Notes under the pieces: model-generated
The model's input: only the letters and a program-made list of their open reading frames with translations
What the model was told of the DNA's origin: nothing
Database searches by the model: none
Assembly (NCBI RefSeq): GCF_021021435.1
Contig: NZ_JAINWI010000005.1
Span: forward strand, 1 to 64,000
Direction of reading: 5' to 3'
DNA from: Seohaeicola saemankumensis
GTDB lineage: Bacteria; Pseudomonadota; Alphaproteobacteria; Rhodobacterales; Rhodobacteraceae
Length of the DNA stretch: 64,000 bases
Program-made: the position numbers and the translations under genes
In this document: in pieces, positions 1 to 64,000 of the stretch
Layout: each line of letters begins with the position of its first letter
Numbering within the stretch: the stretch's first letter is position 1

Positions 1-191
1 GAGTCTCGCTCACGCTGGATAAAAGTTGGGGGCAACGTCAGAAGGCAACGCAAACGTCGAGGTGTCGTCCAGTAACCCTGTCAAAGCAACTATGACTATC
101 GTTAGATATAGGACAACGGCTTAGGATACTATTGTCTGACACTAAGTGCGGCGCTAGCAGTGGGGAAGATTTTAACAAAGGTAGAGGATAG

Positions 192-683
192 ATGTTTAGA
201 AGAGAATTTCTTGGGGCGATCGGCTCTGCCGGTCTGTTGGCTGCGCTCACAGGGCCCGCATTTGCTGAAGATGTTCTGCTCAGCATTGATGCCCAAGGTG
301 ACGGCTCGGCGATCAAGACCTTCACTGATACAGACCTACTTGCTTTGCCGCAGATTGAATTCTCAACATCTACGATCTGGACACCTGAACCGGCCACCTT
401 CTCGGGGCCAAGCCTTGCCTCGGTGCTTGAAGCGGCAGGCGCGGCCAAGGGCGCCCTGAGCATGATCGCGGTCAATGAATACAAGGTCGAGATACCGACA
501 GACCGGATCGAAGACAATGCGCCGATTATCGCAAACCGTATCAATGGTGCGCCGTTCAGTATCCGGGACAAAGGGCCGCTTTGGCTGGTTTTTCCGTTCG
601 ACTCGAATCCGCGTTTCCAGACCGAGGAAGTCTATTCCTTCTCAATCTGGCAATTGACCCAGATAAAGGTCGTTCAAGGTTGA
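192..683 (+). CDS. Exported molybdopterin-domain-like small protein
   Basis: This 163-aa protein begins with a twin-arginine-like signal (RREFLG at residues 3-8, hydrophobic stretch, AFA cleavage site near 25), so it is probably exported to the periplasm. The remainder resembles the small SUOX/YedY-type oxidoreductase molybdopterin-binding fold, with the typical 'GP.L..VL..AGA' region near residues 72-84 and a WLVFPFD-type strand near 132. It contains no cysteine at all, so the Mo-ligating Cys of true sulfite-oxidase-family enzymes is missing and catalysis is unlikely. The gene ends 4 bases before a hybrid histidine kinase, suggesting an operon in which this protein serves as a periplasmic input subunit. 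The fold assignment is by eye. A purine-rich RBS (GAGG) precedes the ATG. Confidence 0.7.
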   Translation: MFRREFLGAIGSAGLLAALTGPAFAEDVLLSIDAQGDGSAIKTFTDTDLLALPQIEFSTSTIWTPEPATFSGPSLASVLEAAGAAKGALSMIAVNEYKVEIPTDRIEDNAPIIANRINGAPFSIRDKGPLWLVFPFDSNPRFQTEEVYSFSIWQLTQIKVVQG

Positions 684-687
684 GATA

Positions 688-3324
688 TTGTTGGCGATCA
701 TAGGGTCCAGAGTTCTAAAAAAGGACAGTTCCCGTAGGTTTACGGCGTTCTTTCTGCTGTTCCTGCTGGTGTTGTCCTGTGCTGCGTTGGTGTATAGCGC
801 GCAATCCTTCCGTGACCGGTTGGATGATGTGCGCGCGTCTGACTCCGACAATGCAGGCTGGCTGGTCTCGCAGCTTGATGTCGACCACAAGGCTTTGGCA
901 CTGGCACTTGACCGTACCTTGATGGCTTCGGTCTATCCCGAATACAGCAGGGAAGCCGATGGTTTGGATGCGGCGCGTATCAGGTTCGATATCTTTTACA
1001 GCCGTGTAAACATTCTTCTTGCGACCTTAAACCGCGAAGAGATTCCGTCGAGCCTGGCTGACAGGCTGCTGGTTCTTGATGATGTTCGCAGCCAGCTTGC
1101 CACCGAGCTTGATGCTATCGCGGATGACGATATGAACGCGGTATTGCGCTTTGCGGAAAGCGTCCATCTGGCGGCGCCGTTGGTGCGCGAAATCACGACC
1201 ATGTCTCTTCAATTCCATGTTGCGCAGTCGGATCGCGTCCGAGAGATGGAGCAATCCCTGCTCAGGCGCTTCTGGGTCCAAAGCATCGTGCTTCTGGTGC
1301 TGATGCTCGGGTCGGCCGTTCTGGCGTTGCGCCTGTGGCGCGAGCTTGAGGATCGGACGGTCAAAATGCACCGCGCCTTGGACACGGTTTCAAGGGTCTT
1401 TGACGTATCTCTGAGCGCGATCGTCATTGCCGACATGGCGGGACGCATCCAGTTGGCCAATCCGGCGGCTGCTAAAATATTTGGCGTTCCGGCAGACCAG
1501 ATGGTCGGTCTACCGCTGGAGCAGGTGATAACCCCGTTCGACTTGCGCGAGGTCCATCGCCAGAAAATGGAACTTCATCGACAGGACGGTCACCGCACCA
1601 TGATCGGTGCAGGGCCGTTGCGTATGGATGCCATGCGGATGGATGGCACACCCTTCCATGCCGAAGTCTCGGTCGTGACTGATTCCGATCTTGAAGGGAA
1701 ACCGATCCTGATCGGCTTTATCCGTGACATCTCTGATTTCGTCGCAGCCGAGGAAAAGCTGTTGGAAGCGCGCGACGAGGCGCAGCGTCATGCCTCTGCA
1801 AAGACAATGTTTCTTGCCACGATGAGCCATGAAATGCGCACACCCCTGCACGGCCTGATGGCGTCGCTTGACTTGCTGGACGGCACGGCGCTGGGGCCCG
1901 AGGATCGCGCGCTTTTGCAGACCGCACGCGATTGTAGCGACCGCGCGTTGCAACAGGTCAACGATGTCCTCGAGATAACGCGGCTGGGTGAAAGCACATT
2001 GGGCGAAGTAGCCTTCCGGCCCAAGGATCTGGCCGGGGATATCCTGCGCGAACTGACACCGATGGCTGGCGCCAAGGGCACGAAACTGGATCTGGTGCTG
2101 AAAGGCGCAGGTGCGGACCGGCTGTGCCTTGGTCTGGCCAATGCCTTTTCGCGCGCCCTTTACAATTTGGCAGGCAATGCCGTGAAGTTCACAGATAAAG
2201 GCGGGGTCGCCATTACCCTGACATTCAACCCGGTAGCGGATAGCGCGCTGCGACTGCGTGTAGAGGTCAGCGATACCGGTATCGGCATCGCGCCCGAAGA
2301 TCAGGACAGAATTTTTGCCGAATTCGAAACCGTCAACGCTTTGGCACGCGGGCGCGATTCAGGTACTGGTCTAGGGCTGCCGATCGTGCGCCTTGCAGTG
2401 GCGCGGATGGGCGGAACGCTGTCCCTGCGCAGCGCCCCGGGCGAGGGCAGTGTATTCTCTTTCGAACTCACTCTGCCGATAGCGCCAGACTTGCCCGACC
2501 TCCAAAGGGAACAGGCCGAAAATGTGACTTCGAGAGTCCGTCATCTGAAACAGGAAACGCCACTGGATGTGCTGGTTGTCGACGACAACACCGTCAATGT
2601 GACGCTGATGAGCAAGATGGTCCAACGCATCGGTCATCGCACAGACCAGGCCACAGACGGTTTGCAGGCTGTGGCCATGGCATCGGCCAAACCCTACGAC
2701 ATCATTCTGATGGATGTCAGCATGCCTGTCATGGACGGGCATGAGGCCACTGGCATTATCCGGTCCGGCGGGCTTTCAAGCAAAGCCGTGATTATCGGCG
2801 TGACAGCTTTCAGTGACGAGGAACGGCTGGCAGAACTGACCGCAGCAGGCATGGATTCCGTTCTCACCAAACCTGTGAATACAGCTGAACTTGCCAAGGC
2901 AATGGCGCAGCAATGGGGCAATCGCCTTTCCGGTACACAAGCCGACGCGGAATACGAGGCTGATAGCTCGGGCGACTTCGCGCAAGCCTTTGGCCAGTTG
3001 CAGGACATGCTGGACCGCCAAAGTGCCTTGCGTTTTCTGGGGCAGGCTTTGACCGAAGCCGACAGGACGACGCAAGGTCTTACCGAGGCGGATATCGACA
3101 TGGACGCCGCCGCAGACCTGATTCACAGCACAGTCGGCTCTACAGCAGTTGTCGGGTTTTCGCAGTTGTCCCGCCTGATGGCGCAAGCTGAAGACGCGGC
3201 CCGCACAGGTAACAAAGCGACCCTCAAGGCACTTTATTTGCCATTAAAGGAAAAGCTGGATCAGGAATTGGCTGCTATGGCGCTTGCAACACACCAGCCT
3301 GCAAACGCGGCTGATAGCGACTGA
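688..3324 (+). CDS. Membrane hybrid histidine kinase (PAS-HisKA-HATPase-REC-Hpt)
   Basis: An 878-aa sensor kinase. A first membrane helix (about residues 13-32) and a second (about 193-215) flank a periplasmic region. A PAS domain (about 235-355), a HisKA domain with SHEMRTP (phospho-His about 381) and a HATPase domain with N-box NLAGNAVKFTD, DTGIGI and GTGLGL follow. Next comes a receiver domain with VVDDN and acceptor Asp about 676 in LMDVSMP. The C-terminal Hpt-like segment has a candidate phospho-His about 813. The chosen start is TTG at 688, because no ATG precedes the first membrane helix; a second TTG at 691 is also possible. It sits 4 bases after the molybdopterin-like protein. No partner regulator is adjacent, so the output is unknown. 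Confidence 0.9.
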   Translation: MLAIIGSRVLKKDSSRRFTAFFLLFLLVLSCAALVYSAQSFRDRLDDVRASDSDNAGWLVSQLDVDHKALALALDRTLMASVYPEYSREADGLDAARIRFDIFYSRVNILLATLNREEIPSSLADRLLVLDDVRSQLATELDAIADDDMNAVLRFAESVHLAAPLVREITTMSLQFHVAQSDRVREMEQSLLRRFWVQSIVLLVLMLGSAVLALRLWRELEDRTVKMHRALDTVSRVFDVSLSAIVIADMAGRIQLANPAAAKIFGVPADQMVGLPLEQVITPFDLREVHRQKMELHRQDGHRTMIGAGPLRMDAMRMDGTPFHAEVSVVTDSDLEGKPILIGFIRDISDFVAAEEKLLEARDEAQRHASAKTMFLATMSHEMRTPLHGLMASLDLLDGTALGPEDRALLQTARDCSDRALQQVNDVLEITRLGESTLGEVAFRPKDLAGDILRELTPMAGAKGTKLDLVLKGAGADRLCLGLANAFSRALYNLAGNAVKFTDKGGVAITLTFNPVADSALRLRVEVSDTGIGIAPEDQDRIFAEFETVNALARGRDSGTGLGLPIVRLAVARMGGTLSLRSAPGEGSVFSFELTLPIAPDLPDLQREQAENVTSRVRHLKQETPLDVLVVDDNTVNVTLMSKMVQRIGHRTDQATDGLQAVAMASAKPYDIILMDVSMPVMDGHEATGIIRSGGLSSKAVIIGVTAFSDEERLAELTAAGMDSVLTKPVNTAELAKAMAQQWGNRLSGTQADAEYEADSSGDFAQAFGQLQDMLDRQSALRFLGQALTEADRTTQGLTEADIDMDAAADLIHSTVGSTAVVGFSQLSRLMAQAEDAARTGNKATLKALYLPLKEKLDQELAAMALATHQPANAADSD

Positions 3325-3357
3325 TACGCCAAAGAGCCTTGGAATGCTTCATTAGCC

Positions 3358-3401
3358 GCCAGATAGAAATCTGGCACATAACGGAACCGGCAGGCCGGTT
3401 C
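3358..3401. repeat. Two tandem short hairpins between convergent genes
   Basis: GCCAGAT-AGAA-ATCTGGC (3358-3375) and GAACCGGC-AG-GCCGGTTC (3384-3401) are both perfect inverted repeats. They lie between the kinase stop and the end of the convergent small gene. Neither is followed by a clear T-run, so they may be transcript-end stabilisers rather than strong intrinsic terminators. Confidence 0.55.
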
Positions 3402-3419
3402 AGGTAGAGTTTCGGTCGC

Positions 3420-3599
3420 TCAGTCGATGTTGAACGTGACCGTGAACGCTTGGTTAACCTTTGTAATCTTGCTGGTCAGATCCTGCTGGATCGACGAGGT
3501 CAGCACAAGCGTCAGTATGACAGCGCCGCCCGCCAAAGTAATCCAGTCCGCAGTGATCGAGCCGCGTTCGGCTTTGATGAAGGTGATGATCTGTTTCAT
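3420..3599 (-). CDS. Small pilin-like single-pass membrane protein
   Basis: A 59-aa protein starting MKQIITF. A short charged N-terminus (KAERGS) is followed by one hydrophobic helix (about residues 21-40: DWITLAGGAVILTLVLTSS) and a short polar tail. This resembles the small Flp/TadE-like peptides common in Rhodobacterales, which carry a 'G-x-x-x-x-D-W' motif before the helix. The ATG at 3599 has a GAGGA Shine-Dalgarno upstream; an in-frame longer start lacks one. No tad assembly gene is nearby, so function as a pilin is only a possibility. It is not evidently part of the flagellar cluster. Confidence 0.6.
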   Translation of the reverse strand: MKQIITFIKAERGSITADWITLAGGAVILTLVLTSSIQQDLTSKITKVNQAFTVTFNID

Positions 3600-3971
3600 G
3601 GCAGCTATTCCTCTTTGATCCGGTATTTTCCCGTCGGTGCGCGTGCGTGTTATTTCGTGTTGCAATGATCGTGCCTGACGTTTGCTTTCGTTAAAGAACT
3701 GGGCGCAAACATGGGGCGGACAATCAATTTTCTCTAAGAAGGAAGAAAATTACATTTTCCCTAAATATATGTTATTAAATGGTAATAATTATTTATTTCG
3801 GTGGCGTTTCGGCCTCCGATGCCAATTGCGGCATTTTCGTGCAGGGGCTTGCGCGCCTTCGTCTATAAGGCATCTCTTTGGATAAGTTGGCGCCCGAATG
3901 ATTGGTCTGAATCCGCTCTAGAGCCAGTTTCTTGCAATCGCTGCGCGCCTTCTCTGGCCCGCAGAAAAGAC
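3600..3971. other. AT-rich non-coding gap
   Basis: About 370 bases with no convincing gene. The part from about 3690 to 3805 is clearly more AT-rich than its surroundings, with runs such as AAATTACATTTTCC and TTATTAAATGG. It probably holds the promoter of the small minus-strand pilin-like gene, and it marks the outer border of the flagellar island. No repeat or tRNA was seen. Confidence 0.5.
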
Positions 3972-4397
3972 CTACCCGAAATCCGGATCGACTTTCTTGT
4001 CCGACATGTCCGATGCGGTGTCATCGGTGTCTCCGAAGCCTGCGCCCAGCAGAAGGGCCGCATCCTCCAGCCGGACTGACGACATTGACATGCGCGCTTT
4101 CTTGCGCTGCGGTTCGGGTGGGGGCGGGGCAACGACCGATGCCTCGGGTATCGGGTCTTCTACCGCTTCCACCGGCACGGGTTCCACGACCGGCAGTACA
4201 GGCGTCGCCTGTATTACACAGGCCGCTGCCCGTATCATTGCAATCCGCAAGGCAAGACGGGTGCGTCTTTGCAGTCCTGTCTCGTCGTTCTGATCGAAAG
4301 GCGCGTTGGCCCAGTGGATCAGAGCCTGATCCACGGTCGCGTTGGGCAGTGTTTTTTGCAGCGCAGCTACAAGACCTTTGTGCTTCTGGGCATTCAT
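3972..4397 (-). CDS. Unknown flagellar-linked protein divergent from flgB
   Basis: A 141-aa protein starting [15 protein letters not shown] do not recognise a family. Residues 1-65 look like a compact helical region. A Pro/Val/Glu-rich linker follows (about residues 66-95, with a run of prolines), then a short Lys/Arg-Ser-rich stretch and an acidic tail ending DPDFG. It is transcribed away from flgB. Its own near-consensus sigma-54 promoter (4430-4445) shares the central TTGCAA with the flgB promoter, which argues that it is a real, co-regulated flagellar gene. The upstream in-frame start at 4508 would lie beyond that promoter and is rejected. Confidence 0.65.
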
Positions 4398-4417
4398 TCC
4401 GGTCTCCTCGGACAATC

Positions 4418-4433
4418 TGGCACTGCTCTTGCA
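4418..4433 (+). promoter_or_regulatory. Sigma-54 promoter of flgB operon
   Basis: TGGCAC-TGCTC-TTGCA is a perfect -24/-12 element (GG and GC spaced 10 bases apart), about 40 bases before the flgB start. It overlaps the promoter of the divergent gene. Confidence 0.9.
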
Positions 4434-4445
4434 AGGATTGGGCCA
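4430..4445 (-). promoter_or_regulatory. Sigma-54 promoter of the divergent 141-aa gene
   Basis: On the minus strand the sequence reads TGGCCC-AATCC-TTGCA. The -12 box is shared base for base with that of the flgB promoter (palindromic TTGCAA), so two RNA polymerases could not occupy both at once. Confidence 0.75.
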
Positions 4446-4472
4446 GAACTTGCCCAAACTGCAGAGGTCAAC

Positions 4473-4862
4473 ATGACAAATGCCCTGAGTGCACATCTTG
4501 GAATTCATGCCGAAGCTCTCAAGCTTGGCGAGAGGCGCGGCGCGCTGCTAGCGACGAATATCGCACAGGCGGCGACGCCCGGATACAAGGCGCGCGACAT
4601 TGATTTCACAACGGAACTGGCGAGGCGCACAGGCGGCGCGGGCGTCTTGGCCGCAACGCATCAGGGACATATCGCGAATGCGGCAGCGGTTGGTGGTGGC
4701 GCGGGTTACCGTGTGCCTGTCAACGTATCCCTTGATGGCAACACGGTCGAACCGGCTGTGGAACAGGTGCAATTCGCCGAGAACGCCCTGCGTCAGCAAG
4801 CAAGCCTGACTTTTCTGAACCGCCGTATTTCCGGACTGATGTCCGCGATCCGAGGAGAATGA
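4473..4862 (+). CDS. flgB: Flagellar proximal rod protein FlgB
   Basis: A 129-aa rod subunit of the flagellar basal body, exported by the flagellar type III system. The N-terminus carries the rod-family signature '[17 protein letters not shown]' (about residues 28-44), and the C-terminal helix with Q-x-x-L-x-F-L-N supports assembly with FlgC and FliE. The ATG at 4473 is chosen because longer in-frame starts run through the sigma-54 promoter at 4418-4433. It is the first gene of flgBCDEF; flgC begins one base after its stop codon. Confidence 0.95.
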
Positions 4863-4863
4863 C

Positions 4864-5274
4864 ATGACCGAAATCCGCAACGTCTTTGATATTGGATCGC
4901 GCGCCCTGTCGGCCCAGATGCAACGGTTGAACACCACAGCCTCGAACCTTGCCAATGCTGGCAGCGTGGCGACAACTGCGGAAACCGCGTTTCGTCCGCT
5001 GCGGCCTGTCTTTGTCGTTGATGAAGCCGCACCGGGTAGCGGTTTGTCCGCCCCGCGCGCCGACCGGATCGTGGCACTGGACCGCGAACCAGCCCGCATG
5101 TTCCGGCCCGATCATCCGAAGGCGGATGCCGAGGGCTATGTCTACGAGTCCCCCGTTCAGGTCGAAGAGGAAATGGTCGAGATGCTGGAAGCCAGCCGGA
5201 ATTACCAGAACACGCTCGAGACACTCTCGACACTCCGGGCGCTGATGGCCCGTACCCTGACCATGGGCCAATAA
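4864..5274 (+). CDS. flgC: Flagellar proximal rod protein FlgC
   Basis: A 136-aa rod protein. The N-terminal signature 'TASNLANAGSVATTAE' (about residues 25-40) and the C-terminal 'EEMVEMLEASRNYQNTLETL' helix are typical of FlgC, and the length is normal. It is translated right after flgB with an overlapping Shine-Dalgarno (GGAG at the flgB end), so the two are almost certainly co-transcribed from the sigma-54 promoter at 4418. Confidence 0.95.
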   Translation: MTEIRNVFDIGSRALSAQMQRLNTTASNLANAGSVATTAETAFRPLRPVFVVDEAAPGSGLSAPRADRIVALDREPARMFRPDHPKADAEGYVYESPVQVEEEMVEMLEASRNYQNTLETLSTLRALMARTLTMGQ

Positions 5275-5296
5275 GGCCGCATCAAGGACATTTCCC

Positions 5297-5962
5297 ATGA
5301 CCCAGATTTCCCAGATCACTCCGGCGACGTCACTTTCACCCTCGCTGAATACGCCAGCTTCCAACGCACTGGGACAAAAGGACTTTCTGACCCTGCTGAC
5401 TGCGCAGTTGAAAAATCAGGACCCTCTCAAGCCGATGGAGAATACCGAGTTCCTTGGCCAGATGGCCCAGTTCTCGACCGTGGCCGGGATTGACCGTCTG
5501 AACGAGACTTTGGCGGGGCAGGGCGGCGGCCTGCGCGACTCGAGGCTGACGATGGCGACCAACCTGCTGGGGCATTCCGTGCTCGTCCAGACGCCCGTCG
5601 CGCGACCGGATAATGATGGTGCCATCCGTGGCGCGGTCAACCTGCCGGACGCCGCCGAGGCGCTCGTCATCAGCTATTCCGACGCCACGACAGGCGCCAT
5701 TCTGCATACCCAGACAATGGGCGCCCAACCCGCAGGCAAGGCCGCTTTCGAATGGACGGAATTGCCCCCGAATATTCAGGCCAACCGCAACCCGGTGCGC
5801 GTGACGGTGACGGCCTCGCAGAATGGTGGGACGCGGATGCATGACCCGATGGTCTATGCGCGCGTCCTTTCGGCCAGTGCAGACGCCGGTGCGGATGATG
5901 TGAGCCTCCAGATCGAGGGCTATGGCGCTCTGAGCACGCTCGAGATCGAAGCCTTCCGCTAG
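5297..5962 (+). CDS. flgD: Hook-capping scaffold protein FlgD
   Basis: A 221-aa protein that caps the growing hook and guides polymerisation of FlgE. The N-terminal motif 'QKDFLTLLTAQLKNQDPLKP' (about residues 27-46) and the following 'NTEFLGQMAQFSTV' are the family hallmark. The C-terminal half is the tudor/Ig-like region of FlgD. It lies between flgC and flgE in the canonical order, with a 22-base gap to flgC. Confidence 0.95.
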   Translation: MTQISQITPATSLSPSLNTPASNALGQKDFLTLLTAQLKNQDPLKPMENTEFLGQMAQFSTVAGIDRLNETLAGQGGGLRDSRLTMATNLLGHSVLVQTPVARPDNDGAIRGAVNLPDAAEALVISYSDATTGAILHTQTMGAQPAGKAAFEWTELPPNIQANRNPVRVTVTASQNGGTRMHDPMVYARVLSASADAGADDVSLQIEGYGALSTLEIEAFR

Positions 5963-5988
5963 TCTTTTCCCTCCAAAGGAGTTTCCGA

Positions 5989-7260
5989 ATGTCGTTGAAC
6001 ACAGCCCTGTCCGGTTTGACTGCCGCGCAGACAGATATCGCCGCTACCTCGCATAACATCGCCAATGTCGGCACTATCGGCTTTCGTGGAAGCCGCGCCG
6101 AATTCGCCGATGTTTTCAGCTATACACCCCAATCTGTAGCAGGCACGACCGTTGGGTCGGGCACGCAAGTCAAGCGGATTGCACAGGACTTTTCCCAAGG
6201 CAGCATTGTCGGTACCGGCAAGCAACTGGATGTCGCGATCGAAGGACCAGGATTCTTTGCGTTGCGCGCGACGACCGAAGCTGCGGGTGCTCAGGCGACG
6301 ACAGTATTCTCGCGGGCGGGTGCTTTCGGCATGGCCGCGGATGGTACTATTGTGAACGCCTCGAACCAGCAGCTTCTGGGGTGGCCGACAGCCGCGAACG
6401 GTCAGGTTCTGTCCGAGGCACTCACGGCGGCGGTCCCGTTCCAAGTTCCGCTTTCGATGGGCACACCGGTCGAGACAACCAGCCTGTCGCTGGGTCTGCG
6501 CCTTCCGACCGATCCGGCCATGTCCGGCAGTCAAGCAGCAGTTCCCCCCGCCGCACCCTTTGATCCGGCCCAACCCGAGACTTGGGCGCATCGCAGTCAG
6601 GTTCCTGTCTTTGATGACGCCGGCCTGCCCGTTGAGGCCGAGATGTTCTTGGTCCGGCTTGCCGACCCCACGCTTGCCGCGCCCGAAACTACCTATGAGG
6701 TGCATGTTATTCGCAATGGTGCCGCGATGGCACCGGATGCGGGCAACACCGTCAGCTTTGGCGCGGATGGCGCCTTGCTGCCCGGAACGGTGCCTTTGGT
6801 CTTCAACGGTACGGCTGGCTCCTTGTCGGTCGATCTGGAAGGATCGGCACTGAACGACGCCCCGTTTCAGGTAGTTTCGGCCTCGCATGACGGTCGGAGC
6901 GTTGCAGCGCTCAGCGCGCTGGATATTGATCCGCAGGGCACAGTATGGGCCACTTATGGCGCAGAACAGCGCGTCTCGCAGGGCCGCTTTGCCTTGGTCA
7001 ATTTCGCCAATCCGGGCGGTTTGCGGGTTATGGGCAATGCCGCTTTCTCGGCCACGGCACAATCCGGTGACCCACTGACAGGCAGTCCGGGCGCGGCGGG
7101 GTTCGGGCAACTTCGCTCGGGCGCGCTTGAAAAGGCCAATGTCGATCTGACCGAGGAGTTGGTGGATCTGATCACAGCGCAGCGTAACTATCAGGCCAGC
7201 GCAAAGGCGATGGAAACATCGACAGCGATGACCCAGACCATCATGAACATGCGAACCTGA
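5989..7260 (+). CDS. flgE: Flagellar hook protein FlgE
   Basis: A 423-aa hook subunit. The N-terminal 'SLNTALSGLTAAQTDI' and 'SHNIANVGTIGFRGSRAEFADV' and the C-terminal 'LTEELVDLITAQRNYQASAK' are the conserved polymerising helices of the hook family. The length is close to the usual 400 or so residues. The gene has a strong Shine-Dalgarno (AAAGGAG) 9 bases before the ATG, which fits a highly translated structural subunit. Confidence 0.96.
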   Translation: MSLNTALSGLTAAQTDIAATSHNIANVGTIGFRGSRAEFADVFSYTPQSVAGTTVGSGTQVKRIAQDFSQGSIVGTGKQLDVAIEGPGFFALRATTEAAGAQATTVFSRAGAFGMAADGTIVNASNQQLLGWPTAANGQVLSEALTAAVPFQVPLSMGTPVETTSLSLGLRLPTDPAMSGSQAAVPPAAPFDPAQPETWAHRSQVPVFDDAGLPVEAEMFLVRLADPTLAAPETTYEVHVIRNGAAMAPDAGNTVSFGADGALLPGTVPLVFNGTAGSLSVDLEGSALNDAPFQVVSASHDGRSVAALSALDIDPQGTVWATYGAEQRVSQGRFALVNFANPGGLRVMGNAAFSATAQSGDPLTGSPGAAGFGQLRSGALEKANVDLTEELVDLITAQRNYQASAKAMETSTAMTQTIMNMRT

Positions 7261-7268
7261 GGCGCATC

Positions 7269-8036
7269 ATGGACCGTCTGATCCATACGGCGCTAAACTC
7301 TCTGGCCAACTTGCGTGATACGCGTGTCACCTCGGCGCAGAACCTTGCCAACCTTGCGGTTCCGGGGTTCCGGCGCGACCTGCAAAACGAAGGTTCGGCA
7401 CACTTCCTGAATGTGCTGAATACCCAAAGCGCCCGCGCCTTTCAGCTTGAGCGGGCCGATAACGGATTTTCCCGTCAAGCCGGACCGATGGACCGTACGG
7501 GCGATCTGATGGATCTAGCGATTGCGGATCGCGGGTTTTTCTACATCCTGCCCCCCGAAGGCGGAGAGCCTGCATTGACGCGCCGCGCCGATCTGCAAAT
7601 CAATGCTGCTGGTGCCCTGATGAACGGCGCGGGCGAGGCGATGTTGAGCAACGAATTGCAACCGATCATCCTGCCGCCTTTCCGCGACATGGTGGTGGAC
7701 GATCTGGGGCAAATTTCGATCACCCCGATTGACGGTCCCGACGGGCAGCGGGTGCAGATCGCGACGTTGGCGACCGTGGATCCCGCCGACAACCTGCCGC
7801 TGCAAAAATCGCAGGACGGGCGTATCCGGACACCGGACGGCACACCATTGCCCCCGCCCGACCAGATGGCGCGCGTGCTTCAGGGAATGCGCGAGGGCAG
7901 CAACGTCAACGCAACCGCCGAGTTGATCGCTTCGGTCGAGTTGCAACGCACATTCGAGCTGAACTTGCGGATGATCCAGACCGCCCGCGAGATCGACGAG
8001 GCAGGTTCGTCGCTATTGCAAATGCCGTCAGGCTGA
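7269..8036 (+). CDS. flgF: Proximal/distal rod protein FlgF
   Basis: A 255-aa rod protein. It has a FlgF/FlgG-type N-terminus ('LNSLANLRDTRVTSAQNLANLAVPGFRRD'-like, split here by residue changes), the middle 'GPMDRTGDLMDLAIADRGFF' segment, and a C-terminal 'NVNATAELIASVELQRTFEL' helix. Its length and position between flgE and flgG support FlgF. It ends the first operon segment: a consensus sigma-54 promoter for flgG overlaps its last base pairs downstream. Confidence 0.93.
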   Translation: MDRLIHTALNSLANLRDTRVTSAQNLANLAVPGFRRDLQNEGSAHFLNVLNTQSARAFQLERADNGFSRQAGPMDRTGDLMDLAIADRGFFYILPPEGGEPALTRRADLQINAAGALMNGAGEAMLSNELQPIILPPFRDMVVDDLGQISITPIDGPDGQRVQIATLATVDPADNLPLQKSQDGRIRTPDGTPLPPPDQMARVLQGMREGSNVNATAELIASVELQRTFELNLRMIQTAREIDEAGSSLLQMPSG

Positions 8037-8038
8037 TC

Positions 8039-8054
8039 TGGCACGTGGTTTGCA
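8039..8054 (+). promoter_or_regulatory. Sigma-54 promoter of flgG operon
   Basis: TGGCAC-GTGGT-TTGCA is a perfect -24/-12 element starting 3 bases after the flgF stop and lying about 56 bases before the flgG ATG. It gives flgGHIJKL a start site independent of flgB. Confidence 0.88.
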
Positions 8055-8109
8055 GGTTGCAGGGTGACACCCATCACGGACCCCTTCAACCAGCAGGCTA
8101 GGACAACAG

Positions 8110-8898
8110 ATGTCGACCAACGCGATGCACGTCGCCCGAACGGGCCTTGATGCACAACAGACCCGCATGCAAGTGATCGCCAACAATCTGGCGAACGTCA
8201 ACACCACAGGTTTTAAACGCGATCGCGCAAATTTCGAAACGCTGCTCTACCAGACGCATCGTCCGGGCGGCGCGCAAACTTCGGACACGACTGCCCTGAC
8301 CGGCTCGCTGTCTGTCGGCACCGGAGTGCGTGTGGTTGCCACTGAGAAAATCCATTCTCAGGGAGGCCTGACCAGCACCGGCAACGCGCTGGACGTGGCA
8401 ATTGACGGGCAGGGCTTTCTGCAGATCCTGATGCCTGACGGCCGCATGGGCTATACCCGCGATGGCAGTCTGTCGCGCTCTGCCGAGGGGCTTCTGACAA
8501 CCGATAGCGGTTATGTCCTCCAGCCCGAGATCACCATTCCCGAAGGCGCATTGTCGATCGTCATTTCCGGTGACGGGATCGTTTCCGTCAACCTACCCGG
8601 CGAAATCGAGGCACAGGAAGTCGGCCAGATCACACTGGCCTCGTTTGCGAACCCGCGTGGCCTTGCCCCTGTGGGTGAGAACCTTCTGGTTGAAACGCCG
8701 GCTTCGGGGGGTGCTGCAGTTGCGGCGCCAATGGCGGACGGCATGGGCAAACTGAACCAGGGTGCGCTTGAAGCGTCGAACGTGAACGTCGTGCAAGAGC
8801 TGGTCGACATGATCGAGACCCAGCGCGCTTACGAGATCAGCTCGAAATCTATTTCAGCATCCGACGAGATGCTGCGCTTCCTCTCCAACAAACTGTGA
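8110..8898 (+). CDS. flgG: Distal rod protein FlgG
   Basis: A 262-aa protein, the standard FlgG length. The N-terminal 'QVIANNLANVNTTGFKRDRA' (about residues 20-39), the central 'SQGGLTSTGNALDVAIDGQG' and the C-terminal 'VNVVQELVDMIETQRAYEIS' are near-identical to the family consensus. It forms the distal rod that crosses the P and L rings. It is the first gene after the sigma-54 promoter at 8039. Confidence 0.97.
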   Translation: MSTNAMHVARTGLDAQQTRMQVIANNLANVNTTGFKRDRANFETLLYQTHRPGGAQTSDTTALTGSLSVGTGVRVVATEKIHSQGGLTSTGNALDVAIDGQGFLQILMPDGRMGYTRDGSLSRSAEGLLTTDSGYVLQPEITIPEGALSIVISGDGIVSVNLPGEIEAQEVGQITLASFANPRGLAPVGENLLVETPASGGAAVAAPMADGMGKLNQGALEASNVNVVQELVDMIETQRAYEISSKSISASDEMLRFLSNKL

Positions 8899-8904
8899 TC
8901 CGCA

Positions 8905-9555
8905 ATGACCCGTTTTCCATTTTTTCTGCTTCTACCCCTTGCGGCCTGCTCGACCTATATCGAGGAAGAAGCCTCTCGCAATTATGCCCCTGTCTATGAT
9001 GAGCCCGCGCCGATGACCGCGATGGCCAGCGGCAGTATCTATCATCAGGGCGCGCGGGGGCTGTTTGTGAATGACAGCCGCGCAACGCGTGTCGGCGATG
9101 TCTTGACCGTGCAGTTCAGCGAGAGGTTTCAGGCCAGCAAAAGCCAGACAGCCAATGCATCGCGCTCCACCTCATACGAGGTTGAACTGCCCGAACTGCT
9201 GACAGGTGGTTTCGACATGGGCGAACTTGGCCATTCTGCCGCACAAAGCTTTGCCGGTAAGGGCGGTGCAGCGCAGTCCAATTCGTTCACGGGACGTCTG
9301 TCTGTGTCTGTCGTGAGGGTGCTGCCAAACGGCCATCTGGAAGTAATGGGCCAGAAGCGCCTGACGCTGAACAACGGTAACGAATATGTCCGCCTGACCG
9401 GAGTGGTGCGCCCTGAGGATATCAGCGCCGGCAACATCGTGTCCTCGGACCGGATCGCCCATGCCGATATCTTCTATGTCGGCGCTGGTGACACAGCAGA
9501 TACCGGCCGCAAAGGTTGGCTGGGCCGTGCCATCGGCACGGTCTCTCCGCTATGA
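8905..9555 (+). CDS. flgH: Flagellar L-ring lipoprotein FlgH
   Basis: A 216-aa outer-membrane lipoprotein. A short signal peptide ends in the lipobox 'LPLAAC' with the lipidated Cys at about residue 14. The conserved 'GSIY', '[13 protein letters not shown]' and '[20 protein letters not shown]' segments identify FlgH. It forms the outer-membrane bushing for the rod. Its stop overlaps the start of flgI (ATGA), implying translational coupling. Confidence 0.95.
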
Positions 9556-10676
9556 GCGTGTTCAGGCTCTGTATGGCTCTTGCGGTTGTTCTGCTTGGTG
9601 CGGGCATAGCCTGTGCTGACCGGCTCAAGGATCTGGCCTCTGTGTCGGGTGTCCGGTCGAACCAGTTGATCGGCTATGGTGTGGTTGTGGGCCTTCTGGG
9701 AACTGGGGACGGCAATTCCGGTCTGACGCTGCAATCGCTTGAATCACTAATCTCGCGGCTTGGCCTTCAGATCGAAGCGCGCGATCTGAATACCAAGAAT
9801 GCGGCTGCGGTGATGGTGACGGCGGATCTTGGGCCCTTCCTGAAGGAAGGGCAGGTCGTGGATGTTACTGTGTCGGCAATCGGCCAGTCGAAATCGCTGC
9901 GCGGCGGCACTTTGCTGATGACGCCCCTGATGGGGGCGGATGGTGAGATCTATGCCATTGCACAAGGCAATCTGGTGGTTGGCGGTCTGGGTGTTGACGG
10001 CAATGATGGATCGTCCCTGACGGTGAATATTCCAACTGTTGGCCGCATCCCCGGCGGTGCGACTGTCGAAAGGATCGTCGAGACCCCTTATCACGATACG
10101 GAATTTCTTGTTCTGAACTTGCACCGCCCTGATTTTTCGACCGCTGCGGCGGTCGCGCAGGCGATTAACACCACCTTTGGCGATGGCACAGCCAGCCCTG
10201 TGGACGCCTCGTCGATTGCGGTGCGCGCGCCTTCAAGTCCCAGCCAGCGTGTCGCGTTTACCAGCCTTCTGGAAAGCGTTGAAGTCACACCGGATGCGCC
10301 ACGTGCCCGCGTTGTTGTCAACTCGCGCACTGGCACCGTAGTGATCGGCGGCGAGGTCAAGGTCACACCTGCGGCTGTCACCCACGGCTCTTTGACCGTG
10401 CGGGTGACCGAGGACATGAAAGTCACCCGTGGCAACACTGTCATCGCGGGTCCTGGTGGAACTGTTGTCGTCCCGGACGATGGCGTTGCTAATCCTGACA
10501 GCCAGATTGCCGTTCTGGAAGAACCAGCGCGTGCTTTTGTTTTTGACCCGGGCGTGTCGCTTGCAAGTTTGGTGGATGCGATCAACGCCGTGGGCGCCAC
10601 ACCGTCGGATCTGGTGGCCATTCTGGAAGCTCTGCGCGAAGTCGGCGCTTTGCGTGCTGAACTCGTTGTTATCTGA
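9552..10676 (+). CDS. flgI: Flagellar P-ring protein FlgI
   Basis: A 374-aa periplasmic ring protein with a cleavable signal peptide (cleavage near ACA-DRLKD, about residue 20). The mature start '[20 protein letters not shown]' and the following '[13 protein letters not shown]' are the classic FlgI N-terminus. The start at 9552 is preferred over an upstream in-frame ATG because it overlaps the flgH stop as ATGA and directly precedes the signal peptide. It needs the chaperone FlgA, which is encoded here at 24.3 kb. Confidence 0.96.
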
Positions 10677-10686
10677 AGAGAAGATC

Positions 10687-10980
10687 ATGGACCTGACGGT
10701 ATCGAATCTGAAAAGCACCATGTCCGCGACAGCGGATACGCGGCCTTCAGCGCAGGAGTTGCAGAAGGCTGGCGAAGGGTTTGAATCGATGTTTCTTGGC
10801 ATTCTGCTCAAGGGCGGGCGGGCCGGTCTGCCCGGTGACGAGTTGACCGGTAGCGCCGCTGTCAGCTCCAGCCTCGAGATGCTGGACACCCAACTGGCCA
10901 AGGATGCCGCGGGACGTGCCTGTCTCGGAATCGCGGCTGCCGTGGTGCGCCAGTTTTCAGGCGGCGGGGTTGCATCGTGA
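10687..10980 (+). CDS. flgJ: Rod-binding protein FlgJ, single-domain form
   Basis: A 97-aa protein corresponding only to the N-terminal rod-binding domain of FlgJ ('ELQKAGEGFESMFLGILLKG' about residues 21-40, and 'LDTQLAKDAAGRACLGIAAA'). The C-terminal muramidase domain found in enterobacterial FlgJ is absent; a separate lytic transglycosylase (16304-17026) fills that role, as in R. sphaeroides. The flgK start (GTG) overlaps its TGA stop. Confidence 0.9.
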   Translation: MDLTVSNLKSTMSATADTRPSAQELQKAGEGFESMFLGILLKGGRAGLPGDELTGSAAVSSSLEMLDTQLAKDAAGRACLGIAAAVVRQFSGGGVAS

Positions 10981-13900
10981 CGAATATGCTGGATATCGGA
11001 CGCAGCGGTCTGCTGGCTTACCGGACAGCTTTGGCAGTGACATCCGAGAACGTCGCCAATGTTGGTACCGAAGGCTATCGTCGCCGAGACGTGTCGACGG
11101 TCGCCGCCGGTGGCGGTCAGGCGACGCCGACAACGGCCCCGTCAGGCGGGCAGGGCGTCAGCGTGACCGATATCCGCCGTGCCTTCGATGTGCTGGCATC
11201 GGATCGCGCGCGTGCAGCCAATGCCGGACAGGCCGCCGCACAGTCACATCTGGACGGGGTAACTGCGATCGAAACGCTGATGATTCCCGGTGATGATGGC
11301 GTTGACGGAACTCTGCGGCGGTTCTTTGACAGCATTGCGATTCTTGCGGGCAATCCGACAGACCCCGTCACGCGCATGGTCACGCTCCGCAATGGTGAAG
11401 CCGTGGCCAGCGATATCTCGGGTCTGGCGCAGTCCATGGTCGGGTTACGCAACGACATGGGGACCGAAGCCGGTCAGGTCGCCAGCAATGCACAAGGCAT
11501 TCTGGAGGAACTCGCGCATTTGTCTTCGCGGATGGGCGGGTTTTCCAGCTCGAACCCCGCAGCGGCCGCAGCAGCGCATCCGCTGGCTGATATCCGCGAC
11601 AACCTGCTGGACAAGTTGTCATCCCTGCTTCCGGTCTCGGTCAGTTTGGATCAGGGCGGACGACCGACAATCCGTCTGGGCAGTCAGGCTGGTCCCTTGC
11701 TGCTGGACGGGGATCGCGCTGTTGCGCTGAACACATTGGCGACAGATCAGCTGACCCTGCAAATCCGTTCACCCGATGGCAGCATGCGCGAGACACGGTT
11801 GTTGCCCGAAGGCCGGATCGGTGGCCTGTCGCGTTCTTTGGGGTCGCTGGATATGGCGATCGCGGAACTTGACGCTTTCGCGCGCACCTTGGCGGATACG
11901 ATGAACGCCGTGCATCGCAGCGGTACCGATCTGACCGGTGCTGCTGGCGGTGATCTGTTCGAGATGGACGGCTGGCGTGCAACTCCCGCAGCTGGCAATG
12001 GCGGACGGTTTCAGGTCGTTGTGACTTCGGGTCCGACAAACGAACCGCGTCAGTCGCTGGATCTGGTCTATGATGCGGCGGCAAGCCTCTGGCGGGCCTA
12101 TGATGGCGACGGTGTTGAACAGGTCTCGGGCGCCGAAACCCTGCTTCTGCCCGGCGGTCGGGTCGACCTGGTCGGCGCTGCGCGGGATGGCGACAGGATC
12201 AGCCTTGCACCAGTCACCGGCCGCGCGATTGATCTGCGCTGGGCTTTGACGGACCCATCGGCACTGGCTGCGGCCTCGGCGTTCGCAACAGCGGCTTCGC
12301 CTGCCAATAGCGGCACAGCAAGACTTGCCGCGACTCTCCAGCCTGCGCCTGCCAGCACCGTGCCGGTTCTGGATCAGGGCCCCGGACTTGCGCCTGTGGA
12401 TCTTCTGGGGGGCGTGTTCGGCCTTGTCCCTGCAGGGACAGACAGCCTGAACCTTGGCAGTCTAGGACGACCGGCCAGCACTATGCTGGCGGTGCCAGCA
12501 GATGCCACCCTTCTGCAACTGGCGTTTGACGGCGAGCCCCATGATTTTGCCTTTCCCGTACCGCTTGATGCCGAAGCGATTGCCGGTGGATTGTCTGATG
12601 GCAGCCTGAGAACGTCGGAGGGGCGCAGCCTTGCATCGCTGGGGCTGGTGGCCGGACTTGATGTGAACGGTGCGCTTGTGCTGTCACGACCGGGTCAACC
12701 GGTTCCCGTTGCGGCAACTTTGTCAGGCGCTGGCGGCACCGAGACCGGAATCGGCACCGCGCCCGAGGCAGCAGGCGCGACAATCCAGATCATCACGCGC
12801 AACGGCGTGCATATCGCGGGGGCACCTCTTTCGGCGGCTGATGCGGCCGGTTTACTGACCCCTGCGAACGGCTTTCTTCCGGGCGCGGTTTATGACCCTT
12901 CGCCCCTGACCGCCACGGATGGAACAGGCTATCGCGGCACGCAGATCGACCGCTTCGATGTATCGGCATTGCAGACCGCGACCCTGTCGGCACCGGCTTT
13001 GCTGACAGCACCGGCATTGCCATTTGCCACACTACCGGCGCGCGAGATCACCCTTGCCAATGATCAGGGCACCACAACCGCTGTTGCCTTGCCGCAAGGG
13101 GCGTCGGCTGCCTTGATCGCAGAGCGTCTTGGCGCGGCCCTTCCGGGGATCGGGGCGCAAGCCGCCACAACGCAGGAACTGTCGGGATTTGCGGCGGGCA
13201 CGGTCCGTTTTGGACTGACCGGTGCGAACGGGCAACCTTTGGAGATTTCCACGACACTGGCCGGACCGGATGCAACGCCGCTCGGTCTTGCGATCAACGC
13301 GCTGCGTGCCGCAACCGGTATCAGGGCCGAAGTCTCGCCCGATGGTGCGCGTTTGATGCTGGTTCAGCAGGATGGCCATGATATTTCGTTAACCGGCCTG
13401 TCAACCACAGGAGCCACGGGCCTTCTGGTAAGGCAGGTCGACGCGCAAGGCCAGCCGCTAGGTCCAGTAACCGGCTGGGCCGAGGGAAGCGCCATCCGCC
13501 AAGGCGGGCAGGTCACCCTGTCTGCCGGGCACGGGTTCAGCTTTTCGGAAGGCCTGTTTTCGACAGGGTCTGTGATCGTTGGATCAGGCAATGTCGCACA
13601 GACAACAACAAACGCAGGCGCACAAGTCGCGCTGGCATTTGCGGACACGCCCGAAACCGCCGAAGGCGGGTTACTGCACCGGATCAGCCTTGGCGGCATG
13701 TCAGCCGAAGCTGCACATACTGCGGGGACGAATGGTGCCGTGATCGCCGCCAGTCTGGCCGAGGCGTTGCGCCGCCCCGCGCCGGATGTCGTTCTGACAG
13801 GCCAACCTCTGGCGGCCTTGCCACCGGATGGCAGCGCGCTGGTGCTGCGGGTTGATGGTGCGTCCTATACGCTGAGGATGGAACAGGGCACACCCGTGGT

Positions 13901-14993
13901 GTCTGGGATCGAGCCGGACCGTCTGAGCGCGCAATTCGATGCACAGAACCGGCTGATTGTCACAGCACGGGGCGTCACGGACGGAACGGGGATCGGCGTT
14001 TCGACTGCTCCGACTTTTGGGTTTGATGCGGGCGAGGGGGTGATGACACTGACCGGCCAGGCGCCTGATCCAGCAGGATTGCCCGCAACCGTTCTGGTCA
14101 GCTTGGCTGGCACCGAATACCCACTAGAAATGGCGACAGGGGGTGGTTTGGCTGTTCCTGCCGGTTTTCCGGGCACGGCCAGCCGTGACGCGGCAACGGG
14201 TGCTTTGTCCATAGCTCTTTTGACGCCCGCAGATAACCTTGCAGTGACCGCACCGCCGGCTACCGGCTTTGGTGGTCCCGGCGTGGCGATCCGTTTGCAA
14301 GAGGCGACACTCCAGCTTGCTGGACGGTCTGCACCGCTTGATCTTGACGTCGATGTCCGCGGTGCGCTGGGCCAGTCACTCAGATTGACCGACCTGCCGC
14401 CTGAAGACCTGATCGTGATGACCAGCGGCACCGGATCGCTGCGTCTCGCTGGCGACATCAATGCGGGGACAGCCCCGACAAACCTCGGCGCACTGGAACT
14501 GACCGTTACTGATGCAAGCAGGGGGCTTGTCGCTTTGCGCGACAGCGTGACCGGCGATGCGGTGGCGTCGGGCATTCTGGATGCGTCGGGCCGCGTAACC
14601 CTTGGAGGGATGGCGCTTGCGCTTTCGGGCACAGCGTCAACCGGTGACCGTTTCGCGATCCTGCCTGCTATGGCGGGCTCTGCAGATGCGGGAACCGCAC
14701 GGGCGCTGGCCGCCTTGCGCAACGGTGATGTGGCGACTGGCAACCTTGGATTGACCGAACGCCTGACAGGCTTGCAAGCCGATGTCGGAATGCGGGTTGC
14801 TGCCGCCGACCGCTCGCTCAAGACAGCCACGGCAACGGCCGAGGCGGCAGAGCGCGCGCAGGCCGCGATCGGTGCGGTCGATCTTGATGTCGAAGCCGCG
14901 CGCCTGCTGGAATTGCAACAGGCCTATCAGGCCAACGCGCAGTCGATGACTGTCGCCCGTGACCTTTTTGATACCCTTCTGCGTATGTTCTGA
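10977..14993 (+). CDS. flgK: Unusually long hook-filament junction protein FlgK (HAP1)
   Basis: A 1338-aa protein, more than twice the usual FlgK length of about 550. The ends are typical: N-terminal 'LAVTSENVANVGTEGYRRRD' and C-terminal 'LDVEAARLLELQQAYQANAQ'. Between about residues 330 and 1230 lies a long Ala/Gly/Thr/Pro-rich region rich in beta-strand patterns, which should be exposed on the junction surface. A similarly large FlgK exists in the R. sphaeroides Fla1 flagellum as far as I recall. The start is GTG at 10977, overlapping the flgJ stop; an ATG at 10986 is an alternative. Confidence 0.93.
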   Translation: MTNMLDIGRSGLLAYRTALAVTSENVANVGTEGYRRRDVSTVAAGGGQATPTTAPSGGQGVSVTDIRRAFDVLASDRARAANAGQAAAQSHLDGVTAIETLMIPGDDGVDGTLRRFFDSIAILAGNPTDPVTRMVTLRNGEAVASDISGLAQSMVGLRNDMGTEAGQVASNAQGILEELAHLSSRMGGFSSSNPAAAAAAHPLADIRDNLLDKLSSLLPVSVSLDQGGRPTIRLGSQAGPLLLDGDRAVALNTLATDQLTLQIRSPDGSMRETRLLPEGRIGGLSRSLGSLDMAIAELDAFARTLADTMNAVHRSGTDLTGAAGGDLFEMDGWRATPAAGNGGRFQVVVTSGPTNEPRQSLDLVYDAAASLWRAYDGDGVEQVSGAETLLLPGGRVDLVGAARDGDRISLAPVTGRAIDLRWALTDPSALAAASAFATAASPANSGTARLAATLQPAPASTVPVLDQGPGLAPVDLLGGVFGLVPAGTDSLNLGSLGRPASTMLAVPADATLLQLAFDGEPHDFAFPVPLDAEAIAGGLSDGSLRTSEGRSLASLGLVAGLDVNGALVLSRPGQPVPVAATLSGAGGTETGIGTAPEAAGATIQIITRNGVHIAGAPLSAADAAGLLTPANGFLPGAVYDPSPLTATDGTGYRGTQIDRFDVSALQTATLSAPALLTAPALPFATLPAREITLANDQGTTTAVALPQGASAALIAERLGAALPGIGAQAATTQELSGFAAGTVRFGLTGANGQPLEISTTLAGPDATPLGLAINALRAATGIRAEVSPDGARLMLVQQDGHDISLTGLSTTGATGLLVRQVDAQGQPLGPVTGWAEGSAIRQGGQVTLSAGHGFSFSEGLFSTGSVIVGSGNVAQTTTNAGAQVALAFADTPETAEGGLLHRISLGGMSAEAAHTAGTNGAVIAASLAEALRRPAPDVVLTGQPLAALPPDGSALVLRVDGASYTLRMEQGTPVVSGIEPDRLSAQFDAQNRLIVTARGVTDGTGIGVSTAPTFGFDAGEGVMTLTGQAPDPAGLPATVLVSLAGTEYPLEMATGGGLAVPAGFPGTASRDAATGALSIALLTPADNLAVTAPPATGFGGPGVAIRLQEATLQLAGRSAPLDLDVDVRGALGQSLRLTDLPPEDLIVMTSGTGSLRLAGDINAGTAPTNLGALELTVTDASRGLVALRDSVTGDAVASGILDASGRVTLGGMALALSGTASTGDRFAILPAMAGSADAGTARALAALRNGDVATGNLGLTERLTGLQADVGMRVAAADRSLKTATATAEAAERAQAAIGAVDLDVEAARLLELQQAYQANAQSMTVARDLFDTLLRMF

Positions 14994-15001
14994 TCGGAGA
15001 C

Positions 15002-16249
15002 ATGATGACAATCGGAGATGCCCTTTTCGCCCGTTTTTCCATCCGGAGCATGAATGCTGTCGGGTTGGAAATCGCGACTTTGCAAGAACGTGTGTCGTCG
15101 GGTCTGAACGACCCGCGCGCCTCGGCAGATCCGACCCGCGCGACCGAGCTTTCGGCCTTGCGGGACGTGCGCGCAAGGCTGGACACGCGCGAGGCCGTGG
15201 GCCGTAGCGCTGCCGACCGTCTGGCCTTCACGGACCAGACATTGGAAAGTCTGTCCGAGAATCTTCGCCAGCTAAAAGAGATTACCTTGCGCGCGGCGAA
15301 CGACACTCTGACATCCGAGGCGCATGCCGCCTTGCGTATGGAAGCGGTCACCCTGCGTGACGCCATGCTGTCGGCTGCAAACGCCAAGGATATGACGGGC
15401 CGCCCGCTGTTCTCCGGAACATCCCCCGGACCGGCTTTTGTCGAAACCTCCGAAGGTGTGGTCTATCGTGGCAATGATGCTGTGACCCTCAGCCAGATCG
15501 GTGAACGGGGCAATCTTGCGACCAGCCTGTCAGGTCGTCAGGTTTTTGGTGAAGACGAACAGAATGTGTTCCGCATCCTTGATGATACTATCGCTTCTTT
15601 GACAGAACCGATGTTGTCGGCGCGCCCGATTGTGCGCGCGCAATCGCCTGCCGATCTGGATATTGTCCGAACACGCGGTGACGCCAGCCTTGATGTCGTG
15701 CTGACAGGGCCGCTTGGCGCGTCACCTGTTAGGCTGGGTCTTAGAATTGATGCACCGGGTGAAACAGTCGCGGCTATCAACGCCCAATCCGCTGTGACCG
15801 GCGTGATTGCCGAACTGGGAACGGATGGCAAGGCTATCCGCCTGCGTGCAGATGGCGAGGTATCGCTGTCAGCCCAGACTGGCGGCGACCGGACCCGCCC
15901 CACCCTGACGCTGGGGGCGGTGCAGGAGAACGGTCAACCGGCAGGGCCGGTCACAGGCTTGCGGCCAACCGCCCTTACCGCCAATGCGCTTGTGGCGGAT
16001 GCGGGTCTGGCGGTCGATCACATGGCAACGATGCGCGCTGCGGCCGGCAGCCTTGCCGCCGAGATGGACCGCCAGCTTGAGGCTTTGGCCAAGCAGCGCC
16101 TGACCGTCGACCAGTCTGTTTCGAAATTGCAGGATCTGGACGTGGCGGCGACGCTGACAAAGCTCCAGTCACTGCTGATGACCGAACAGGCCTCGCAGAT
16201 GACCTTTGTGAAGATTGTCGGGCAGTCGCTGTTCAGCTACCTGCGCTAG
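15002..16249 (+). CDS. flgL: Hook-filament junction protein FlgL (HAP3)
   Basis: A 415-aa protein with a flagellin-like N-terminus ('LEIATLQERVSSGLNDPRAS', then 'LRQLKEITLRAANDTLTSEA') and C-terminus ('VAATLTKLQSLLMTEQASQM'). It forms the second junction layer between FlgK and the filament. It is somewhat longer than enterobacterial FlgL (about 317). It starts ATGATG 8 bases after flgK with a GGAG Shine-Dalgarno and is the last gene of the flgG-flgL unit. Confidence 0.93.
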   Translation: MMTIGDALFARFSIRSMNAVGLEIATLQERVSSGLNDPRASADPTRATELSALRDVRARLDTREAVGRSAADRLAFTDQTLESLSENLRQLKEITLRAANDTLTSEAHAALRMEAVTLRDAMLSAANAKDMTGRPLFSGTSPGPAFVETSEGVVYRGNDAVTLSQIGERGNLATSLSGRQVFGEDEQNVFRILDDTIASLTEPMLSARPIVRAQSPADLDIVRTRGDASLDVVLTGPLGASPVRLGLRIDAPGETVAAINAQSAVTGVIAELGTDGKAIRLRADGEVSLSAQTGGDRTRPTLTLGAVQENGQPAGPVTGLRPTALTANALVADAGLAVDHMATMRAAAGSLAAEMDRQLEALAKQRLTVDQSVSKLQDLDVAATLTKLQSLLMTEQASQMTFVKIVGQSLFSYLR

Positions 16250-16303
16250 TGCACTGGCGCAGGGCCAAACTGGATGTGCAGAAAAACTCCAACTGGAATT
16301 GTC

Positions 16304-17026
16304 TTAGAAGTTCAACTCGCCGATGGGAATGCCGCGTGAATGGCGCAGGTCACCTGCGCCAGAGGCTTGCATCAATCCGCCTGTCGGCACAACCAGCAGG
16401 CCAATCAGTCTTGGCGGCTCAGCTTCATCCGTATCGGCAAGCAGCCGGGTTCTTCTGTCACTATCGGGAGGCGGTGCCTTGGCTGACAGACCGACCGTTT
16501 CCAGCACGGTGGCCACACGGGCGGCATAGCGTTTGCCGCGCTCAGGATCCGCAGAATGGTAGTGGGCCACAGCAACCGACCAATCGCCGTGACGGTCATG
16601 CAGGTCACGCAGAAAACTGGCGGCGTAGCGCGTGTTCTTGACAGGGTCCATCATTTCGGCAGCGTCCGAAAACGCATCGCGGTGCCATCGCCAGTTCAAC
16701 TGCATGCATCCCAGGTCGACGTTCCTGATGCCCTCGGCAAGGATCGTGTCCAACCGCGACAGCGCGTCGGCTTTGGTCTTGTGATACGAGCCTATTCCGC
16801 CTTGATTGAGGGTCCAGGGCCATGCTTTCACGCCATTTTCAGTTCCTTTGCCTGTCTCTACGCGGGCGATTGCCACCAGCAGGCCGGGTGGCAGGCCTGC
16901 TGCCTCTCCGGCATCGGCGGCCAGCACCTCGCAATCAGCAGATGGCGTTCCGGCAGATACGGTTCCGGGAAGCAGACAGGCCATGATGGCGGTCAAGACA
17001 AGGTGGTGGGGGCGCGGAATAGACAT
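16304..17026 (-). CDS. sltF: Periplasmic flagellar lytic transglycosylase SltF
   Basis: A 240-aa exported enzyme that opens peptidoglycan for the rod. It has a signal peptide (residues 1-25, ending VSAG), then an Slt-type lysozyme-like domain with catalytic Glu57 in 'VAIARVETGKG', the 'NVDLGCMQLNWRWH' motif, and 'AVAHYHSADP' near the end of the domain. The remaining 55 or so residues are a C-terminal tail, which in R. sphaeroides SltF contacts FlgJ. The start at 17026 is chosen because the longer reading frame runs through the sigma-54 promoter. It faces flgL convergently. Confidence 0.9.
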   Translation of the reverse strand: MSIPRPHHLVLTAIMACLLPGTVSAGTPSADCEVLAADAGEAAGLPPGLLVAIARVETGKGTENGVKAWPWTLNQGGIGSYHKTKADALSRLDTILAEGIRNVDLGCMQLNWRWHRDAFSDAAEMMDPVKNTRYAASFLRDLHDRHGDWSVAVAHYHSADPERGKRYAARVATVLETVGLSAKAPPPDSDRRTRLLADTDEAEPPRLIGLLVVPTGGLMQASGAGDLRHSRGIPIGELNF

Positions 17027-17037
17027 GGCTTGCAAAC

Positions 17038-17053
17038 TGCAGGTTCCGTGCCA
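17038..17053 (-). promoter_or_regulatory. Sigma-54 promoter of sltF
   Basis: The minus strand reads TGGCAC-GGAAC-CTGCA, with correct GG/GC spacing, only 12 bases upstream of the sltF ATG. That is close, so the transcript would be nearly leaderless (start expected at about the ATG), which lowers certainty. Confidence 0.6.
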
Positions 17054-17064
17054 ATCCGGTACCA

Positions 17065-17080
17065 CCATCCTTTGGGATGG
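17065..17080. promoter_or_regulatory. Palindrome CCATCC-N4-GGATGG, candidate FleQ operator
   Basis: CCATCC-TTTG-GGATGG lies in the divergent region between sltF and the 415-aa gene. The same arms with the same 4-base spacer occur at 26630-26645, and half-sites occur upstream of fleT. FleQ binding is inferred from location, not known. Confidence 0.45.
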
Positions 17081-17124
17081 GTCCCCATACCAATGCTTGA
17101 TGCGCCGTGCGCTCGCGCGATTGT

Positions 17125-17140
17125 TGGTGCCCATATCGCA
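17125..17140 (+). promoter_or_regulatory. Weak sigma-54-like promoter for the 415-aa gene
   Basis: TGGTGC-CCATA-TCGCA keeps the invariant GG and GC with correct spacing but differs at other consensus bases. It lies about 85 bases before the ATG at 17224. Confidence 0.35.
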
Positions 17141-17223
17141 TGGAACAGTGGTGGTAAAATTTTGATCCAGATTTATGGGAACCTGAACATGACCGGCCTT
17201 CTTTTCGTCCGCAGCAATGGTGA

Positions 17224-18471
17224 ATGACCATGCCCGCACTTAAACATCCCGCACTGACGGAATTCCTGATCCACAACCTGCGCGAGACTTGCGCGGGTCT
17301 GGCCTGTCTTGTCGGTGCCCAACAAACCGTTTTATATCTGCCATCGGAACTGCAGATGTTCAGCCCGACGCTGGTTGCAGATGGTCTGGCTATCGAGCCT
17401 TTCGAAAATAACACTGGTGGCCAACAGGCATGGCCTGCCTATCCGCTTCTGCGGTTGCTGCCTGCCAAGGATGCATCGCCGACCGACCTTGTGAATATTG
17501 CTTTGGTCCTGACGGATCCGGATGCTCGTCCGGTGGCCATCATCGCATTGCATGGCGTGGCCCAAGCATGGGATACGCGTTCGCGGCTTGCGACCTGCGA
17601 AGTGTTGAGAGGAATGTTGCAACGTCAGATCGTGGCGCTTGGCAAAGGGCCTGCGCTGGTTGCCGGTTCGATGCTGTCACTTGTCAGCAAATTGCAAGAG
17701 TTTGATCGCGACGCCGTCTCCCAGATGCTGAAAGGGTTTCTGACTGTCCTGTCCGGCCACCGACCCAGTCCGGCAGAGACTACCGCTTTGAGGATTGCCG
17801 GTTTGTCGGATATGCCCTCTGCCTCGGTAGCGAAACCGGATGTAAGCCTGAATGATGTAGCGCGCGATTTGCTGAACGAGGTGGGTTTGCTACAGTTTAC
17901 CCTGCCTTCTGCTGTCGGCGGCGAAACACAGCCTGATCTGTCAGAGACCGAGCAGCCGCAGACCGGCGATCCCAAGGTTTTTGCAAGGCTGACACTTCTG
18001 GATCGTGACTATGGTGTTGCGGAGTCCGAAGGGTCTGCGCAGCTTTGGTTCAAGCCGATGAATACCGAAGACGACTGGTCAATCCTGACAAGCCGGACAG
18101 CAGATGGCTGGACCGAGATTGCAGCGGAAGTTCTTGGGAAAACCGCTGATATCTTGCAGGAATTCTCGCGCATGCACCTGATCCGCAGGCGTGACATTCC
18201 GACCGATGAAGTAGCGGAAGTCTATGATCTGCACGGCATCTTGTGGTGGCTTCGCAACGGAGAATCCGGCTATGAGGGGCGTCTGGATGATGGCGAATGG
18301 ACTGTCTGTCCGGTTCCCGCAACACTGGGGCCGAAGGATCGCGCGATTGCTGCGTTGCTTTATCTTGCACCCGACATGAAGGCTGTGCTGGCGGACAGGG
18401 CGAGGGATTGGGCAAACCGTATGGCGCAATCCGTACAGGTGACCCCTGCCTTCGCGATGGCGGCAGAATGA
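17224..18471 (+). CDS. Unknown protein with GAF-like N-terminus
   Basis: A 415-aa soluble protein of unknown function. Residues 1-130 have the look of a GAF-type sensory domain: alternating hydrophobic strands, then 'WDTRSRLATCEVLRGMLQRQ', like the final GAF helix. The segment about 245-330 may be a second alpha/beta domain, and the C-terminus has no membrane helix. No catalytic motif was found. It is divergent from sltF and lies inside the flagellar island, so a flagellar or motility-regulation role is plausible but unproven. Two ATGs are possible (17224 and 17230). Confidence 0.75.
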   Translation: MTMPALKHPALTEFLIHNLRETCAGLACLVGAQQTVLYLPSELQMFSPTLVADGLAIEPFENNTGGQQAWPAYPLLRLLPAKDASPTDLVNIALVLTDPDARPVAIIALHGVAQAWDTRSRLATCEVLRGMLQRQIVALGKGPALVAGSMLSLVSKLQEFDRDAVSQMLKGFLTVLSGHRPSPAETTALRIAGLSDMPSASVAKPDVSLNDVARDLLNEVGLLQFTLPSAVGGETQPDLSETEQPQTGDPKVFARLTLLDRDYGVAESEGSAQLWFKPMNTEDDWSILTSRTADGWTEIAAEVLGKTADILQEFSRMHLIRRRDIPTDEVAEVYDLHGILWWLRNGESGYEGRLDDGEWTVCPVPATLGPKDRAIAALLYLAPDMKAVLADRARDWANRMAQSVQVTPAFAMAAE

Positions 18472-18500
18472 ATACCACCACTGCAACGCAGTAATTTTAC

Positions 18501-18530
18501 CCCGCCCGGTGAACACTGTGGCGGGTTTCT
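18501..18530. terminator. Intrinsic terminator between convergent genes
   Basis: CCCGCC (18501-18506) pairs with GGCGGG (18520-18525), with an inner GTG/CAC, followed by TTTCTTG on the plus strand. It lies between the 415-aa gene and the end of fliA and may serve both. Confidence 0.7.
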
Positions 18531-18542
18531 TGTTATTCTTCC

Positions 18543-19256
18543 TCAGGCGTGCACGTCTTCCTGCATGAAGCCACGCAACCGCTCGACCGCGGCTTTCTTG
18601 ATCTGCGAGACACGCCCCGTGGTGACTTTCAGCACCTCGGCGATTTCGTAGACGTTCAACTCCTCGACATAGTAGAGTTGCAGAACCAGCGCCTCGCGCT
18701 CGGGCAGTCTTTCGATGGCTTGCTTGAGATGCACTTTCATCCGGTCCTGCGTCAGCCGGTCCTCGGCGCTGGGCGACGCGTCGCGGAACAGCATGGAGTG
18801 GTCCGTGTAGATCTCTTCGATTGATTGATGCTGCCCGCTGTCGATCTCGACGCGCCAGCGGGCCAAATCTTCAAGCGACAGCGACAACTCGGCCGCGATC
18901 TCGGTTTCTTCAGGACGACGCAACAGGCTTTGCTCCAGCCGTTGCTCTGCTTGGCGCAGCCTGCTTTGCATTTGCAGCACACCGCGTGTCTGGCCAGCCA
19001 GATGGCGCAGGTGATCCATGACCGCCCCGCGGATGCGGATACCGGCATAGGCTGCAAACGGGGTGCCCGGCTGCGGGGTATACCGCTGTGCGGCGTCCAT
19101 CAGACCCATATAGGCGACCTGTAACAGGTCTTCGATTTCGACCCGCCGCCCGGTTTTCATATGAATATGCCATGCGATGCGGCGGGCAAGATTGAGGTTT
19201 GTCTCGATCAATTGCTCGGGTGTGGGCAATTGCTCAGAATAGGCGCGCGGTAGCAT
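18543..19256 (-). CDS. fliA: Flagellar sigma factor FliA (sigma-28)
   Basis: A 237-aa sigma-70-family factor. The region-2 motif 'EDLLQVAYMGLMDAAQRY' (about residues 40-57) and the region-4 helix-turn-helix 'YEIAEVLKVTTGRVSQIKKA' near the C-terminus identify it. It directs filament-class genes and is held inactive by FlgM, encoded at 25012. Matching sigma-28-like promoters precede flgM, fliD, fliC and fliS in this window. The ATG at 19256 has a strong GGAGG; it overlaps the end of flhF by 23 bases. Confidence 0.93.
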   Translation of the reverse strand: MLPRAYSEQLPTPEQLIETNLNLARRIAWHIHMKTGRRVEIEDLLQVAYMGLMDAAQRYTPQPGTPFAAYAGIRIRGAVMDHLRHLAGQTRGVLQMQSRLRQAEQRLEQSLLRRPEETEIAAELSLSLEDLARWRVEIDSGQHQSIEEIYTDHSMLFRDASPSAEDRLTQDRMKVHLKQAIERLPEREALVLQLYYVEELNVYEIAEVLKVTTGRVSQIKKAAVERLRGFMQEDVHA

Positions 19257-20175
19257 TGGGCAGGTCCTCCGAAGGTTGGCGCCTGTGGCGGATGAAAATT
19301 GATTGTGTGCCGGCCTGCAGCGCGACGGATGTCGGGATGTCGCGGCTATGCGTGTCCGCTGGATGCAGGCTGTCCAGAAGACCGCTTCCGCCAGACAGCA
19401 GCGCGACCTGAAGCCCGAATCGTGCGGCAAGGGTCATGTCATCTGCGGTAGGTGGCAGAATATCCGTGCGCGTCAGAACGATAAGACGGGCGATACCGGC
19501 CATAGGGGCGCAGATCCGGTCCTGCATCACGGGATGCAACCCGGTCGGCAGAACAAGCCAGACCGCCGTGTCGGGTAGCTGTGCCAGTCTTGCCAGAGCG
19601 GTGGAATCAGGCTGCGGCATGTCCGAAAGGTCGATGATCTGGGTCTCGCGGGCATCGGTGGGCGACAACGTTTCGGGCAGCCCGTCTGCCCAGACGGGGC
19701 GATGTGGCGTCAGACCCATCAACCGTCCCAAACCGGACAGACGACCAGAGGCAGCAAGCAGATCGGTACGCGGCGCAACAAGAACAGGCACAGCTGCGCC
19801 GGGCATACGCATTGCATATGCCGCGAGCCTTGCCGCCAGCATGGTGCGGCCAGATCCGGGGGGGCCGGTCAGGATCACCCGGCCGGGAAGATGCGGGGGC
19901 AGCACCTGCGCGGGCATGTCTGTCCGTACAATTTCCTGATACAGCCGATGACGGAAACTGATCCGTGACGGGGTCTGGTTGCCTTTCGTCAAGACGGGCG
20001 CATCCGTCGCCGGACGGGGTGAGTGGAATTCCTCGCCGGTGCTGGCCTCAACTTCGACCATGCCATTGTTCTGGCGGGTCGACAGGATCAAGGCATCGGG
20101 ACCAAGGCGCCGCAGCACCTCTTCGAGGGCCAGTGCGGAATCAGCGGCGCGGATTGTGATGGTAGTCATCGGCAT
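19234..20175 (-). CDS. flhF: Degenerate FlhF-like SRP-type GTPase
   Basis: A 313-aa protein in the flhA-flhF-fliA position. Its N-terminus ('MPMTTITIRAADSALALEEV', then 'LGPDALILSTR') matches the FlhF B-domain, and a G-domain follows. The P-loop reads GPPGSGRT (residues 104-111), with Arg110 replacing the essential Lys. The G3 motif DTAG is replaced by DLSD (about 182-185), while the G4-like TRTD (235-238) remains. Nucleotide hydrolysis is therefore doubtful, though FlhF normally sets flagellar position through its GTPase. There is no flhG neighbour. The ATG overlaps the flhA stop by one base. Confidence 0.8.
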   Translation of the reverse strand: MPMTTITIRAADSALALEEVLRRLGPDALILSTRQNNGMVEVEASTGEEFHSPRPATDAPVLTKGNQTPSRISFRHRLYQEIVRTDMPAQVLPPHLPGRVILTGPPGSGRTMLAARLAAYAMRMPGAAVPVLVAPRTDLLAASGRLSGLGRLMGLTPHRPVWADGLPETLSPTDARETQIIDLSDMPQPDSTALARLAQLPDTAVWLVLPTGLHPVMQDRICAPMAGIARLIVLTRTDILPPTADDMTLAARFGLQVALLSGGSGLLDSLHPADTHSRDIPTSVALQAGTQSIFIRHRRQPSEDLPNATARLF

Positions 20176-22346
20176 CAGGCTCCGTCAGAGGGCGTGAGAG
20201 AGGACAGAAAGGCGCTGGGAAGACTGATGCTCTGCGTGACTTCGACCCTGCGGTTCTCTGGCAGATCGGTCAGGGACAGCACGATGGCATCTTCAAGATT
20301 GGGTCGCAGGAAAGCTGCCATGGAACGGCGCAGTGACGGCGTGACCACGATCATCAGCATGTGACCGCCCGCTTGTGCGGCATCCTGCGCGGCGCCCAGA
20401 TCCTTGAGCAACCGACCCGCGAAATCGGGATCAAGCGTCAACCCGTCCTCTGAAGGGCGTTTGCAGCGCATCAACAGTTGCTCCAACTCGGGCGAGAACG
20501 TGACCAGCTTGAGCGTCGCGCTGATCGACCCCATCTGTTGCAGCAGAAGTGGCACTAATGCGGGGCGCAATGACTCGGCCTGTGCGGCCACCGGCATGTT
20601 GCGGTCCGCCATTTGTGCCAGCCCTTCAAGGATGCGGCGCAGGTCTGCGACGGGAAGACGGTCGGCCAGCAACTGGCGCATCACGGCCGTCAGCATATGC
20701 AGTGGGACAAGTTTCGGCACGACGGTTTCAACCAGAGTTGGGGCCGCCTGTGCCAAGGCAGTCAGAAGCGCCTGCACATCGTCCGGCCCCAGAAGGTCCC
20801 CTGCATGGCGTTGCAGAACTTGCCCCATATGCGTGGCAACTACGGCTTCGGGGTCCACCACAGTGTGATCATCGGCTTCGGCCTCGGCACGCTGATGCGG
20901 CATGATCCAGACGGCATCCAGACCGAAAGACGGATCTTTGACTGCAATGCCAGCCAGTTTCCGTGTCGAGCCATGCCCCGGAATGGCAAGCTTGCGATCC
21001 GCCTGCACCATATCCTCGGCCACGATGGTCTGACCGATCCGGATGCGGTAGGTATTCGGAGGCAAGGACAGATCATCGCGGATTCGTACACCGGGTACGA
21101 CGATGCCCAATGCCCGCGACAGCTCGCGCCGGATCGCGGTGATGCGGGACACAAGCGTTCCGCCATCCTGACCACTGGCCAGCGAGATCAGGCCATAGCC
21201 GATCTGCAACGAGAGCGGTGCCATATCGGTGACTTCTTCGGCTGTGATTGCCGCGGTTGACGAATCCGCGCGATCACTGTCCGGCGCGGATGATCCCGCG
21301 AAACCGTCCGATGATGGCGCGCCTGCGGGCCTTGCGGATGGCTGCGCCTTCACCTGCTTTGCGCGGCGCTGCGCCGTCACAGCCGCAATTGCTGCCAGTG
21401 CGGACGCCAGCAGGAAAATCAGGTTGGGCATGCCGGGAACAAGGCCCAGCATGAATAGTACAGCCGCAGCCGGTGCCCATGCAGTGGCGATATTGACCTG
21501 CTTGCTAATCAGCCCGCCCATGTCCGATGACGAAGAAGACCGCGTGACGATAATCGCCGCTGCCAGCGACAACAGCAGCCCTGGCACCTGTGCCACCAGG
21601 CCGTCACCAACGGACAGGCGGACATAGGTTTCGCCGGCAACGGCAACGGACAGGCCATGCTGTGTCGTGCCGATAATGATACCGCCGACGACATTGATAG
21701 CCAGAATGATCAGGCCAGCAATCGCGTCGCCTTTGACGAATTTCGACGCACCGTCCATAGAGCCATAAAAATCGGCCTCGGCCGCAACCTCGGCCCGCCG
21801 CGCCTTGGCCTCTTCGGGTGACATCAAGCCCGCGTTCAGGTCGGCATCAATCGCCATCTGTTTGCCGGGCATGGCATCCAGCGTGAAGCGTGCGGACACT
21901 TCCGACACACGACCTGCCCCTTTGGCAATCACAACCATGTTGATGATCACAAGGATCACAAAGACCAGCAGGCCGACAATGAAATTGCCGCCCACGACAA
22001 AGCTAGCAAAGGCTTCGATCACAGCGCCCGCTGCACCCGGTCCGTTGTGACCCTCGGCCAGAACCACACGTGTCGAGGCCACGTTGAGCGCCAGTCGCAG
22101 GGTGGTCGCGATCAGCAGAAGCGACGGGAAACTCGAGAAATCCAGCGGCCTTTGCGAATGCACCGCAACCATCAAAACCAGAAGTGACAGCAGGATGTTC
22201 GATACAAAGAACACATCCAGCAAAGCGGCGGGCAATGGCAGGATCATCATGGCAAGGATCGCCAGAATACCTGTCGGCATTGCCAGCCCGCCCAACTGGC
22301 CGCGCAGTCCGCCAGACTGCGGCCCGACATTGGTCATCGCGCTCAT
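20175..22346 (-). CDS. flhA: Flagellar export gate protein FlhA
   Basis: A 723-aa inner-membrane component of the flagellar type III export apparatus. The N-terminal half has about eight membrane helices with the FHIPEP-family cytoplasmic loop ('FTLDAMPGKQMAIDADLNAG'). The C-terminal half is the cytosolic nonameric ring that docks chaperone-substrate complexes. The length is normal (about 690-720). It is the first gene of a flhA-flhF-fliA unit behind a consensus sigma-54 promoter at 22436. Confidence 0.96.
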   Translation of the reverse strand: MSAMTNVGPQSGGLRGQLGGLAMPTGILAILAMMILPLPAALLDVFFVSNILLSLLVLMVAVHSQRPLDFSSFPSLLLIATTLRLALNVASTRVVLAEGHNGPGAAGAVIEAFASFVVGGNFIVGLLVFVILVIINMVVIAKGAGRVSEVSARFTLDAMPGKQMAIDADLNAGLMSPEEAKARRAEVAAEADFYGSMDGASKFVKGDAIAGLIILAINVVGGIIIGTTQHGLSVAVAGETYVRLSVGDGLVAQVPGLLLSLAAAIIVTRSSSSSDMGGLISKQVNIATAWAPAAAVLFMLGLVPGMPNLIFLLASALAAIAAVTAQRRAKQVKAQPSARPAGAPSSDGFAGSSAPDSDRADSSTAAITAEEVTDMAPLSLQIGYGLISLASGQDGGTLVSRITAIRRELSRALGIVVPGVRIRDDLSLPPNTYRIRIGQTIVAEDMVQADRKLAIPGHGSTRKLAGIAVKDPSFGLDAVWIMPHQRAEAEADDHTVVDPEAVVATHMGQVLQRHAGDLLGPDDVQALLTALAQAAPTLVETVVPKLVPLHMLTAVMRQLLADRLPVADLRRILEGLAQMADRNMPVAAQAESLRPALVPLLLQQMGSISATLKLVTFSPELEQLLMRCKRPSEDGLTLDPDFAGRLLKDLGAAQDAAQAGGHMLMIVVTPSLRRSMAAFLRPNLEDAIVLSLTDLPENRRVEVTQSISLPSAFLSSLTPSDGA

Positions 22347-22435
22347 GCAGTTGGTCCCGTTATGGGGTCGTGATGGGCTGGGCAGGAATGGAGCATTGCA
22401 GGACTTTCACTGGCGAGGTTTCTTGGCCGGAAAGG

Positions 22436-22451
22436 TGCAAGTGTCGTGCCA
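22436..22451 (-). promoter_or_regulatory. Sigma-54 promoter of flhA-flhF-fliA
   Basis: The minus strand reads TGGCAC-GACAC-TTGCA, a perfect match, about 90 bases before the flhA ATG. It is back-to-back with the promoter at 22488. Confidence 0.9.
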
Positions 22452-22487
22452 GTCCTGATGGCTCGACACGAAGATGGACCGACCGGC

Positions 22488-22503
22488 TGGCACGAAGGTT
22501 GCA
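22488..22503 (+). promoter_or_regulatory. Sigma-54 promoter of flgP-flgT-flgA
   Basis: TGGCAC-GAAGG-TTGCA is a perfect match about 45 bases before the flgP ATG. The two divergent promoters are 36 bases apart, so one enhancer could serve both. Confidence 0.9.
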
Positions 22504-22548
22504 GTAGTTGTCGCAACGCTGCTTGCAGCTCTTGCCATAGGAGATTCC

Positions 22549-23139
22549 ATGACACCCTCGCCTGATTCCCCCTTTGCCCTTACAGCAGAGCGGTCCTTCA
22601 CCACGAAGGCCCTTGGTGTTGGTGTGGCGATCCTTTTGCTCAGCGCGCTTTCGGGGTGTTCTTCGTCGGAAAAACGCGCGATCGATGCGCTTGGTCCTGA
22701 TGCAACAGCTGCAACCCGTATGCTGGCCGAGACAAAAGACAGTCTTGATGCGCTGGACCAGGCCACCGTTCCGGCTTCTGCGATCCCGACGATGCAGGCT
22801 GTGACCAGCCCCGCACTGACAGGGCGCGGGTTTTCCCAGGTGGCCGGTCAGCCCGGACATACGTTGAACGAAAAACGCCTACTGGCGATCAGGGCGGCGC
22901 GGCTGGATGCGCTGCGCGATCTGACCGAACAGATCCACGGTATCCGGATCAGTTCGGACAGCCTTCTGCGCGATGCGATCATGCTTAACGACGTGTTGGC
23001 CGCCCATGTTTCAGGGGTCCTGCGCGGTGCGCGCACGGTGGCAATCGAACCCAAAGGCGAGGACGGATATTCCGTTATCATGGAATTGGATGCCGATACC
23101 GTCGCTTATATCCTACGGGCTGTCGGCGCGGGTGCATGA
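22549..23139 (+). CDS. flgP: FlgP-like outer-membrane flagellar lipoprotein
   Basis: A 196-aa lipoprotein with a signal helix ending in the lipobox 'SALSGC' (about residues 30-35). The C-terminal half, with 'NEKRLLAIRAARLDALRDLTEQIHG'-type sequence, belongs to the LPP20/FlgP family. In Vibrio, FlgO/FlgP/FlgT build the outer H-ring around the L and P rings. Here it is directly followed by a FlgT-like gene and flgA, supporting that role. The ATG at 22549 has AGGAGA upstream; the earlier in-frame start lies inside the sigma-54 promoter. Confidence 0.8.
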   Translation: MTPSPDSPFALTAERSFTTKALGVGVAILLLSALSGCSSSEKRAIDALGPDATAATRMLAETKDSLDALDQATVPASAIPTMQAVTSPALTGRGFSQVAGQPGHTLNEKRLLAIRAARLDALRDLTEQIHGIRISSDSLLRDAIMLNDVLAAHVSGVLRGARTVAIEPKGEDGYSVIMELDADTVAYILRAVGAGA

Positions 23140-24254
23140 TCATGCAGTCACGACGTTCCTTGTTGGCGCTCTGCTTTGCGGTCGCAAGTGTATCGGTTCT
23201 GCGGATAGATACCGCCGAGGCAAAACAAGCCGGATGGCTGGAGGTGATGGGCAGCGCGACAGCTTTGAACGCCTCTGACCGCGATGCAGCAAGGCGGCGC
23301 GCGATGGCCGACGCGCTGTTATCTGCCGCACTGGCAGGCGGGGCGCAGGTTCAGGGCCATTCGGTCATGTCAAATGCCCGCATGACCTCGGATCTGTTGA
23401 TCGTCCGTCCTGTTGGGCGGGTCTTGGCGCATCGCATTCTGTCAGAGGATTTCGACGGTCAGATATGGCGGGTTACGATCGCAGCACAGGTCGGACAGCC
23501 ACAAGCAGGCAGTTGTTCCGACCGGCGGCGTCTGGTGGTCACAGCCTACCCGCCGCAAGTCGCCGTGTCACCGCATGCGCCCGCCTGGGCGGATCAGCTG
23601 GGGCGGCAGGTTGCAGCCACTTTGCTGCAAAGCGCGTCGCGCAATGCAGTCGTGGCCGAACTGACCCTTGCGGACAGGCTGCCGCGTCACGATCCGTCGC
23701 GTGACGCGACTGATTACATCAGCCTGACGCGTGGCACTGCCCGCGTGGTCCCTGGTGGTCACGGTCTACATCTGGATCTGGACCTGCGTTCCGAGGGTCG
23801 CCATCTGGTCTTGACCCTGAGAATGCGTCTGGACGGATCGGCACAGGAACGGATGGAAGAAAGCCATGAAGCGCGCGTGCGCATGGCGGGGCCTTCGGTT
23901 TTTGGTCGCGCGGCACCCTTGTTGGAAGCAGACAAACAATCCCTGTCCCTGACCCTGTCGCGCGGGGTGCAGCCCGCATTCGAAGCATTCCTGATGCGCG
24001 CGGCCTGTCGTCCGCCGCTGGCGGTTCTGACGCTGGCACAGGGAAAGCTGGTTGTACCTCTGGGCCGCGCAAATGGTCTGGGCAGGTCCAGTCTGGCCTT
24101 TACCGCCGATAGCGATGCAAGCACCGAAATGCTGGAGGTCGTTGCATTGTCCGAGCGCAGCGCAACGCTGGCACCCTTGGACCCCGCTCGCGCGGCAACT
24201 GCGTTCAATGGGCGACCTGTCCGTTTTCTGGATGTGGCGGAGCGGCTGCCGTGA
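23136..24254 (+). CDS. flgT: FlgT-like periplasmic flagellar protein
   Basis: A 372-aa exported protein with a signal peptide (about residues 1-29, ending AEA). Its N-terminal mature domain ('WLEVMGSATALNASDRDAAR', then 'ADALLSAALAGGAQVQG') matches the FlgT N-domain. The middle and C-terminal parts resemble the FlgT M and C domains ('GKLVVPLGRANGL', near 305-317). FlgT forms the H-ring in Vibrio, and a distant homologue in R. sphaeroides was reported to interact with the stator and be needed for rotation. It overlaps flgP by 4 bases and flgA by 4 bases. Confidence 0.8.
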   Translation: MIMQSRRSLLALCFAVASVSVLRIDTAEAKQAGWLEVMGSATALNASDRDAARRRAMADALLSAALAGGAQVQGHSVMSNARMTSDLLIVRPVGRVLAHRILSEDFDGQIWRVTIAAQVGQPQAGSCSDRRRLVVTAYPPQVAVSPHAPAWADQLGRQVAATLLQSASRNAVVAELTLADRLPRHDPSRDATDYISLTRGTARVVPGGHGLHLDLDLRSEGRHLVLTLRMRLDGSAQERMEESHEARVRMAGPSVFGRAAPLLEADKQSLSLTLSRGVQPAFEAFLMRAACRPPLAVLTLAQGKLVVPLGRANGLGRSSLAFTADSDASTEMLEVVALSERSATLAPLDPARAATAFNGRPVRFLDVAERLP

Positions 24255-25024
24255 GACATGGCCTGGTTGCCCTGATGACGTCTCTGGCTTGTCTGGGTGG
24301 ATACCCCCTGAATGCAGGCGCGATTACGGGCGAAGAGGCCGTGCGCCTTGTCGCACAGGCTATGGTCGATGCAGGGCAGGTGCCGCCGCGGATGCAAGCG
24401 CCTGTCAGGGCCTTGCCGTCCTGCAGGGGCACACCGCGTGTCACCCCTCTTGCAGGGAACTGGAGCAGCGCCGAGATTTCCTGTGATCAGCCGACTGTCT
24501 GGCGTCGCGTTCTGCGCACCGGTGCCGCGCTGTCCATGCCGCTGTCCACGCGCGATTCAACCGGTGCTGCAAAGAATGATTTGCCCCTGCAGACGGTGCT
24601 GTCTGTGACCAGACCCTTGCCGCGTGGTGCGCGTATCGGACCGGATGATGTGATGCTGCTTTCGCAAGCCGGGACTGATCCCGCACAGGTATTGTCCGAC
24701 CCCGATCTGGCTGTGGGCCGCAAGTTGCGCCGTGCCATAGGCGCAGGGCAGCCCCTGCTCGAACGGCATCTGGACCCGCTGCTGGATATCGAGGAAGGCC
24801 AGACCGTCACCGTGCAGTTGCAGAGCCAAGGCATTGATATTGCAAGCACGGGCAAGGCTTTGGCCGGTGGCGTCGCGGGGGACCGCATTCTGATTGATCC
24901 CCCCTCTGGCGGGCACCCGGTCGAGGCGATGATCCTTGCGCCGGGTATCGTGCGCGTCCGCTCTAACATGCCGCGGCGTATTGCCGTTAAGCAGTCTAAA
25001 CGGAGGATGTCATGGTCAGTCTGA
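24251..25024 (+). CDS. flgA: P-ring assembly chaperone FlgA
   Basis: A 257-aa periplasmic chaperone for FlgI. A signal peptide (cleavage near NAGA, about residue 23) precedes an N-terminal domain, then the SAF-type domain with 'LPRGARIGPDDVML' and the C-terminal 'VTVQLQSQGIDIASTGKALA', diagnostic of FlgA. The GTG start at 24251 overlaps the FlgT stop. Its 3' end contains a sigma-28 promoter for flgM and overlaps the flgM reading frame by 13 bases. Confidence 0.93.
   Translation: MRHGLVALMTSLACLGGYPLNAGAITGEEAVRLVAQAMVDAGQVPPRMQAPVRALPSCRGTPRVTPLAGNWSSAEISCDQPTVWRRVLRTGAALSMPLSTRDSTGAAKNDLPLQTVLSVTRPLPRGARIGPDDVMLLSQAGTDPAQVLSDPDLAVGRKLRRAIGAGQPLLERHLDPLLDIEEGQTVTVQLQSQGIDIASTGKALAGGVAGDRILIDPPSGGHPVEAMILAPGIVRVRSNMPRRIAVKQSKRRMSWSV
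24964..24990 (+). promoter_or_regulatory. Sigma-28 promoter of flgM inside flgA
   Basis: TAAC-N15-GCCGTTAA lies 22 bases before the flgM ATG. It is the best match of the five sigma-28-like sites in this window and would give flgM a FliA-dependent start in addition to read-through from 22488. Confidence 0.8.
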
Positions 25025-25314
25025 CCCCAACCAACATCACCCGCTTGCGCACTGCAGGCGATGCTGAAACCCAACGTGCCCAAGGCGCGGCCCCAGCACC
25101 GGCACGTCCGGCGGGGACCGATACTGCGCGGGCCGATACATTGAGCCTGTCCACGGCGGCGCGCTCGCTGCCCGAGGTCATGCTGAAAGGTCCACCCGTC
25201 GATACGGCTTTGGTCGATAGGCTGAGCGCGGCCATAGCTGACGGCAATTATCCTATCGACTCCGCGAAGATCGCCGCAGCGATGTTCAGCGCCTCACTTG
25301 ACCTGTCCAGCTAA
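25012..25314 (+). CDS. flgM: Anti-sigma-28 factor FlgM
   Basis: A 100-aa protein with a disordered Ala/Pro/Thr-rich N-terminal half and the conserved C-terminal helices ('VDTALVDRLSAAIADGNYPI', then 'DSAKIAAAMF') that bind FliA. FlgM is exported through the completed hook, releasing FliA. It has a strong GGAGG Shine-Dalgarno and overlaps flgA by 13 bases. Confidence 0.92.
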   Translation: MVSLTPTNITRLRTAGDAETQRAQGAAPAPARPAGTDTARADTLSLSTAARSLPEVMLKGPPVDTALVDRLSAAIADGNYPIDSAKIAAAMFSASLDLSS

Positions 25315-25324
25315 AGGAAGACAG

Positions 25325-25729
25325 ATGAACATGACCCTTACTCTTCCTGCAATGATTGCCGTGACGGCGCTCGTGTCCGGTCTGGTCTTTGTGCTGATCG
25401 GTGTTCTGATGGGCTGGCGTGAGGTTGTGCGCCAGTCTGCCCGCATGAAACAGGATCTGATCGCCGAGATCTCGCCGTGTCTGACGGAGCACGCGCAGAA
25501 GATCGAAACGATCCTGACAACGCATCAAAGCCAGCGCCAGACAGGCGATGACGCCATGCGTCAGGATCTCTCGGCAATCCGCGCGGATGTCGAATGGCTG
25601 GCGGGCGAGCGTATGATCGAACAGGCACTGGACATGTTCCGTGACGGTGTCTCGGCCAAGGATGTGGGCAAGGAACTGGGCCTTCCGCTTGAGACTGTGC
25701 GTTCCTTGCAACTGCTGCGCGCCCATTGA
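25325..25729 (+). CDS. DUF2802-like single-pass membrane protein
   Basis: A 134-aa protein. An N-terminal membrane helix (about residues 7-29) is followed by a probable coiled coil (about 35-85). The C-terminal segment 'DMFRDGVSAKDVGKELGLPL' (about 103-122) resembles the DUF2802 helix-turn-helix-like motif seen in small proteins of flagellar clusters. It occupies the place where many bacteria carry flgN, but the membrane anchor makes it unlike FlgN, a soluble chaperone. Function unknown. It follows flgM by 10 bases with GGAAG upstream and ends at a strong terminator. Confidence 0.75.
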   Translation: MNMTLTLPAMIAVTALVSGLVFVLIGVLMGWREVVRQSARMKQDLIAEISPCLTEHAQKIETILTTHQSQRQTGDDAMRQDLSAIRADVEWLAGERMIEQALDMFRDGVSAKDVGKELGLPLETVRSLQLLRAH

Positions 25730-25764
25730 TCCGCTGAAACCCGCCACAAGGCGCAATGCAGAAG

Positions 25765-25793
25765 ACCGGATCGGCTTGCCGATCCGGTTTTTT
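25765..25793 (+). terminator. Strong intrinsic terminator
   Basis: ACCGGATCGGC (25765-25775), a 2-base loop and GCCGATCCGGT (25778-25788) form an 11-bp perfect stem followed by a T-run. It ends the flgP-flgT-flgA-flgM unit. Confidence 0.95.
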
Positions 25794-25797
25794 ATCT

Positions 25798-25837
25798 GTT
25801 CCCGGCACGGGATAACCGGATATTCGGTGCCGGGAAC
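25798..25837. repeat. Second 11-bp inverted repeat
   Basis: GTTCCCGGCAC (25798-25808) and GTGCCGGGAAC (25827-25837) are perfectly complementary across an 18-base loop. The repeat follows the terminator and may help end the convergent Sel1-like transcript. Confidence 0.6.
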
Positions 25838-25867
25838 GGATCGGTTCAAGGATAGATGAAAACGGCC

Positions 25868-26551
25868 TTACTTTGTAACAGGAACGCAGGCAGCAGGGGC
25901 ATTCTGTGCCTGTCTGCCGCACCAATCCTTGAAAGCGGTCATAGCCTGATCTTGAACCTTCTGGCGGTGTTCCGGCGCAGTGGATTCAAGCGTGGCGTTC
26001 CGCGCCGCAATGGCACCAGGCACGTCAAGCGCCGCGGCGATGGATTGCCAGGCATGGGCGGTTGCAAAATCAGGTTCCGGTCTTGCAGCGCTATGCACCG
26101 CCGCCAGAGCCAGCATAGCAGCCCCGTCACCGGCTTCGGCGTCGGGGGTCAGTGTTTCCTCTAGGCGGGTTGCAACCGTCGCCTGTCGCTCTGCCGTGAG
26201 ATCCTGCATCAACTGTATGACCAGTGGTGCGGCTTGGCGCAGGCCCGCAAGTCGCGCCCGCCACGCCCAGAACGCGGCCTCGACGCTGTTTTGCGGCAAA
26301 CCGCGGCCACTGGCAAAAAGAATGGCCAGATTATGTGCGGCCTCGGGATCGCCTGTAAGGGCCAGTTTGTGGAAACCTGCAGCGGCCTCTCCGTAATTGC
26401 CGGCCGCCGCGTCGGACATCGCTTTCTCGAAATCATCCGCCCCCGCAGGGGTTGCCAGAATCATGAGTGAAATCAAAGCGTGTTTGAACCAACCCACAGA
26501 TCTGTTCCGGCCTTTGGAGGAAAGTGGCAGAACAAACGTTGATTCAGGCAT
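25868..26551 (-). CDS. Exported Sel1-like repeat protein
   Basis: A 227-aa protein with an N-terminal signal or anchor helix (about residues 21-38, ending PAGA). A Sel1-type tetratricopeptide-like region follows: 'AAGNYGEAAAGFHKLALTGD' and 'PEAAHNLAILFASGRGLPQN', about residues 46-90, then helical repeats. Two cysteines near the C-terminus could form a disulfide. Such proteins act as scaffolds; a periplasmic role in motor assembly is possible because the gene lies between flgM and fleQ. The start at 26551 has GGAG 8 bases upstream. No sigma-54 element was found; a candidate FleQ palindrome lies 79 bases upstream. Confidence 0.75.
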   Translation of the reverse strand: MPESTFVLPLSSKGRNRSVGWFKHALISLMILATPAGADDFEKAMSDAAAGNYGEAAAGFHKLALTGDPEAAHNLAILFASGRGLPQNSVEAAFWAWRARLAGLRQAAPLVIQLMQDLTAERQATVATRLEETLTPDAEAGDGAAMLALAAVHSAARPEPDFATAHAWQSIAAALDVPGAIAARNATLESTAPEHRQKVQDQAMTAFKDWCGRQAQNAPAACVPVTK

Positions 26552-26629
26552 GACGGGTCTCCGGCCAAGGGGCAATGAAGCAATAAATCCTTGGAGCATA
26601 TACGGCAGGAAGTGCCCTGCGTTTTAGGC

Positions 26630-26645
26630 CCATCCGAAAGGATGG
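26630..26645. promoter_or_regulatory. Palindrome CCATCC-N4-GGATGG upstream of fleQ
   Basis: CCATCC-GAAA-GGATGG has the same arms and spacer as the site at 17065-17080; here the arms extend by one more C/G pair. It lies between the Sel1-like gene and fleQ, suggesting autoregulation by FleQ. It could also be a simple hairpin. Confidence 0.45.
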
Positions 26646-26790
26646 GGTTTGCCGACCTCTGACAGAGTCTTGTCTTTCGTCACATCCCTGCATCCGACTG
26701 GACGATTGTCGGAAAACCCACAATCAGCGATGTGTTGGATAACCGACACCGTCCGGTTTATTAACGAGTGCAACTTCACGAGTAGCCGTC

Positions 26791-27912
26791 ATGACCAAGC
26801 ATTTCTCGCCTACCCAACACAGTGCCCTTTCCATTCTGGGCGTCGGGCAAGACGAGAACATGCGCGGCGTGCAGGTGGATCGCATGATCCCCGGCGCGTC
26901 GCAGGTCATGAGGTCAATGAAACGTTTGATCGTGACAATGGCGCCCGCAGATGCGCCGGTCCTGATCACAGGCCCCAGCGGGGCCGGTAAAGAACTTGTC
27001 GCGCAAGCCTTGCATGACCTGTCAGACCGCAGTGGCCCGTTTATCGCGGTCAACTGCGCGGCCATTCCCGCGGATTTGCTTGAGGGTGAATTGTTCGGTT
27101 CGGAACGGGGTGCCTATACTGGTGCGGACAGGGCCCGCGCAGGTCTGATCGAACAGGCCGAAGGCGGCACTCTGTTTCTGGACGAGATCGGCGACCTTCC
27201 GCATGCCCTGCAAGCCAAGCTGCTGCGCGTGCTGGAAACCCGCACGGTGCGCCGTCTTGGTGGCGGTGCGCCAGTCCAGCTGGATTTCCGTCTGGTGGCC
27301 GCAACGCATCAGGATCTGGCCGCCATGACCCTCGGCAACCGGTTCCGCGAAGATCTCTACTACCGTCTGTCGGTGTTCCCCGTTACAGTCCCCTCGCTGT
27401 CAGAACGTGTGTGCGACCTGCCGCTGATCCTTGGCCGCCTTCTTGACGATTGCGCCACGGCACAGCCTTCAACGCCCTTGCCCCAGTTCGATGCCTCAGC
27501 CTTGCGCGCGCTGTCTCTGCATCCTTGGAAAGGCAATATCCGCGAGCTAAAAACAGTCGTTCTGCGCGCCTGCCTTCTGTTCCCCGGTCGCGCCGTGACC
27601 GCGCGCGAGGTGCGCGACAACCTTTTGTCTTTCGCCAGCCCGGCACCGGATGCGGATGCAGGCGCATGGCCCGAAGCGCCGCTTCCCTCCGAGATCGGCC
27701 TGCCAAGCCCTGATCGCTTCAGCGAGGCGCTGACCCAGTTCAAATCCGATATCGACCTGAGAAGCTATCTGCGGGATATCGAGATTGCCTTCATCACCGC
27801 CGCATTGGAACGGAACGGTAATTGCGTCAGCCGCACCGCCGATACCCTGCGTCTGCGTCGCACGACATTGATCGAGAAACTGCGGAAATACGGCATAGCT
27901 TCACAGCGTTGA
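26791..27912 (+). CDS. fleQ: Sigma-54 enhancer-binding activator FleQ
   Basis: A 373-aa AAA+ activator. A short N-terminus without a receiver domain is followed by the sigma-54 interaction domain: Walker A GPSGAGKE (61-68), GAYTGA loop (107-112), Walker B LFLDEI (128-133). The C-terminal Fis-type helix-turn-helix is '[20 protein letters not shown]' (about 345-364). It should bind DNA upstream of flagellar sigma-54 promoters and open them with RpoN (33362). Compared with the second activator at 48985, only this one keeps the DNA-binding domain, which matches R. sphaeroides FleQ versus FleT. No sigma-54 element precedes it, fitting a top-tier gene. Confidence 0.88.
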
Positions 27913-27948
27913 CAGCCTCAGGCGCCAGCCATTCACGGGCAGGCTGTC
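27911..27948. terminator. Inverted repeat between convergent fleQ and fliD
   Basis: GACAGCCT (27911-27918) and AGGCTGTC (27941-27948) pair perfectly across 22 bases, which fill the whole gap between the two stop codons. It is a candidate two-way terminator without a long T-run. Confidence 0.5.
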
Positions 27949-27949
27949 C

Positions 27950-29587
27950 TCATCCTTTGGACCAGCTTTCGACAAGACTCTCTAGATAGTTGCCGGTGCT
28001 TTTCATTTGCGTGACAACTTGCTCCATTGCGGCAAACTTCGTCAGATAACGCTTTTCCAGCAAGGCGGCCCGTGCTTCCAAAGTCTCGATCTGCCCGGTA
28101 GCATCATCTGATAGTTTGCTGATCTCTGCTTCACGCCGCCCCAGAAGTCCGGTGCTGGTGCCGGCTTCGCCCAAAAGCTGCGTCAGCGAGTCCGCAAAGC
28201 TGCGACCAAAGCTGAATGTTCCAGAAGTCAGACCTGCCTCCGTGGTCAGCCGCAGGCCCTGCAGCGGTCCTGTCTGCGGAAAATGTGCAAGCCTTCCGTC
28301 ACCAAGATCAAGGCTCAGCATCCGGCTTCCATCCAGTATGGCATTGCCCTGGGCGTCCAACACAAAACTGTAGCTGCCCGCTTTCATGTCCGCTCTCGGA
28401 CTTCCCGAGACAGCGACCCCTTCCGTCATGCCGCGCAGGCTGTTGGTAAACAGGGCGTCAAAATCCTGCGCGCGCTGCGCAAAGGTTCTGTCGAAGGCCG
28501 GAGGATCGAACCGCAACAGACCGTCGCGCTGAGTGGCAATCCCCAGATCGGCAAGGCTGATCGGTCGCTCGTCGAATCCTGCAATCGGTGTCGAGATAAG
28601 GCGGCGCAAACCCTGCTCCAAGCTTTCGACTGTGCGATCTCCTGAAAGGGTGCCCGACGTTTCTTCACCGATCCCGCGCTGTGTCAGCGATTTCATCAGC
28701 GACAGTGTCTCGTTCAGCCCCCCGATCAGTTTCTCGAGGTTTTCCTGTGCAACGAACCTGTCACGTTCGATCACAAGACTGCCGGATATGACAGCCGACA
28801 GCGTAATCTCCATACCGGGCAGGATATCGCTGACCACGTTGTCGGATCGCGTGATGGCGATCCCGTCAACAAGAAGTCGCGCATCGGTTGCGGCCTGCAC
28901 CTGCCTTGCTGCGTTGGTCGCTGTCGTATCCAGATCGGACAAGACGATATCCCCGTCGCCGCTACCATTGCTGGCCGTCAGCCGGATGCCGTTCACGGCC
29001 CCTGTCTCGCCAACAATACCCAAGGAAAAGCTGCCGTCGCCCTTGTTCAGAACGCGCGCGGTAACGCCTTCGGTTTCGCTCAGCAGAGCGGCAAGCTCTT
29101 CCAGCGTGGTGCCTGGCGGTACGGTCAGAGTGACCGGTTCCCGCGTCGTGCCAGCCGTGAAAGCCTGCGGTTCCGCATCGTTCCATTGACCAAAATCTAT
29201 CGTCAGGCTGCCTGTTTCAACAGTGCTGTTTGCAGCGCTGAAGCCTGCGAATTCCAGCACTTGCCGCGTGGCAAGTGACTGCACCTCCAGCGGAACAGTG
29301 CCTTGTGTCAGCAGGTCGCGATTGGTTACGCGAGGCATCAATGCCTGACTGCTGGTGGTCACTGTTAGGACCGGATTGCTGGCAGCTTCGGCCAGAACCC
29401 CGCCTAGCTTGTCGAACTGTCCACGGATCTGGGACAGGGCCGACAGGCGTACGGAATCAGTCTCGACCTTGTTTTGCAAAGCAACCAGACGCGGCGTGGT
29501 CTCAGCGCTGGCCAAAGTCTGAGCCAGTTGTCGCAGATTGATGCCGCTACCGTTTGTGTTCAGCGTGCTCAGAAGGTCGGAGGACAT
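27950..29587 (-). CDS. fliD: Filament cap protein FliD (HAP2)
   Basis: A 545-aa filament-capping protein. The N-terminus 'NGSGINLRQLAQTLASAETT' and the helix up to about residue 60, the central beta-rich domains (about 100-330, with the flagellin-IN-like 'GTTLEELAALLSETEGV'), and the C-terminal coiled-coil 'LEARAALLEKRYLTKFAAME' then 'MKSTGNYLESLVESW' are all FliD features. It chaperones flagellin assembly at the tip. A sigma-28-like promoter lies 32 bases upstream of its ATG. Confidence 0.93.
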   Translation of the reverse strand: MSSDLLSTLNTNGSGINLRQLAQTLASAETTPRLVALQNKVETDSVRLSALSQIRGQFDKLGGVLAEAASNPVLTVTTSSQALMPRVTNRDLLTQGTVPLEVQSLATRQVLEFAGFSAANSTVETGSLTIDFGQWNDAEPQAFTAGTTREPVTLTVPPGTTLEELAALLSETEGVTARVLNKGDGSFSLGIVGETGAVNGIRLTASNGSGDGDIVLSDLDTTATNAARQVQAATDARLLVDGIAITRSDNVVSDILPGMEITLSAVISGSLVIERDRFVAQENLEKLIGGLNETLSLMKSLTQRGIGEETSGTLSGDRTVESLEQGLRRLISTPIAGFDERPISLADLGIATQRDGLLRFDPPAFDRTFAQRAQDFDALFTNSLRGMTEGVAVSGSPRADMKAGSYSFVLDAQGNAILDGSRMLSLDLGDGRLAHFPQTGPLQGLRLTTEAGLTSGTFSFGRSFADSLTQLLGEAGTSTGLLGRREAEISKLSDDATGQIETLEARAALLEKRYLTKFAAMEQVVTQMKSTGNYLESLVESWSKG

Positions 29588-29618
29588 GATAACCCCTTGC
29601 TAAAGTCGTTCAGGGACA

Positions 29619-29645
29619 GAAACGGCTGATGGCTAGAATATGTTA
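29619..29645 (-). promoter_or_regulatory. Sigma-28 promoter of fliD
   Basis: The minus strand reads TAAC-N15-GCCGTTTC, in the same geometry as the flgM promoter. Confidence 0.75.
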
Positions 29646-29651
29646 GGCAGT

Positions 29652-30746
29652 TCACGGCGCGCTGCCGAAATCGATGACGATCTCGATCCTGCGATTGGCC
29701 GAACGGCCGTCTTCAGTGCTGTTATCCGCGACCGGATTGCTTTCGCCGCGGCTGACTGCGGTCAGGCGGCTCGGGTCAATCAGACCCTGTCCACCCAGTT
29801 CGCGCACGACCGATGCGGCGCGGGCAGCGGCCAGCCCCCAGTTGTCCACGAAAGGACCACCGCCAAGCGGGACGCTGTCGGTATGGCCGGTCACGGTGAT
29901 CTGGCCGCGGTCTCCCGCCGAGGCGAGGGCGATGCGGGCCATAACCTCGCGCGCCTCTTCGCTCAACTCTGCCGAGGCGGATTGAAAGGCCCCTCCTGCA
30001 CCGATGGTTACGATGACTTTGTCTTGCTGTTGCTCGACATCAACTAACCCTTGGGCTTGGATCTCGCGCAGGGCGACCTTCAGCCGAGCTTCGGCAATCG
30101 CCGCGCGCCGGGTATCGCTGGCACCGTCATCGCCCGGTGCGGACTGGTCCTGAGGTGAAGAACCTTGACCCTGAAGGTCGGAGGGCTGATCTGTCTTGTC
30201 GCCCTGCGCGGTCGCTTCGGGTGCTGCATCGGCCAGCGCCTGCGCCAGCTCGCCTGTTTCGTCGGGCAATTGCAATGTGACCTTGCCATCCTCCGTTCTG
30301 ACGGTGGCACCTGCCTGCTCAAGCGCATCAGCCAGCGCCTTGCCTAAACCATCCATGGTGTCGGAATTTTCCGCATGTTCACTGCTTTGTCCGGGCGCTG
30401 GTTCCTGATCCGGCTCAGGGCTATCCTGCGGTGAAGGTGGTGCGCTAGCGGGGCGGTAGTTCACTTCCAGAACGGTCGTACTGTCGGGGTTTTGCATAAT
30501 CTCGATCACGGTGGTTCCGAAATGTTCACGCAGCGCGCCCGTCATTTTCTTGAACGAGACCTCGTCGAAATTCGCGAAAGACAGGATCAGCACAAAGAAC
30601 GCCATAAGCAGGGTTGCCATATCGGCAAATGTGGCCATCCATGCCGGTGCGCCGACGGGCGGGCAGCGCGGGCAGTCTTGCTCGTCGTCGTCATCTTCAC
30701 GCGGGCCCTGTGGGGCAGGCGTCGGCAATGCCTTGATCTTGGCCAT
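29652..30746 (-). CDS. motB: Flagellar stator protein MotB (PomB-like)
   Basis: A 364-aa stator subunit. One N-terminal membrane helix contains the ion-binding Asp42 in 'WMATFADMATLLMAFFVLIL'. A long Pro/Gln/Asp/Ser-rich linker follows (about 95-215). The OmpA-like peptidoglycan-binding domain has 'VTGHTDSVPLGG' and 'SANRRIEIVIDF' at the end. The membrane segment resembles the PomB subgroup more than Escherichia coli MotB, but ion specificity cannot be settled from sequence alone. It is encoded directly after motA. Confidence 0.93.
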   Translation of the reverse strand: MAKIKALPTPAPQGPREDDDDEQDCPRCPPVGAPAWMATFADMATLLMAFFVLILSFANFDEVSFKKMTGALREHFGTTVIEIMQNPDSTTVLEVNYRPASAPPSPQDSPEPDQEPAPGQSSEHAENSDTMDGLGKALADALEQAGATVRTEDGKVTLQLPDETGELAQALADAAPEATAQGDKTDQPSDLQGQGSSPQDQSAPGDDGASDTRRAAIAEARLKVALREIQAQGLVDVEQQQDKVIVTIGAGGAFQSASAELSEEAREVMARIALASAGDRGQITVTGHTDSVPLGGGPFVDNWGLAAARAASVVRELGGQGLIDPSRLTAVSRGESNPVADNSTEDGRSANRRIEIVIDFGSAP

Positions 30747-30773
30747 CGGTCAATCCTAGCTGGGATATGCGTT

Positions 30774-31538
30774 TTAGGCAGCGGCGCGCATTTTTTCCTG
30801 ATCCGGCGGATCAAGTGCCGCGATCATCTGGTCTTCGATCAGGCGCGGGCTGTCGCCGCGCGCGATTCCGCGTAGACCTTCGATCACCAAAGTGCGGTAT
30901 TCCACCTCGGCAGAGGTGCGTGCCTGCATCTTGGTCAGCAAGGGGCCGAAAATCACATTGGCAATCATCGCCCCGTAAAGCGTTGTCAGCAATGCCACGG
31001 CCATCGCGGGACCAATCGCCTGCACATCGGACATATTGCCCAGCATCAGAACCAGACCGATCAGGGTGCCGATCATGCCCATCGCCGGGCCGATATCCAC
31101 CCATGCCTTCACCACCCCTTGCAGGTTTTCGTGGCGGGATTTCAGCGATTTTATTTCCTGCTTGAGTTGCTTGACCAGTTTGACCTCGTCAGCGCCGTCC
31201 ACCAGCATTTGCAGGCCTTTTTCGAAGAACTTATCGGGCACCTGCTGCGATTCCAGCGCCATCATCCCTTCCTTGCGCGCGATGGCTGCAATCTCGGTCA
31301 TCTGCTTGACCAGCACATCATTCTGCAGGGGCGATGCTTTGAACATCTTGCCGATAGCTTTGAAGCTGCCGGTGAATGTGGACAAGCCGGTTGTAGACAG
31401 AACGGAGAAGGCTGTACCCCCGAACACGATCAGGATCGAGGGAACGTCAAGAAAAGGGCCAAGGCCCCCTGCAAAGATCATGGCACCAAGGATCATGCCA
31501 ATCGCCCCGAGGAATCCGATCAGTGTTGCGATATCCAT
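30774..31538 (-). CDS. motA: Flagellar stator protein MotA (PomA-like)
   Basis: A 254-aa stator subunit with four membrane helices and a cytoplasmic domain between helices 2 and 3. The start 'MDIATLIGFLGAIGMILGAM' and the following 'FLDVPSILIVFGGTAF' are typical of the shorter PomA-like group. 'GPAMGMIGTLIGLVLMLGNM' and 'GPAMAVALLTTLYGAMIANV' are the conserved helices 3 and 4. It works with MotB to generate torque at FliG. A sigma-54-like promoter lies 35 bases upstream. Confidence 0.94.
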   Translation of the reverse strand: MDIATLIGFLGAIGMILGAMIFAGGLGPFLDVPSILIVFGGTAFSVLSTTGLSTFTGSFKAIGKMFKASPLQNDVLVKQMTEIAAIARKEGMMALESQQVPDKFFEKGLQMLVDGADEVKLVKQLKQEIKSLKSRHENLQGVVKAWVDIGPAMGMIGTLIGLVLMLGNMSDVQAIGPAMAVALLTTLYGAMIANVIFGPLLTKMQARTSAEVEYRTLVIEGLRGIARGDSPRLIEDQMIAALDPPDQEKMRAAA

Positions 31539-31572
31539 TTTCTATCCTGTGCTGGCGTTACCCCCGATCAGA

Positions 31573-31588
31573 GGCAAGCCGCATGCCA
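31573..31588 (-). promoter_or_regulatory. Sigma-54 promoter of motA-motB
   Basis: The minus strand reads TGGCAT-GCGGC-TTGCC, with correct GG/GC spacing and two departures from the best consensus. It is divergent from the sigma-28 promoter of fliC, 20 bases away. Confidence 0.7.
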
Positions 31589-31607
31589 GAAATTTTGCGC
31601 CCGAGAT

Positions 31608-31633
31608 TAAACTTTTCTGAAAACCGCCGTTCA
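31608..31633 (+). promoter_or_regulatory. Sigma-28 promoter of fliC
   Basis: TAAA-N14-GCCGTTCA (or TTAA-N15) lies about 50 bases before the flagellin ATG. It fits the pattern of the flgM, fliD and fliS promoters. Confidence 0.72.
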
Positions 31634-31682
31634 AAGAAACCAGCGCCACACGGCGTGCAGGTTTTCACCAAGGAGTCCACCG

Positions 31683-33155
31683 ATGACCAGCATTAACACG
31701 AATATCGGCGCACTGTCCGCCCAGGCGAACATGACCCGCGTCAACGACCAACTCAACACCGCTATGACCCGTCTGTCGACAGGTCTGCGGATCAACGCTG
31801 CCAAGGACGATGCCGCAGGCATGGCCATTGGCGAAAAAATGACATCGCAGATTATGGGTCTGAACCAGGCCGTTCGCAACGCAACCGATGGCAAGAACCT
31901 GATCGATACAACCGAATCCGCGCATGTCGAAGTGTCGAACATGGCACAGCGTCTGCGTGAACTGGCCGTTCAGTCCGCGAACGATACCAACACCTCGTCC
32001 GACCGTGGTGCGATCGTTTCCGAAACCCGCCAGTTGATCGCAGAGATCAACCGCGTGTCGGAGACAACAACCTTCAATGGCATGAAGGTCATGGATGGCA
32101 GCTTTGCCAGCAAGCAGTTCCAGATCGGTGCCGACGCCAACCAGACGGTTTCGGTCAACGTGGAAAGCACCCGCGCAACCGATATCGGCGCCTTCACCTT
32201 GAAGTCTGACGTCAACGTTGCCGCTGGTGCATCGGCCATCGCAGGCGGCACCACGCTGGTGATCTCGGGCCATGCCGGATCGGCGGAAGTTGACCAGATT
32301 GCCGGAATGTCTGCAAAAGACATGGCGGCTGCCGTCAATGCCAAAACCTCGCAGACCGGCGTTCAGGCGCAGGCATCCACTGTCGCAAAAATCTCGGGTT
32401 TGGACGCGGAAGGCACGATGTCGTTTGAAATCAACGGCACGGGCGTCGGTCCTGTCGCTATCTCGGACGCATCCGACCTCCGCTCGCTGCGCGACGCGAT
32501 CAACGCCAAAACATCGGAAACCGGCGTGACTGCGACGATGGGTGATGACGACAGCGAGATTATCCTGAAAGATTCGACCGGCTCGAACGTCGCAATCACC
32601 GGCTTTACGTCAGATGACGGAGCCGGCGGCACCCTGACGATGGATGTCGAGGGTCTGAATGCCGATGAAAGCACGCCTGCTGGCGGCTTTACCGTCACCA
32701 CAGCCGTAACCGATGGCGACGATGCGACTGTGACCGGTCAGGTAACAATGTCCTCGACCAAGGGCTTCTCGGTCCACACATCCGACAACACTACGGACGC
32801 GGCTTTCTTTGAAGCGTCGAACTCGGGTTCGAAGCTTGAGCAGTTGGCTGAGATTGATCTGTCCACTGCGGAAGGTGCGGCAAAGGCGATCAACGTGATC
32901 GACACTGCCCTGTCCAAAATCAGCCAGTCGCGCTCGGATCTGGGTGCTGTGTCCAACCGTCTGGACTCGACCATCTCGAACCTTACCAACATCTCGACCT
33001 CCGTTTCTGCCGCCAAGTCGCAGATCATGGATGCCGATTTCGCGGAAGAATCGACCAACCTCGCACGTGGTCAGATTCTCAGCCAGGCGGCGACAGCGAT
33101 GCTGGCGCAGGCCAATGCCTCCAAGCAGAACGTGATGAGTCTCCTGCGGGGCTGA
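31683..33155 (+). CDS. fliC: Flagellin FliC
   Basis: A 490-aa filament subunit. The N-terminal D0/D1 region contains 'NTAMTRLSTGLRINAAKDDA' and 'LRELAVQSANDTNTSSDRGA', and the C-terminal D1/D0 region contains 'SAAKSQIMDADFAEESTNLA' and ends in 'NVMSLLRG'. The variable middle (about 170-380) holds flagellin-IN-like repeats ('DLRSLRDAINAKTSETGVTA'). It is the only flagellin gene in the window. It has a perfect AAGGAG Shine-Dalgarno and ends at a strong terminator. Confidence 0.97.
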   Translation: MTSINTNIGALSAQANMTRVNDQLNTAMTRLSTGLRINAAKDDAAGMAIGEKMTSQIMGLNQAVRNATDGKNLIDTTESAHVEVSNMAQRLRELAVQSANDTNTSSDRGAIVSETRQLIAEINRVSETTTFNGMKVMDGSFASKQFQIGADANQTVSVNVESTRATDIGAFTLKSDVNVAAGASAIAGGTTLVISGHAGSAEVDQIAGMSAKDMAAAVNAKTSQTGVQAQASTVAKISGLDAEGTMSFEINGTGVGPVAISDASDLRSLRDAINAKTSETGVTATMGDDDSEIILKDSTGSNVAITGFTSDDGAGGTLTMDVEGLNADESTPAGGFTVTTAVTDGDDATVTGQVTMSSTKGFSVHTSDNTTDAAFFEASNSGSKLEQLAEIDLSTAEGAAKAINVIDTALSKISQSRSDLGAVSNRLDSTISNLTNISTSVSAAKSQIMDADFAEESTNLARGQILSQAATAMLAQANASKQNVMSLLRG

Positions 33156-33180
33156 CGGAAAACCGACAGTTCAGAAATTC

Positions 33181-33213
33181 ACCCCGGCGGGTTCTCTCGC
33201 CGGGGTGTTTTAT
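33181..33213 (+). terminator. Intrinsic terminator after fliC
   Basis: ACCCCGGCG (33181-33189) pairs with CGCCGGGGT (33198-33206), followed by GTTTTATTT. Confidence 0.95.
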
Positions 33214-33361
33214 TTCAATGGCTTAGCGGGCGGCTTTTCAGATCGAACGTCAGAATTCCGACAGTTTAGAGCTGTCATTTAGATTTTTTGCGCCTTGGCA
33301 CAATTCAGGAAAGATTAGCGGAAAGACGCGGTTTTTTACCGAGTGCCAAAGGAGTTTTCCG

Positions 33362-34723
33362 ATGAATTTCAACCACAGCCATTCCCTTGTTCAGCGGCAG
33401 TCTCTGGTCGTTAGCCAGCAACTCCGGCAGGCTATTGTTCTTCTGCAAATGGGCAACCCCGAACTACAGACATTCATCGAGGCGCAGGCCGAAGAAAACC
33501 CTTTTGTCGAACTGGCCCCCACACATCCGTCGCAGGCGCCCATTCCACGCGGTGTGGCAGGCGGATCGTCTGGCGACTGGGACCAGATCGCAGCCCTTGC
33601 CGATACGCGCGGGCCTTCACTCTATACCCATATCGCGACGCAGATCGGTGCCTTGGGATTGACCGAGGTCGAGATCGAACTGGCTTCTGTCTTTGTTGAC
33701 GCGCTGGAGCCATCTGGTTGGCTGGGCAGCAGTTTGGAACAGATTGCTGCGCGTGCGGGTGGGACGTTTGAGCAAGCCCAGCAAATGCTGTCGCGCTTGC
33801 AGGGGCTTGATCCATCTGGCGTTTTTGCGCGCTCGCTGGCCGAATGTCTGCGCCTGCAGGCGCTCGATCAGGATTTGCTGACGCCGCTGTTCAGCGCTGT
33901 TCTGGACAACCTGCCTTTGTTGGCCGCCGCTGATCTGGCCGCACTGGCCCGCGTGTGCAACTGTCAAATGGCAGACCTGCGACCCATCCTGCGCGATCTT
34001 CGCAGCCTGGACCCTAAACCGGGGACACAGTTCGACAGCGCACCCGAACCGATCCGTCCACCTGACCTGATCGTGGCAGCCGCACCTGAAGGCGGCTGGC
34101 AGGTCGAGTTGAACCGCTCCACTTTGCCGCGTGTGGTGATCAATGACGACAAGGCAGAAGAACTGACAGGACAAAGCCAGTCATCGACCCGCGATGTGCA
34201 ACGGCAGTCCGAGACACGTGGCTATGTCTCCGAACGGCTGTCTGTTGCACGCTGGCTGTCCCGGGCGGTCGAGCACCGCAACCGCACAGTTCTGAAAATC
34301 GGCGAGGAAATCCTGCGCCGTCAGGTGGATTTCTTCGCGAAAGGCCCCGAATATCTGCACCCGATGATCCTCAAGGAGATTGCAGCCGTTGCCGGTGTGC
34401 ACGAAAGCACTGTCAGCCGTGTCACGACCGGCATTCTGATGGCCACACCGCATGGCACATTCCCGTTGAAGCATTTCTTTACCGCAGCACTTCCTGCGCG
34501 CGACAAGGTGAGCGGCTCTGCTGGTGCCGTACGCCACCGTATATACAGGTTGATCCGCGCCGAGTCGGCCGCCAAACCCTTGAGCGATGACCAGCTTGTG
34601 CGCCTGATGCATGCGGAAGGCGTGTCTGTTGCGCGACGCACAGTCGCAAAATACCGTGAGCAACTGAATATCCCTGCATCCTGTGTGCGCCGGCGGCAGG
34701 CGATCCTTTCGGGTCAAGCCTGA
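33362..34723 (+). CDS. rpoN: Sigma-54 factor RpoN, flagellar copy
   Basis: A 453-aa sigma-54. The Gln/Leu-rich region I is 'RQSLVVSQQLRQAIVLLQMG' (about residues 12-31). The core-binding region follows, then the helix-turn-helix 'LKEIAAVAGVHESTVSRVTT' and the RpoN box ARRTVAKYRE (424-433). Its position in the flagellar island, together with two dedicated activators and many -24/-12 promoters, marks it as the flagellum-specific paralogue (RpoN2-like) rather than the nitrogen-fixation one. A good AAGGAG precedes the ATG. It ends at a G/C-rich terminator. Confidence 0.94.
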   Translation: MNFNHSHSLVQRQSLVVSQQLRQAIVLLQMGNPELQTFIEAQAEENPFVELAPTHPSQAPIPRGVAGGSSGDWDQIAALADTRGPSLYTHIATQIGALGLTEVEIELASVFVDALEPSGWLGSSLEQIAARAGGTFEQAQQMLSRLQGLDPSGVFARSLAECLRLQALDQDLLTPLFSAVLDNLPLLAAADLAALARVCNCQMADLRPILRDLRSLDPKPGTQFDSAPEPIRPPDLIVAAAPEGGWQVELNRSTLPRVVINDDKAEELTGQSQSSTRDVQRQSETRGYVSERLSVARWLSRAVEHRNRTVLKIGEEILRRQVDFFAKGPEYLHPMILKEIAAVAGVHESTVSRVTTGILMATPHGTFPLKHFFTAALPARDKVSGSAGAVRHRIYRLIRAESAAKPLSDDQLVRLMHAEGVSVARRTVAKYREQLNIPASCVRRRQAILSGQA

Positions 34724-34763
34724 GCTTTCAAGCGCCAGCACCGGGTAGCACACAGTTGCCAAA

Positions 34764-34786
34764 GCCCCCCGTTTGGGGGGGCGTTT
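34764..34786. terminator. Intrinsic terminator between rpoN and convergent gene
   Basis: GCCCCCC (34764-34770), a short GTTTG loop and GGGGGGC (34776-34782) are followed by GTTTG. It serves two convergent transcripts. Confidence 0.75.
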
Positions 34787-34803
34787 GCACGGTCAAGATC
34801 CGA

Positions 34804-35505
34804 TCAGGATGCGGTCGCTTCTGTAGATAGCGATGTGTGGGCCTGCGGGCTGTCAAAGCGAAATCGCGTGCCGGGCGAGATTGCACTCCACGCATTACGC
34901 GCTTCGGTCTCGTTACGCGCAGCTACAACGCCGCGCGTGCGGTATCCTGTTTGCTGTCGGTCCTGCCTGACATGGTTTACGCCATTGCGCCAAAGATGCA
35001 GGCCGGCCGCAATCCACACACCAGCCATCAACAACGCCCCTCCCGGAAGCGCCAGCGCCAAAGCGGCGAAAAGGGTCGTCAGCAACGAGAACAAGCGAGC
35101 TTGCGCCATCCAGAGTGGCGGTGCCAGAAGTGCTAGTAAAGACGGGCGCTGTGGAAAAAGATCATGCGTCCCATCTGGGTGGGCCATGACCTCCCAGTTG
35201 CACAACTGTTCGACATGACCGATGGCAGGGACTTGGGCCGCAGGGGGCGGCACGCTTTCCCAGCGTCCAAGATCCCCGCTGTCGCTCAGAACGGTCAGCA
35301 CGGAATCGCCCCGCAAAAAGCTAAGGGCCTCAGGCTTTTTCCCTTGGGCCACCCTTGCGCGAAACGCTTGTGCCGAGCCGGTCCACGCTTTGCCGCCTAC
35401 GGCCAGTAGAACATCACCGCTATGCAGCCCAAGCGCGCGACCAGGATCGTCGATGCCGCAGCGAATAAGTTTGAGAGTCGAAGCTGGTGAATCAGTGTTT
35501 GTCAT
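34804..35505 (-). CDS. PDZ-like membrane protein
   Basis: A 233-aa protein. Residues about 8-70 resemble a PDZ domain ('GIDDPGRALGLHSGDVLLAV' with the GLxxGD core). A soluble stretch and one or two membrane helices follow (about 125-170, 'LFSLLTTLFAALALALPGGA'), then a C-terminal cytoplasmic tail. No protease motif is present. It is the last gene of the minus-strand run that begins with fliK, 63 bases after the MotF-like gene, so a flagellar scaffold role is possible. Confidence 0.7.
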   Translation of the reverse strand: MTNTDSPASTLKLIRCGIDDPGRALGLHSGDVLLAVGGKAWTGSAQAFRARVAQGKKPEALSFLRGDSVLTVLSDSGDLGRWESVPPPAAQVPAIGHVEQLCNWEVMAHPDGTHDLFPQRPSLLALLAPPLWMAQARLFSLLTTLFAALALALPGGALLMAGVWIAAGLHLWRNGVNHVRQDRQQTGYRTRGVVAARNETEARNAWSAISPGTRFRFDSPQAHTSLSTEATAS

Positions 35506-35568
35506 GGGGTGGGTCCGGTCCTGCTGAAAATGAAATCAAAAACGAGCGTGCAGCCAGATCAGGGCGCG

Positions 35569-36297
35569 CTAGGGAAAGCGGAAGGGATTGACGGCTTGGG
35601 CCTTTGGGGGCTTGGGACGTGCCACAGGCTTTTCTGTCGGTGTAGCGGGTAAAAGCGGCGATGGCCGAGCTGCCACGTCGGGCGCAACGCTGGCGGCAGC
35701 AACAGACCCGCCCGTTGCGCGCCCTGCCTGCATCAGACGCTCGGCCATCGACAGTTCTGCCTCGGCGATTGCGGCAAGGATATCTGCCCGAAGACTGGCA
35801 AGCTGCGGGTCCAGCGACATTGCGTCGCCGGTCAGGACCAAGGCGGCAGATGCAGCCGTTTGCTGTTCCTGCAGCGCGGGCAGACGTTCGTCAATCATCG
35901 CAATCAACTGGTCAAGCCGCCCGTTTTCCGTGGCGGTTCTGACTTCGGTCGCGTCGATAGCGCCATCCATACGGTCCAGCGCTGCATTCAACTCGGTCAG
36001 GCGTTCAACAAAAGCTGCGGCGGCAGTGGCCTGCACCTCGGCAGCTGTTTGCAGACCGCCCGACGTTTTGAACCAGATCGCGCTGCCCGCCACCAGAGCA
36101 AGAAGCGAGGCGCCACCGGCGACAGCGGCCATAAGCGCCGTACGCTTTGCGGTGCGCTCCATTGCTGTCGCGGCGTCAGACCGGGCTGTCAGCACGGCCT
36201 CGGCCTCATGTGCAGCATCCGTGGCGGCTTGCGCTGCATCAAGTGCGCGGGTGATCGCATCCGCAATCGTGTCTTTCGAAGAGGTATCATCAGTCAT
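35569..36297 (-). CDS. MotF-like bitopic membrane protein
   Basis: A 242-aa protein with a helical cytoplasmic N-terminus (about 1-52), one membrane helix (about 55-73, 'MAAVAGGASLLALVAGSAIW') and a mostly helical periplasmic part (about 75-195). A Pro/Ala-rich tail ends NPFRFP. The topology and the location after flhB suggest a counterpart of MotF, a bitopic protein reported as needed for Fla1 rotation in R. sphaeroides. The sequence match is not verified. Its start overlaps the end of the upstream small gene by 8 bases. Confidence 0.6.
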   Translation of the reverse strand: MTDDTSSKDTIADAITRALDAAQAATDAAHEAEAVLTARSDAATAMERTAKRTALMAAVAGGASLLALVAGSAIWFKTSGGLQTAAEVQATAAAAFVERLTELNAALDRMDGAIDATEVRTATENGRLDQLIAMIDERLPALQEQQTAASAALVLTGDAMSLDPQLASLRADILAAIAEAELSMAERLMQAGRATGGSVAAASVAPDVAARPSPLLPATPTEKPVARPKPPKAQAVNPFRFP

Positions 36298-36592
36298 TGG
36301 AGTATTTTCCCTGAACAGAACCAGGCCGCGCGCTGCGACGGCGGGACAAGCGGCCTACAAGATGCGCGATCGGAAACCGCAGCACAGCCAGACCTGACAG
36401 CGCGGCACAAAAGAGCATAAGCCCCTGTCTCAAAGGCGTTTCATCAGGATCGGAGGCCGCAAGAAAAAGCGCCAGCGCGAAGATGGCAAATACCATTGTC
36501 GAAATACGCTGACCTGCTGTGCAGATCCGGCATGGCGGATTGGGATGGGACAAATAAAGTCTCCCTGCAAAAGTGGAATGCTTGCTTTCCAT
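36290..36592 (-). CDS. Small two-helix membrane protein downstream of flhB
   Basis: About 100 aa. A short N-terminus with a CRIC motif ('NPPCRICTAG') is followed by two hydrophobic helices ('MVFAIFALALFLAA' and 'LMLFCAALSGLAVL') and a basic tail. No family is recognised. The ATG at 36592 is used; an in-frame GTG at 36616, closer to the flhB stop, would add 8 residues. Its tight spacing to flhB and overlap with the MotF-like gene suggest it belongs to the same transcript. Confidence 0.6.
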   Translation of the reverse strand: MESKHSTFAGRLYLSHPNPPCRICTAGQRISTMVFAIFALALFLAASDPDETPLRQGLMLFCAALSGLAVLRFPIAHLVGRLSRRRSARPGSVQGKYSND

Positions 36593-36634
36593 GATGAAAT
36601 GCAAGTCCTGTGCCACCTTCGCCTTGCGCGCCCT

Positions 36635-37780
36635 TTAGTTCGGCCTGTGACCGTTGGAGTCGAACTGCAGGTCCTGCGGCAACTCGATTTCGGGGATCTC
36701 CTCGCGCAGACCGCGGTCGATCCGCCAGATATGGGCCAGAACCGTCGCTACCGCACCGTAAAGCCCCTCGTGGATCGGCGTACCGATATCGCCTGTGAAA
36801 TAGAGCGCGCGTGCAAGGGGTGGCAGTCGCAGGATCGGCACGCTTGCTTTGCGCGCTGTCTCGATCACCTGTGCAGCCATTCGGTCGCGGCCTGTTGCGA
36901 TGATGTAGGGCGCATCGTCCTCGCCAGCGCGGTAACGGACGGCGACCGCAAAATGCGTCGGGTTGGTGATGATCGCCGTGGCGCTGGGCACATCCGGCAG
37001 GGCGGCACGCTCACGTGCGCCACGGCGGCTTATCTCCATCTGCATGCCCCGCAATTTGCCCTTCATTTCGGGCGATCCGTTGTCCTCGCGCTGCTCGCGC
37101 TTGACCTCGTCGAGGGTCATCTTCAACGAGTCTTTCAGTTTTTTGGCTTCCCAGAGCAGATCGACAAGACCGATCAGGCCGAGCACAAGGGTCAGCCCGA
37201 TAAAAAGTTGCAGCACGAGCGCGAACAGGATTCGGACCGCATCACCTGTGGGCATCTGGCCAAGACTGGTCAGTTCCGGCAGGCCGTTCAGCACCACGGT
37301 CAGGGCCACGGCAGACAATAGCGCGACCTTGGCGACCGCTTTGCCAAGTTCAACCAGAGCGGACATTGACACCATCCGCTTGAAGCCCGCCAAAGGATTG
37401 ATCTTGTCGGGCTTGACCGCATAGCCTTTGTTGGTCCAGTGCAATCCACCCATAGCAGCTTGCGCCAGCACGGATGTCACCGCAACGGGCACGGCAATGA
37501 ACAGGGCGAGAGCCAGAACCTCTTTACCCGCTTCTGTAATGGCAGGCAGCATTGCGGCATCAAGAGCATCGCCGCTTGCGATATCCAGATGGGCAGCCCA
37601 ACGGGTCGCCGTCATCGGTCCAAGCGCCGCAAGGATCACGACAAAAAGCGTTCCGGCGGCCATCGAGGCGAATACCATCATCTCTTTCGAGGTCAGGATC
37701 TGCCCGTTACGGCGTGCGTCATCCAACCGCTTTTGCGTCGGGTCCTGATTGCGTTCTGCTCCGTCATCGGGGCCTGCCAT
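36635..37780 (-). CDS. flhB: Flagellar export switch protein FlhB
   Basis: A 381-aa inner-membrane export component. The N-terminus 'DPTQKRLDDARRNGQI' and four membrane helices are followed by the cytoplasmic domain with the self-cleavage site NPTH (273-276). Cleavage there, with FliK, switches export from hook to filament substrates. The start at 37780 (MAGPDDG) is preferred; a longer frame would overlap fliR. It directly follows fliR, whose stop is 1 base away. Confidence 0.95.
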   Translation of the reverse strand: MAGPDDGAERNQDPTQKRLDDARRNGQILTSKEMMVFASMAAGTLFVVILAALGPMTATRWAAHLDIASGDALDAAMLPAITEAGKEVLALALFIAVPVAVTSVLAQAAMGGLHWTNKGYAVKPDKINPLAGFKRMVSMSALVELGKAVAKVALLSAVALTVVLNGLPELTSLGQMPTGDAVRILFALVLQLFIGLTLVLGLIGLVDLLWEAKKLKDSLKMTLDEVKREQREDNGSPEMKGKLRGMQMEISRRGARERAALPDVPSATAIITNPTHFAVAVRYRAGEDDAPYIIATGRDRMAAQVIETARKASVPILRLPPLARALYFTGDIGTPIHEGLYGAVATVLAHIWRIDRGLREEIPEIELPQDLQFDSNGHRPN

Positions 37781-37781
37781 C

Positions 37782-38594
37782 TTATAACTCCGTTCCGAGG
37801 CGGCCGAACATGTCGCGCAAAGCATGCAGGCCGCTATTGGCGATCGTGACCAATCCTTCGATCATCTGCGGGGCGGTCAGCCACATCAGGACAAGCAGCG
37901 CCAGCAGCGCAAGCGGAAAGCCCACCGAAAACAGGTTCAACTGCGGGGCTGACCGTGAAATCACCCCGACCGCAAGGTTCAGAATCAACAGACCCGCCAC
38001 TACTGGCAACATGAGAGCCGAGGTCAGGGTAAACATGATTGTCCCCGCGCCAATACCCGCCGTGAGCAGCGCAGAAAGATCAAGATCATTGCCCGGAGGA
38101 TAGCTTTGGTAGCTGTCGAACATGATCCGCAGCGCGACAAGATGGCTGTCGGTGCTCAGGAAAACCATCATCATGGCCAGTCCGAGCAGTTGCGCGATTA
38201 CAGGGCTCTGCCCGCCTGCCGACGGATCGACTTGCATGGCAAATCCAAGTCCCGCAACATTGGCGATCTTGTCACCAGCCATCGCGGCTGCTGCAAAAAG
38301 TGTTGTCAGGACAAGGCCGGCTGTCAACCCTATGGCGATCTCGGACAGAATCATCGGAATGGCGGATAGTTTCGCCAAATCCCGTGCACCGGGCAATTCG
38401 GCCTGCGTCGAAACTGCAAGCGTCAAGCAAACCGCTGCAACGATCCGGATCGGCACAGGTACAAACCGACCGCCAAATACGGGCGATGCGATCAGAAAGG
38501 CGCCGATCCGCAGCATGACCACAAAGAATCCGGCCATAGGATCGGCCAGACGCGCCAAATCAAGCGCCGGAATGTCAAAAATCGCCCCGTCCAT
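37782..38594 (-). CDS. fliR: Flagellar export gate protein FliR
   Basis: A 270-aa membrane protein with about six helices. 'FFVVMLRIGAFLIASPVFGG' near the start and 'PVIAQLLGLAMMMVFLSTDS' in the middle match the FliR family. Together with FliP and FliQ it forms the export gate in the centre of the MS ring. It follows fliQ by 6 bases. Confidence 0.94.
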   Translation of the reverse strand: MDGAIFDIPALDLARLADPMAGFFVVMLRIGAFLIASPVFGGRFVPVPIRIVAAVCLTLAVSTQAELPGARDLAKLSAIPMILSEIAIGLTAGLVLTTLFAAAAMAGDKIANVAGLGFAMQVDPSAGGQSPVIAQLLGLAMMMVFLSTDSHLVALRIMFDSYQSYPPGNDLDLSALLTAGIGAGTIMFTLTSALMLPVVAGLLILNLAVGVISRSAPQLNLFSVGFPLALLALLVLMWLTAPQMIEGLVTIANSGLHALRDMFGRLGTEL

Positions 38595-38600
38595 TTCCGT

Positions 38601-38867
38601 CTACCGGATGCTGCGGATGCTGTCGAAGACGAACAGGAAATAGTCCGTCAACGTGGTGAGCATATAGCTTGAGATCAGCGCCATCGTGATGAAGACAATG
38701 ACCAGTTTGGGCACAAAGCTCAGCGTGGCTTCGTTGATCGAGGTGGCAGCTTGCAGAATGCCGATCAGCAGACCGACAGCCAGCGCCACGGCAAGAATCG
38801 GTCCGGCTGTCTTGAGGATCGACAGATAGGCGAGTTGCAGATGTTCGATGCCGGTTCCGAATTCCAT
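38601..38867 (-). CDS. fliQ: Flagellar export gate protein FliQ
   Basis: An 88-aa protein with two membrane helices; 'ILAVALAVGLLIGILQAATS' and 'INEATLSFVPKLVIVFITMA' are the conserved parts of FliQ. The ATG overlaps the fliP stop by one base. Confidence 0.95.
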   Translation of the reverse strand: MEFGTGIEHLQLAYLSILKTAGPILAVALAVGLLIGILQAATSINEATLSFVPKLVIVFITMALISSYMLTTLTDYFLFVFDSIRSIR

Positions 38868-39640
38868 CAGCCCGCACCTCCGGGCACAACACCGTAGCCC
38901 GCGGCTAGCGAGCCGACGGTTAAGGCCCAGCCATCCACAAGAACAAATAGCAGCAGCTTGAAGGGCAGGGCCACCAGCACGGGAGAGACCATCATCATGC
39001 CCAGTGCCATCAGGATGGATGCGATCACGATGTCGATGACAAGAAACGGCAGAAACAGCAGAAAGCCGATCTGGAAAGCGGTTTTCAACTCGGATGTCAT
39101 AAAGGCAGGCAGCAGAACGCGGAACGGCACGTCATCAGTCTCGGCATAGGGTTCATTGCCAGCCAGATCCGCGAACATGGCCAGATCATTCTGGCGGGTA
39201 TTCTCGATCATGAAGGCTTTCATGATCTCGCCACCGCGTGCCAGCCCGTCTTCCTGCGTCATTTGCCCGTCAAGCACGGGGGCCAGCGCCTCTGCATAGG
39301 CTTTTTCGAGCACGGGTTGCATGACGAAGAAGGTCAGGAACATCGCAAGCGCGATCAGCACCTGATTGGGCGGTGTCTGCTGGGTGCCAAGGGCCTGCCG
39401 CAAGATCGACAGCACAATGATGATGCGTGTGAATGCCGTCATACCCAACAGGATCGAGGGCAGCACGGTCAGGGCTGTCATCAGGGCAAGAACCTGCAAC
39501 GACAAAGACCAGCTTGCGGCGCCATCCGCCGTTTCGTTCAGCGTGAGGGCAGGAAGGCCCTGTGCGAAACCGGCGAGCGGAGCGACGGTCAAAAACACTG
39601 CCAACAGGACGGGCGCAAGGAAAGGTGCTGCGTTTTTCAA
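38867..39640 (-). CDS. fliP: Flagellar export gate protein FliP
   Basis: A 257-aa export gate protein. A cleavable signal-like helix (residues 1-25) is followed by the conserved 'VLPSILLGMTAFTRIIIVLS', 'LGTQQTPPNQVLIALAMFLT' and C-terminal 'GMMMVSPVLVALPFKLLLFV'. The start is TTG at 39640: it overlaps the fliO stop (TTGA) and is the only start that includes the whole signal sequence. Confidence 0.95.
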   Translation of the reverse strand: MKNAAPFLAPVLLAVFLTVAPLAGFAQGLPALTLNETADGAASWSLSLQVLALMTALTVLPSILLGMTAFTRIIIVLSILRQALGTQQTPPNQVLIALAMFLTFFVMQPVLEKAYAEALAPVLDGQMTQEDGLARGGEIMKAFMIENTRQNDLAMFADLAGNEPYAETDDVPFRVLLPAFMTSELKTAFQIGFLLFLPFLVIDIVIASILMALGMMMVSPVLVALPFKLLLFVLVDGWALTVGSLAAGYGVVPGGAG

Positions 39641-39924
39641 ACTGCATCCTCCGGCACGGCGGTTGCGGACGGTCCGGACAGAGGATGCAGCGAGATACCG
39701 GCCCCTTTGATCTTGAGGATCAGAAACTCCTGCTGGTCTACCCTCAGGATCATCGCCCTGTCTGTTGGACCAAGTGCAGTCGTTTCTGCCAACCGCATGC
39801 GCTTGCCGCGTGCCAGTTGCTGCGACAGGCCGCCTTTGTGTCGCTGGACCACCAGCCAGAGCAGAAAAAGTGTGCCAAGGAAGATTACAAGCGTCGCGAT
39901 CTTGTCGAAGGGGAAAAGCTCCAT
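39637..39924 (-). CDS. fliO: Flagellar export protein FliO
   Basis: A 95-aa protein with one N-terminal membrane helix ('IATLVIFLGTLFLLWLVVQR') and a small cytoplasmic domain with 'LAETTALGPTDRAMILRVDQ', typical of FliO, which helps FliP assemble. A consensus sigma-54 promoter (39967-39982) lies 43 bases upstream, so fliOPQR-flhB can be transcribed separately from fliK-N. Confidence 0.88.
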   Translation of the reverse strand: MELFPFDKIATLVIFLGTLFLLWLVVQRHKGGLSQQLARGKRMRLAETTALGPTDRAMILRVDQQEFLILKIKGAGISLHPLSGPSATAVPEDAV

Positions 39925-39966
39925 GTTAGGATCCGTCTGTGAAAGTGGCCGAGTTGCAAGTGATGC

Positions 39967-39982
39967 TGCAACTCTCGTGCCA
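39967..39982 (-). promoter_or_regulatory. Sigma-54 promoter of fliO
   Basis: The minus strand reads TGGCAC-GAGAG-TTGCA, a perfect match, in the fliN-fliO gap. Its -12 part is one arm of an inverted repeat GAGTTGCA (39951-39958) / TGCAACTC (39967-39974). Confidence 0.85.
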
Positions 39983-40019
39983 CCGTCAGACGCCCTGTAA
40001 GTGCTGCGGCTCTTCCCGA

Positions 40020-40304
40020 TCAGATCGCATCGGCGCGCTCCTCGGGGGTGATGATCTGACCGAATCGGATACCAAAACGGTCGCCCACCATGACAACCTC
40101 GCCCTTGGCAATGGGGGTGCCGTTCACAAGCACATCCAGCGGATCGCCCGCAAGGCGGTTCAACTCGACAACCGACCCTTCCGACAAGCGCAACAGATCG
40201 CGGATGGTCAGGGCGGTGCGGCCAACTTCGACTGTGAGAGCGACATCAATGTTTTCCAGCATCCGCAACTGGTCGGAACTGGGTCGGGTGATCGCATCGG
40301 TCAT
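40020..40304 (-). CDS. fliN: Flagellar motor switch protein FliN
   Basis: A 94-aa C-ring protein consisting of the SpoA domain ('ALTVEVGRTALTIRDLLRLS', 'VVELNRLAGDPLDVLVNGTP', 'GEVVMVGDRFGIRF'). It forms the lower C-ring with FliM and is a contact for export components. It is slightly shorter than enterobacterial FliN because the disordered N-terminus is reduced. Confidence 0.94.
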   Translation of the reverse strand: MTDAITRPSSDQLRMLENIDVALTVEVGRTALTIRDLLRLSEGSVVELNRLAGDPLDVLVNGTPIAKGEVVMVGDRFGIRFGQIITPEERADAI

Positions 40305-40342
40305 GTCAGGGTCCTTTTCATGGGATCAAATTTTTGGAAATG

Positions 40343-41317
40343 TCAGACAAGCTGGCGTCGTGTAACGGAAACGGCTGCATGTCCGGCCTGCTCGCCGGGC
40401 TGCGCCTGAAACATCGGTATACCTTCAACCAGCACATCCACCGCGCCGTTCAGGTTGACAGGCAGAACCTCGCCCTCGACCAGCGACATCAGGCGCGACA
40501 GCGGAACAGCCGGTTCACACAGCCGCACTGACACGTCTAACGGCACACGCAGGACCGCCTGTTCAAGCTTCTCGCGCCATGTGATGTCTTCGGTCAACTG
40601 GTCGGACTGCATCCGCGAGCGCAGCAAGCTTGCAATCGGTTTCAGGATCTGGACAGGATAGAGGATATCGAACGTGGCCGGTTCCTGATTGGGAAGCTGA
40701 ACCATGAAAGAGCAGTTGACGACCATCTCGTCATTATCCGCAAAGGCCACGAACTGCATGTTCTCCTCGCGGCTAGTGACGGTGAAACTCAATTGCATCA
40801 GATCGCGCCACGCCAGTTGCAACGCCGCATTCAACCGGTCTGAGACCAGTTCGATGACACGGTGTTCTGTCGCGGTGAATTCGCTCCGGTTCACCGATAC
40901 GCCGGTGATGCTGCCGCCGTAGTAGGCATTGGTCAGCAAGGACACGAAAGAGGGGGACAGCACCAGAAGCTGGTTACCCCTGAGTTCATCGGTTGCGCTG
41001 ATGGTGAGTGAGACAAAATTGTCCTGCCCGTTGCGGTAATCCTCGAAAGTCCGCAATTCGGGCGGGAAACTGGACAGCCTTGGCTGAAAGCGCAGCATCG
41101 GCAAAAACGCTGTCCGCGCAATACGACAGAAGCGTTCGTTGATCATCCTCAACCCGTGGTAATTGCCAAAGCCCGACAGGTCGTTGGATCCGAATGCATA
41201 GGGGCGGACAGGCTGGCCGTTAAGCTGGTCTGTATCGGTATTGTCAAAGTCGCCTCCGATCAGGCCACCGACAAGGGCAGCCACTTCGGAGGATGAAAGT
41301 CTGGTCGGTTTGGCCAT
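40343..41317 (-). CDS. fliM: Flagellar motor switch protein FliM
   Basis: A 324-aa switch protein. The middle CheC-like domain ('GFGNYHGLRMINERFCRIAR', 'FPPELRTFEDYRNG') and the C-terminal SpoA domain ('VRLCEPAVPLSRLMSLVEGE') are clear. The extreme N-terminus, where CheY-P normally binds FliM, reads MAKPTRLSSSEVAALVGG; the usual LSQxEIDALL-type motif is recognisable as LSSSEVAALVGG (residues 7-18). CheY6-P from the operon at 50.9 kb is the likely ligand. Confidence 0.94.
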   Translation of the reverse strand: MAKPTRLSSSEVAALVGGLIGGDFDNTDTDQLNGQPVRPYAFGSNDLSGFGNYHGLRMINERFCRIARTAFLPMLRFQPRLSSFPPELRTFEDYRNGQDNFVSLTISATDELRGNQLLVLSPSFVSLLTNAYYGGSITGVSVNRSEFTATEHRVIELVSDRLNAALQLAWRDLMQLSFTVTSREENMQFVAFADNDEMVVNCSFMVQLPNQEPATFDILYPVQILKPIASLLRSRMQSDQLTEDITWREKLEQAVLRVPLDVSVRLCEPAVPLSRLMSLVEGEVLPVNLNGAVDVLVEGIPMFQAQPGEQAGHAAVSVTRRQLV

Positions 41318-41323
41318 GATGGA

Positions 41324-41914
41324 TCACTGGATGACGAATGAGGGGAAGAAAACGCTTTCCACGCCACCAAAGCCTTCAAGACTTTCAAGCCGCGTGTTGA
41401 TCGCGTCCCGCAGGGCAATGGCCAGTGCTTCGCGTCCCGCCAGCCCTGTGATCTGCTCTTCGGTGAAGCTGCTGACCACGGCCAGCATGTCTGATCGCAG
41501 CGCTAGCTTATGCGTTTCGACATGCTCGATGACTTTGGCGTCATATTGTGTCGACAGGCTGACCCCAAGTTGCACAAAGCGCCGCGATCCGGCGGGATTG
41601 GTCGTCAGAGTTTCGTCAAAACTGTAATAGCTGGTGATAAAGCCGCTATTTTCGGGAAACGGTCGCGCCGCCTTCTGCAAACCATCCTTGCCGGGTTCTA
41701 CCTGCGTGTTCCCATTGTCACGCTCGATCAGGCGTAAGGCATCGCTCATCGGTGATTGCGCGTCCGAGAACATGAACCAGCCGCCTGCAAAACCGCCACC
41801 GGCACAAACGCCTGCCCCGATAACAAGGCCGAGAATGCGCAAGATGCCGCCTGCGCGGCCTTTGCTGGCAGGGAGTGTGGCATCACCCTCGAGAGTTGCG
41901 GTCTTGGTGGTCAT
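41324..41914 (-). CDS. fliL: Flagellar basal-body protein FliL
   Basis: A 196-aa single-pass protein. A cytoplasmic N-terminus and one membrane helix (about residues 23-48) precede a periplasmic FliL domain ('QLGVSLSTQYDAKVIEHVET', 'RDAINTRLESLEGFGGVESV'). FliL supports stator function; in R. sphaeroides it is essential for swimming. It lies 6 bases before fliM. Confidence 0.92.
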   Translation of the reverse strand: MTTKTATLEGDATLPASKGRAGGILRILGLVIGAGVCAGGGFAGGWFMFSDAQSPMSDALRLIERDNGNTQVEPGKDGLQKAARPFPENSGFITSYYSFDETLTTNPAGSRRFVQLGVSLSTQYDAKVIEHVETHKLALRSDMLAVVSSFTEEQITGLAGREALAIALRDAINTRLESLEGFGGVESVFFPSFVIQ

Positions 41915-41924
41915 TGGGAATACC

Positions 41925-43199
41925 TCAGGCGATCAGATTGATAACCCCGCCTGCGACTGGCAGGCGGGTGTTGAGTTGAATGTCGGGCTCGTCAGCTGTG
42001 TGATCTTTGCCCGCGTTCTGGCCGGACTGCTGGCCCTGGTCCTGCGACTGTCCGCTAGTGGCGGCATCATGCTTGCCCAGCGTCAGGCCGTGACGATTGA
42101 ATTCTGTCGAAAGCTGGCGCTCGGCCTCATTCAGCAAACGCGCGGCTTCAGGGGTTTCGGTCTGGAAGCGGACAGTCGCGGTGTCCCCCTCCAACGTCAG
42201 TGTGATCCGCAGCGGGCCAAGGGCTTCGGGTGACAATTCCATGATCATCGTGCCGCCATCAGCCGATAGACTTGTGACAGTCGCGGCAACCGCCGTGGCG
42301 GGCCAGTCGGGGCGTGTCATCTGTAACTGTGGCATTGGTCCCGTGCTGCCGCTCGCGGTCGTGGTCGCCGTAGCAGTCGCGGATTGCGCCAACGAGTTTT
42401 CGCCGAGCGGCTGGGTCGGCAGGGTCATTGCAGAGGTCTGTCCAGCCGTAGCGGAACGCGGCTCAATTCCGGACTCGGGCACTGCCGCTTGCGCTAACGG
42501 CTTTTTTTCGGTCGCCGAGTCTGCTGCCCCCTGATCAGAAGCGGGAAGCTGCGCCGCCGGCTGTGCCTTGTTCGCAGGTGCATCGTCGATTGTCATGTCC
42601 TGTTGCGATTTAATGGCTTCGCTGGTTGTAGGGGCAGATGCGGCCTGCGGGGCTACACTATCGGGCCGCTGCACTGGCAGGGTGACAGAATCGGATCGGG
42701 GCGTGGGCTGTTCGACGTTCTCGTTGGGCGTAGCGCTTGCTTCGGTCTGCCCCGTTGGTGTGGCGATAGATTCATCGGCGGCTGTAGCCAGTTCCGGCAG
42801 CAGGGACATCGTAGCCTCGCCCGTTTCGTCGGGCAATGGCGTTGCTCCCGTCGCAGCGCCTTCGCCTGCGACGATGGCGGGGCTGCGCTCTTCAAGTGGC
42901 GCTTGGGTGTCAAGGCTTGCAACATCCATGATTGCCCGCGGCATTTCCACGCCAAGCTGCTCTGCGGCAAACATCATTTGCGGGTCAAGTCCTGCCTCCG
43001 CATCAGGCAACAAGGCTTTGCCAACCGCAGGAGCGTGTAATTTCACCTCGCCCGTTCCTGACGGGGGTATTACCATACACAAGCGTAGGTTTTCCTCAAA
43101 GCCTGTAGGCACTGTGACTGCCGCTGCGTCCCCCGCACCGTTGGCAGGAAAGGCACTGACCCCCTGTTCCGGCATAGCTGTAATGGCGGACGGAAACAT
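41925..43199 (-). CDS. fliK: Hook-length control protein FliK
   Basis: A 424-aa protein with a long low-complexity Pro/Thr/Ala/Ser/Glu-rich region (about 40-300), which works as a ruler or disordered secretion region. The C-terminal Flg_hook domain has 'MELSPEALGPLRITLTLEGD' and 'EAERQLSTEFNRHGLTLGKH', and acts on FlhB to switch export. The ATG at 43199 is chosen because the longer frame starts within the sigma-54 promoter at 43264. It is the first gene of the fliK-L-M-N unit. Confidence 0.92.
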   Translation of the reverse strand: MFPSAITAMPEQGVSAFPANGAGDAAAVTVPTGFEENLRLCMVIPPSGTGEVKLHAPAVGKALLPDAEAGLDPQMMFAAEQLGVEMPRAIMDVASLDTQAPLEERSPAIVAGEGAATGATPLPDETGEATMSLLPELATAADESIATPTGQTEASATPNENVEQPTPRSDSVTLPVQRPDSVAPQAASAPTTSEAIKSQQDMTIDDAPANKAQPAAQLPASDQGAADSATEKKPLAQAAVPESGIEPRSATAGQTSAMTLPTQPLGENSLAQSATATATTTASGSTGPMPQLQMTRPDWPATAVAATVTSLSADGGTMIMELSPEALGPLRITLTLEGDTATVRFQTETPEAARLLNEAERQLSTEFNRHGLTLGKHDAATSGQSQDQGQQSGQNAGKDHTADEPDIQLNTRLPVAGGVINLIA

Positions 43200-43263
43200 G
43201 ATCCGGCTTTTTCCCTTGCTCTCTGTGCAGCTTCGTCTTCTGCGGTGCGGCTCAGGCTTGAAT

Positions 43264-43279
43264 TGCAATTTCGGTGCCA
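43264..43279 (-). promoter_or_regulatory. Sigma-54 promoter of fliK operon
   Basis: The minus strand reads TGGCAC-CGAAA-TTGCA, a perfect match, about 65 bases before the fliK ATG and just after the fliJ end. Confidence 0.9.
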
Positions 43280-43309
43280 GTTTTCCGCCGTGTCAGCGGA
43301 ACCGGGATT

Positions 43310-43720
43310 TTATGTGCGGCGCGTGGCAGGATGTGCCGCCTCAACCCGCTTTTCCCGTTCTTCGGCATTGGCAAGGCGGGCAGCTTTGGCTGCGTCCTCA
43401 CTTGTCTTGCGGCGTTGCTCATGCGTGGCAATCTGTTGCTGTAGCTTCAGAACCTCGTCGGCGGCGTTGCTTGCGCGTAGTCGTTGGCGTGCGGCTTCAT
43501 CTGCGAATTGCGCCAGCATCAGACCTGTATTTCGTAAACTCGACACCGTGATTGCGCCTAAGGGAATTGCCATGTCCGACATCAATCGCTGCAAGCGCGC
43601 CTCAAGCGCGCGGGCGGCGTCGTGATCCGCTCCAGCTGCGCGCATCTCGCGGGCAAGGCCAGCCGCGCGCAGGGCTGCGGTCTTGGAATACAGATCCAAC
43701 AGCCGTGCGCGCGACGTCAT
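43310..43720 (-). CDS. fliJ: Flagellar export chaperone FliJ
   Basis: A 136-aa protein that is almost wholly alpha-helical and rich in Ala, Arg, Glu and Gln, consistent with the antiparallel coiled coil of FliJ. Sequence similarity is weak, as usual for this family. The call rests on size, composition and position directly after fliI, with a 4-base overlap. It is the last gene of fleT-fliEFGHIJ. Confidence 0.82.
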   Translation of the reverse strand: MTSRARLLDLYSKTAALRAAGLAREMRAAGADHDAARALEARLQRLMSDMAIPLGAITVSSLRNTGLMLAQFADEAARQRLRASNAADEVLKLQQQIATHEQRRKTSEDAAKAARLANAEEREKRVEAAHPATRRT

Positions 43721-45090
43721 GCCTGCCCTGCCAAGGAAACCGCGCTGTTGGTGCCAGCCAGCGCCAGCAAGGCCGCGCGGCTTTCGGCCAAGGTGCTGCT
43801 CTCATGCCGCCCTTGGGAGATCAGCGCCCTGATCTGGGGCCAAAGCGCCATTGCCTGATCCAGAACCTTGTCCTGACCCGCCGAATAGCCACCCATCATC
43901 ACCAGATCGCGGTTGTCCATATAGCTTGAGATCAGTTGCTGCAGGTGCAAAGCAGCGGCCCGGTGCTGCGGGTCGGTCACATCGCCCATGACGCGACTGA
44001 CCGATTGGGGAACGTCGATCGCAGGATAGATTCCCGCCTGCGCCTGACGCCGTGACAGCACCAGATGACCATCCAGAATGGCGCGCGCTGTATCCACCAT
44101 CGGATCGTTGGTCGTGTCGTCACCATCTGCCAGAACCGTGCAGATCGCCGTGATCGTGCCTTGTCCCGGTAATCCCGGTCCTGCGCGTTCCAGCAGGGTC
44201 GGGATCATTGCCACTACCGAAGGGGGATAGCCCTTGGCCGTGGGTTGTTCGCCCAAGGCCAGACCGATTTCGCGCTGGGCATGACCCACGCGTGTCAGGC
44301 TGTCGAGGATCAGCAGAACCCGCTTGCCTTCGGACCGGAACCATTCTGCGATGGACATGGCGCGCCGCACACCGCGCAGGCGCAGCATAGGCGACTGGTC
44401 GGCAGGGACGGCCAGAAGACAGGTGCGGCGCGCCGCATCGCCGGTCATCAGACGACGTGAGAAATCCCCGACTTCGCGGGCACGTTCGCCAATCAGCGCG
44501 ACGATAACAACATCGGCTTTTGCCTCGCGTGCCATCATCTCGATCAAGACGGATTTGCCCACGCCTGAGCCTGCGATAATACCGATCCGCTGCCCCTCGC
44601 CCAAGGTCAGGGCGGCATTGATCACGCGCACACCCACGTCCAGTGGTTTGTCCACCGGCGTGCGCATCAGCGGGTTCAGCGGCCGCCCGTGCAACGGCCA
44701 GCGGGCCTCGCAAACGGGTTGCGGGCCGCCATCCAGCGGATTGCCTTTCGCGTCGATCACGCGACCCAAGAGTGCTGGACCCACATCGACTTCCTGCCCG
44801 CCCTTGACCAGCCAGGCCTTGGCTCCGGCCTCGATCGGGGCATAGGGTTCGTTCAGGAACAACAGGTTGCGACCATCACGAAATCCCACGATCTCGGCCT
44901 CGGCAGGTAGTCCGCCCTGTGTTTCGATATGCACCAACGCACCGGGACTGGCCGGAAACCCAGTGGTTTCCAATTGTAAACCGTCATAGCTGAGGACCTG
45001 TCCGCTGAACCTGGGCTCGGGGTCCGGCATATTGCACAGGCGTTCGATCAACAGCGGGATCAGCCCTGAGGGCGGTAGTTCAACCAGCAT
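43717..45090 (-). CDS. fliI: Flagellar export ATPase FliI
   Basis: A 457-aa F1-beta-like ATPase that energises unloading of export substrates. Walker A is AGSGVGKS (173-180), Walker B is LLILDSLTR (about 258-266). 'GEQPTAKGYPPSVVAMIPTL' and 'DDTTNDPMVDTARAILDGHL' are typical of the family. It overlaps fliH by 11 bases and fliJ by 4, indicating one transcript. Confidence 0.96.
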   Translation of the reverse strand: MLVELPPSGLIPLLIERLCNMPDPEPRFSGQVLSYDGLQLETTGFPASPGALVHIETQGGLPAEAEIVGFRDGRNLLFLNEPYAPIEAGAKAWLVKGGQEVDVGPALLGRVIDAKGNPLDGGPQPVCEARWPLHGRPLNPLMRTPVDKPLDVGVRVINAALTLGEGQRIGIIAGSGVGKSVLIEMMAREAKADVVIVALIGERAREVGDFSRRLMTGDAARRTCLLAVPADQSPMLRLRGVRRAMSIAEWFRSEGKRVLLILDSLTRVGHAQREIGLALGEQPTAKGYPPSVVAMIPTLLERAGPGLPGQGTITAICTVLADGDDTTNDPMVDTARAILDGHLVLSRRQAQAGIYPAIDVPQSVSRVMGDVTDPQHRAAALHLQQLISSYMDNRDLVMMGGYSAGQDKVLDQAMALWPQIRALISQGRHESSTLAESRAALLALAGTNSAVSLAGQA

Positions 45091-45931
45091 CGTGCAACTC
45101 CGTTTCGGATGGCGCTGCCGCGAGGATCAGATCCTCGATATGCAAGGTGGCGGTTCTTAAATCTATGTCCCCGCGTGACAGGCCAGCGTCCGCCACAAGC
45201 CGCGCCCGCGCCAGGGCGGCTAGATCGCCAGAGCAGGCCTGATCGAAAACGGCGCGCACGGCCTCCAGATCCGAAGGATGCAGATGCAGCGCGACAGCGC
45301 CCAGTCCCGTCGATACGCGCGCAGCCAGAGCGGCGATGCGGCGGACAAACGGTTCAGGGGTGGCATCAATGACCTGCCCCGCCCGATCAGCGGCCATTCG
45401 CGCTACGGCCTGATCAAGCGCTGTCGACAGGGCCGCCACTTGCGCGGCTGACGGGTTCGCCAGACGTTCCAAAGCACTGGCCAAAGCGGTCGCAGCCATT
45501 GCAACCGTTTGCCTTTCGCTGTCGAGTTCGGCTAAAGCGGCGGCACGGCCTTCGGCCCGTGCTGTCTCCAACTGCTGGGCGGATGGAGTGGTGTTGTCCT
45601 GCATAGCGGGACGAAGCGCACTGGGCGTAGTCTCGATCCGTGGCTCTGTCGGAGCCGCGGGCTCTGATTGCGTCGGGGTTTGGGTGCCCGCGCTGTGATC
45701 GTCGGCCACCGTAGCAGCAGCCATTTCCGCGGTCGCGGCAGCCTCTTTCGCGGCTGTTTCAACACTTAAATCGGTTGCCATGACATGCACCGGAACCGCA
45801 CGAAAACTGTCGGCACCCTGTGGGGTTTGCAAGCCGGATTGTTTCAGAAAAACCGACATCTGCCCGCTATCCTTTTTGTCTGGAAGGAAGGCTTTCGCTT
45901 CGGTCATATCGCGCAGGAAACTGCCATCCAT
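45080..45931 (-). CDS. fliH: Flagellar export regulator FliH
   Basis: About 283 aa. A Pro/Thr/Ala-rich N-terminal half (about 45-125) is followed by a helical region and the C-terminal FliH/YscL domain ('VSTGLGAVALHLHPSDLEAV', 'DAGLSRGDIDLRTATLHIED'), which binds the N-terminus of FliI and the C-ring. The ATG at 45931 is used; a TTG at 45937 is better spaced to the GGAG at the end of fliG and would add two residues. Confidence 0.85.
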   Translation of the reverse strand: MDGSFLRDMTEAKAFLPDKKDSGQMSVFLKQSGLQTPQGADSFRAVPVHVMATDLSVETAAKEAAATAEMAAATVADDHSAGTQTPTQSEPAAPTEPRIETTPSALRPAMQDNTTPSAQQLETARAEGRAAALAELDSERQTVAMAATALASALERLANPSAAQVAALSTALDQAVARMAADRAGQVIDATPEPFVRRIAALAARVSTGLGAVALHLHPSDLEAVRAVFDQACSGDLAALARARLVADAGLSRGDIDLRTATLHIEDLILAAAPSETELHDAG

Positions 45932-45933
45932 GA

Positions 45934-46938
45934 TCAAACCATCTCCTCACCGCCGCGACCGGCCAGCACGATTGTGCCCGCATCAGACATCTGGCGCGCC
46001 ACGGCGACGATCTGTTTCTGCGCTTCTTGCACATCGGTTAGACGGACCGGTCCCAAGGCCTCCATCTCGTCGCGGATCGTCGCGGCGGCCCTGACCGACA
46101 TGCAGGATAGCAGCCTTTCGCGCAGCACCTCGTCGGCGCCTTTCAGCGCCAGAACCAGCCGCTCGGGTTCGATGGCACGCAGTAGCGTCTGTAGACTGCG
46201 GTCGTCGGATTTGCCCAGATTGTCGAACACGAACATATTGTCCTGAATTGCACCCATAAGGTCTTTGTCGTCCTTGCGGATATCCCTGAGAATCCGTGCC
46301 TCTATGCCAGAACGGGTAAAGTTCATGATCCGCGCCGCAGCCTTCACGCCTCCGATCTGCGAGGCGCTGGAACTGGTCGAGGCTTTGAATTCCCGCTGCA
46401 AGACCTGCTCAAGATCGCTGAGGGCTTCGGGCGTGACGGCCGTCAATTCGGCTATGCGGCGCACGATGTCCGGTTGCAGGTCTTCGGGCAAGGATGTCAG
46501 GACTTCGGCAGCCTGTGCATAGTCGAGACAGGCAATAACCAAAGCCATGATCTGGGGATGCTCGCTCGAGATCAGTTCCGAGATGGATCTTGCGTCCATC
46601 CATTCCAGCAACCGGATCGGGCGTTCGGTGCTGTTGGGGCTAATCCGGCTGATGACCGATTGTGCCCTGTCCGGTCCCAGCGCCTGATGCATGATATTGC
46701 GGACATAGGCGGGCGTTCCGTGGCCCAATCCGGTCTCGCCTGCCAGACGCGACAGGAAATCCTCAAGGATGCGGTCCACCTCGTCCTCGGGAACATCTTC
46801 GACGGCATACATGGCCGATCCAAGATGCTGCACTTCGGTGGGTGTCAGATGACGCATCACATCGGCAGCAATGGGTTCGCCGAACATCAGCATCAGAATA
46901 GCGGCGTCACTGGTGGCTTGGGCGGAAGCGGTGGCCAT
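45934..46938 (-). CDS. fliG: Flagellar motor switch protein FliG
   Basis: A 334-aa rotor protein. The middle domain contains the EHPQ motif ('ELISSEHPQIMALVIACLDY'), and the C-terminal torque domain has the charged helix 'RSLQTLLRAIEPERLVLALK' with 'GADEVLRERLLSCMSVRAAA'. It contacts MotA to produce torque and FliF to attach the C-ring. It follows fliF by 13 bases. Confidence 0.95.
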   Translation of the reverse strand: MATASAQATSDAAILMLMFGEPIAADVMRHLTPTEVQHLGSAMYAVEDVPEDEVDRILEDFLSRLAGETGLGHGTPAYVRNIMHQALGPDRAQSVISRISPNSTERPIRLLEWMDARSISELISSEHPQIMALVIACLDYAQAAEVLTSLPEDLQPDIVRRIAELTAVTPEALSDLEQVLQREFKASTSSSASQIGGVKAAARIMNFTRSGIEARILRDIRKDDKDLMGAIQDNMFVFDNLGKSDDRSLQTLLRAIEPERLVLALKGADEVLRERLLSCMSVRAAATIRDEMEALGPVRLTDVQEAQKQIVAVARQMSDAGTIVLAGRGGEEMV

Positions 46939-46951
46939 GGCGTTTGTCCTG

Positions 46952-48646
46952 TCAGGCAGAGTCGAGATCGGATTTCATCATGCGGTGCATCACTGTGGCG
47001 ATCCTGACCGGATCATCGGCCACAAGGCTGCGAAGCACGGCTTGTTTTTCCTCACGGGTGGCGCGGTTGCCCAGAACGCTGATCGCCAGATCCTTCTGGC
47101 GTCTCTCGGCACCACCTTCGAGATTGTCCATCTGCAACCCGCGCGCGCTGTCATAGGGCGCAAGGCCTGTGCCGCGTGCTGCAGGCTGGGTCTGCCGCAT
47201 CAGCAACGGGCGCACGACACCCAGGCCGACAACCGCGACCAAAGCGATCAGCGCGAATTCTCGCAGGGCGCTGGGAACCCAGTCAAGGTTCATGCCCGGT
47301 GCCTCGGTCAGGATTTCGGGATGCGCAAAAGGTTGGGCAAGGATGGTCACACTGTCACCGCGATCTGCGTCGAACCCGATTGCGGTTTCGGTCAGGCGCT
47401 GAAGGTCCGCGATAAGTGTCTCTGGCATGGCGGGTGCGTCGGCGACCCCGCCATCGGCCCCCGCAGTTGTTGCGGGGGCCCTGATGACAATGGCCGCAAA
47501 GACACGTGTGATCTTGCCGATTTCCTCTTGCGTGCTGGCAACCGTGCGGCTGATTTCATAGTTGCGGGTGCTGCCTGTGGTCCTGTTGCGGATGTTATCC
47601 ACCTCGCCGCCGGTGCCGGGGGCATCGGTCAGTTCGCCTTCGGCTGGCGGTGTATTGGCCACCGCGCCGGGGATGCCGCCTGCCGCTGCATCTCGGGTCA
47701 GGGTATCGGTCAGTTGCTCGCTGCGAAGGGCGTTGCCCTCGGGGTCGACGCGTTCCTCGGTGATCTCGCGACGGGTGAAATCCATGCTTGCCGTGACCTC
47801 GACCGACAGGTTGCCCTGACCGATAACAGGCGTCAGCAGGGCCTCGATGCGCTGCCGCATGAGGTTTTCAACCTCGACCCTGTGGCGCAACTGACGCTCG
47901 CTTAGCCGGCCTGCATCGTCCATGTCCCCGCGCGACAACAGGCGACCTGTCTGGTCTACCACGGTCACATCGCTTTGAGCCAGTCCTGAAACCGAGGACG
48001 AGACCAGATGCACAATCGCCTCGACCTGACCGGGGTCCATGACCCTGCCTGCGGCAAGCGTCAGGAACACCGAGGCGCGCGGCGGAAGACTGTCGCGCAA
48101 AAAGGCCGATTTCTCGGGAAGTGCCAGATGGACGCGGGCGGCCTGCACGCTGGCGATTTCCGTGATGGAACGCGCCAGATCCAGTTCCTGAGCCTGACGC
48201 AGTCTGGCCGCTTCCAGCGCACGGCTGGCACCCATCGGTAAATCCGACAGGACGCGGTCACCATCGGGCACGGATTGCGGCAAGCCCTGTGCGGCAAGCG
48301 CCAGTCGGGCACGATGATAGTCGCCCGAGGGCACAGTGATTTCGCCGCTTGTCCTGTCAACACGCGCTTCGATCCCCGAACCGCCCAATGTCTCGATCAC
48401 GCGCGCCTTCTCGGCCTCGGCCATGCCCGGATAAAGGGTTGAACGGGGTGTTTCACGAAGGGCAAGCCATACCAGCAAGGCAAGCGCTGTTGCGGCAACC
48501 AGAATGATGGATGGTAAGGCGCGCCGCACGGCGGGCTGTTCGGTGAAACGGGTAAAGCCTCCGGTCAGGTCACGCAGCCGCGCAACCGCACCCGAAGCAG
48601 GTGCCGAGGGCAGAGTGTCTTGTCGCGGAACCGGAGACAGCGCCAT
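46952..48646 (-). CDS. fliF: Flagellar MS-ring protein FliF
   Basis: A 564-aa inner-membrane ring protein. N-terminal (about 45-63) and C-terminal (about 440-460) membrane helices flank the large periplasmic part with the ring-building motifs 'TLYPGMAEAEKARVIETLGG' and 'EKSAFLRDSLPPRASVFLTL'. The C-terminal tail binds FliG. It is the base on which the basal body is built. Confidence 0.96.
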   Translation of the reverse strand: MALSPVPRQDTLPSAPASGAVARLRDLTGGFTRFTEQPAVRRALPSIILVAATALALLVWLALRETPRSTLYPGMAEAEKARVIETLGGSGIEARVDRTSGEITVPSGDYHRARLALAAQGLPQSVPDGDRVLSDLPMGASRALEAARLRQAQELDLARSITEIASVQAARVHLALPEKSAFLRDSLPPRASVFLTLAAGRVMDPGQVEAIVHLVSSSVSGLAQSDVTVVDQTGRLLSRGDMDDAGRLSERQLRHRVEVENLMRQRIEALLTPVIGQGNLSVEVTASMDFTRREITEERVDPEGNALRSEQLTDTLTRDAAAGGIPGAVANTPPAEGELTDAPGTGGEVDNIRNRTTGSTRNYEISRTVASTQEEIGKITRVFAAIVIRAPATTAGADGGVADAPAMPETLIADLQRLTETAIGFDADRGDSVTILAQPFAHPEILTEAPGMNLDWVPSALREFALIALVAVVGLGVVRPLLMRQTQPAARGTGLAPYDSARGLQMDNLEGGAERRQKDLAISVLGNRATREEKQAVLRSLVADDPVRIATVMHRMMKSDLDSA

Positions 48647-48674
48647 AAGTTGAAACCTTAGTTTTCGGGCCGCG

Positions 48675-48974
48675 TCAGAGCGGCATGTTCATAATGTCGC
48701 GGTAGGCGCCAAGCGCCTTGTTCCGCACGTTCAGTGTCAACTGGAACCCCAGCGAGGCAACTTGCTGGTCGACCATCACAGCCGCCAGATCCTGCTCGAT
48801 CCCCATCTCCCATGCTTTGGCGGACTGCGAGGCTTGCGCCTGCGATGCCTTGAGCTGGTCCAGCGCCGTTTCGATCCTGTCGCCAAAGCCCTTTGCTGCC
48901 TCGGCAGGTTTTGCGGTCTGCGCGGGTTGCAGGGGAACCAGATTAAAGCCGCTTCCAACGGGTCCGATTGTCAT
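48675..48974 (-). CDS. fliE: Rod-MS ring junction protein FliE
   Basis: A 99-aa protein. The C-terminal helix 'VMVDQQVASLGFQLTLNVRN' followed by 'KALGAYRDIMNMPL' is the FliE signature. It is the first axial protein assembled and joins FliF to FlgB. It follows fleT by 10 bases. Confidence 0.94.
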   Translation of the reverse strand: MTIGPVGSGFNLVPLQPAQTAKPAEAAKGFGDRIETALDQLKASQAQASQSAKAWEMGIEQDLAAVMVDQQVASLGFQLTLNVRNKALGAYRDIMNMPL

Positions 48975-48984
48975 GGTGTTACCC

Positions 48985-50157
48985 TCACACAGCCTCGGCG
49001 AGGCGCATATGGTTTCCCATTTGGGTCAGAAAGCTCGGGTTGGAGGGCATCCGCAGACCCGTTCCGGTGTCCAGAAGGATATCCTCGATCCCGATGGTCT
49101 GCCCGTCACACAAAACCAGCGCGCGCTGGATGACATTTTCAAGCTCGCGCACATTGCCGGTCCAGTTGTGGCGGCGCAACGCTGCCATCGCCTCGGGGGT
49201 GAACAGCGGGGGCGTGCTATCGCGCCAGTGGCGGCGCAGCAACGAGACGGCTAGCGCGGCAATGTCTTCGGGACGTTGTGCAATGGCGCGCGTTGTCAGC
49301 GGGAAGACATGCAGACGGTAGTACAGATCTTCACGGAAGCGGCCTTCGCGCACTTCCAGCGACATGTCACGGTTGGACGTGGCGACAATACGGATATCCA
49401 CGGCTACTTCCTCGGAAGAGCCCAGCGGCGTGACACGCCGTTCCTGAATCACGCGCAGCAGTTTGCTTTGCAATCCAAGCGGCATTTCCGAGACTTCGTC
49501 CAGTAACAGCGTGCCGCCATCCGCAGCGCGGATCAGCCCGCGATTGGCTGTCGCCGCGCCGGTGAAAGAACCCTTCTCATGCCCGAACAGCATCGCTTCC
49601 AGCATGTTTTCGGGAATGGCGGCGCAGTTGATCGCCACAAAGGGCTTGTCGGCGCGGCGGCTGGCGGCGTGGACCGAACGGGCCAGGACTTCCTTGCCGC
49701 TGCCGGTCGGCCCGTTGATGAACACAGTGACATCGGTGCGGGCTACGCGTTCGGCCAGATCAATCAATGAACCTGTTGCCGGATCGCAAGCGACCATCGG
49801 GCGCAGCGGGGCTGCAAGGATATCGACCAACATCAGCAGTGCAGGATCGTGCAAGGGGTCGCAGGAGGCGGCAGGCGTGGGCAAAGAGATGCGGATCAGA
49901 CGCGCGCCCAACTCGCTTTCGATGGCGAAGGTCTCTGCATTTTCGCGCAGGATCACAAGGCTGCGGATACCGGCGGCGCGTGCCGCATCCTGCGCGCGAC
50001 GCTCTGTGATGGCGTCGGCGGCTGTTGCGACAAACATGACTGCCCCGCATCCCCGTTCTGCAACACCGCGCGTCACGCCGATCCGGCGCCGCTGCAGCAG
50101 CTGCTCCAGAGCATCTGCCGAGGAGAACTGGGGATCGAGAAAATGCAACTTGGTCAT
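48985..50157 (-). CDS. fleT: Sigma-54 activator FleT lacking a DNA-binding domain
   Basis: A 390-aa AAA+ activator. An N-terminal domain of about 105 residues, unlike a canonical receiver (no phospho-acceptor pattern), precedes the sigma-54 domain: Walker A GPTGSGKE (149-156), GSFTGA loop (196-201), Walker B LLLDEV. The protein stops about 30 residues after the AAA+ domain with no Fis-type helix-turn-helix. In R. sphaeroides, FleT is likewise devoid of a DNA-binding domain and acts in complex with FleQ; the position directly before fliE matches too. The ATG at 50157 has AAGGA; a TTG two codons earlier is less likely. Confidence 0.9.
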   Translation of the reverse strand: MTKLHFLDPQFSSADALEQLLQRRRIGVTRGVAERGCGAVMFVATAADAITERRAQDAARAAGIRSLVILRENAETFAIESELGARLIRISLPTPAASCDPLHDPALLMLVDILAAPLRPMVACDPATGSLIDLAERVARTDVTVFINGPTGSGKEVLARSVHAASRRADKPFVAINCAAIPENMLEAMLFGHEKGSFTGAATANRGLIRAADGGTLLLDEVSEMPLGLQSKLLRVIQERRVTPLGSSEEVAVDIRIVATSNRDMSLEVREGRFREDLYYRLHVFPLTTRAIAQRPEDIAALAVSLLRRHWRDSTPPLFTPEAMAALRRHNWTGNVRELENVIQRALVLCDGQTIGIEDILLDTGTGLRMPSNPSFLTQMGNHMRLAEAV

Positions 50158-50191
50158 GGTCAAATCCTTTTACGTCACCTGAACTTGTTAA

Positions 50192-50207
50192 GGCAGGAAC
50201 CATGCCA
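50192..50207 (-). promoter_or_regulatory. Sigma-54 promoter of fleT-fliEFGHIJ
   Basis: The minus strand reads TGGCAT-GGTTC-CTGCC, with correct GG/GC spacing, 35 bases before the fleT ATG. Confidence 0.72.
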
Positions 50208-50381
50208 AACCCCGCGTTTTAGAGGAGTCTCGAAAGATACTGCTCTCTTTCTGCGGAATCCTGCGGTGTGACTGGATTTTGCATGGAAATAGGGAGGGTA
50301 AACGCTGTCGGAAAACCCGAAAACAGCATTGCTATGAAAGGACTTGACGGAAATTCGACGCTCGAAAGCCTGCCTGCCTGG

Positions 50382-50417
50382 TCCGAAAGGATGGGTCGCT
50401 GCACCGAAAGGATGGGG
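50382..50417. promoter_or_regulatory. Two direct CCGAAAGGATGGG half-sites upstream of fleT
   Basis: CCGAAAGGATGGG at 50383-50395 is repeated at 50404-50416, so the start-to-start distance is 21 bases (about two helical turns). It is the right half of the palindrome at 26630-26645. It lies about 175-225 bases upstream of the fleT promoter, a normal enhancer distance. Confidence 0.5.
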
Positions 50418-50436
50418 GCTTTCTGAAGGGCGGTGT

Positions 50437-50462
50437 TAAATTTTCCGCCGTTCGGTCGTTAC
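50437..50462 (+). promoter_or_regulatory. Sigma-28-like promoter of the 101-aa gene
   Basis: TAAA-N14-GTCGTTAC has the same spacing as the fliC promoter and 6 of 8 matches in the -10 box. It lies 34 bases before the ATG at 50496. Confidence 0.45.
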
Positions 50463-50495
50463 AGGAACAGATCCTGATCAGACAAGGCCCAGAGA

Positions 50496-50801
50496 ATGCT
50501 CTCAAAAACATATCATTTAAAATTTCCAAGCCTCGATGCTGCACAGATCGCGGCCCCTTTTGTCGTCGAGACATTGGGCAACGCCATTCCGACCTGCAAT
50601 CTTACAGGTCTGAACGTCGTGATCTCGAAAGAAGGCGATGTCTCTATCAACGTCTTCTTCCCCAACATCAACGATCTCAAAGGTTTCGAGAAGAAACACG
50701 GGGGTTTCCTCGACACGATGAAAAAGACGTTCCTGTTTAAATCCAACGGGTTTGACGGTGTCTGCATCTTCAACTTCGACCGGTCCGAAGAAGCTGCATG
50801 A
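50496..50801 (+). CDS. Small unknown protein preceding cheA4
   Basis: A 101-aa soluble protein, not recognised. It appears as alternating strands and helices ('GLNVVISKEGDVSINVFFPN', then 'LDTMKKTFLFKSNGFDGVCI'), with no signal peptide or membrane helix. A sigma-28-like promoter precedes it and a sigma-54 promoter for cheA4 begins 12 bases after its stop. After its stop the same frame stays open up to cheA4. A chemotaxis or motor-linked role is inferred only from position. Confidence 0.7.
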   Translation: MLSKTYHLKFPSLDAAQIAAPFVVETLGNAIPTCNLTGLNVVISKEGDVSINVFFPNINDLKGFEKKHGGFLDTMKKTFLFKSNGFDGVCIFNFDRSEEAA

Positions 50802-50813
50802 CGGCGGCTGGAC

Positions 50814-50829
50814 TGGCCCCGAACTTGCA
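50814..50829 (+). promoter_or_regulatory. Sigma-54 promoter of the cheA4-cheA3 operon
   Basis: TGGCCC-CGAAC-TTGCA has exact spacing and the same -24 variant as the site at 4430-4445. The transcript should start near 50841, about 78 bases before the cheA4 ATG. Confidence 0.72.
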
Positions 50830-50874
50830 AAAGAGGCTCGGGTTCATCTGTCAAACACATAACCGAAAGAGAAA

Positions 50875-50922
50875 ATGACTCAGTATCGTCGCCAGTCCTG
50901 CAACAGGTTGCTGCGCTCATGA
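50875..50922 (+). other. Possible 15-codon leader reading frame overlapping cheA4
   Basis: ATG at 50875, preceded by AAAGAGAAA, opens a 15-codon frame whose TGA overlaps the cheA4 ATG (ATGA). The alternative cheA4 frame over the same bases reads SPVLQQVAALM and also looks protein-like, so this may be a coupling leader peptide or the sign of a frameshift at the true cheA4 start. Confidence 0.35.
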
Positions 50923-52130
50923 GTGCCGCCGGTCCCGAGATTGCTCCCGAGGGCGGGCTCATGCGTGTGCCGTCCGAACGGATTGGCCGGCTCATGGATC
51001 TGGTGGCGGAACTGTCTTTGTCGGTGGCCGAGACCGTCCGGTCGCCCGATCTTGTCGGGCTGGAGCTGTCGCATTTCGAAACGGCGGTGCACCGGTTGAT
51101 GATGATCGTCCGAGAGGTGCAGGACGCGGCCACGGATATGCGTCTGGTGCCTGTCGACGAGGTGTTCAAACGCCTGCGGCGCATGCTGCGGGAGCTTGAG
51201 CGTCAGACAGGCAAGAAAATCGAGATGGATATTCAGGGTGCCGAAACTCAGATCGACAAACTGGTCGCGGACCGTCTGTATGATCCGCTGCTGCATGTCT
51301 TGCGGAATGCTGCCGATCACGGGCTTGAACCGCCGCAGGATCGTGTTGCTGCCGGTAAGCCTGAAATCGGTAGTATCATCCTGTCAGCGGCACAGGTCGG
51401 CAGCGAGGTCCGGATCGTTGTCGAGGATAATGGTCGTGGCCTTGACCGTGAACGCATCCTGCACAAGGCACGCGAGCGCGGTTTCTTCGGTCCGGACGAA
51501 GAACCAGAGCCAGCCGCATTGTGGAAGGTGATCTTCGAGCCCGGTTTCTCGACCGCCGAAAATGTCTCCAACCTGTCGGGGCGCGGCGTGGGAATGGACG
51601 TTCTCAACACGACAATGGCGGCTTTGCGCGGCCGCATCGTGGTCGACAGTGCTGCGGGGCAAGGGACTCGCGTTTCCCTGCATATTCCGGTGTCGCTGGC
51701 CTTTCTGGATTGCATCATCCTGCGTCTCGGGCCGCGCCTTTTTGCGGTGCCTGTCGACATGGTCGCGGAAATCGCCTGTCCGGGTCCGCATGATCTGCCA
51801 AAGCTCTCGGCGGGTGGCGGGCAGGAGCTGTTCCGCCTGCGTGGTGGCAGTATTCCGGTTTGCCGGCTCGAGAATTTCTTTGACGGAATGCAGGCCGAGC
51901 CGCGCAGCATGGACGCCCCGCCGCAGGTCATCGTCGTGTTCCAGACCTCCAACGGCCCCCTCGCTGTGCCGGTCGACGAAATTCTGGATCGTCAGCAGGT
52001 TGTCATGAAACCGCTGGTAGGAAGGCTTGCACAAGTGCGGGCAAGTTATGGCTGCGCTCTTCTTGGCACTGGCGAGGTTGCACTTGTGCTGGATTGCGAA
52101 CGGCTGGGTGCCGTGGGCGGTCTGCCATGA
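50919..52130 (+). CDS. cheA4: Chemotaxis kinase CheA4 without P1/P2 domains
   Basis: A 403-aa CheA lacking the phospho-accepting P1 and the CheY-binding P2 domain. Domains: dimerisation P3 (about 15-75), ATP-binding P4 with N-box 'LLHVLRNAADHG' (Asn130), G1 DNGRGLD (170-176) and G2 GRGVGMD (221-227), and a CheW-like P5 (about 260-400). It can bind ATP but must phosphorylate another protein's P1. In R. sphaeroides CheA4 phosphorylates His51 of CheA3, encoded here at the end of the same operon. cheR3 starts inside its stop codon (ATGA). Confidence 0.93.
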   Translation: MSAAGPEIAPEGGLMRVPSERIGRLMDLVAELSLSVAETVRSPDLVGLELSHFETAVHRLMMIVREVQDAATDMRLVPVDEVFKRLRRMLRELERQTGKKIEMDIQGAETQIDKLVADRLYDPLLHVLRNAADHGLEPPQDRVAAGKPEIGSIILSAAQVGSEVRIVVEDNGRGLDRERILHKARERGFFGPDEEPEPAALWKVIFEPGFSTAENVSNLSGRGVGMDVLNTTMAALRGRIVVDSAAGQGTRVSLHIPVSLAFLDCIILRLGPRLFAVPVDMVAEIACPGPHDLPKLSAGGGQELFRLRGGSIPVCRLENFFDGMQAEPRSMDAPPQVIVVFQTSNGPLAVPVDEILDRQQVVMKPLVGRLAQVRASYGCALLGTGEVALVLDCERLGAVGGLP

Positions 52131-52951
52131 CGGTAATGCGCACAAGCGAACAGGACGGTTTCCAGACGATCAAGCGCTGGCTGGAAGACCGCTGTGCGAT
52201 CCACTACCCCGACCACAAGCGCAACTTGCTGCAACAAAGACTGGCGCGGGTTCAGCGATCTTTCGGGATGCCCGATTTTGCGAAGCTGGCCTATGAGATC
52301 ATGCAGGCCCAGAACCATGAGGTTCAGCTTGCTGTCATGCATGCGGCCTCGACCAATCACACCTATTTCTACCGTGAAAAGGATGTGCTCGAGCATTTCC
52401 TCGGCAATGTTTTGCCGCAGCTTGCCCAACGCAACGAAATCCGTCTGTGGAGCGCGGCATGCTCGTCGGGTGACGAAGTCTATACACTGGCCATTATGAT
52501 TGCCGAAACGCTTGGCATGGACACACTCAGGCGCACGACGATCCTTGGAACCGATATCAGCGCGCCGGTGATCGAGCTTGCAGAAAAAGGGGTGTATCCG
52601 GCGCGGCATCTGGAACAGGTGCCAGCGCATATCAAGTCGAAATACATGCAGCCCGTCGGGATCGGTCATTTCCAGATCGTGCCCGAGATCCGCCAGGCCT
52701 GCACATTCCGGCGCATGAACCTCAAGACGACACCCTTCCCCTTCCGCAAGCCGTTTCAGGCCGTCTTTTGCCGGAATGTTCTGTATTACTTTACCCATCA
52801 GGATCAGATCGAAGTGGTCGAGACCATCGCCGACCATGTCGAGGATAACGGCTGGCTGTTCACCAGTGTGACCGAGTCGGTGCGCGACCTGTCACCGCGC
52901 TGGCGGCAGATCATCAGTGGCGTTTCCCGCAAGAGAGGGGTTGCCACATGA
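52127..52951 (+). CDS. cheR3: Chemoreceptor methyltransferase CheR3
   Basis: A 274-aa SAM-dependent methyltransferase that methylates receptor glutamates. An N-terminal helical domain ('HKRNLLQQRLARVQRSFGMP'), the 'ASTNHTYFYREKDVLEHF' motif, the SAM site 'IRLWSAACSSGDEVYTLAIM' and 'TILGTDISAPVIELAEKGVY' all match CheR. The ATG at 52127 overlaps the cheA4 stop, and its own stop overlaps cheB2. Confidence 0.94.
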   Translation: MTVMRTSEQDGFQTIKRWLEDRCAIHYPDHKRNLLQQRLARVQRSFGMPDFAKLAYEIMQAQNHEVQLAVMHAASTNHTYFYREKDVLEHFLGNVLPQLAQRNEIRLWSAACSSGDEVYTLAIMIAETLGMDTLRRTTILGTDISAPVIELAEKGVYPARHLEQVPAHIKSKYMQPVGIGHFQIVPEIRQACTFRRMNLKTTPFPFRKPFQAVFCRNVLYYFTHQDQIEVVETIADHVEDNGWLFTSVTESVRDLSPRWRQIISGVSRKRGVAT

Positions 52952-54054
52952 ACACTCTGTCAACGCGCCGCGCGGCCGTGCGTGTTCTGATCGTCGATGA
53001 TTCAGCGATGATCCGCAAAGTTCTGTCCATGGGGCTGTCGACCGATCCGATGATCGAGGTGGTCGGCACCGCCTCGGGTGCGGAACAGGCATCCGAGATG
53101 ATCCGCGATCTCAGACCTGAAGTGATGACGTTGGATATCGAGATGCCCAGGATGGACGGTGTCACCTTCCTGCGCCAGTTGATGCCGGTTAACCCGCTGC
53201 CAACCGTGATCATCTCAAGCGCCACGCAACGTGGTGCCGCGGTGACACTTCAGGCTTTGGAAGCGGGTGCCGTAGATGTCATCGCAAAGCCGTCGCTTGC
53301 TGTGGATACCGGCCTCAAGGATATCATGGCCGACGTCTGCCGCAGGGTGCGTGCCGCGGCTCTTGCCCGCCCCTCACAAATGGCAGGTTGGGTGTTGCCG
53401 ATGGGGGTAAGACCCCCGTCGCGGCATCCGGAGAACCGGATCATTGCCATTGGTGCATCAACAGGCGGGGTGCAGGCTTTGGCCCGCGTCTTGCACACGA
53501 TGCCCCAAGACGCACCGGGGATCGTTATCGTGCAACATATGCCACAAGGTTTCACCAAGGCATTTGCCGACCGTCTGAACGCCGAATTGCAAATCAATGT
53601 GCGCGAGGCGCAGGATGGTGACCGGGTTCAGTCCGGTGTCGCGCTGATCGCGCCGGGTGGGTCGCGTCATATGGTTCTGGCTGGGACTGGCCCGCATTGG
53701 CGTGTTTCGTTGGTCGAAGGCGATCCTGTCTGCTTTTCGCGCCCCGCTGTCGACACCCTGTTCCATTCTGTTGCCCGTCATGCCGGCAAACAGGCCAGTG
53801 CGGCACTGCTGACGGGCATGGGCAAGGATGGTGCCGCAGGGTTGCTGGCGATCAGACATGCCGGTGGAAACACGCTCGCGCAGGACGAGGCGACTTCGGT
53901 TGTCTGGGGCATGCCTGCTGCGGCCGTAGACCTGAACGCCGCAATGTCGGTGAAACCGCTTGATGCCATCGGCCCCTCGCTTCTGGCCGCGGCAGCCAAC
54001 CCTGTTGCGCGCGGCACATATCGTTTCAATTCGCAGGAAGGAACTGCATCATGA
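52948..54054 (+). CDS. cheB2: Chemoreceptor methylesterase CheB2
   Basis: A 368-aa response regulator. The receiver domain (VDDSAMIRK, acceptor Asp63 in TLDIEMP, Lys about 114) is joined to the methylesterase domain with catalytic Ser171 (GASTGG), His197 (VQHMPQG) and Asp294 (GMGKDGA). Phosphorylated by CheA3-P it removes receptor methyl groups. It overlaps cheR3 and cheW4 by 4 bases each. Confidence 0.95.
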   Translation: MNTLSTRRAAVRVLIVDDSAMIRKVLSMGLSTDPMIEVVGTASGAEQASEMIRDLRPEVMTLDIEMPRMDGVTFLRQLMPVNPLPTVIISSATQRGAAVTLQALEAGAVDVIAKPSLAVDTGLKDIMADVCRRVRAAALARPSQMAGWVLPMGVRPPSRHPENRIIAIGASTGGVQALARVLHTMPQDAPGIVIVQHMPQGFTKAFADRLNAELQINVREAQDGDRVQSGVALIAPGGSRHMVLAGTGPHWRVSLVEGDPVCFSRPAVDTLFHSVARHAGKQASAALLTGMGKDGAAGLLAIRHAGGNTLAQDEATSVVWGMPAAAVDLNAAMSVKPLDAIGPSLLAAAANPVARGTYRFNSQEGTAS

Positions 54055-54578
54055 TGAACCAGACCACACCAGCGACGGCGTCGCAGGACGCTTTGATGGC
54101 CGCAGATCTGGAGACCGATACGATCGCGGACATGTATCTGACCTTTGATATCGGACCCGAGGAATACGGTGTTGGTATCGCGGGCGTGACCGAGATTGTC
54201 GGCATGCAGCGGATCATGCCCATTCCGGATATGCCGGACTACCTTAAAGGTGTGATCAATCTGCGTGGCAAGGTCATCCCGCTGATGGATGTCCGCCTGC
54301 GCTTCGGGATCGTGGAACGTTCCTATGACGACCGGACTGTGATCATCGTGATGGAGGTGGGAGACGCCCCCATAGGTCTGATTGTAGACGGCGTGCGCGA
54401 GGTCCGCGAGATCGCGGCCAGCCAGATCGACAGCCATGCGCAATTCGGGCGCGGGCAGGGACGTCAGGTCATTGCCGGAATCGGGCGTCTGGACGGCGGT
54501 GTTGCCGTTTTGCTTGACCCTTCCGTTCTGGTGTCCGACGGCGATCTCGCGCTTGGTCGCGACAAGGGCGTGGACTGA
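54051..54578 (+). CDS. cheW4: Chemotaxis coupling protein CheW4
   Basis: A 175-aa SH3-like coupling protein. 'YLTFDIGPEEYGVGIAGVTE', 'MPDYLKGVINLRGKVIPLMD' and 'RFGIVERSYDDRTVIIVMEV' are standard CheW features. It links the cytoplasmic receptor TlpT to CheA4 and CheA3. It is coupled to cheB2 and ppfA by overlapping stop and start codons. Confidence 0.95.
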   Translation: MMNQTTPATASQDALMAADLETDTIADMYLTFDIGPEEYGVGIAGVTEIVGMQRIMPIPDMPDYLKGVINLRGKVIPLMDVRLRFGIVERSYDDRTVIIVMEVGDAPIGLIVDGVREVREIAASQIDSHAQFGRGQGRQVIAGIGRLDGGVAVLLDPSVLVSDGDLALGRDKGVD

Positions 54579-55303
54579 TGCGCGTTCTGATCCACAATCA
54601 GAAAGGCGGCGTCGGCAAGACGACCACGGCGGCTAATCTGGGCGCGGCCCTTCTGCGCGGCCGTCTTGCCAGACATGTTGTATTGGCGGATCTGGACCCG
54701 CAAATGCACCTTACGGCTATGCTGACCCCTGCCAGATCAACGCCGGATTGGACCGTGTCCGACTGGCTTGCGGGCCGGCCCGGTCAACCCGTCGCCATCG
54801 AGGGCGAAAAGGGTTTGCTGCTGGTACCTGGAACGGACGCTCCGGTGCAGAACGTGGCGCCGCAGCCTGACACATTCAAGAAGAGCTGGACGCTGATCGA
54901 CAGCGCGCCTGCATGGTCCGATCACACGGCGGTGCTGAGCCATTGGGCAGAGATCATCCTCTGTCCGCTCGAACCAGATTTTCTGGGCTTGTCGGGCGTC
55001 AGCCGTCTGCTAATGCGCTTTGCCGAAATCGGTGTCCCGCGCGCGCGTCTGCGCTTTTTGCTGTGCCGCTACTCGGCGCGCCTGTCCGTGCACCGCGATG
55101 TGCGTGCCAAGCTTGTCGAGCGGCTTGGGCCGGAACTCGTGCTTCCTGTCACGGTGCGCAGTTCTGTCCGCCTGTCCGAGGCGCCGGGCTTCGGACAGAC
55201 AATATTCCGTCATGCGCCCGCAAGCACCGGATGTGCGGATTATACCGCGCTCGCGCGTCTTCTGGCGCGACCCGCTGCCCAACCCAGCCTGAGGAGTGCC
55301 TGA
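54578..55303 (+). CDS. ppfA: ParA-like chemosensory cluster positioning ATPase PpfA
   Basis: A 241-aa ParA/MinD-type ATPase with the deviant Walker A KGGVGKTT (9-16), the switch-like 'VVLADLDPQMHLTAML' and 'LIDSAPAWSDH' (in place of the usual DxPP). In R. sphaeroides the protein at this position segregates the cytoplasmic chemosensory cluster on the nucleoid and acts through the TlpT N-terminus. The gene order here is the same. No parB-like gene is nearby, consistent with TlpT being the ParB substitute. Confidence 0.9.
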   Translation: MRVLIHNQKGGVGKTTTAANLGAALLRGRLARHVVLADLDPQMHLTAMLTPARSTPDWTVSDWLAGRPGQPVAIEGEKGLLLVPGTDAPVQNVAPQPDTFKKSWTLIDSAPAWSDHTAVLSHWAEIILCPLEPDFLGLSGVSRLLMRFAEIGVPRARLRFLLCRYSARLSVHRDVRAKLVERLGPELVLPVTVRSSVRLSEAPGFGQTIFRHAPASTGCADYTALARLLARPAAQPSLRSA

Positions 55304-57291
55304 TGACCGGCCAGAAAAAAACGACACGCAAACCGTCTGCCCGCGCAGGACTTGGCAAAGACCCGCTTGCATGGGTCGTGCCGCCCGCCGCGGTCGAGAT
55401 TGCAGCACAATTGCCCGAAGACCTGCCGGAAACGGCCGCCAAACCTTTTCTCGCAGACGATACCCCCCATCCAGCGGACAACCTCCAGCCTTCAAGGACC
55501 AACGCCATGACCAATGACAACGAAGATCTGCTCCAGTGGGACAAAATCCCTGCAATGGATGCCCTCAACGTCTTGTTTAACCCTATTACTATTGCTGATG
55601 CGGACGCCATAATCCGCTTCGCCAACGAGGCAGCCTATAAGATGTTCGAAGCGATGGAGACCAGTATCCGCCGCGACCTACCGAATTTTGTAGCGCGCGA
55701 TATCGTGGGTCAATGCATCGACGTATTCCATAAGAATCCGGCCCATCAGCGCCAGATGATGAACGGTATGAAGTCCCTGCATGAAGGTAAGTTCGTTCTG
55801 GGTGGTAATTCTCTTTCCTTCCGCGCAACGCCTATCTTGCAGAAGAATGGTCAGTTGGTATCTGTCTTTGTTGAATGGCAAGACCAGACTTCGGCCGTTG
55901 CGGAACAACACCAGATCGCCAATCTGATCACCGAAATCCAGAAAATGTCCGAAGCCCATGCCAACGGGATGATCAGCCATTTCATTCCGGTTGACGGAAT
56001 GGACGACAGAGCGCGGATCGTGGCTGAAGGCACAAACCAGATGGTTCTGGGACATATCGAGACCAAGAAGAAGGTGCTTGCCTGCGTGTCGGAATTCGCC
56101 AAGGGCAATTTTGACGCCCAGATCGAGAAATTCTCGGGCGAGCGCTACTTTATCAACGATGGTATTGAGGCGATCCGCGAGAGCTTCAAGAAAGTCACGT
56201 CGGAGATCCTGCGTTTCTGTGACGAATTGGCAATCGGCAATCTGGATCAGCAGATTGATCTCGACGGGTTCACCGGCGACTATCGGACGATCGTGGATAC
56301 GATGGAACGGGCCTTGGTGTCTTTGAACGAGACGATCTCGGCGGCCAGCCAGCAAATCCAGCAGATTGCGATCACGGTCGAACAGATGTCGCAATCGAGC
56401 CAATCGCTGGCGACGAACTCTCAGATCCAGTCGTCGTCAGTTGACGAGGTTTCGGCCTCAACCGAGCAGACCAACGCACAGGTCAAAGCCAACGCGGCCT
56501 CTGCGGATACGGCATCCAAGCTGGTCAGCGGCGCGGCTGTGGCAGCAGATGACGGCACCAGGAAGATCGCCGAGATGGTGCAGGCGATGGAAGGCATCCG
56601 CGGCTCGTCGCTGGATATCGCAAAGATCATCAAGGTGATCGACGAAATCGCCTTCCAGACCAACCTTCTGGCGCTTAACGCGGCGGTCGAGGCGGCACGC
56701 GCAGGCCAGCACGGGCGCGGTTTCGCAGTCGTAGCGCAAGAAGTTCGGAATCTGGCAGGACGTTCTGCCAAAGCGGCACGCGAGACTTCGGACCTGATTG
56801 ATGATGCCTCGACCCGCGTGAAATCCGGTGTGCGGATTGCCGACGAAACGCGGCAGGCCTTTACTAAGATTGCCGGAGACATCGGTCAGGTCAAAGAGCT
56901 TGTGAATGACATCGCGATTGCCAGCGAGGAACAGGCCCGCGGCGTGACTCAGGTGACCGCGGCCATCGGCGAAGTGGCAAGATCGGCCCTGACGACCAGT
57001 CAGCAGGCTGACGAGTTGGCGGCAAGCGCCACCCAGATGTCGAGTGCCACCGAAATGATGCGCCGTGACTTCAACCGCTACAAGCTGCGCAAGGTCACCG
57101 CGCCTAAACCCAGCGCCACATCGCTTGAGGATCTCTCGCCCGAGATGCTGGCACAACTCCGCAGCATGATGATGGCACAATTCGGGTCGAACCATCCGGC
57201 CGGCAATGACCGGAGCAAGATGAACGGGACGCATGCAGCCGCGTCAAATGCCAACGTCGACCGCGATGAACGCGGATTTGCAGACTTCTGA
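55303..57291 (+). CDS. tlpT: Cytoplasmic chemoreceptor TlpT
   Basis: A 662-aa chemoreceptor without any membrane helix. A basic, disordered N-terminus of about 75 residues (MTGQKKTTRKPSARAG) would contact PpfA. A PAS domain (about 82-195) and two HAMP-like segments (about 215-330) follow, then the methyl-accepting signalling domain with tip 'EIAFQTNLLALNAAVEAARA' (about 448-467). The final 70 residues are flexible and end in DERGFADF, reminiscent of a CheR/CheB-docking tail. The ATG at 55303 overlaps the ppfA stop; the longer frame runs inside ppfA and is rejected. Confidence 0.93.
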   Translation: MTGQKKTTRKPSARAGLGKDPLAWVVPPAAVEIAAQLPEDLPETAAKPFLADDTPHPADNLQPSRTNAMTNDNEDLLQWDKIPAMDALNVLFNPITIADADAIIRFANEAAYKMFEAMETSIRRDLPNFVARDIVGQCIDVFHKNPAHQRQMMNGMKSLHEGKFVLGGNSLSFRATPILQKNGQLVSVFVEWQDQTSAVAEQHQIANLITEIQKMSEAHANGMISHFIPVDGMDDRARIVAEGTNQMVLGHIETKKKVLACVSEFAKGNFDAQIEKFSGERYFINDGIEAIRESFKKVTSEILRFCDELAIGNLDQQIDLDGFTGDYRTIVDTMERALVSLNETISAASQQIQQIAITVEQMSQSSQSLATNSQIQSSSVDEVSASTEQTNAQVKANAASADTASKLVSGAAVAADDGTRKIAEMVQAMEGIRGSSLDIAKIIKVIDEIAFQTNLLALNAAVEAARAGQHGRGFAVVAQEVRNLAGRSAKAARETSDLIDDASTRVKSGVRIADETRQAFTKIAGDIGQVKELVNDIAIASEEQARGVTQVTAAIGEVARSALTTSQQADELAASATQMSSATEMMRRDFNRYKLRKVTAPKPSATSLEDLSPEMLAQLRSMMMAQFGSNHPAGNDRSKMNGTHAAASNANVDRDERGFADF

Positions 57292-57299
57292 ACCAAACT

Positions 57300-57323
57300 G
57301 CCGCCGGGCTCCTCCCTGGCGGC
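57300..57323 (+). repeat. Hairpin between tlpT and cheY6
   Basis: GCCGCC (57300-57305) pairs with GGCGGC (57318-57323), with inner GG/CC pairs and no T-run. It may stabilise the tlpT transcript or partly attenuate read-through to cheY6-cheA3. Confidence 0.5.
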
Positions 57324-57348
57324 CCCCGAAACCACGGAGAAATGACAA

Positions 57349-57753
57349 ATGTCCTATAATGTAATGATCGTCGATGATGCCGCGATGATGCGCCTCTATA
57401 TTTCAAGCTTTATCAAAGGTTTGCCGGATTTCAAAGTTGTGGCGCAAGCCGCCAATGGCCAAGAGGCGCTGGACCGTCTGGCCAATGGTGCCGAGGTTGA
57501 CTTGATCCTTCTCGATATCGAGATGCCAGTGATGGACGGGCTTGAATTCCTGCGTCATGCCAAGCTGAAGACGCGTGCCAAGATCTGCATGCTGTCTTCT
57601 GTCGCGGTATCCGGCTCGCCTCACGCGGCGAAGGCACGCGAGTTGGGGGCCGATGGTGTGGTGGCCAAACCGTCCGGCACAGTGTCCCACGATCTTGAAG
57701 AGAAAACCGGCGATGAACTGGCAAGCACGATGCGTGCTGTCATGGCAGCCTGA
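57349..57753 (+). CDS. cheY6: Chemotaxis response regulator CheY6
   Basis: A 134-aa single receiver domain. Acidic pocket DD (9-10), acceptor Asp56 in LLDIEMP, Ser/Ser near 84-85 and Lys (AKPSG) near 104. The insertion between the last beta strand and helix 5 ('SGTVSHDLEEKTGD') is longer than in ordinary CheY, a feature reported for R. sphaeroides CheY6. It is the main motor-binding regulator and partner of CheA3. Confidence 0.93.
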   Translation: MSYNVMIVDDAAMMRLYISSFIKGLPDFKVVAQAANGQEALDRLANGAEVDLILLDIEMPVMDGLEFLRHAKLKTRAKICMLSSVAVSGSPHAAKARELGADGVVAKPSGTVSHDLEEKTGDELASTMRAVMAA

Positions 57754-57791
57754 TCCGTCTTTTCCGAAACACCGGCAGAAAGTAATGCGGC

Positions 57792-60700
57792 ATGTCTGAC
57801 GAAATGGATGAAATCTGGGCCTTGTTCGTCGATGATGGCGCACAGGCAATGGATGCGATGGAAACCGCTCTTCTGGCGCTGGAAAAAGCCACGGGCGAGC
57901 AACAGCCCCCCCATATCTCGGCCTTGTTCAGGGCTGTGCATACTTTCAAGGGAAACTCGCGTGTTCTGGGATTGGGGGTCGTAGAAAGCCGCGCCCATCT
58001 GGCAGAGGACTTGATCGGTCTGGTTCGGGATAGCGGCGTTCCGCTTGATGCCGAAATCCATGCGCTGCTGTTGGAAACCGGCGACAAATTGCGCGACATG
58101 CTGGAAACAACCGGCACAACACGCGCTGATGCCGATCCTGCGGATACCGAAAACCTTGTGCAGCGGTTGCGCGACAAGATCGCGCGCTGCACTGCACCTG
58201 TTGATGCAGATTTGCCGGTAGCGGATGCCGTGGACATGGTTGCGCCTGTTGGGGAAATTGATCGGGATCCTGACGCCCCCGACGCCGCCCCAGAGGATGC
58301 TGCACTGACGGATGCGCCGTCGGGCGATAGCCCTGATACGAGAACTGATAGGATTGTCCCGATTGATGAACCGGCACCCGTGGCGCGCAAAGAAACTTCG
58401 CGCCTTGCCGATGATCCCGTCTATCGCAAGATTTTCGACGATATGGCAGCAGATGCCCTTGTGAAACTGACCACGGCCAGCATGAACGAGGATGCAGCCG
58501 AGGCCTGCAACGCTGTTACCCGCGTAATCCGTGATCTGGATCATGCGGCCACCCAACTGGGCCTCGATGAATGGTCGGCGATGCTGTGCGGTTTTGCAGA
58601 CATGCCAGATCCGGTTGATGCCACCATCTTGATAGATGCCATCTCAAAACAATCCCAGACCGATGCATCAGGGCAAGCCGTCGCGCCGGCTACGGCACCC
58701 GATCGGGGTGGTTTTTTCTCGCAACTGGAAGAACCGCTATCCATCATCGCGCATATCGGCATAAGCCTGTCCACCGGCGAACAGATTGATACCAGCGCCA
58801 GGGAACAGGCGATTGCACAGATATGCCAAGCGGCGGATCGTTTTGGCTATGTACGTGTTTCTTTTGCAGCCGACCTGCTGCGTTCATCCCAAACTCCCGC
58901 CGCATATCGCCGACAGGAACTGAACCTTTACGAAGAGCTTGCTTCGGTCGAGGCTGTTCTGGGTCAGAACAGCGATGAAGACGGAATGAGCCCTGCGTCG
59001 CTTCTGGCCAGTTGGTGTGCGGATCATGTTTTTGACACGCTGGACGAGCTTGACCAGACGTTGGAACGGATGCGCCTTGGCAAACTGGAAGGCGGCGGCC
59101 AGCGGGAGTTGGAGCGTCTTGTGCGCCTCGTGCACCATGCGTGCCGCCACTACGACCTTGTTACCGCCTCGCAACTTGCGATGTCCCTGCTGGATCTGTT
59201 CGGACGCGGCCATGCGCATGGCAAAGGCCCTGACGCCATCCTGATGCGCATTGCGCGCGGCTTTATCGACACGCTGGAGCTTGTCTTCGACGCGCTGCGT
59301 GTCGGCGAAGCGCCGGATACCGAACGGCTGGAGCAGCTGTTTCAGGAAGCTTCTGAAGTCGGCTTCACAGGGGCCGGTGTGCTGACGGCTACAGCGGTCG
59401 AGCGTAGGCTCGGCTTGCCTGCGGAATTCCATCGGGTGCTGTCCCCCGAAAGCACGCGCGCAGCCGCCGAGGCGATAGCAGCGGGACGGCAGTTCTATAT
59501 CCTGCGTGCCGATGTGAACGATGACAACGAACTGGCCGAGGCCCTGTTTGTCTTTATCGGGTCGGGTGCGATTCAGGCCATTACCAATGTGACCGTCTTT
59601 CAGGGGCAAAACACGCTGTTCGATTTCCTGATTTCAACCGCGCTGGACGAGATGGCTTTGGCTGAGGCAATGGCGAACATGGACCCCGGCGGCAAACGTC
59701 TTGTGATTCTGCGCCACCTGTCCCTGTCCGAGGAAGAGCAGGACGCAACCTCCGGCAACACAACGGATGCCGCCGAGCCAGGACTTGACACGGCGGCCGG
59801 TCTGGAACTCTCGACCGGTATACTTGAGCAGATCGGTGAGATCGCCGCCGGTCAGGCTATGGTACACGGGATGCTGTCCGAACTGGTCGAGGACGATCTG
59901 GCGCAATCCGTGGATTCGGTTCTGCGTCTTCACGGGCATGACCCACAACAGGCGCGCGCCGCTCTCAAGGGGCTTGCGGACACGGTGATGGACCGGCTTC
60001 GCAACATGGCGCAGATCGAGACCCAGCTTCTGGGCCATATGGCAGAGTTGCAACAAACCACCGCCGAATTGCGCGCGCGTCCGGTCGAAACCGTGTTGCG
60101 GCCTTTGGTTGCGATGGTTGCGACGCAATCCCGCCGCAACGGACGGGAAGCGCGGCTGACAACCGTCGGTGCGGAGATGACACTGGATATTGCTGTTCTG
60201 GAAAGTCTGAAGCGCTTGCTGAGACCATTGGTGATGGGGCGGTTATCCCTTGGTGATGCCGCACCGCGCAGGTTACATCTGTCGGTAAACCGCAGTGACG
60301 ATCAGCTTTCGGTGACGCTGGACGATGATGGCCGCGAGCCTCTTGATGCAGAGGATTCCGCCAAACTGAACGCCGATCTCGGCCGTGTTGGTGGTCGTCT
60401 GCGCCATGTGCGTCTGCCCGATCTGGGGCAGCGTTATCACATTAACCTGCCGATGAACCTTGTGGTATTGGAAGGCATGGTGGTCGGGGCAGGAGCTACG
60501 CGATATGTGCTGCCCGTTGATGCGATAAGAACCATTCTGCAACCAGATCCCAAGGCGCTGTTCACGCTTGCCATAGACGGCGGGCAACGCATGTTGCGGC
60601 TAAGCGCTGACGAGGTGATCTCGGTGCGCGCCCTGCCCAAGGCAAAGGTTGACGAAGATATTCTGACCCTTGAGGATACCGCAACAGATGAAGACCTGTC

Positions 60701-60950
60701 CGTCATCGACGGAATGAACAAGGTTCACATCATTCTGGGGCGCGCAGGCCAAAGCGTGGCGATCCCCGTCGATGATCTTGTGGGGCAGCAACTGGTTCTC
60801 TTGCGTCCGCTCAAGGGCGTTATGTCCAAGCTAAAGAATATCTCGGGCGTGGCTTTGCTTTCGGGTGGCGATGTCGGGATGGTTCTCTCTCCTCGCGCCT
60901 TTTGCGCCGGAAGCGACGATATGCCGGAAGCAACACTTCTGGCGGGATAG
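57792..60950 (+). CDS. cheA3: CheA3: P1 and P5 joined by a long non-kinase region
   Basis: A 1052-aa protein. The N-terminal Hpt (P1) domain has phospho-His50 in 'LFRAVHTFKGNSRVLG'. The C-terminal CheW-like P5 domain is about 890-1050. The roughly 780 residues between lack any intact kinase signature. In R. sphaeroides CheA3 is phosphorylated by CheA4 and the equivalent region is a phosphatase for CheY6-P; the same is inferred here. Residues about 750-890 look like decayed P3/P4 domains ('LQQTTAELRARPVETVLRPL', 'LESLKRLLRPLVMG', 'LSVTLDDDGREPLD'), with N-box Asn and both glycine boxes lost. A second Hpt-like helical segment without His lies near 212-275. Confidence 0.92.
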   Translation: MSDEMDEIWALFVDDGAQAMDAMETALLALEKATGEQQPPHISALFRAVHTFKGNSRVLGLGVVESRAHLAEDLIGLVRDSGVPLDAEIHALLLETGDKLRDMLETTGTTRADADPADTENLVQRLRDKIARCTAPVDADLPVADAVDMVAPVGEIDRDPDAPDAAPEDAALTDAPSGDSPDTRTDRIVPIDEPAPVARKETSRLADDPVYRKIFDDMAADALVKLTTASMNEDAAEACNAVTRVIRDLDHAATQLGLDEWSAMLCGFADMPDPVDATILIDAISKQSQTDASGQAVAPATAPDRGGFFSQLEEPLSIIAHIGISLSTGEQIDTSAREQAIAQICQAADRFGYVRVSFAADLLRSSQTPAAYRRQELNLYEELASVEAVLGQNSDEDGMSPASLLASWCADHVFDTLDELDQTLERMRLGKLEGGGQRELERLVRLVHHACRHYDLVTASQLAMSLLDLFGRGHAHGKGPDAILMRIARGFIDTLELVFDALRVGEAPDTERLEQLFQEASEVGFTGAGVLTATAVERRLGLPAEFHRVLSPESTRAAAEAIAAGRQFYILRADVNDDNELAEALFVFIGSGAIQAITNVTVFQGQNTLFDFLISTALDEMALAEAMANMDPGGKRLVILRHLSLSEEEQDATSGNTTDAAEPGLDTAAGLELSTGILEQIGEIAAGQAMVHGMLSELVEDDLAQSVDSVLRLHGHDPQQARAALKGLADTVMDRLRNMAQIETQLLGHMAELQQTTAELRARPVETVLRPLVAMVATQSRRNGREARLTTVGAEMTLDIAVLESLKRLLRPLVMGRLSLGDAAPRRLHLSVNRSDDQLSVTLDDDGREPLDAEDSAKLNADLGRVGGRLRHVRLPDLGQRYHINLPMNLVVLEGMVVGAGATRYVLPVDAIRTILQPDPKALFTLAIDGGQRMLRLSADEVISVRALPKAKVDEDILTLEDTATDEDLSVIDGMNKVHIILGRAGQSVAIPVDDLVGQQLVLLRPLKGVMSKLKNISGVALLSGGDVGMVLSPRAFCAGSDDMPEATLLAG

Positions 60951-60968
60951 CAGCCCGTTGCCAACGCC

Positions 60969-61012
60969 CCGATAGCAAAGCAGCCCTGCACTATACGTGG
61001 GACTGCTATCGG
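60969..61012 (+). terminator. Long hairpin after cheA3
   Basis: CCGATAGCA (60969-60977) pairs with TGCTATCGG (61004-61012), with further CCC/GGG and CAC/GTG pairing inside. There is no T-run, so termination is only possible. Confidence 0.5.
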
Positions 61013-61043
61013 TATGTCTCGAACAGTGCAGGCAGCAGAAAAG

Positions 61044-61072
61044 AAAAAACCCGCCGCTATTCCAGCGGCGGG
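61044..61072 (-). terminator. Intrinsic terminator of fliS
   Basis: CCCGCCGCT (61050-61058) and AGCGGCGGG (61064-61072) form a 9-bp stem; on the minus strand it is followed by six T residues. Confidence 0.93.
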
Positions 61073-61099
61073 GATTTGGCGTTGAAACCGGTCGTCAGA

Positions 61100-61489
61100 C
61101 TACGCGGGTTTGGCCATGCCGGACCATGCCTCGCGCAAGCTGCGGATGAATTGCGCGGCCTGCGTCAACCCTGCATCCGACCCTGCTTCGTTGCGGAATG
61201 CGCTGATCAGGTGCTGCCTGCAATATTCATAGACCTGAAACAGGGCAGGGGCGATCTCGCCGCCGCGCTCGAAATCAAGGCTGCTTTGCAGCAGGTAGAT
61301 TGAGGACATCGCCTTGGTCATGGCGGAAGATGACAAAGGCCGTGAAGCCTCAGCAGCGACACTCAGCGTTTCCAGCGCTGCCTGCAGTTCCGTTAGGGCC
61401 ACCCCGATCACCGCATGGGCATCATCGGGGATATTCTGATCGGCCTGCTCGGCGCGGCGATAAGATTTCTGGGCAAGCTGAAGGCTCAT
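61100..61489 (-). CDS. fliS: Flagellin export chaperone FliS
   Basis: A 129-aa helical protein. The conserved segment 'MSSIYLLQSSLDFERGGEIA' followed by 'LFQVYEYCRQHLISA' identifies FliS, which binds the C-terminus of flagellin before export. It stands apart from fliD and fliC but has its own sigma-28-like promoter and terminator, so it is an independent filament-class gene. Confidence 0.9.
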   Translation of the reverse strand: MSLQLAQKSYRRAEQADQNIPDDAHAVIGVALTELQAALETLSVAAEASRPLSSSAMTKAMSSIYLLQSSLDFERGGEIAPALFQVYEYCRQHLISAFRNEAGSDAGLTQAAQFIRSLREAWSGMAKPA

Positions 61490-61534
61490 GTCATCCTCTG
61501 TTTTTCAGGTGCGGCTCTTGCCGCTTATTCTGAA

Positions 61535-61561
61535 TTAACGGTCGGATGCGAATTTAATTTA
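61535..61561 (-). promoter_or_regulatory. Sigma-28 promoter of fliS
   Basis: The minus strand reads TAAA-N15-ACCGTTAA, about 46 bases before the fliS ATG, in the gap after the LuxR-type regulator. Confidence 0.78.
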
Positions 61562-61585
61562 CATCTGCGTCACAAACTTGGCCCG

Positions 61586-62290
61586 TCAGGCAATCCCCAG
61601 ATCACGCGCAAGCACGACAGCATGGGTGCGGTTTTGCGCACCCAATTTGCGGCAGATGGCGGTGACATGCATCTTTACCGTGGGTTCCGCCAGATCAAGT
61701 TCGTTGGCGATCTCCTTGTTGGCCTTGCCTTCGGCTAGATAGGTTAGCACTTCCATTTCCTTGTCGCTCAACTGGCCGTTCCGCAGGGCAGGTTGCGGTT
61801 GTGACTGCGCGCTGATCAACTCCAGCGGCAGGTAACGCTCGCCCGAGTTGATGAACTGGATCGCATTCGCAAGACTGCGGGCCGGCGTCGTCTTTAGGAT
61901 GACGCCGGCAGCACCTGCGCCCATGATTTCTTGCAGCATCCGTGGCGTCGGGTTCGACGTGATGATCGCGACGGGGTTGCCCTCATTCAACCGCAATGCG
62001 CGTTTGAGTCCGGCAATACCGTTCATGCCAGGCATGTTCAGATCCAGCAACACAACGTCGAACGGGCCTTCCTTCTGGATAACCAGGGCCGCTTCATCGA
62101 AGGAATCCGATGTAGTGACATCCATCCCTGCCGAATCTGACAGGAACATGGCAAATACATCAAGGATCATCCGATGGTCATCAGCCAGCAAGACCCGCAA
62201 GCGCGCTGGCGAGGCGCTGTTGTTGGACCTGCCATTCTCCAGATCCGCGCGTGCGGTGTCCCGCATTGTGTTGCTCATACGACTGTTCAT
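61586..62290 (-). CDS. LuxR/NarL-type response regulator
   Basis: A 234-aa two-domain regulator. After a flexible N-terminus (about 30 residues) comes a receiver domain with ADDH (36-39) and acceptor Asp83 (LLDLNMPG). The LuxR helix-turn-helix is 'LAEGKANKEIANELDLAEPT' then 'VKMHVTAICRKLG'. The start at 62290 has GGAG 8 bases upstream. No cognate kinase is adjacent. Its position at the edge of the flagellar island suggests, but does not prove, control of motility or of the switch between lifestyles. Confidence 0.88.
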   Translation of the reverse strand: MNSRMSNTMRDTARADLENGRSNNSASPARLRVLLADDHRMILDVFAMFLSDSAGMDVTTSDSFDEAALVIQKEGPFDVVLLDLNMPGMNGIAGLKRALRLNEGNPVAIITSNPTPRMLQEIMGAGAAGVILKTTPARSLANAIQFINSGERYLPLELISAQSQPQPALRNGQLSDKEMEVLTYLAEGKANKEIANELDLAEPTVKMHVTAICRKLGAQNRTHAVVLARDLGIA

Positions 62291-62949
62291 ATTGTGGCTC
62301 CTTCCAGCGCAGGACTGACCCGAAAATATGCCGTGACGCCTAAGAAAAAGCACGGACCATCGCCAGTAAGGCGGTCGTCGCCAAACTGGTTAATGGTCTT
62401 CATATTATGCAAGGATTTTTGGCAATTTTGTCCGGATGACCGGACTGTTCGGACAATTACCCAATTGCAGTCAATCATTTCTTTACCCAGTACTAAGAGA
62501 GTTACTCATACTATTGTCAGCAAATAGTGGCGACATTTTGATCAGTCCACGGTTCGAACGTATGGCATTATTGTCTTTTGATACCTGCCCATCTGAAAGG
62601 CAGGTCTATGCGGTCAATTTGAAGCTGTTTCCTTCCGAAAAACCCTTTGAGTCCGTGAGTGTTTACTTTTCAGCGGACTCTTTGTCCGCCATCGACGCTT
62701 GCGAGCCACGTGCTTGCGGTGGCTGTCCGACATCACCTGAGCCGTTTGCAAGATCCGGACCGTTCAGACGGCGCACGACCGAGCAGATTGGCAAGTCTTC
62801 ACCTTCTTGCACTCCGACAGGAAAACCGCGGCAGGGATGTTCTCTAACAATGGAAGTACTCTGTTCACAAACTGCCTAAATTTTACCAGTTGATAAAAAA
62901 TAGAATCGTGGAATACTGATCCTAACAAGAGACAACAGGAGAGGTTGGG
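62291..62949. other. Gap without a confident gene
   Basis: About 660 bases. The composition is more AT-rich from about 62390 to 62600. A 147-codon open frame at 62436-62879 (plus) has no Shine-Dalgarno, odd residue use (many Cys, Ser, Pro, Arg) and no recognisable domain, so it is not called. The region should hold the promoters of the regulator and of preT, and it marks the outer border of the island. Confidence 0.5.
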
Positions 62950-64000
62950 ATGACTGGTAAAGCGCTGGCCGAAGGTATTGTGACAGGGCGGCTTGATCCG
63001 TCTGCATATGCCGATCACTTTTCAGACCTGCACCCGCCGCTTGACGATCACGAGGCGCTGGTCGCCGCTGATCGTTGCTACTTCTGCCATGATGCGCCTT
63101 GCATCACTGCCTGTCCGACCGATATCGACATTCCGCTCTTTATTCGCCAGATCGCAACCGGCACGCCCGAGGCTGCGGCGAAAACCATTTTCGAGCAGAA
63201 CATCCTCGGAGGGATGTGTGCGCGCGTCTGCCCCACGGAAACCTTGTGCGAGCAGGCCTGCGTGCGCGAGAAAGCCGAAGGCAAGCCTGTCCTGATCGGC
63301 CAATTACAGCGCTACGCGACCGATAGGATGATGACCAAGGACATGCATCCGTTCAGCCGCGCCGCAGCCACCGGCAAGCATGTCGCGGTAGTTGGTGCTG
63401 GTCCCGCAGGTCTGGCCTGCGCGCACCGCCTTGCGATGTTGGGGCATGATGTCAGCGTATTCGATGCCCGCCCCAAGCCTGGCGGCCTGAACGAATATGG
63501 CATTGCCGCCTATAAATCGGTGGATGGTTTCGCCGAGGCCGAGGTGGACTGGCTTTTGAAGATTGGCGGTATCACCATCAAGACCGACGCGGCTTTGGGC
63601 CGTGATCTGACCCTGACGGAATTGCAGGCCGACCATGACGCGGTATTCCTCGGTCTGGGTCTTGGCGGCGTCAATGCTCTGGGTGTCACAGGCGACGACA
63701 AATCAGGTGTGCTGGATGCGGTCGATTTCATCGCCGATCTACGGCAGGCCGAAGACCTTTCGCAGCTTCCCGTGGGACGCGAAGTTGTAGTCATCGGTGG
63801 CGGTATGACGGCGGTGGACGCTGCCGTGCAGGCAAAGCTGCTGGGCGCGCTGAATGTGAGCCTTGTCTATCGTCGGGGACGCGAGCGCATGAATGCCAGT
63901 AAGTTCGAGCAGGATCTGGCCGCCTCCAAGGGTGTGCGGATCATCACCAACGCCAGCCCCGTCGCGGTGCATGGCAACGGTGCGGTGCGCGAGATCGAGT
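62950..64000 (+). CDS. preT: Dihydropyrimidine dehydrogenase subunit PreT-like (partial)
   Basis: The first 350 residues of an iron-sulfur flavoprotein; the gene runs past the window end. The N-terminal cysteine cluster 'CYFCHDAPCITACPTDIDIP' (about 38-57) and a second set 'CARVCPTETLCEQACV' (about 91-106) form the Fe-S region of the glutamate-synthase small-subunit family. The FAD site is VGAGPAGLACAHRL (about 142-155) and the NAD(P) site is GGGMTAVDAA. With PreA it reduces uracil and thymine in pyrimidine breakdown. A related glutamate-synthase-like oxidoreductase cannot be fully excluded. An AGGAGAGG Shine-Dalgarno precedes the ATG. Confidence 0.85.
   Translation, partial: MTGKALAEGIVTGRLDPSAYADHFSDLHPPLDDHEALVAADRCYFCHDAPCITACPTDIDIPLFIRQIATGTPEAAAKTIFEQNILGGMCARVCPTETLCEQACVREKAEGKPVLIGQLQRYATDRMMTKDMHPFSRAAATGKHVAVVGAGPAGLACAHRLAMLGHDVSVFDARPKPGGLNEYGIAAYKSVDGFAEAEVDWLLKIGGITIKTDAALGRDLTLTELQADHDAVFLGLGLGGVNALGVTGDDKSGVLDAVDFIADLRQAEDLSQLPVGREVVVIGGGMTAVDAAVQAKLLGALNVSLVYRRGRERMNASKFEQDLAASKGVRIITNASPVAVHGNGAVREIE

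Follow-up and report, generated by a model that had tools for sequence, protein, structure and literature searches.

Does the chemosensory gene cluster that adjoins a flagellar island of Seohaeicola saemankumensis encode a sensing machine of its own, and did motor and sensor arrive together? Within the window, by which we mean the whole stretch of 64,000 nucleotides analyzed, eight che genes occupy positions 50919 to 60950 in the order cheA4, cheR3, cheB2, cheW4, ppfA, tlpT, cheY6, and cheA3, as the first-pass annotation had proposed, and the domains and residues of each product fit its name. This order beside fleT-fliF identifies a cheOp3-type operon, orthologous to cheOp3 of R. sphaeroides and sharing its order with genome G094 (taken for R. 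sphaeroides). The cluster had also been said to open at 50814; however, there is no start codon at this position, the frame opening past a stop at 50799 and the first ATG of cheA4 being at 50919. Most junctions do overlap by 1 to 4 bases, as claimed: five of seven overlap (by 4, 4, 4, 1, and 1 bases), whereas at the last two, 57 bases separate tlpT from cheY6 and 38 bases separate cheY6 from cheA3. An Rfam search of positions 48000 to 64000 matched no family. Taken as a whole, the locus is best explained as a cheOp3 orthologue whose products assemble into a cytoplasmic chemosensory array and bring the adjoining sigma-54-type motor to a stop, a reading to which we assign a probability of about 0.88. 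Domains, catalytic residues, gene order, promoter match, linkage, and orthology come from the present analysis; phosphotransfer, phosphatase action, motor stopping, and localization are carried over from R. sphaeroides.

The kinase is split between the two ends of the operon. CheA4 (50919..52130, forward strand, as are all operon genes) is the P3-P4-P5 half, with ATP-binding domain (HATPase_c, 59.5 bits) and CheW domain (74.2 bits) but, as previously claimed, without P1, since Pfam detected no Hpt domain; its P3 scored only 20.0 bits as H-kinase_dim, under the Pfam cut-off of 23. The N, G1, and G2 boxes are kept in 34 of 34 CheA4 proteins, window included. CheA3 (57792..60950) carries a P1 domain (Hpt, 43.8 bits) with His50 inside an HTFKG motif, a long middle, and a C-terminal CheW match of 27.3 bits; HTFKG or HTVKG is present in 41 of 42 CheA3 proteins. 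The absence of a kinase domain from CheA3 holds in functional terms, and with a P1 histidine, a CheW-like end, and no intact kinase domain the protein is of the cheOp3 kind. However, residues 752-1042 (60045..60917) align with P3-P4-P5 of CheA2 (residues 303-630; hhalign probability 99.5%) and thus form a degenerate kinase region, consisting of a degenerate P3-P4 and a CheW-like P5. P1, degenerate P3 and P4, and the CheW-like end are common to this protein and the degenerate CheA3 described in the available text of PMC10542144, which also reports P2 and two further Hpt domains in CheA3, and CheA3 together with CheA4 in twenty other Rhodobacteraceae genomes.

By analogy with R. sphaeroides, CheA4 would bind ATP and phosphorylate His50 of CheA3, from which the phosphate would pass to Asp56 of CheY6 and also to CheB2. 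Phosphorylated CheY6 may then bind FliM and stop rotation, while the degenerate middle of CheA3 would dephosphorylate it. For R. sphaeroides, the accessible parts of PMC6829392 and PMC9198570 describe phosphotransfer from CheA4 through CheA3 to CheY6 and a phosphatase for phosphorylated CheY6. The receiver gene cheY6 (57349..57753; Pfam) is 75-94% identical to its relatives (median 88%); such medians are computed on the best matched segments, and where a locus lacks the gene they also take in cross-hits to paralogues, chiefly for cheA4 and cheB2.

The remaining genes would supply the array and its adaptation. TlpT (55303..57291) has MCPsignal (168.8 bits) and HAMP_N3 (62.7 bits) domains, and its highest 19-residue mean hydropathy is 1.05; therefore, in agreement with the first-pass annotation, no membrane helix is predicted, as judged by hydropathy alone. 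Together with the adaptor CheW4 (54051..54578; CheW, 130.1 bits), TlpT would form the array, with adaptation by the methyltransferase CheR3 (52127..52951; CheR, 161.7 bits; ATG at 52127 or 52136) and the methylesterase CheB2 with its receiver domain (52948..54054; Pfam). TlpT ends in a GFADF tail (57274..57288), a candidate docking peptide for CheR3; a tail of the form aromatic-x-x-aromatic is found in 37 of 37 TlpT proteins whose end is readable. PpfA (54578..55303) was rightly called ParA-like, with a CbiA match of 55.9 bits, a Walker A motif (KGGVGKTT), and 50-62% identity to 11 relatives. It may tether the array to the nucleoid via the TlpT N terminus, as the available text of PMC10924463 and PMC3964821 reports PpfA to position the cytoplasmic cluster on the nucleoid in R. 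sphaeroides.

Upstream of cheA4 lies a further gene in a conserved neighborhood, orf101 (50496..50801, forward strand), which encodes an unnamed protein of 101 amino acids. It is 67-90% identical to 21 homologues (mean column identity 87%) and heads 34 of 34 relatives' loci in which the contig reaches that side, truncated in one (L020). Homologues of at least 65% identity occur in 15 of 390 genomes, all 15 of which carry the island FlhA. Its conservation is close to that of CheY6 (median pS 0.75 versus pN 0.084 for orf101; 0.65 versus 0.088 for cheY6). Pfam and NCBIfam searches gave no match, nothing matched among plasmids, and a profile search of PDB sequences returned two matches that were not significant (E 1.4 and 1.6). 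The PDB entry that best fits its AlphaFold model (mean pLDDT 67.8) is a dimeric ferredoxin-like protein (E 7e-4). We found no published account of orf101 in the openly licensed literature, and the analysis singles out a highly conserved, unstudied protein. Between orf101 and cheA4, a sigma-54-type promoter match, TGGCCCCGAACTTGC (50814..50828, forward strand), agrees with 9 of 10 positions of the sigma-54 consensus. This gap scores at least 8 sigma-54 positions in 24 of 34 loci (window included), compared with 2.5% of shuffled gaps; a clear match is missing from the other 10, G094 among them. Upstream of orf101 there was no clear enrichment of either sigma-54 matches (at least 8 positions in 3 of 35 versus 5% of shuffles) or sigma-28 scores (mean 9.9 versus 9.5).

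Although ppfA sits between cheW4 and tlpT here, only 12 of 36 operons, window included, possess it; because it is absent from 24, it does not define the cheOp3 type. Tabrizicola and Marivivens include species that lack it. Its state changes five times on the che tree, four of these changes being forced. Residues 20-24 of TlpT (DPLAW; 55360..55374) form a candidate PpfA-docking tag, as judged by motif distribution: [DN]PLxW occurs near the N terminus in 10 of 12 TlpT receptors from operons with ppfA and in 0 of 21 from operons without it. In R. sphaeroides TlpT the tag reads DPLDW. The count covers operons that have tlpT (L018, L033, and L034 do not), and L209, L212, and L213 were set aside as repeats of L040, L028, and L026; on the che tree, from which L020 and L042 were dropped as they have no cheA4, it becomes 9 of 11 versus 0 of 20. 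In two loci (L038 and L220), the place of tlpT is taken by a receptor gene whose product is predicted to be membrane-spanning. The association could also reflect shared ancestry, with the tag a lineage marker without function, since starred branches yield only four independent pairs, so few that the sign test cannot reach 0.05 (median p 0.125), and two TlpT proteins from ppfA-bearing operons (L028 and L211) lack the tag tryptophan. We regard this explanation as rather unlikely: the tag changed in the direction of ppfA in a mean of 3.8 of 4 pairs and never in the opposite one, basic residues are equally frequent in TlpT of operons without ppfA, and the available text of PMC3964821 reports that PpfA associates with the TlpT N terminus in R. 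sphaeroides.

A more far-reaching reading of these data is tentative and falls a little short of even odds: PpfA and the [DN]PLxW tag of TlpT would be a plug-in positioning module, gained or lost jointly, with other tethering elsewhere, and orf101 would be an undescribed component of the system, constrained like CheY6. The trees suggest that PpfA has repeatedly been lost or gained along with the tag. In the openly licensed literature, we found no published account of either the patchiness of ppfA in cheOp3 or the TlpT tag. Arrays of cheOp3 type with and without a ParA-like positioner, two of them with apparent membrane receptors, amount to a natural experiment, and the comparison opens a residue-level test of cargo recognition by a ParA-like ATPase.

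On its upstream side, the operon adjoins genes on the reverse strand: a fleT-like sigma-54 activator gene (48985..50163; Pfam and synteny, named from its R. sphaeroides counterpart in the shared gene order), followed by fliF, fliG, fliH, fliI, fliJ, fliK, fliL, and fliM (40343..48646). Pfam identified fliM, fliK, fliI, fliG, and fliF; fliL and fliH were identified by match to annotated genes on an Octadecabacter plasmid, and fliJ from position alone. Downstream lies fliS (61100..61489, reverse strand; FliS, 50.7 bits). Island-type FlhA, RpoN, FleQ, FleT, and FlgT mark the island as fla3-type (R. sphaeroides Fla1). The first-pass annotation considered the fusion to the flagellar island special to this genome, but G094 has the identical order, and flagellar genes occur in 27 of 30 named CheA3 loci; thus, the linkage is ordinary. 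In addition, the accessible part of PMC7277832 places these che genes in the fla1 locus of R. sphaeroides. Among 390 genomes searched, the operon was read in 15 of the 20 with island-type FlhA. The available text of PMC12363192, in which C. sphaeroides Fla1 is the reference for the fla3-type cluster found here, counts 23 fla3 among 284 clusters, patchy and horizontally spread. It states, for fla1-type clusters, that che genes were not observed in those of Rhodobacterales, and we found nothing in that text about a che operon in fla3 clusters; in contrast, the present analysis maps presence and absence of the operon across islands.

The claim of joint inheritance stands in part. Recent co-travel is indicated by the motor and che trees, which match one another better than either matches the RpoB tree: FlhA and che share 11 of 16 splits, and their distances correlate (r 0.78; partial r 0.67 once RpoB is controlled for), in a comparison of only 19 genomes with all three usable and RpoB partial in G406, G394, and G398. 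In the FlhA and che trees, the closest partner of the window is Frigidibacter (G402; 100/100), whereas in the RpoB tree it is G406 (99/97), and AU tests reject each alternative pairing. Acquisition in one piece is the part that probably fails. In the rooted FlhA tree, islands without the operon (G085, G261, and the Octadecabacter plasmid) fall outside the 36-row clade with support of 100/99; because these sit basal, the operon probably joined an already acquired island later, between fleT and fliS, and then moved with it. This order of joining depends on one protein and on four changes (one gain and three losses; treekit) versus five losses in a loss-only history counted by hand, and the tree program flagged long outgroup branches. 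Three che-less genomes fall within the che-bearing clade. One of these, G005, was not scored as a clean operon loss because its island is broken up or badly assembled: in 31 stretches (contig ends or whole short contigs) we found only the island fliM, fliP, fliR, and flhB, beside a flhF-flhA-flgP-flgT piece.

The shared splits and correlated distances would also suit acquisition of motor and operon together from one donor, with later loss from the basal che-less islands, as would the presence of island FlhA in every one of the 15 genomes of the order that carry a close orf101. We consider this history improbable, as it costs five losses rather than one gain plus three losses, and plasmid matches of CheA4 are mostly alphaproteobacterial (22 of 25 among the matches listed, 37-40% identity) while island FlhA has its best gammaproteobacterial match at 48%. 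The plasmid argument is limited by a biased set (135 of 452 CheA4 records overall are Pseudomonas) and by a CheA tree that does not resolve the donor lineage; we claim no donor for the operon because CheA4 stands on a long branch there. CheA3 matched 19 plasmid records at 29.8-33.7% identity, each match lying in the P1 region and covering no more than 12% of the query. Later joining remains our preferred history. It is highly improbable that this genome carries the operon as a decaying remnant: G413, of the same genus, shows no more of CheA3 than a fragment where a contig begins, and a strong CheA3 match is absent from five of six genus mates (three of these five assemblies are only 72-84% complete), but all eight frames are intact, CheA3 His50, CheY6 Asp56, the CheA4 N, G1, and G2 boxes, and the PpfA Walker A motif are kept, and orf101 and cheY6 are constrained across relatives by the pS and pN values given above.

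Whether the operon is "self-contained" and "dedicated" is doubtful, since contig C7 encodes an intact CheA of 641 amino acids in a cheOp2-like cluster. An intact CheA elsewhere controlling this motor had been named beforehand as grounds for abandoning the idea; as far as sequence tells, this protein answers that description, control of the motor being a possible role. According to the available text of PMC10924463, chemotaxis of R. sphaeroides requires both expressed operons.

This kind of operon is already known and was first worked out in R. sphaeroides; relative to the openly licensed literature, the patchiness of ppfA, the [DN]PLxW tag of TlpT, and the conserved orf101 are new. Several features set the present genome apart from R. 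sphaeroides. A CheW-bearing cheOp1-like cluster was not found in the genome, and only three MCPsignal genes were seen, compared with 13 chemoreceptors reported in the accessible part of PMC2829493, which would make its network a simpler version of that of R. sphaeroides. CheA3 shares only 44% identity over the longer of the matched pieces. Relative to the operon, fliS has an inverted orientation both here and in G413, of the same genus, but in none of the other relatives in which the gene was seen. The operon of G094, taken for R. sphaeroides, is alike in gene order, split CheA3/CheA4, TlpT, PpfA, CheY6, and orf101, and its other side is likewise occupied by fleT, fliF, fliG, fliI, fliM, flhB, and rpoN.

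The chemosensory system in the window is already known, and the first-pass annotation was right in recognizing it as a whole; the useful additions are an optional PpfA with a linked tag in TlpT, a likely later joining of the operon and the flagellar island, and orf101, a gene for a 101-aa protein. The window covers bases 1-64000 of contig C45, in a 4.09-Mb genome assembled in 75 contigs. The eight che genes span 50919-60950, with five of the seven junctions overlapping and the other two being gaps of 57 and 38 bases. Position 50814, previously taken as the start, opens a sigma-54-type site (TGGCCCCGAACTTGC), whereas the che genes begin at 50919. A sigma-54-type site matching at least 8/10 was found in the same gap at 24 of 34 loci, including the window, as compared to 2.5% of shuffled gaps. 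The domain assignments proposed for the che proteins were supported by Pfam and residue checks. Furthermore, profile comparison aligned CheA3 residues 752-1042 with P3-P4-P5 of an intact-CheA alignment (99.5% probability), with the stretch preceding the G2 box absent; a degenerate CheA3 was earlier described for C. sphaeroides (PMC10542144). An aromatic-x-x-aromatic motif after RG closes each of the 37 TlpT whose C terminus could be read, the final residues in the window being RGFADF. Because this tail resembles CheR docking tails, we propose that CheR3 may dock there.

PpfA is optional in cheOp3-type operons, as ppfA was present in 12 of the 36 operons readable from cheW4 to cheY6 (window included) and missing from 24. 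A whole-genome search of 21 named genomes found a PpfA orthologue in 6 (50-59% identity); the longest matches to ParA-like proteins in the remaining 15 were 30-39% identical, and short pieces of at most 87 residues, mostly the Walker end, reached 58%. On the 34-row che tree, the ppfA state changed five times, four of them forced by starred branches. The presence of ppfA was accompanied by a [DN]PLxW tag within the first 70 residues of TlpT (DPLAW, residues 20-24, in the window), which we found in 10 of 12 receptors from operons with ppfA and in 0 of 21 from operons without it. The two exceptions (loci L028 and L211) kept DPL and lacked the Trp, while eight receptors from ppfA-less operons kept DPL[DA] without Trp. 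The number of basic residues in the first 40 was similar in both groups (4-9 with and 4-10 without ppfA). Among independent pairs, the tag went with ppfA in 3.8 of 4 and never the opposite way, four pairs being a number at which p < 0.05 is unattainable. PpfA works via the TlpT N terminus, an end rich in positive charge, according to PMC3964821 and PMC7993993, and we infer that the tag is a candidate PpfA site on TlpT. Two ppfA-less loci, L038 and L220, carry in the place of tlpT a receptor that is probably membrane spanning, because the hydropathy peaks reach 3.03 and 2.48, and three operons (L018, L033, and L034) have no tlpT between cheW4 and cheY6. At L211 297-3500 (genome G320), CheA3 matched in two separate pieces, with a P1-bearing open frame of 632 codons; this gene may be broken or split.

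The orf101 gene (50496-50801, plus strand) is flanked by fleT and the cheA4 promoter region. It occupies this position in 34 of 34 relatives for which the contig extends far enough (truncated in L020). In L020 (strain QY30), the start of orf101 is joined directly to cheW4 at 6279-6861, and the operon retains ppfA, tlpT, cheY6, and cheA3 without cheA4, cheR3, and cheB2. Median identity to the window was 84% for orf101, 88% for CheY6, and 44% for CheA3, and a pS of 0.75 against a pN of 0.084 shows that the orf101 protein is under constraint. No Pfam or NCBIfam family matched it; a modest AlphaFold model (pLDDT 67.8) bore a likeness to dimeric ferredoxin-like proteins (best E 7e-4). Distant relatives (20-34% identity) occurred in 5 of 390 genomes and adjoined a GAF-type gene in three of the four neighborhoods read (L059, L060, and L063); Pfam assigned GAF to the L060 gene, the one scanned. 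A BLUF-domain gene also lies near the relative in L059. Our guess is that orf101 encodes a small ligand-binding or signaling subunit.

The system had been called self-contained, which it probably is not, as contig C7 carries an intact CheA in a cheOp2-like cluster. This cluster comprises cheY, the intact 641-aa CheA, two cheW, one MCP, cheR, cheB, and a tlpC-like gene. MCP excepted, its order is that of the cheOp2 cluster (58% identity for CheA, 66% for CheY, and 29% for the tlpC-like protein) in G094, a genome that we take to be R. sphaeroides and that has three che clusters. At L007 10448-12145, the two cheW genes of the cheOp2-like cluster flank an MCP gene; G323, G055, G320, and G188 share this arrangement, whereas G094 does not. 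The window genome totals six CheW domains, two FlhA genes, and three MCPsignal genes; none of its CheW-domain matches was a cheOp1-like CheA, and the genus mate G067 has a CheA grouping with R. sphaeroides CheA1. Chemotaxis of R. sphaeroides requires both expressed operons, as stated in PMC10924463. Among the 20 island genomes (of 390), 11 had a strong CheA2-like match and 9 did not, counts that speak against a fixed pairing of the island and a CheA2-like system.

Island-type FlhA was found in 20 of 390 genomes of the order, and 15 of these carry the operon and close orf101 homologues. The remaining five (G005, G085, G261, G323, and G371) had no CheA3 orthologue and no high-identity orf101; direct reading of the locus in G085 and G261 showed a spacing of ~1.2 kb from fleT to fliS and no che gene in that interval. 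No che genes were seen on the Octadecabacter plasmid island over the 3.5-90 kb (of 118 kb) that two stretches covered, and a full-length CheA3 was absent from all plasmid records in the set searched. Of the seven genomes in the genus of the window, one has a full CheA3 and a second has a fragment. In the genus mate G413, contig C10 starts within a CheA3 gene (L147 54-2765), followed by fliS and a luxR-type regulator in the window order; we found no further CheW-domain gene in that genome.

We rooted the FlhA tree with six additional proteobacterial FlhA sequences; the program warned about long outgroup branches. On this tree, the Octadecabacter plasmid and G085+G261 fell outside a 36-row clade (100/99), 33 rows of which have the operon. 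The operon history is then explained by a single gain plus three losses or by losses alone, of which five are needed (the latter counted by hand). We take this, with moderate confidence, to mean that the operon joined the island after the acquisition of the latter. Once joined, the two moved together, as judged from 19-genome trees: FlhA and che shared 11 of 16 splits (r 0.78), RpoB and che 6 (r 0.55), and RpoB and FlhA 9 (r 0.60), with a partial r of 0.67 for FlhA and che given RpoB. Thus, of the joint inheritance initially suggested, the shared travel stands, while a common beginning is disfavored by the rooted FlhA tree. The window paired with G402 (Frigidibacter) in the FlhA and che trees and with G406, whose RpoB is only half covered, in the RpoB tree. 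In AU tests, pairing with G402 was rejected for RpoB (p 0.0002), as was pairing with G406 for both FlhA and che; these p values are optimistic, since the clades were picked after the trees were seen.

Two further features were observed on the flagellar side. Downstream of fliS, at 61040-61073 on the minus strand, inspection by eye showed a GC-rich hairpin with a T run after it, which looks like the fliS terminator. At 1338 aa, the product of the FlgK-like ORF at 10977-14993 is on the long side for this protein; on the Octadecabacter plasmid island, flgK likewise exceeds 4 kb.

Last, contrary to what the first-pass annotation implied, fusion to the flagellar island does not set this genome apart; it is ordinary. 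Flagellar genes were present within the fetched stretch at 27 of 30 named CheA3 loci, the remaining three being contigs of 5.4-8.5 kb, and che-flagellar linkage is therefore the rule. A review (PMC7277832) places tlpT, cheA4, cheA3, cheW4, cheR3, cheB2, and cheY6 in the fla1 locus. The window operon is the orthologue of R. sphaeroides cheOp3: G094 cheOp3 has identical gene content and order, and, as in the window, it is accompanied by orf101 and, on the far side, by fleT, fliF, fliG, fliI, fliM, flhB, and rpoN.
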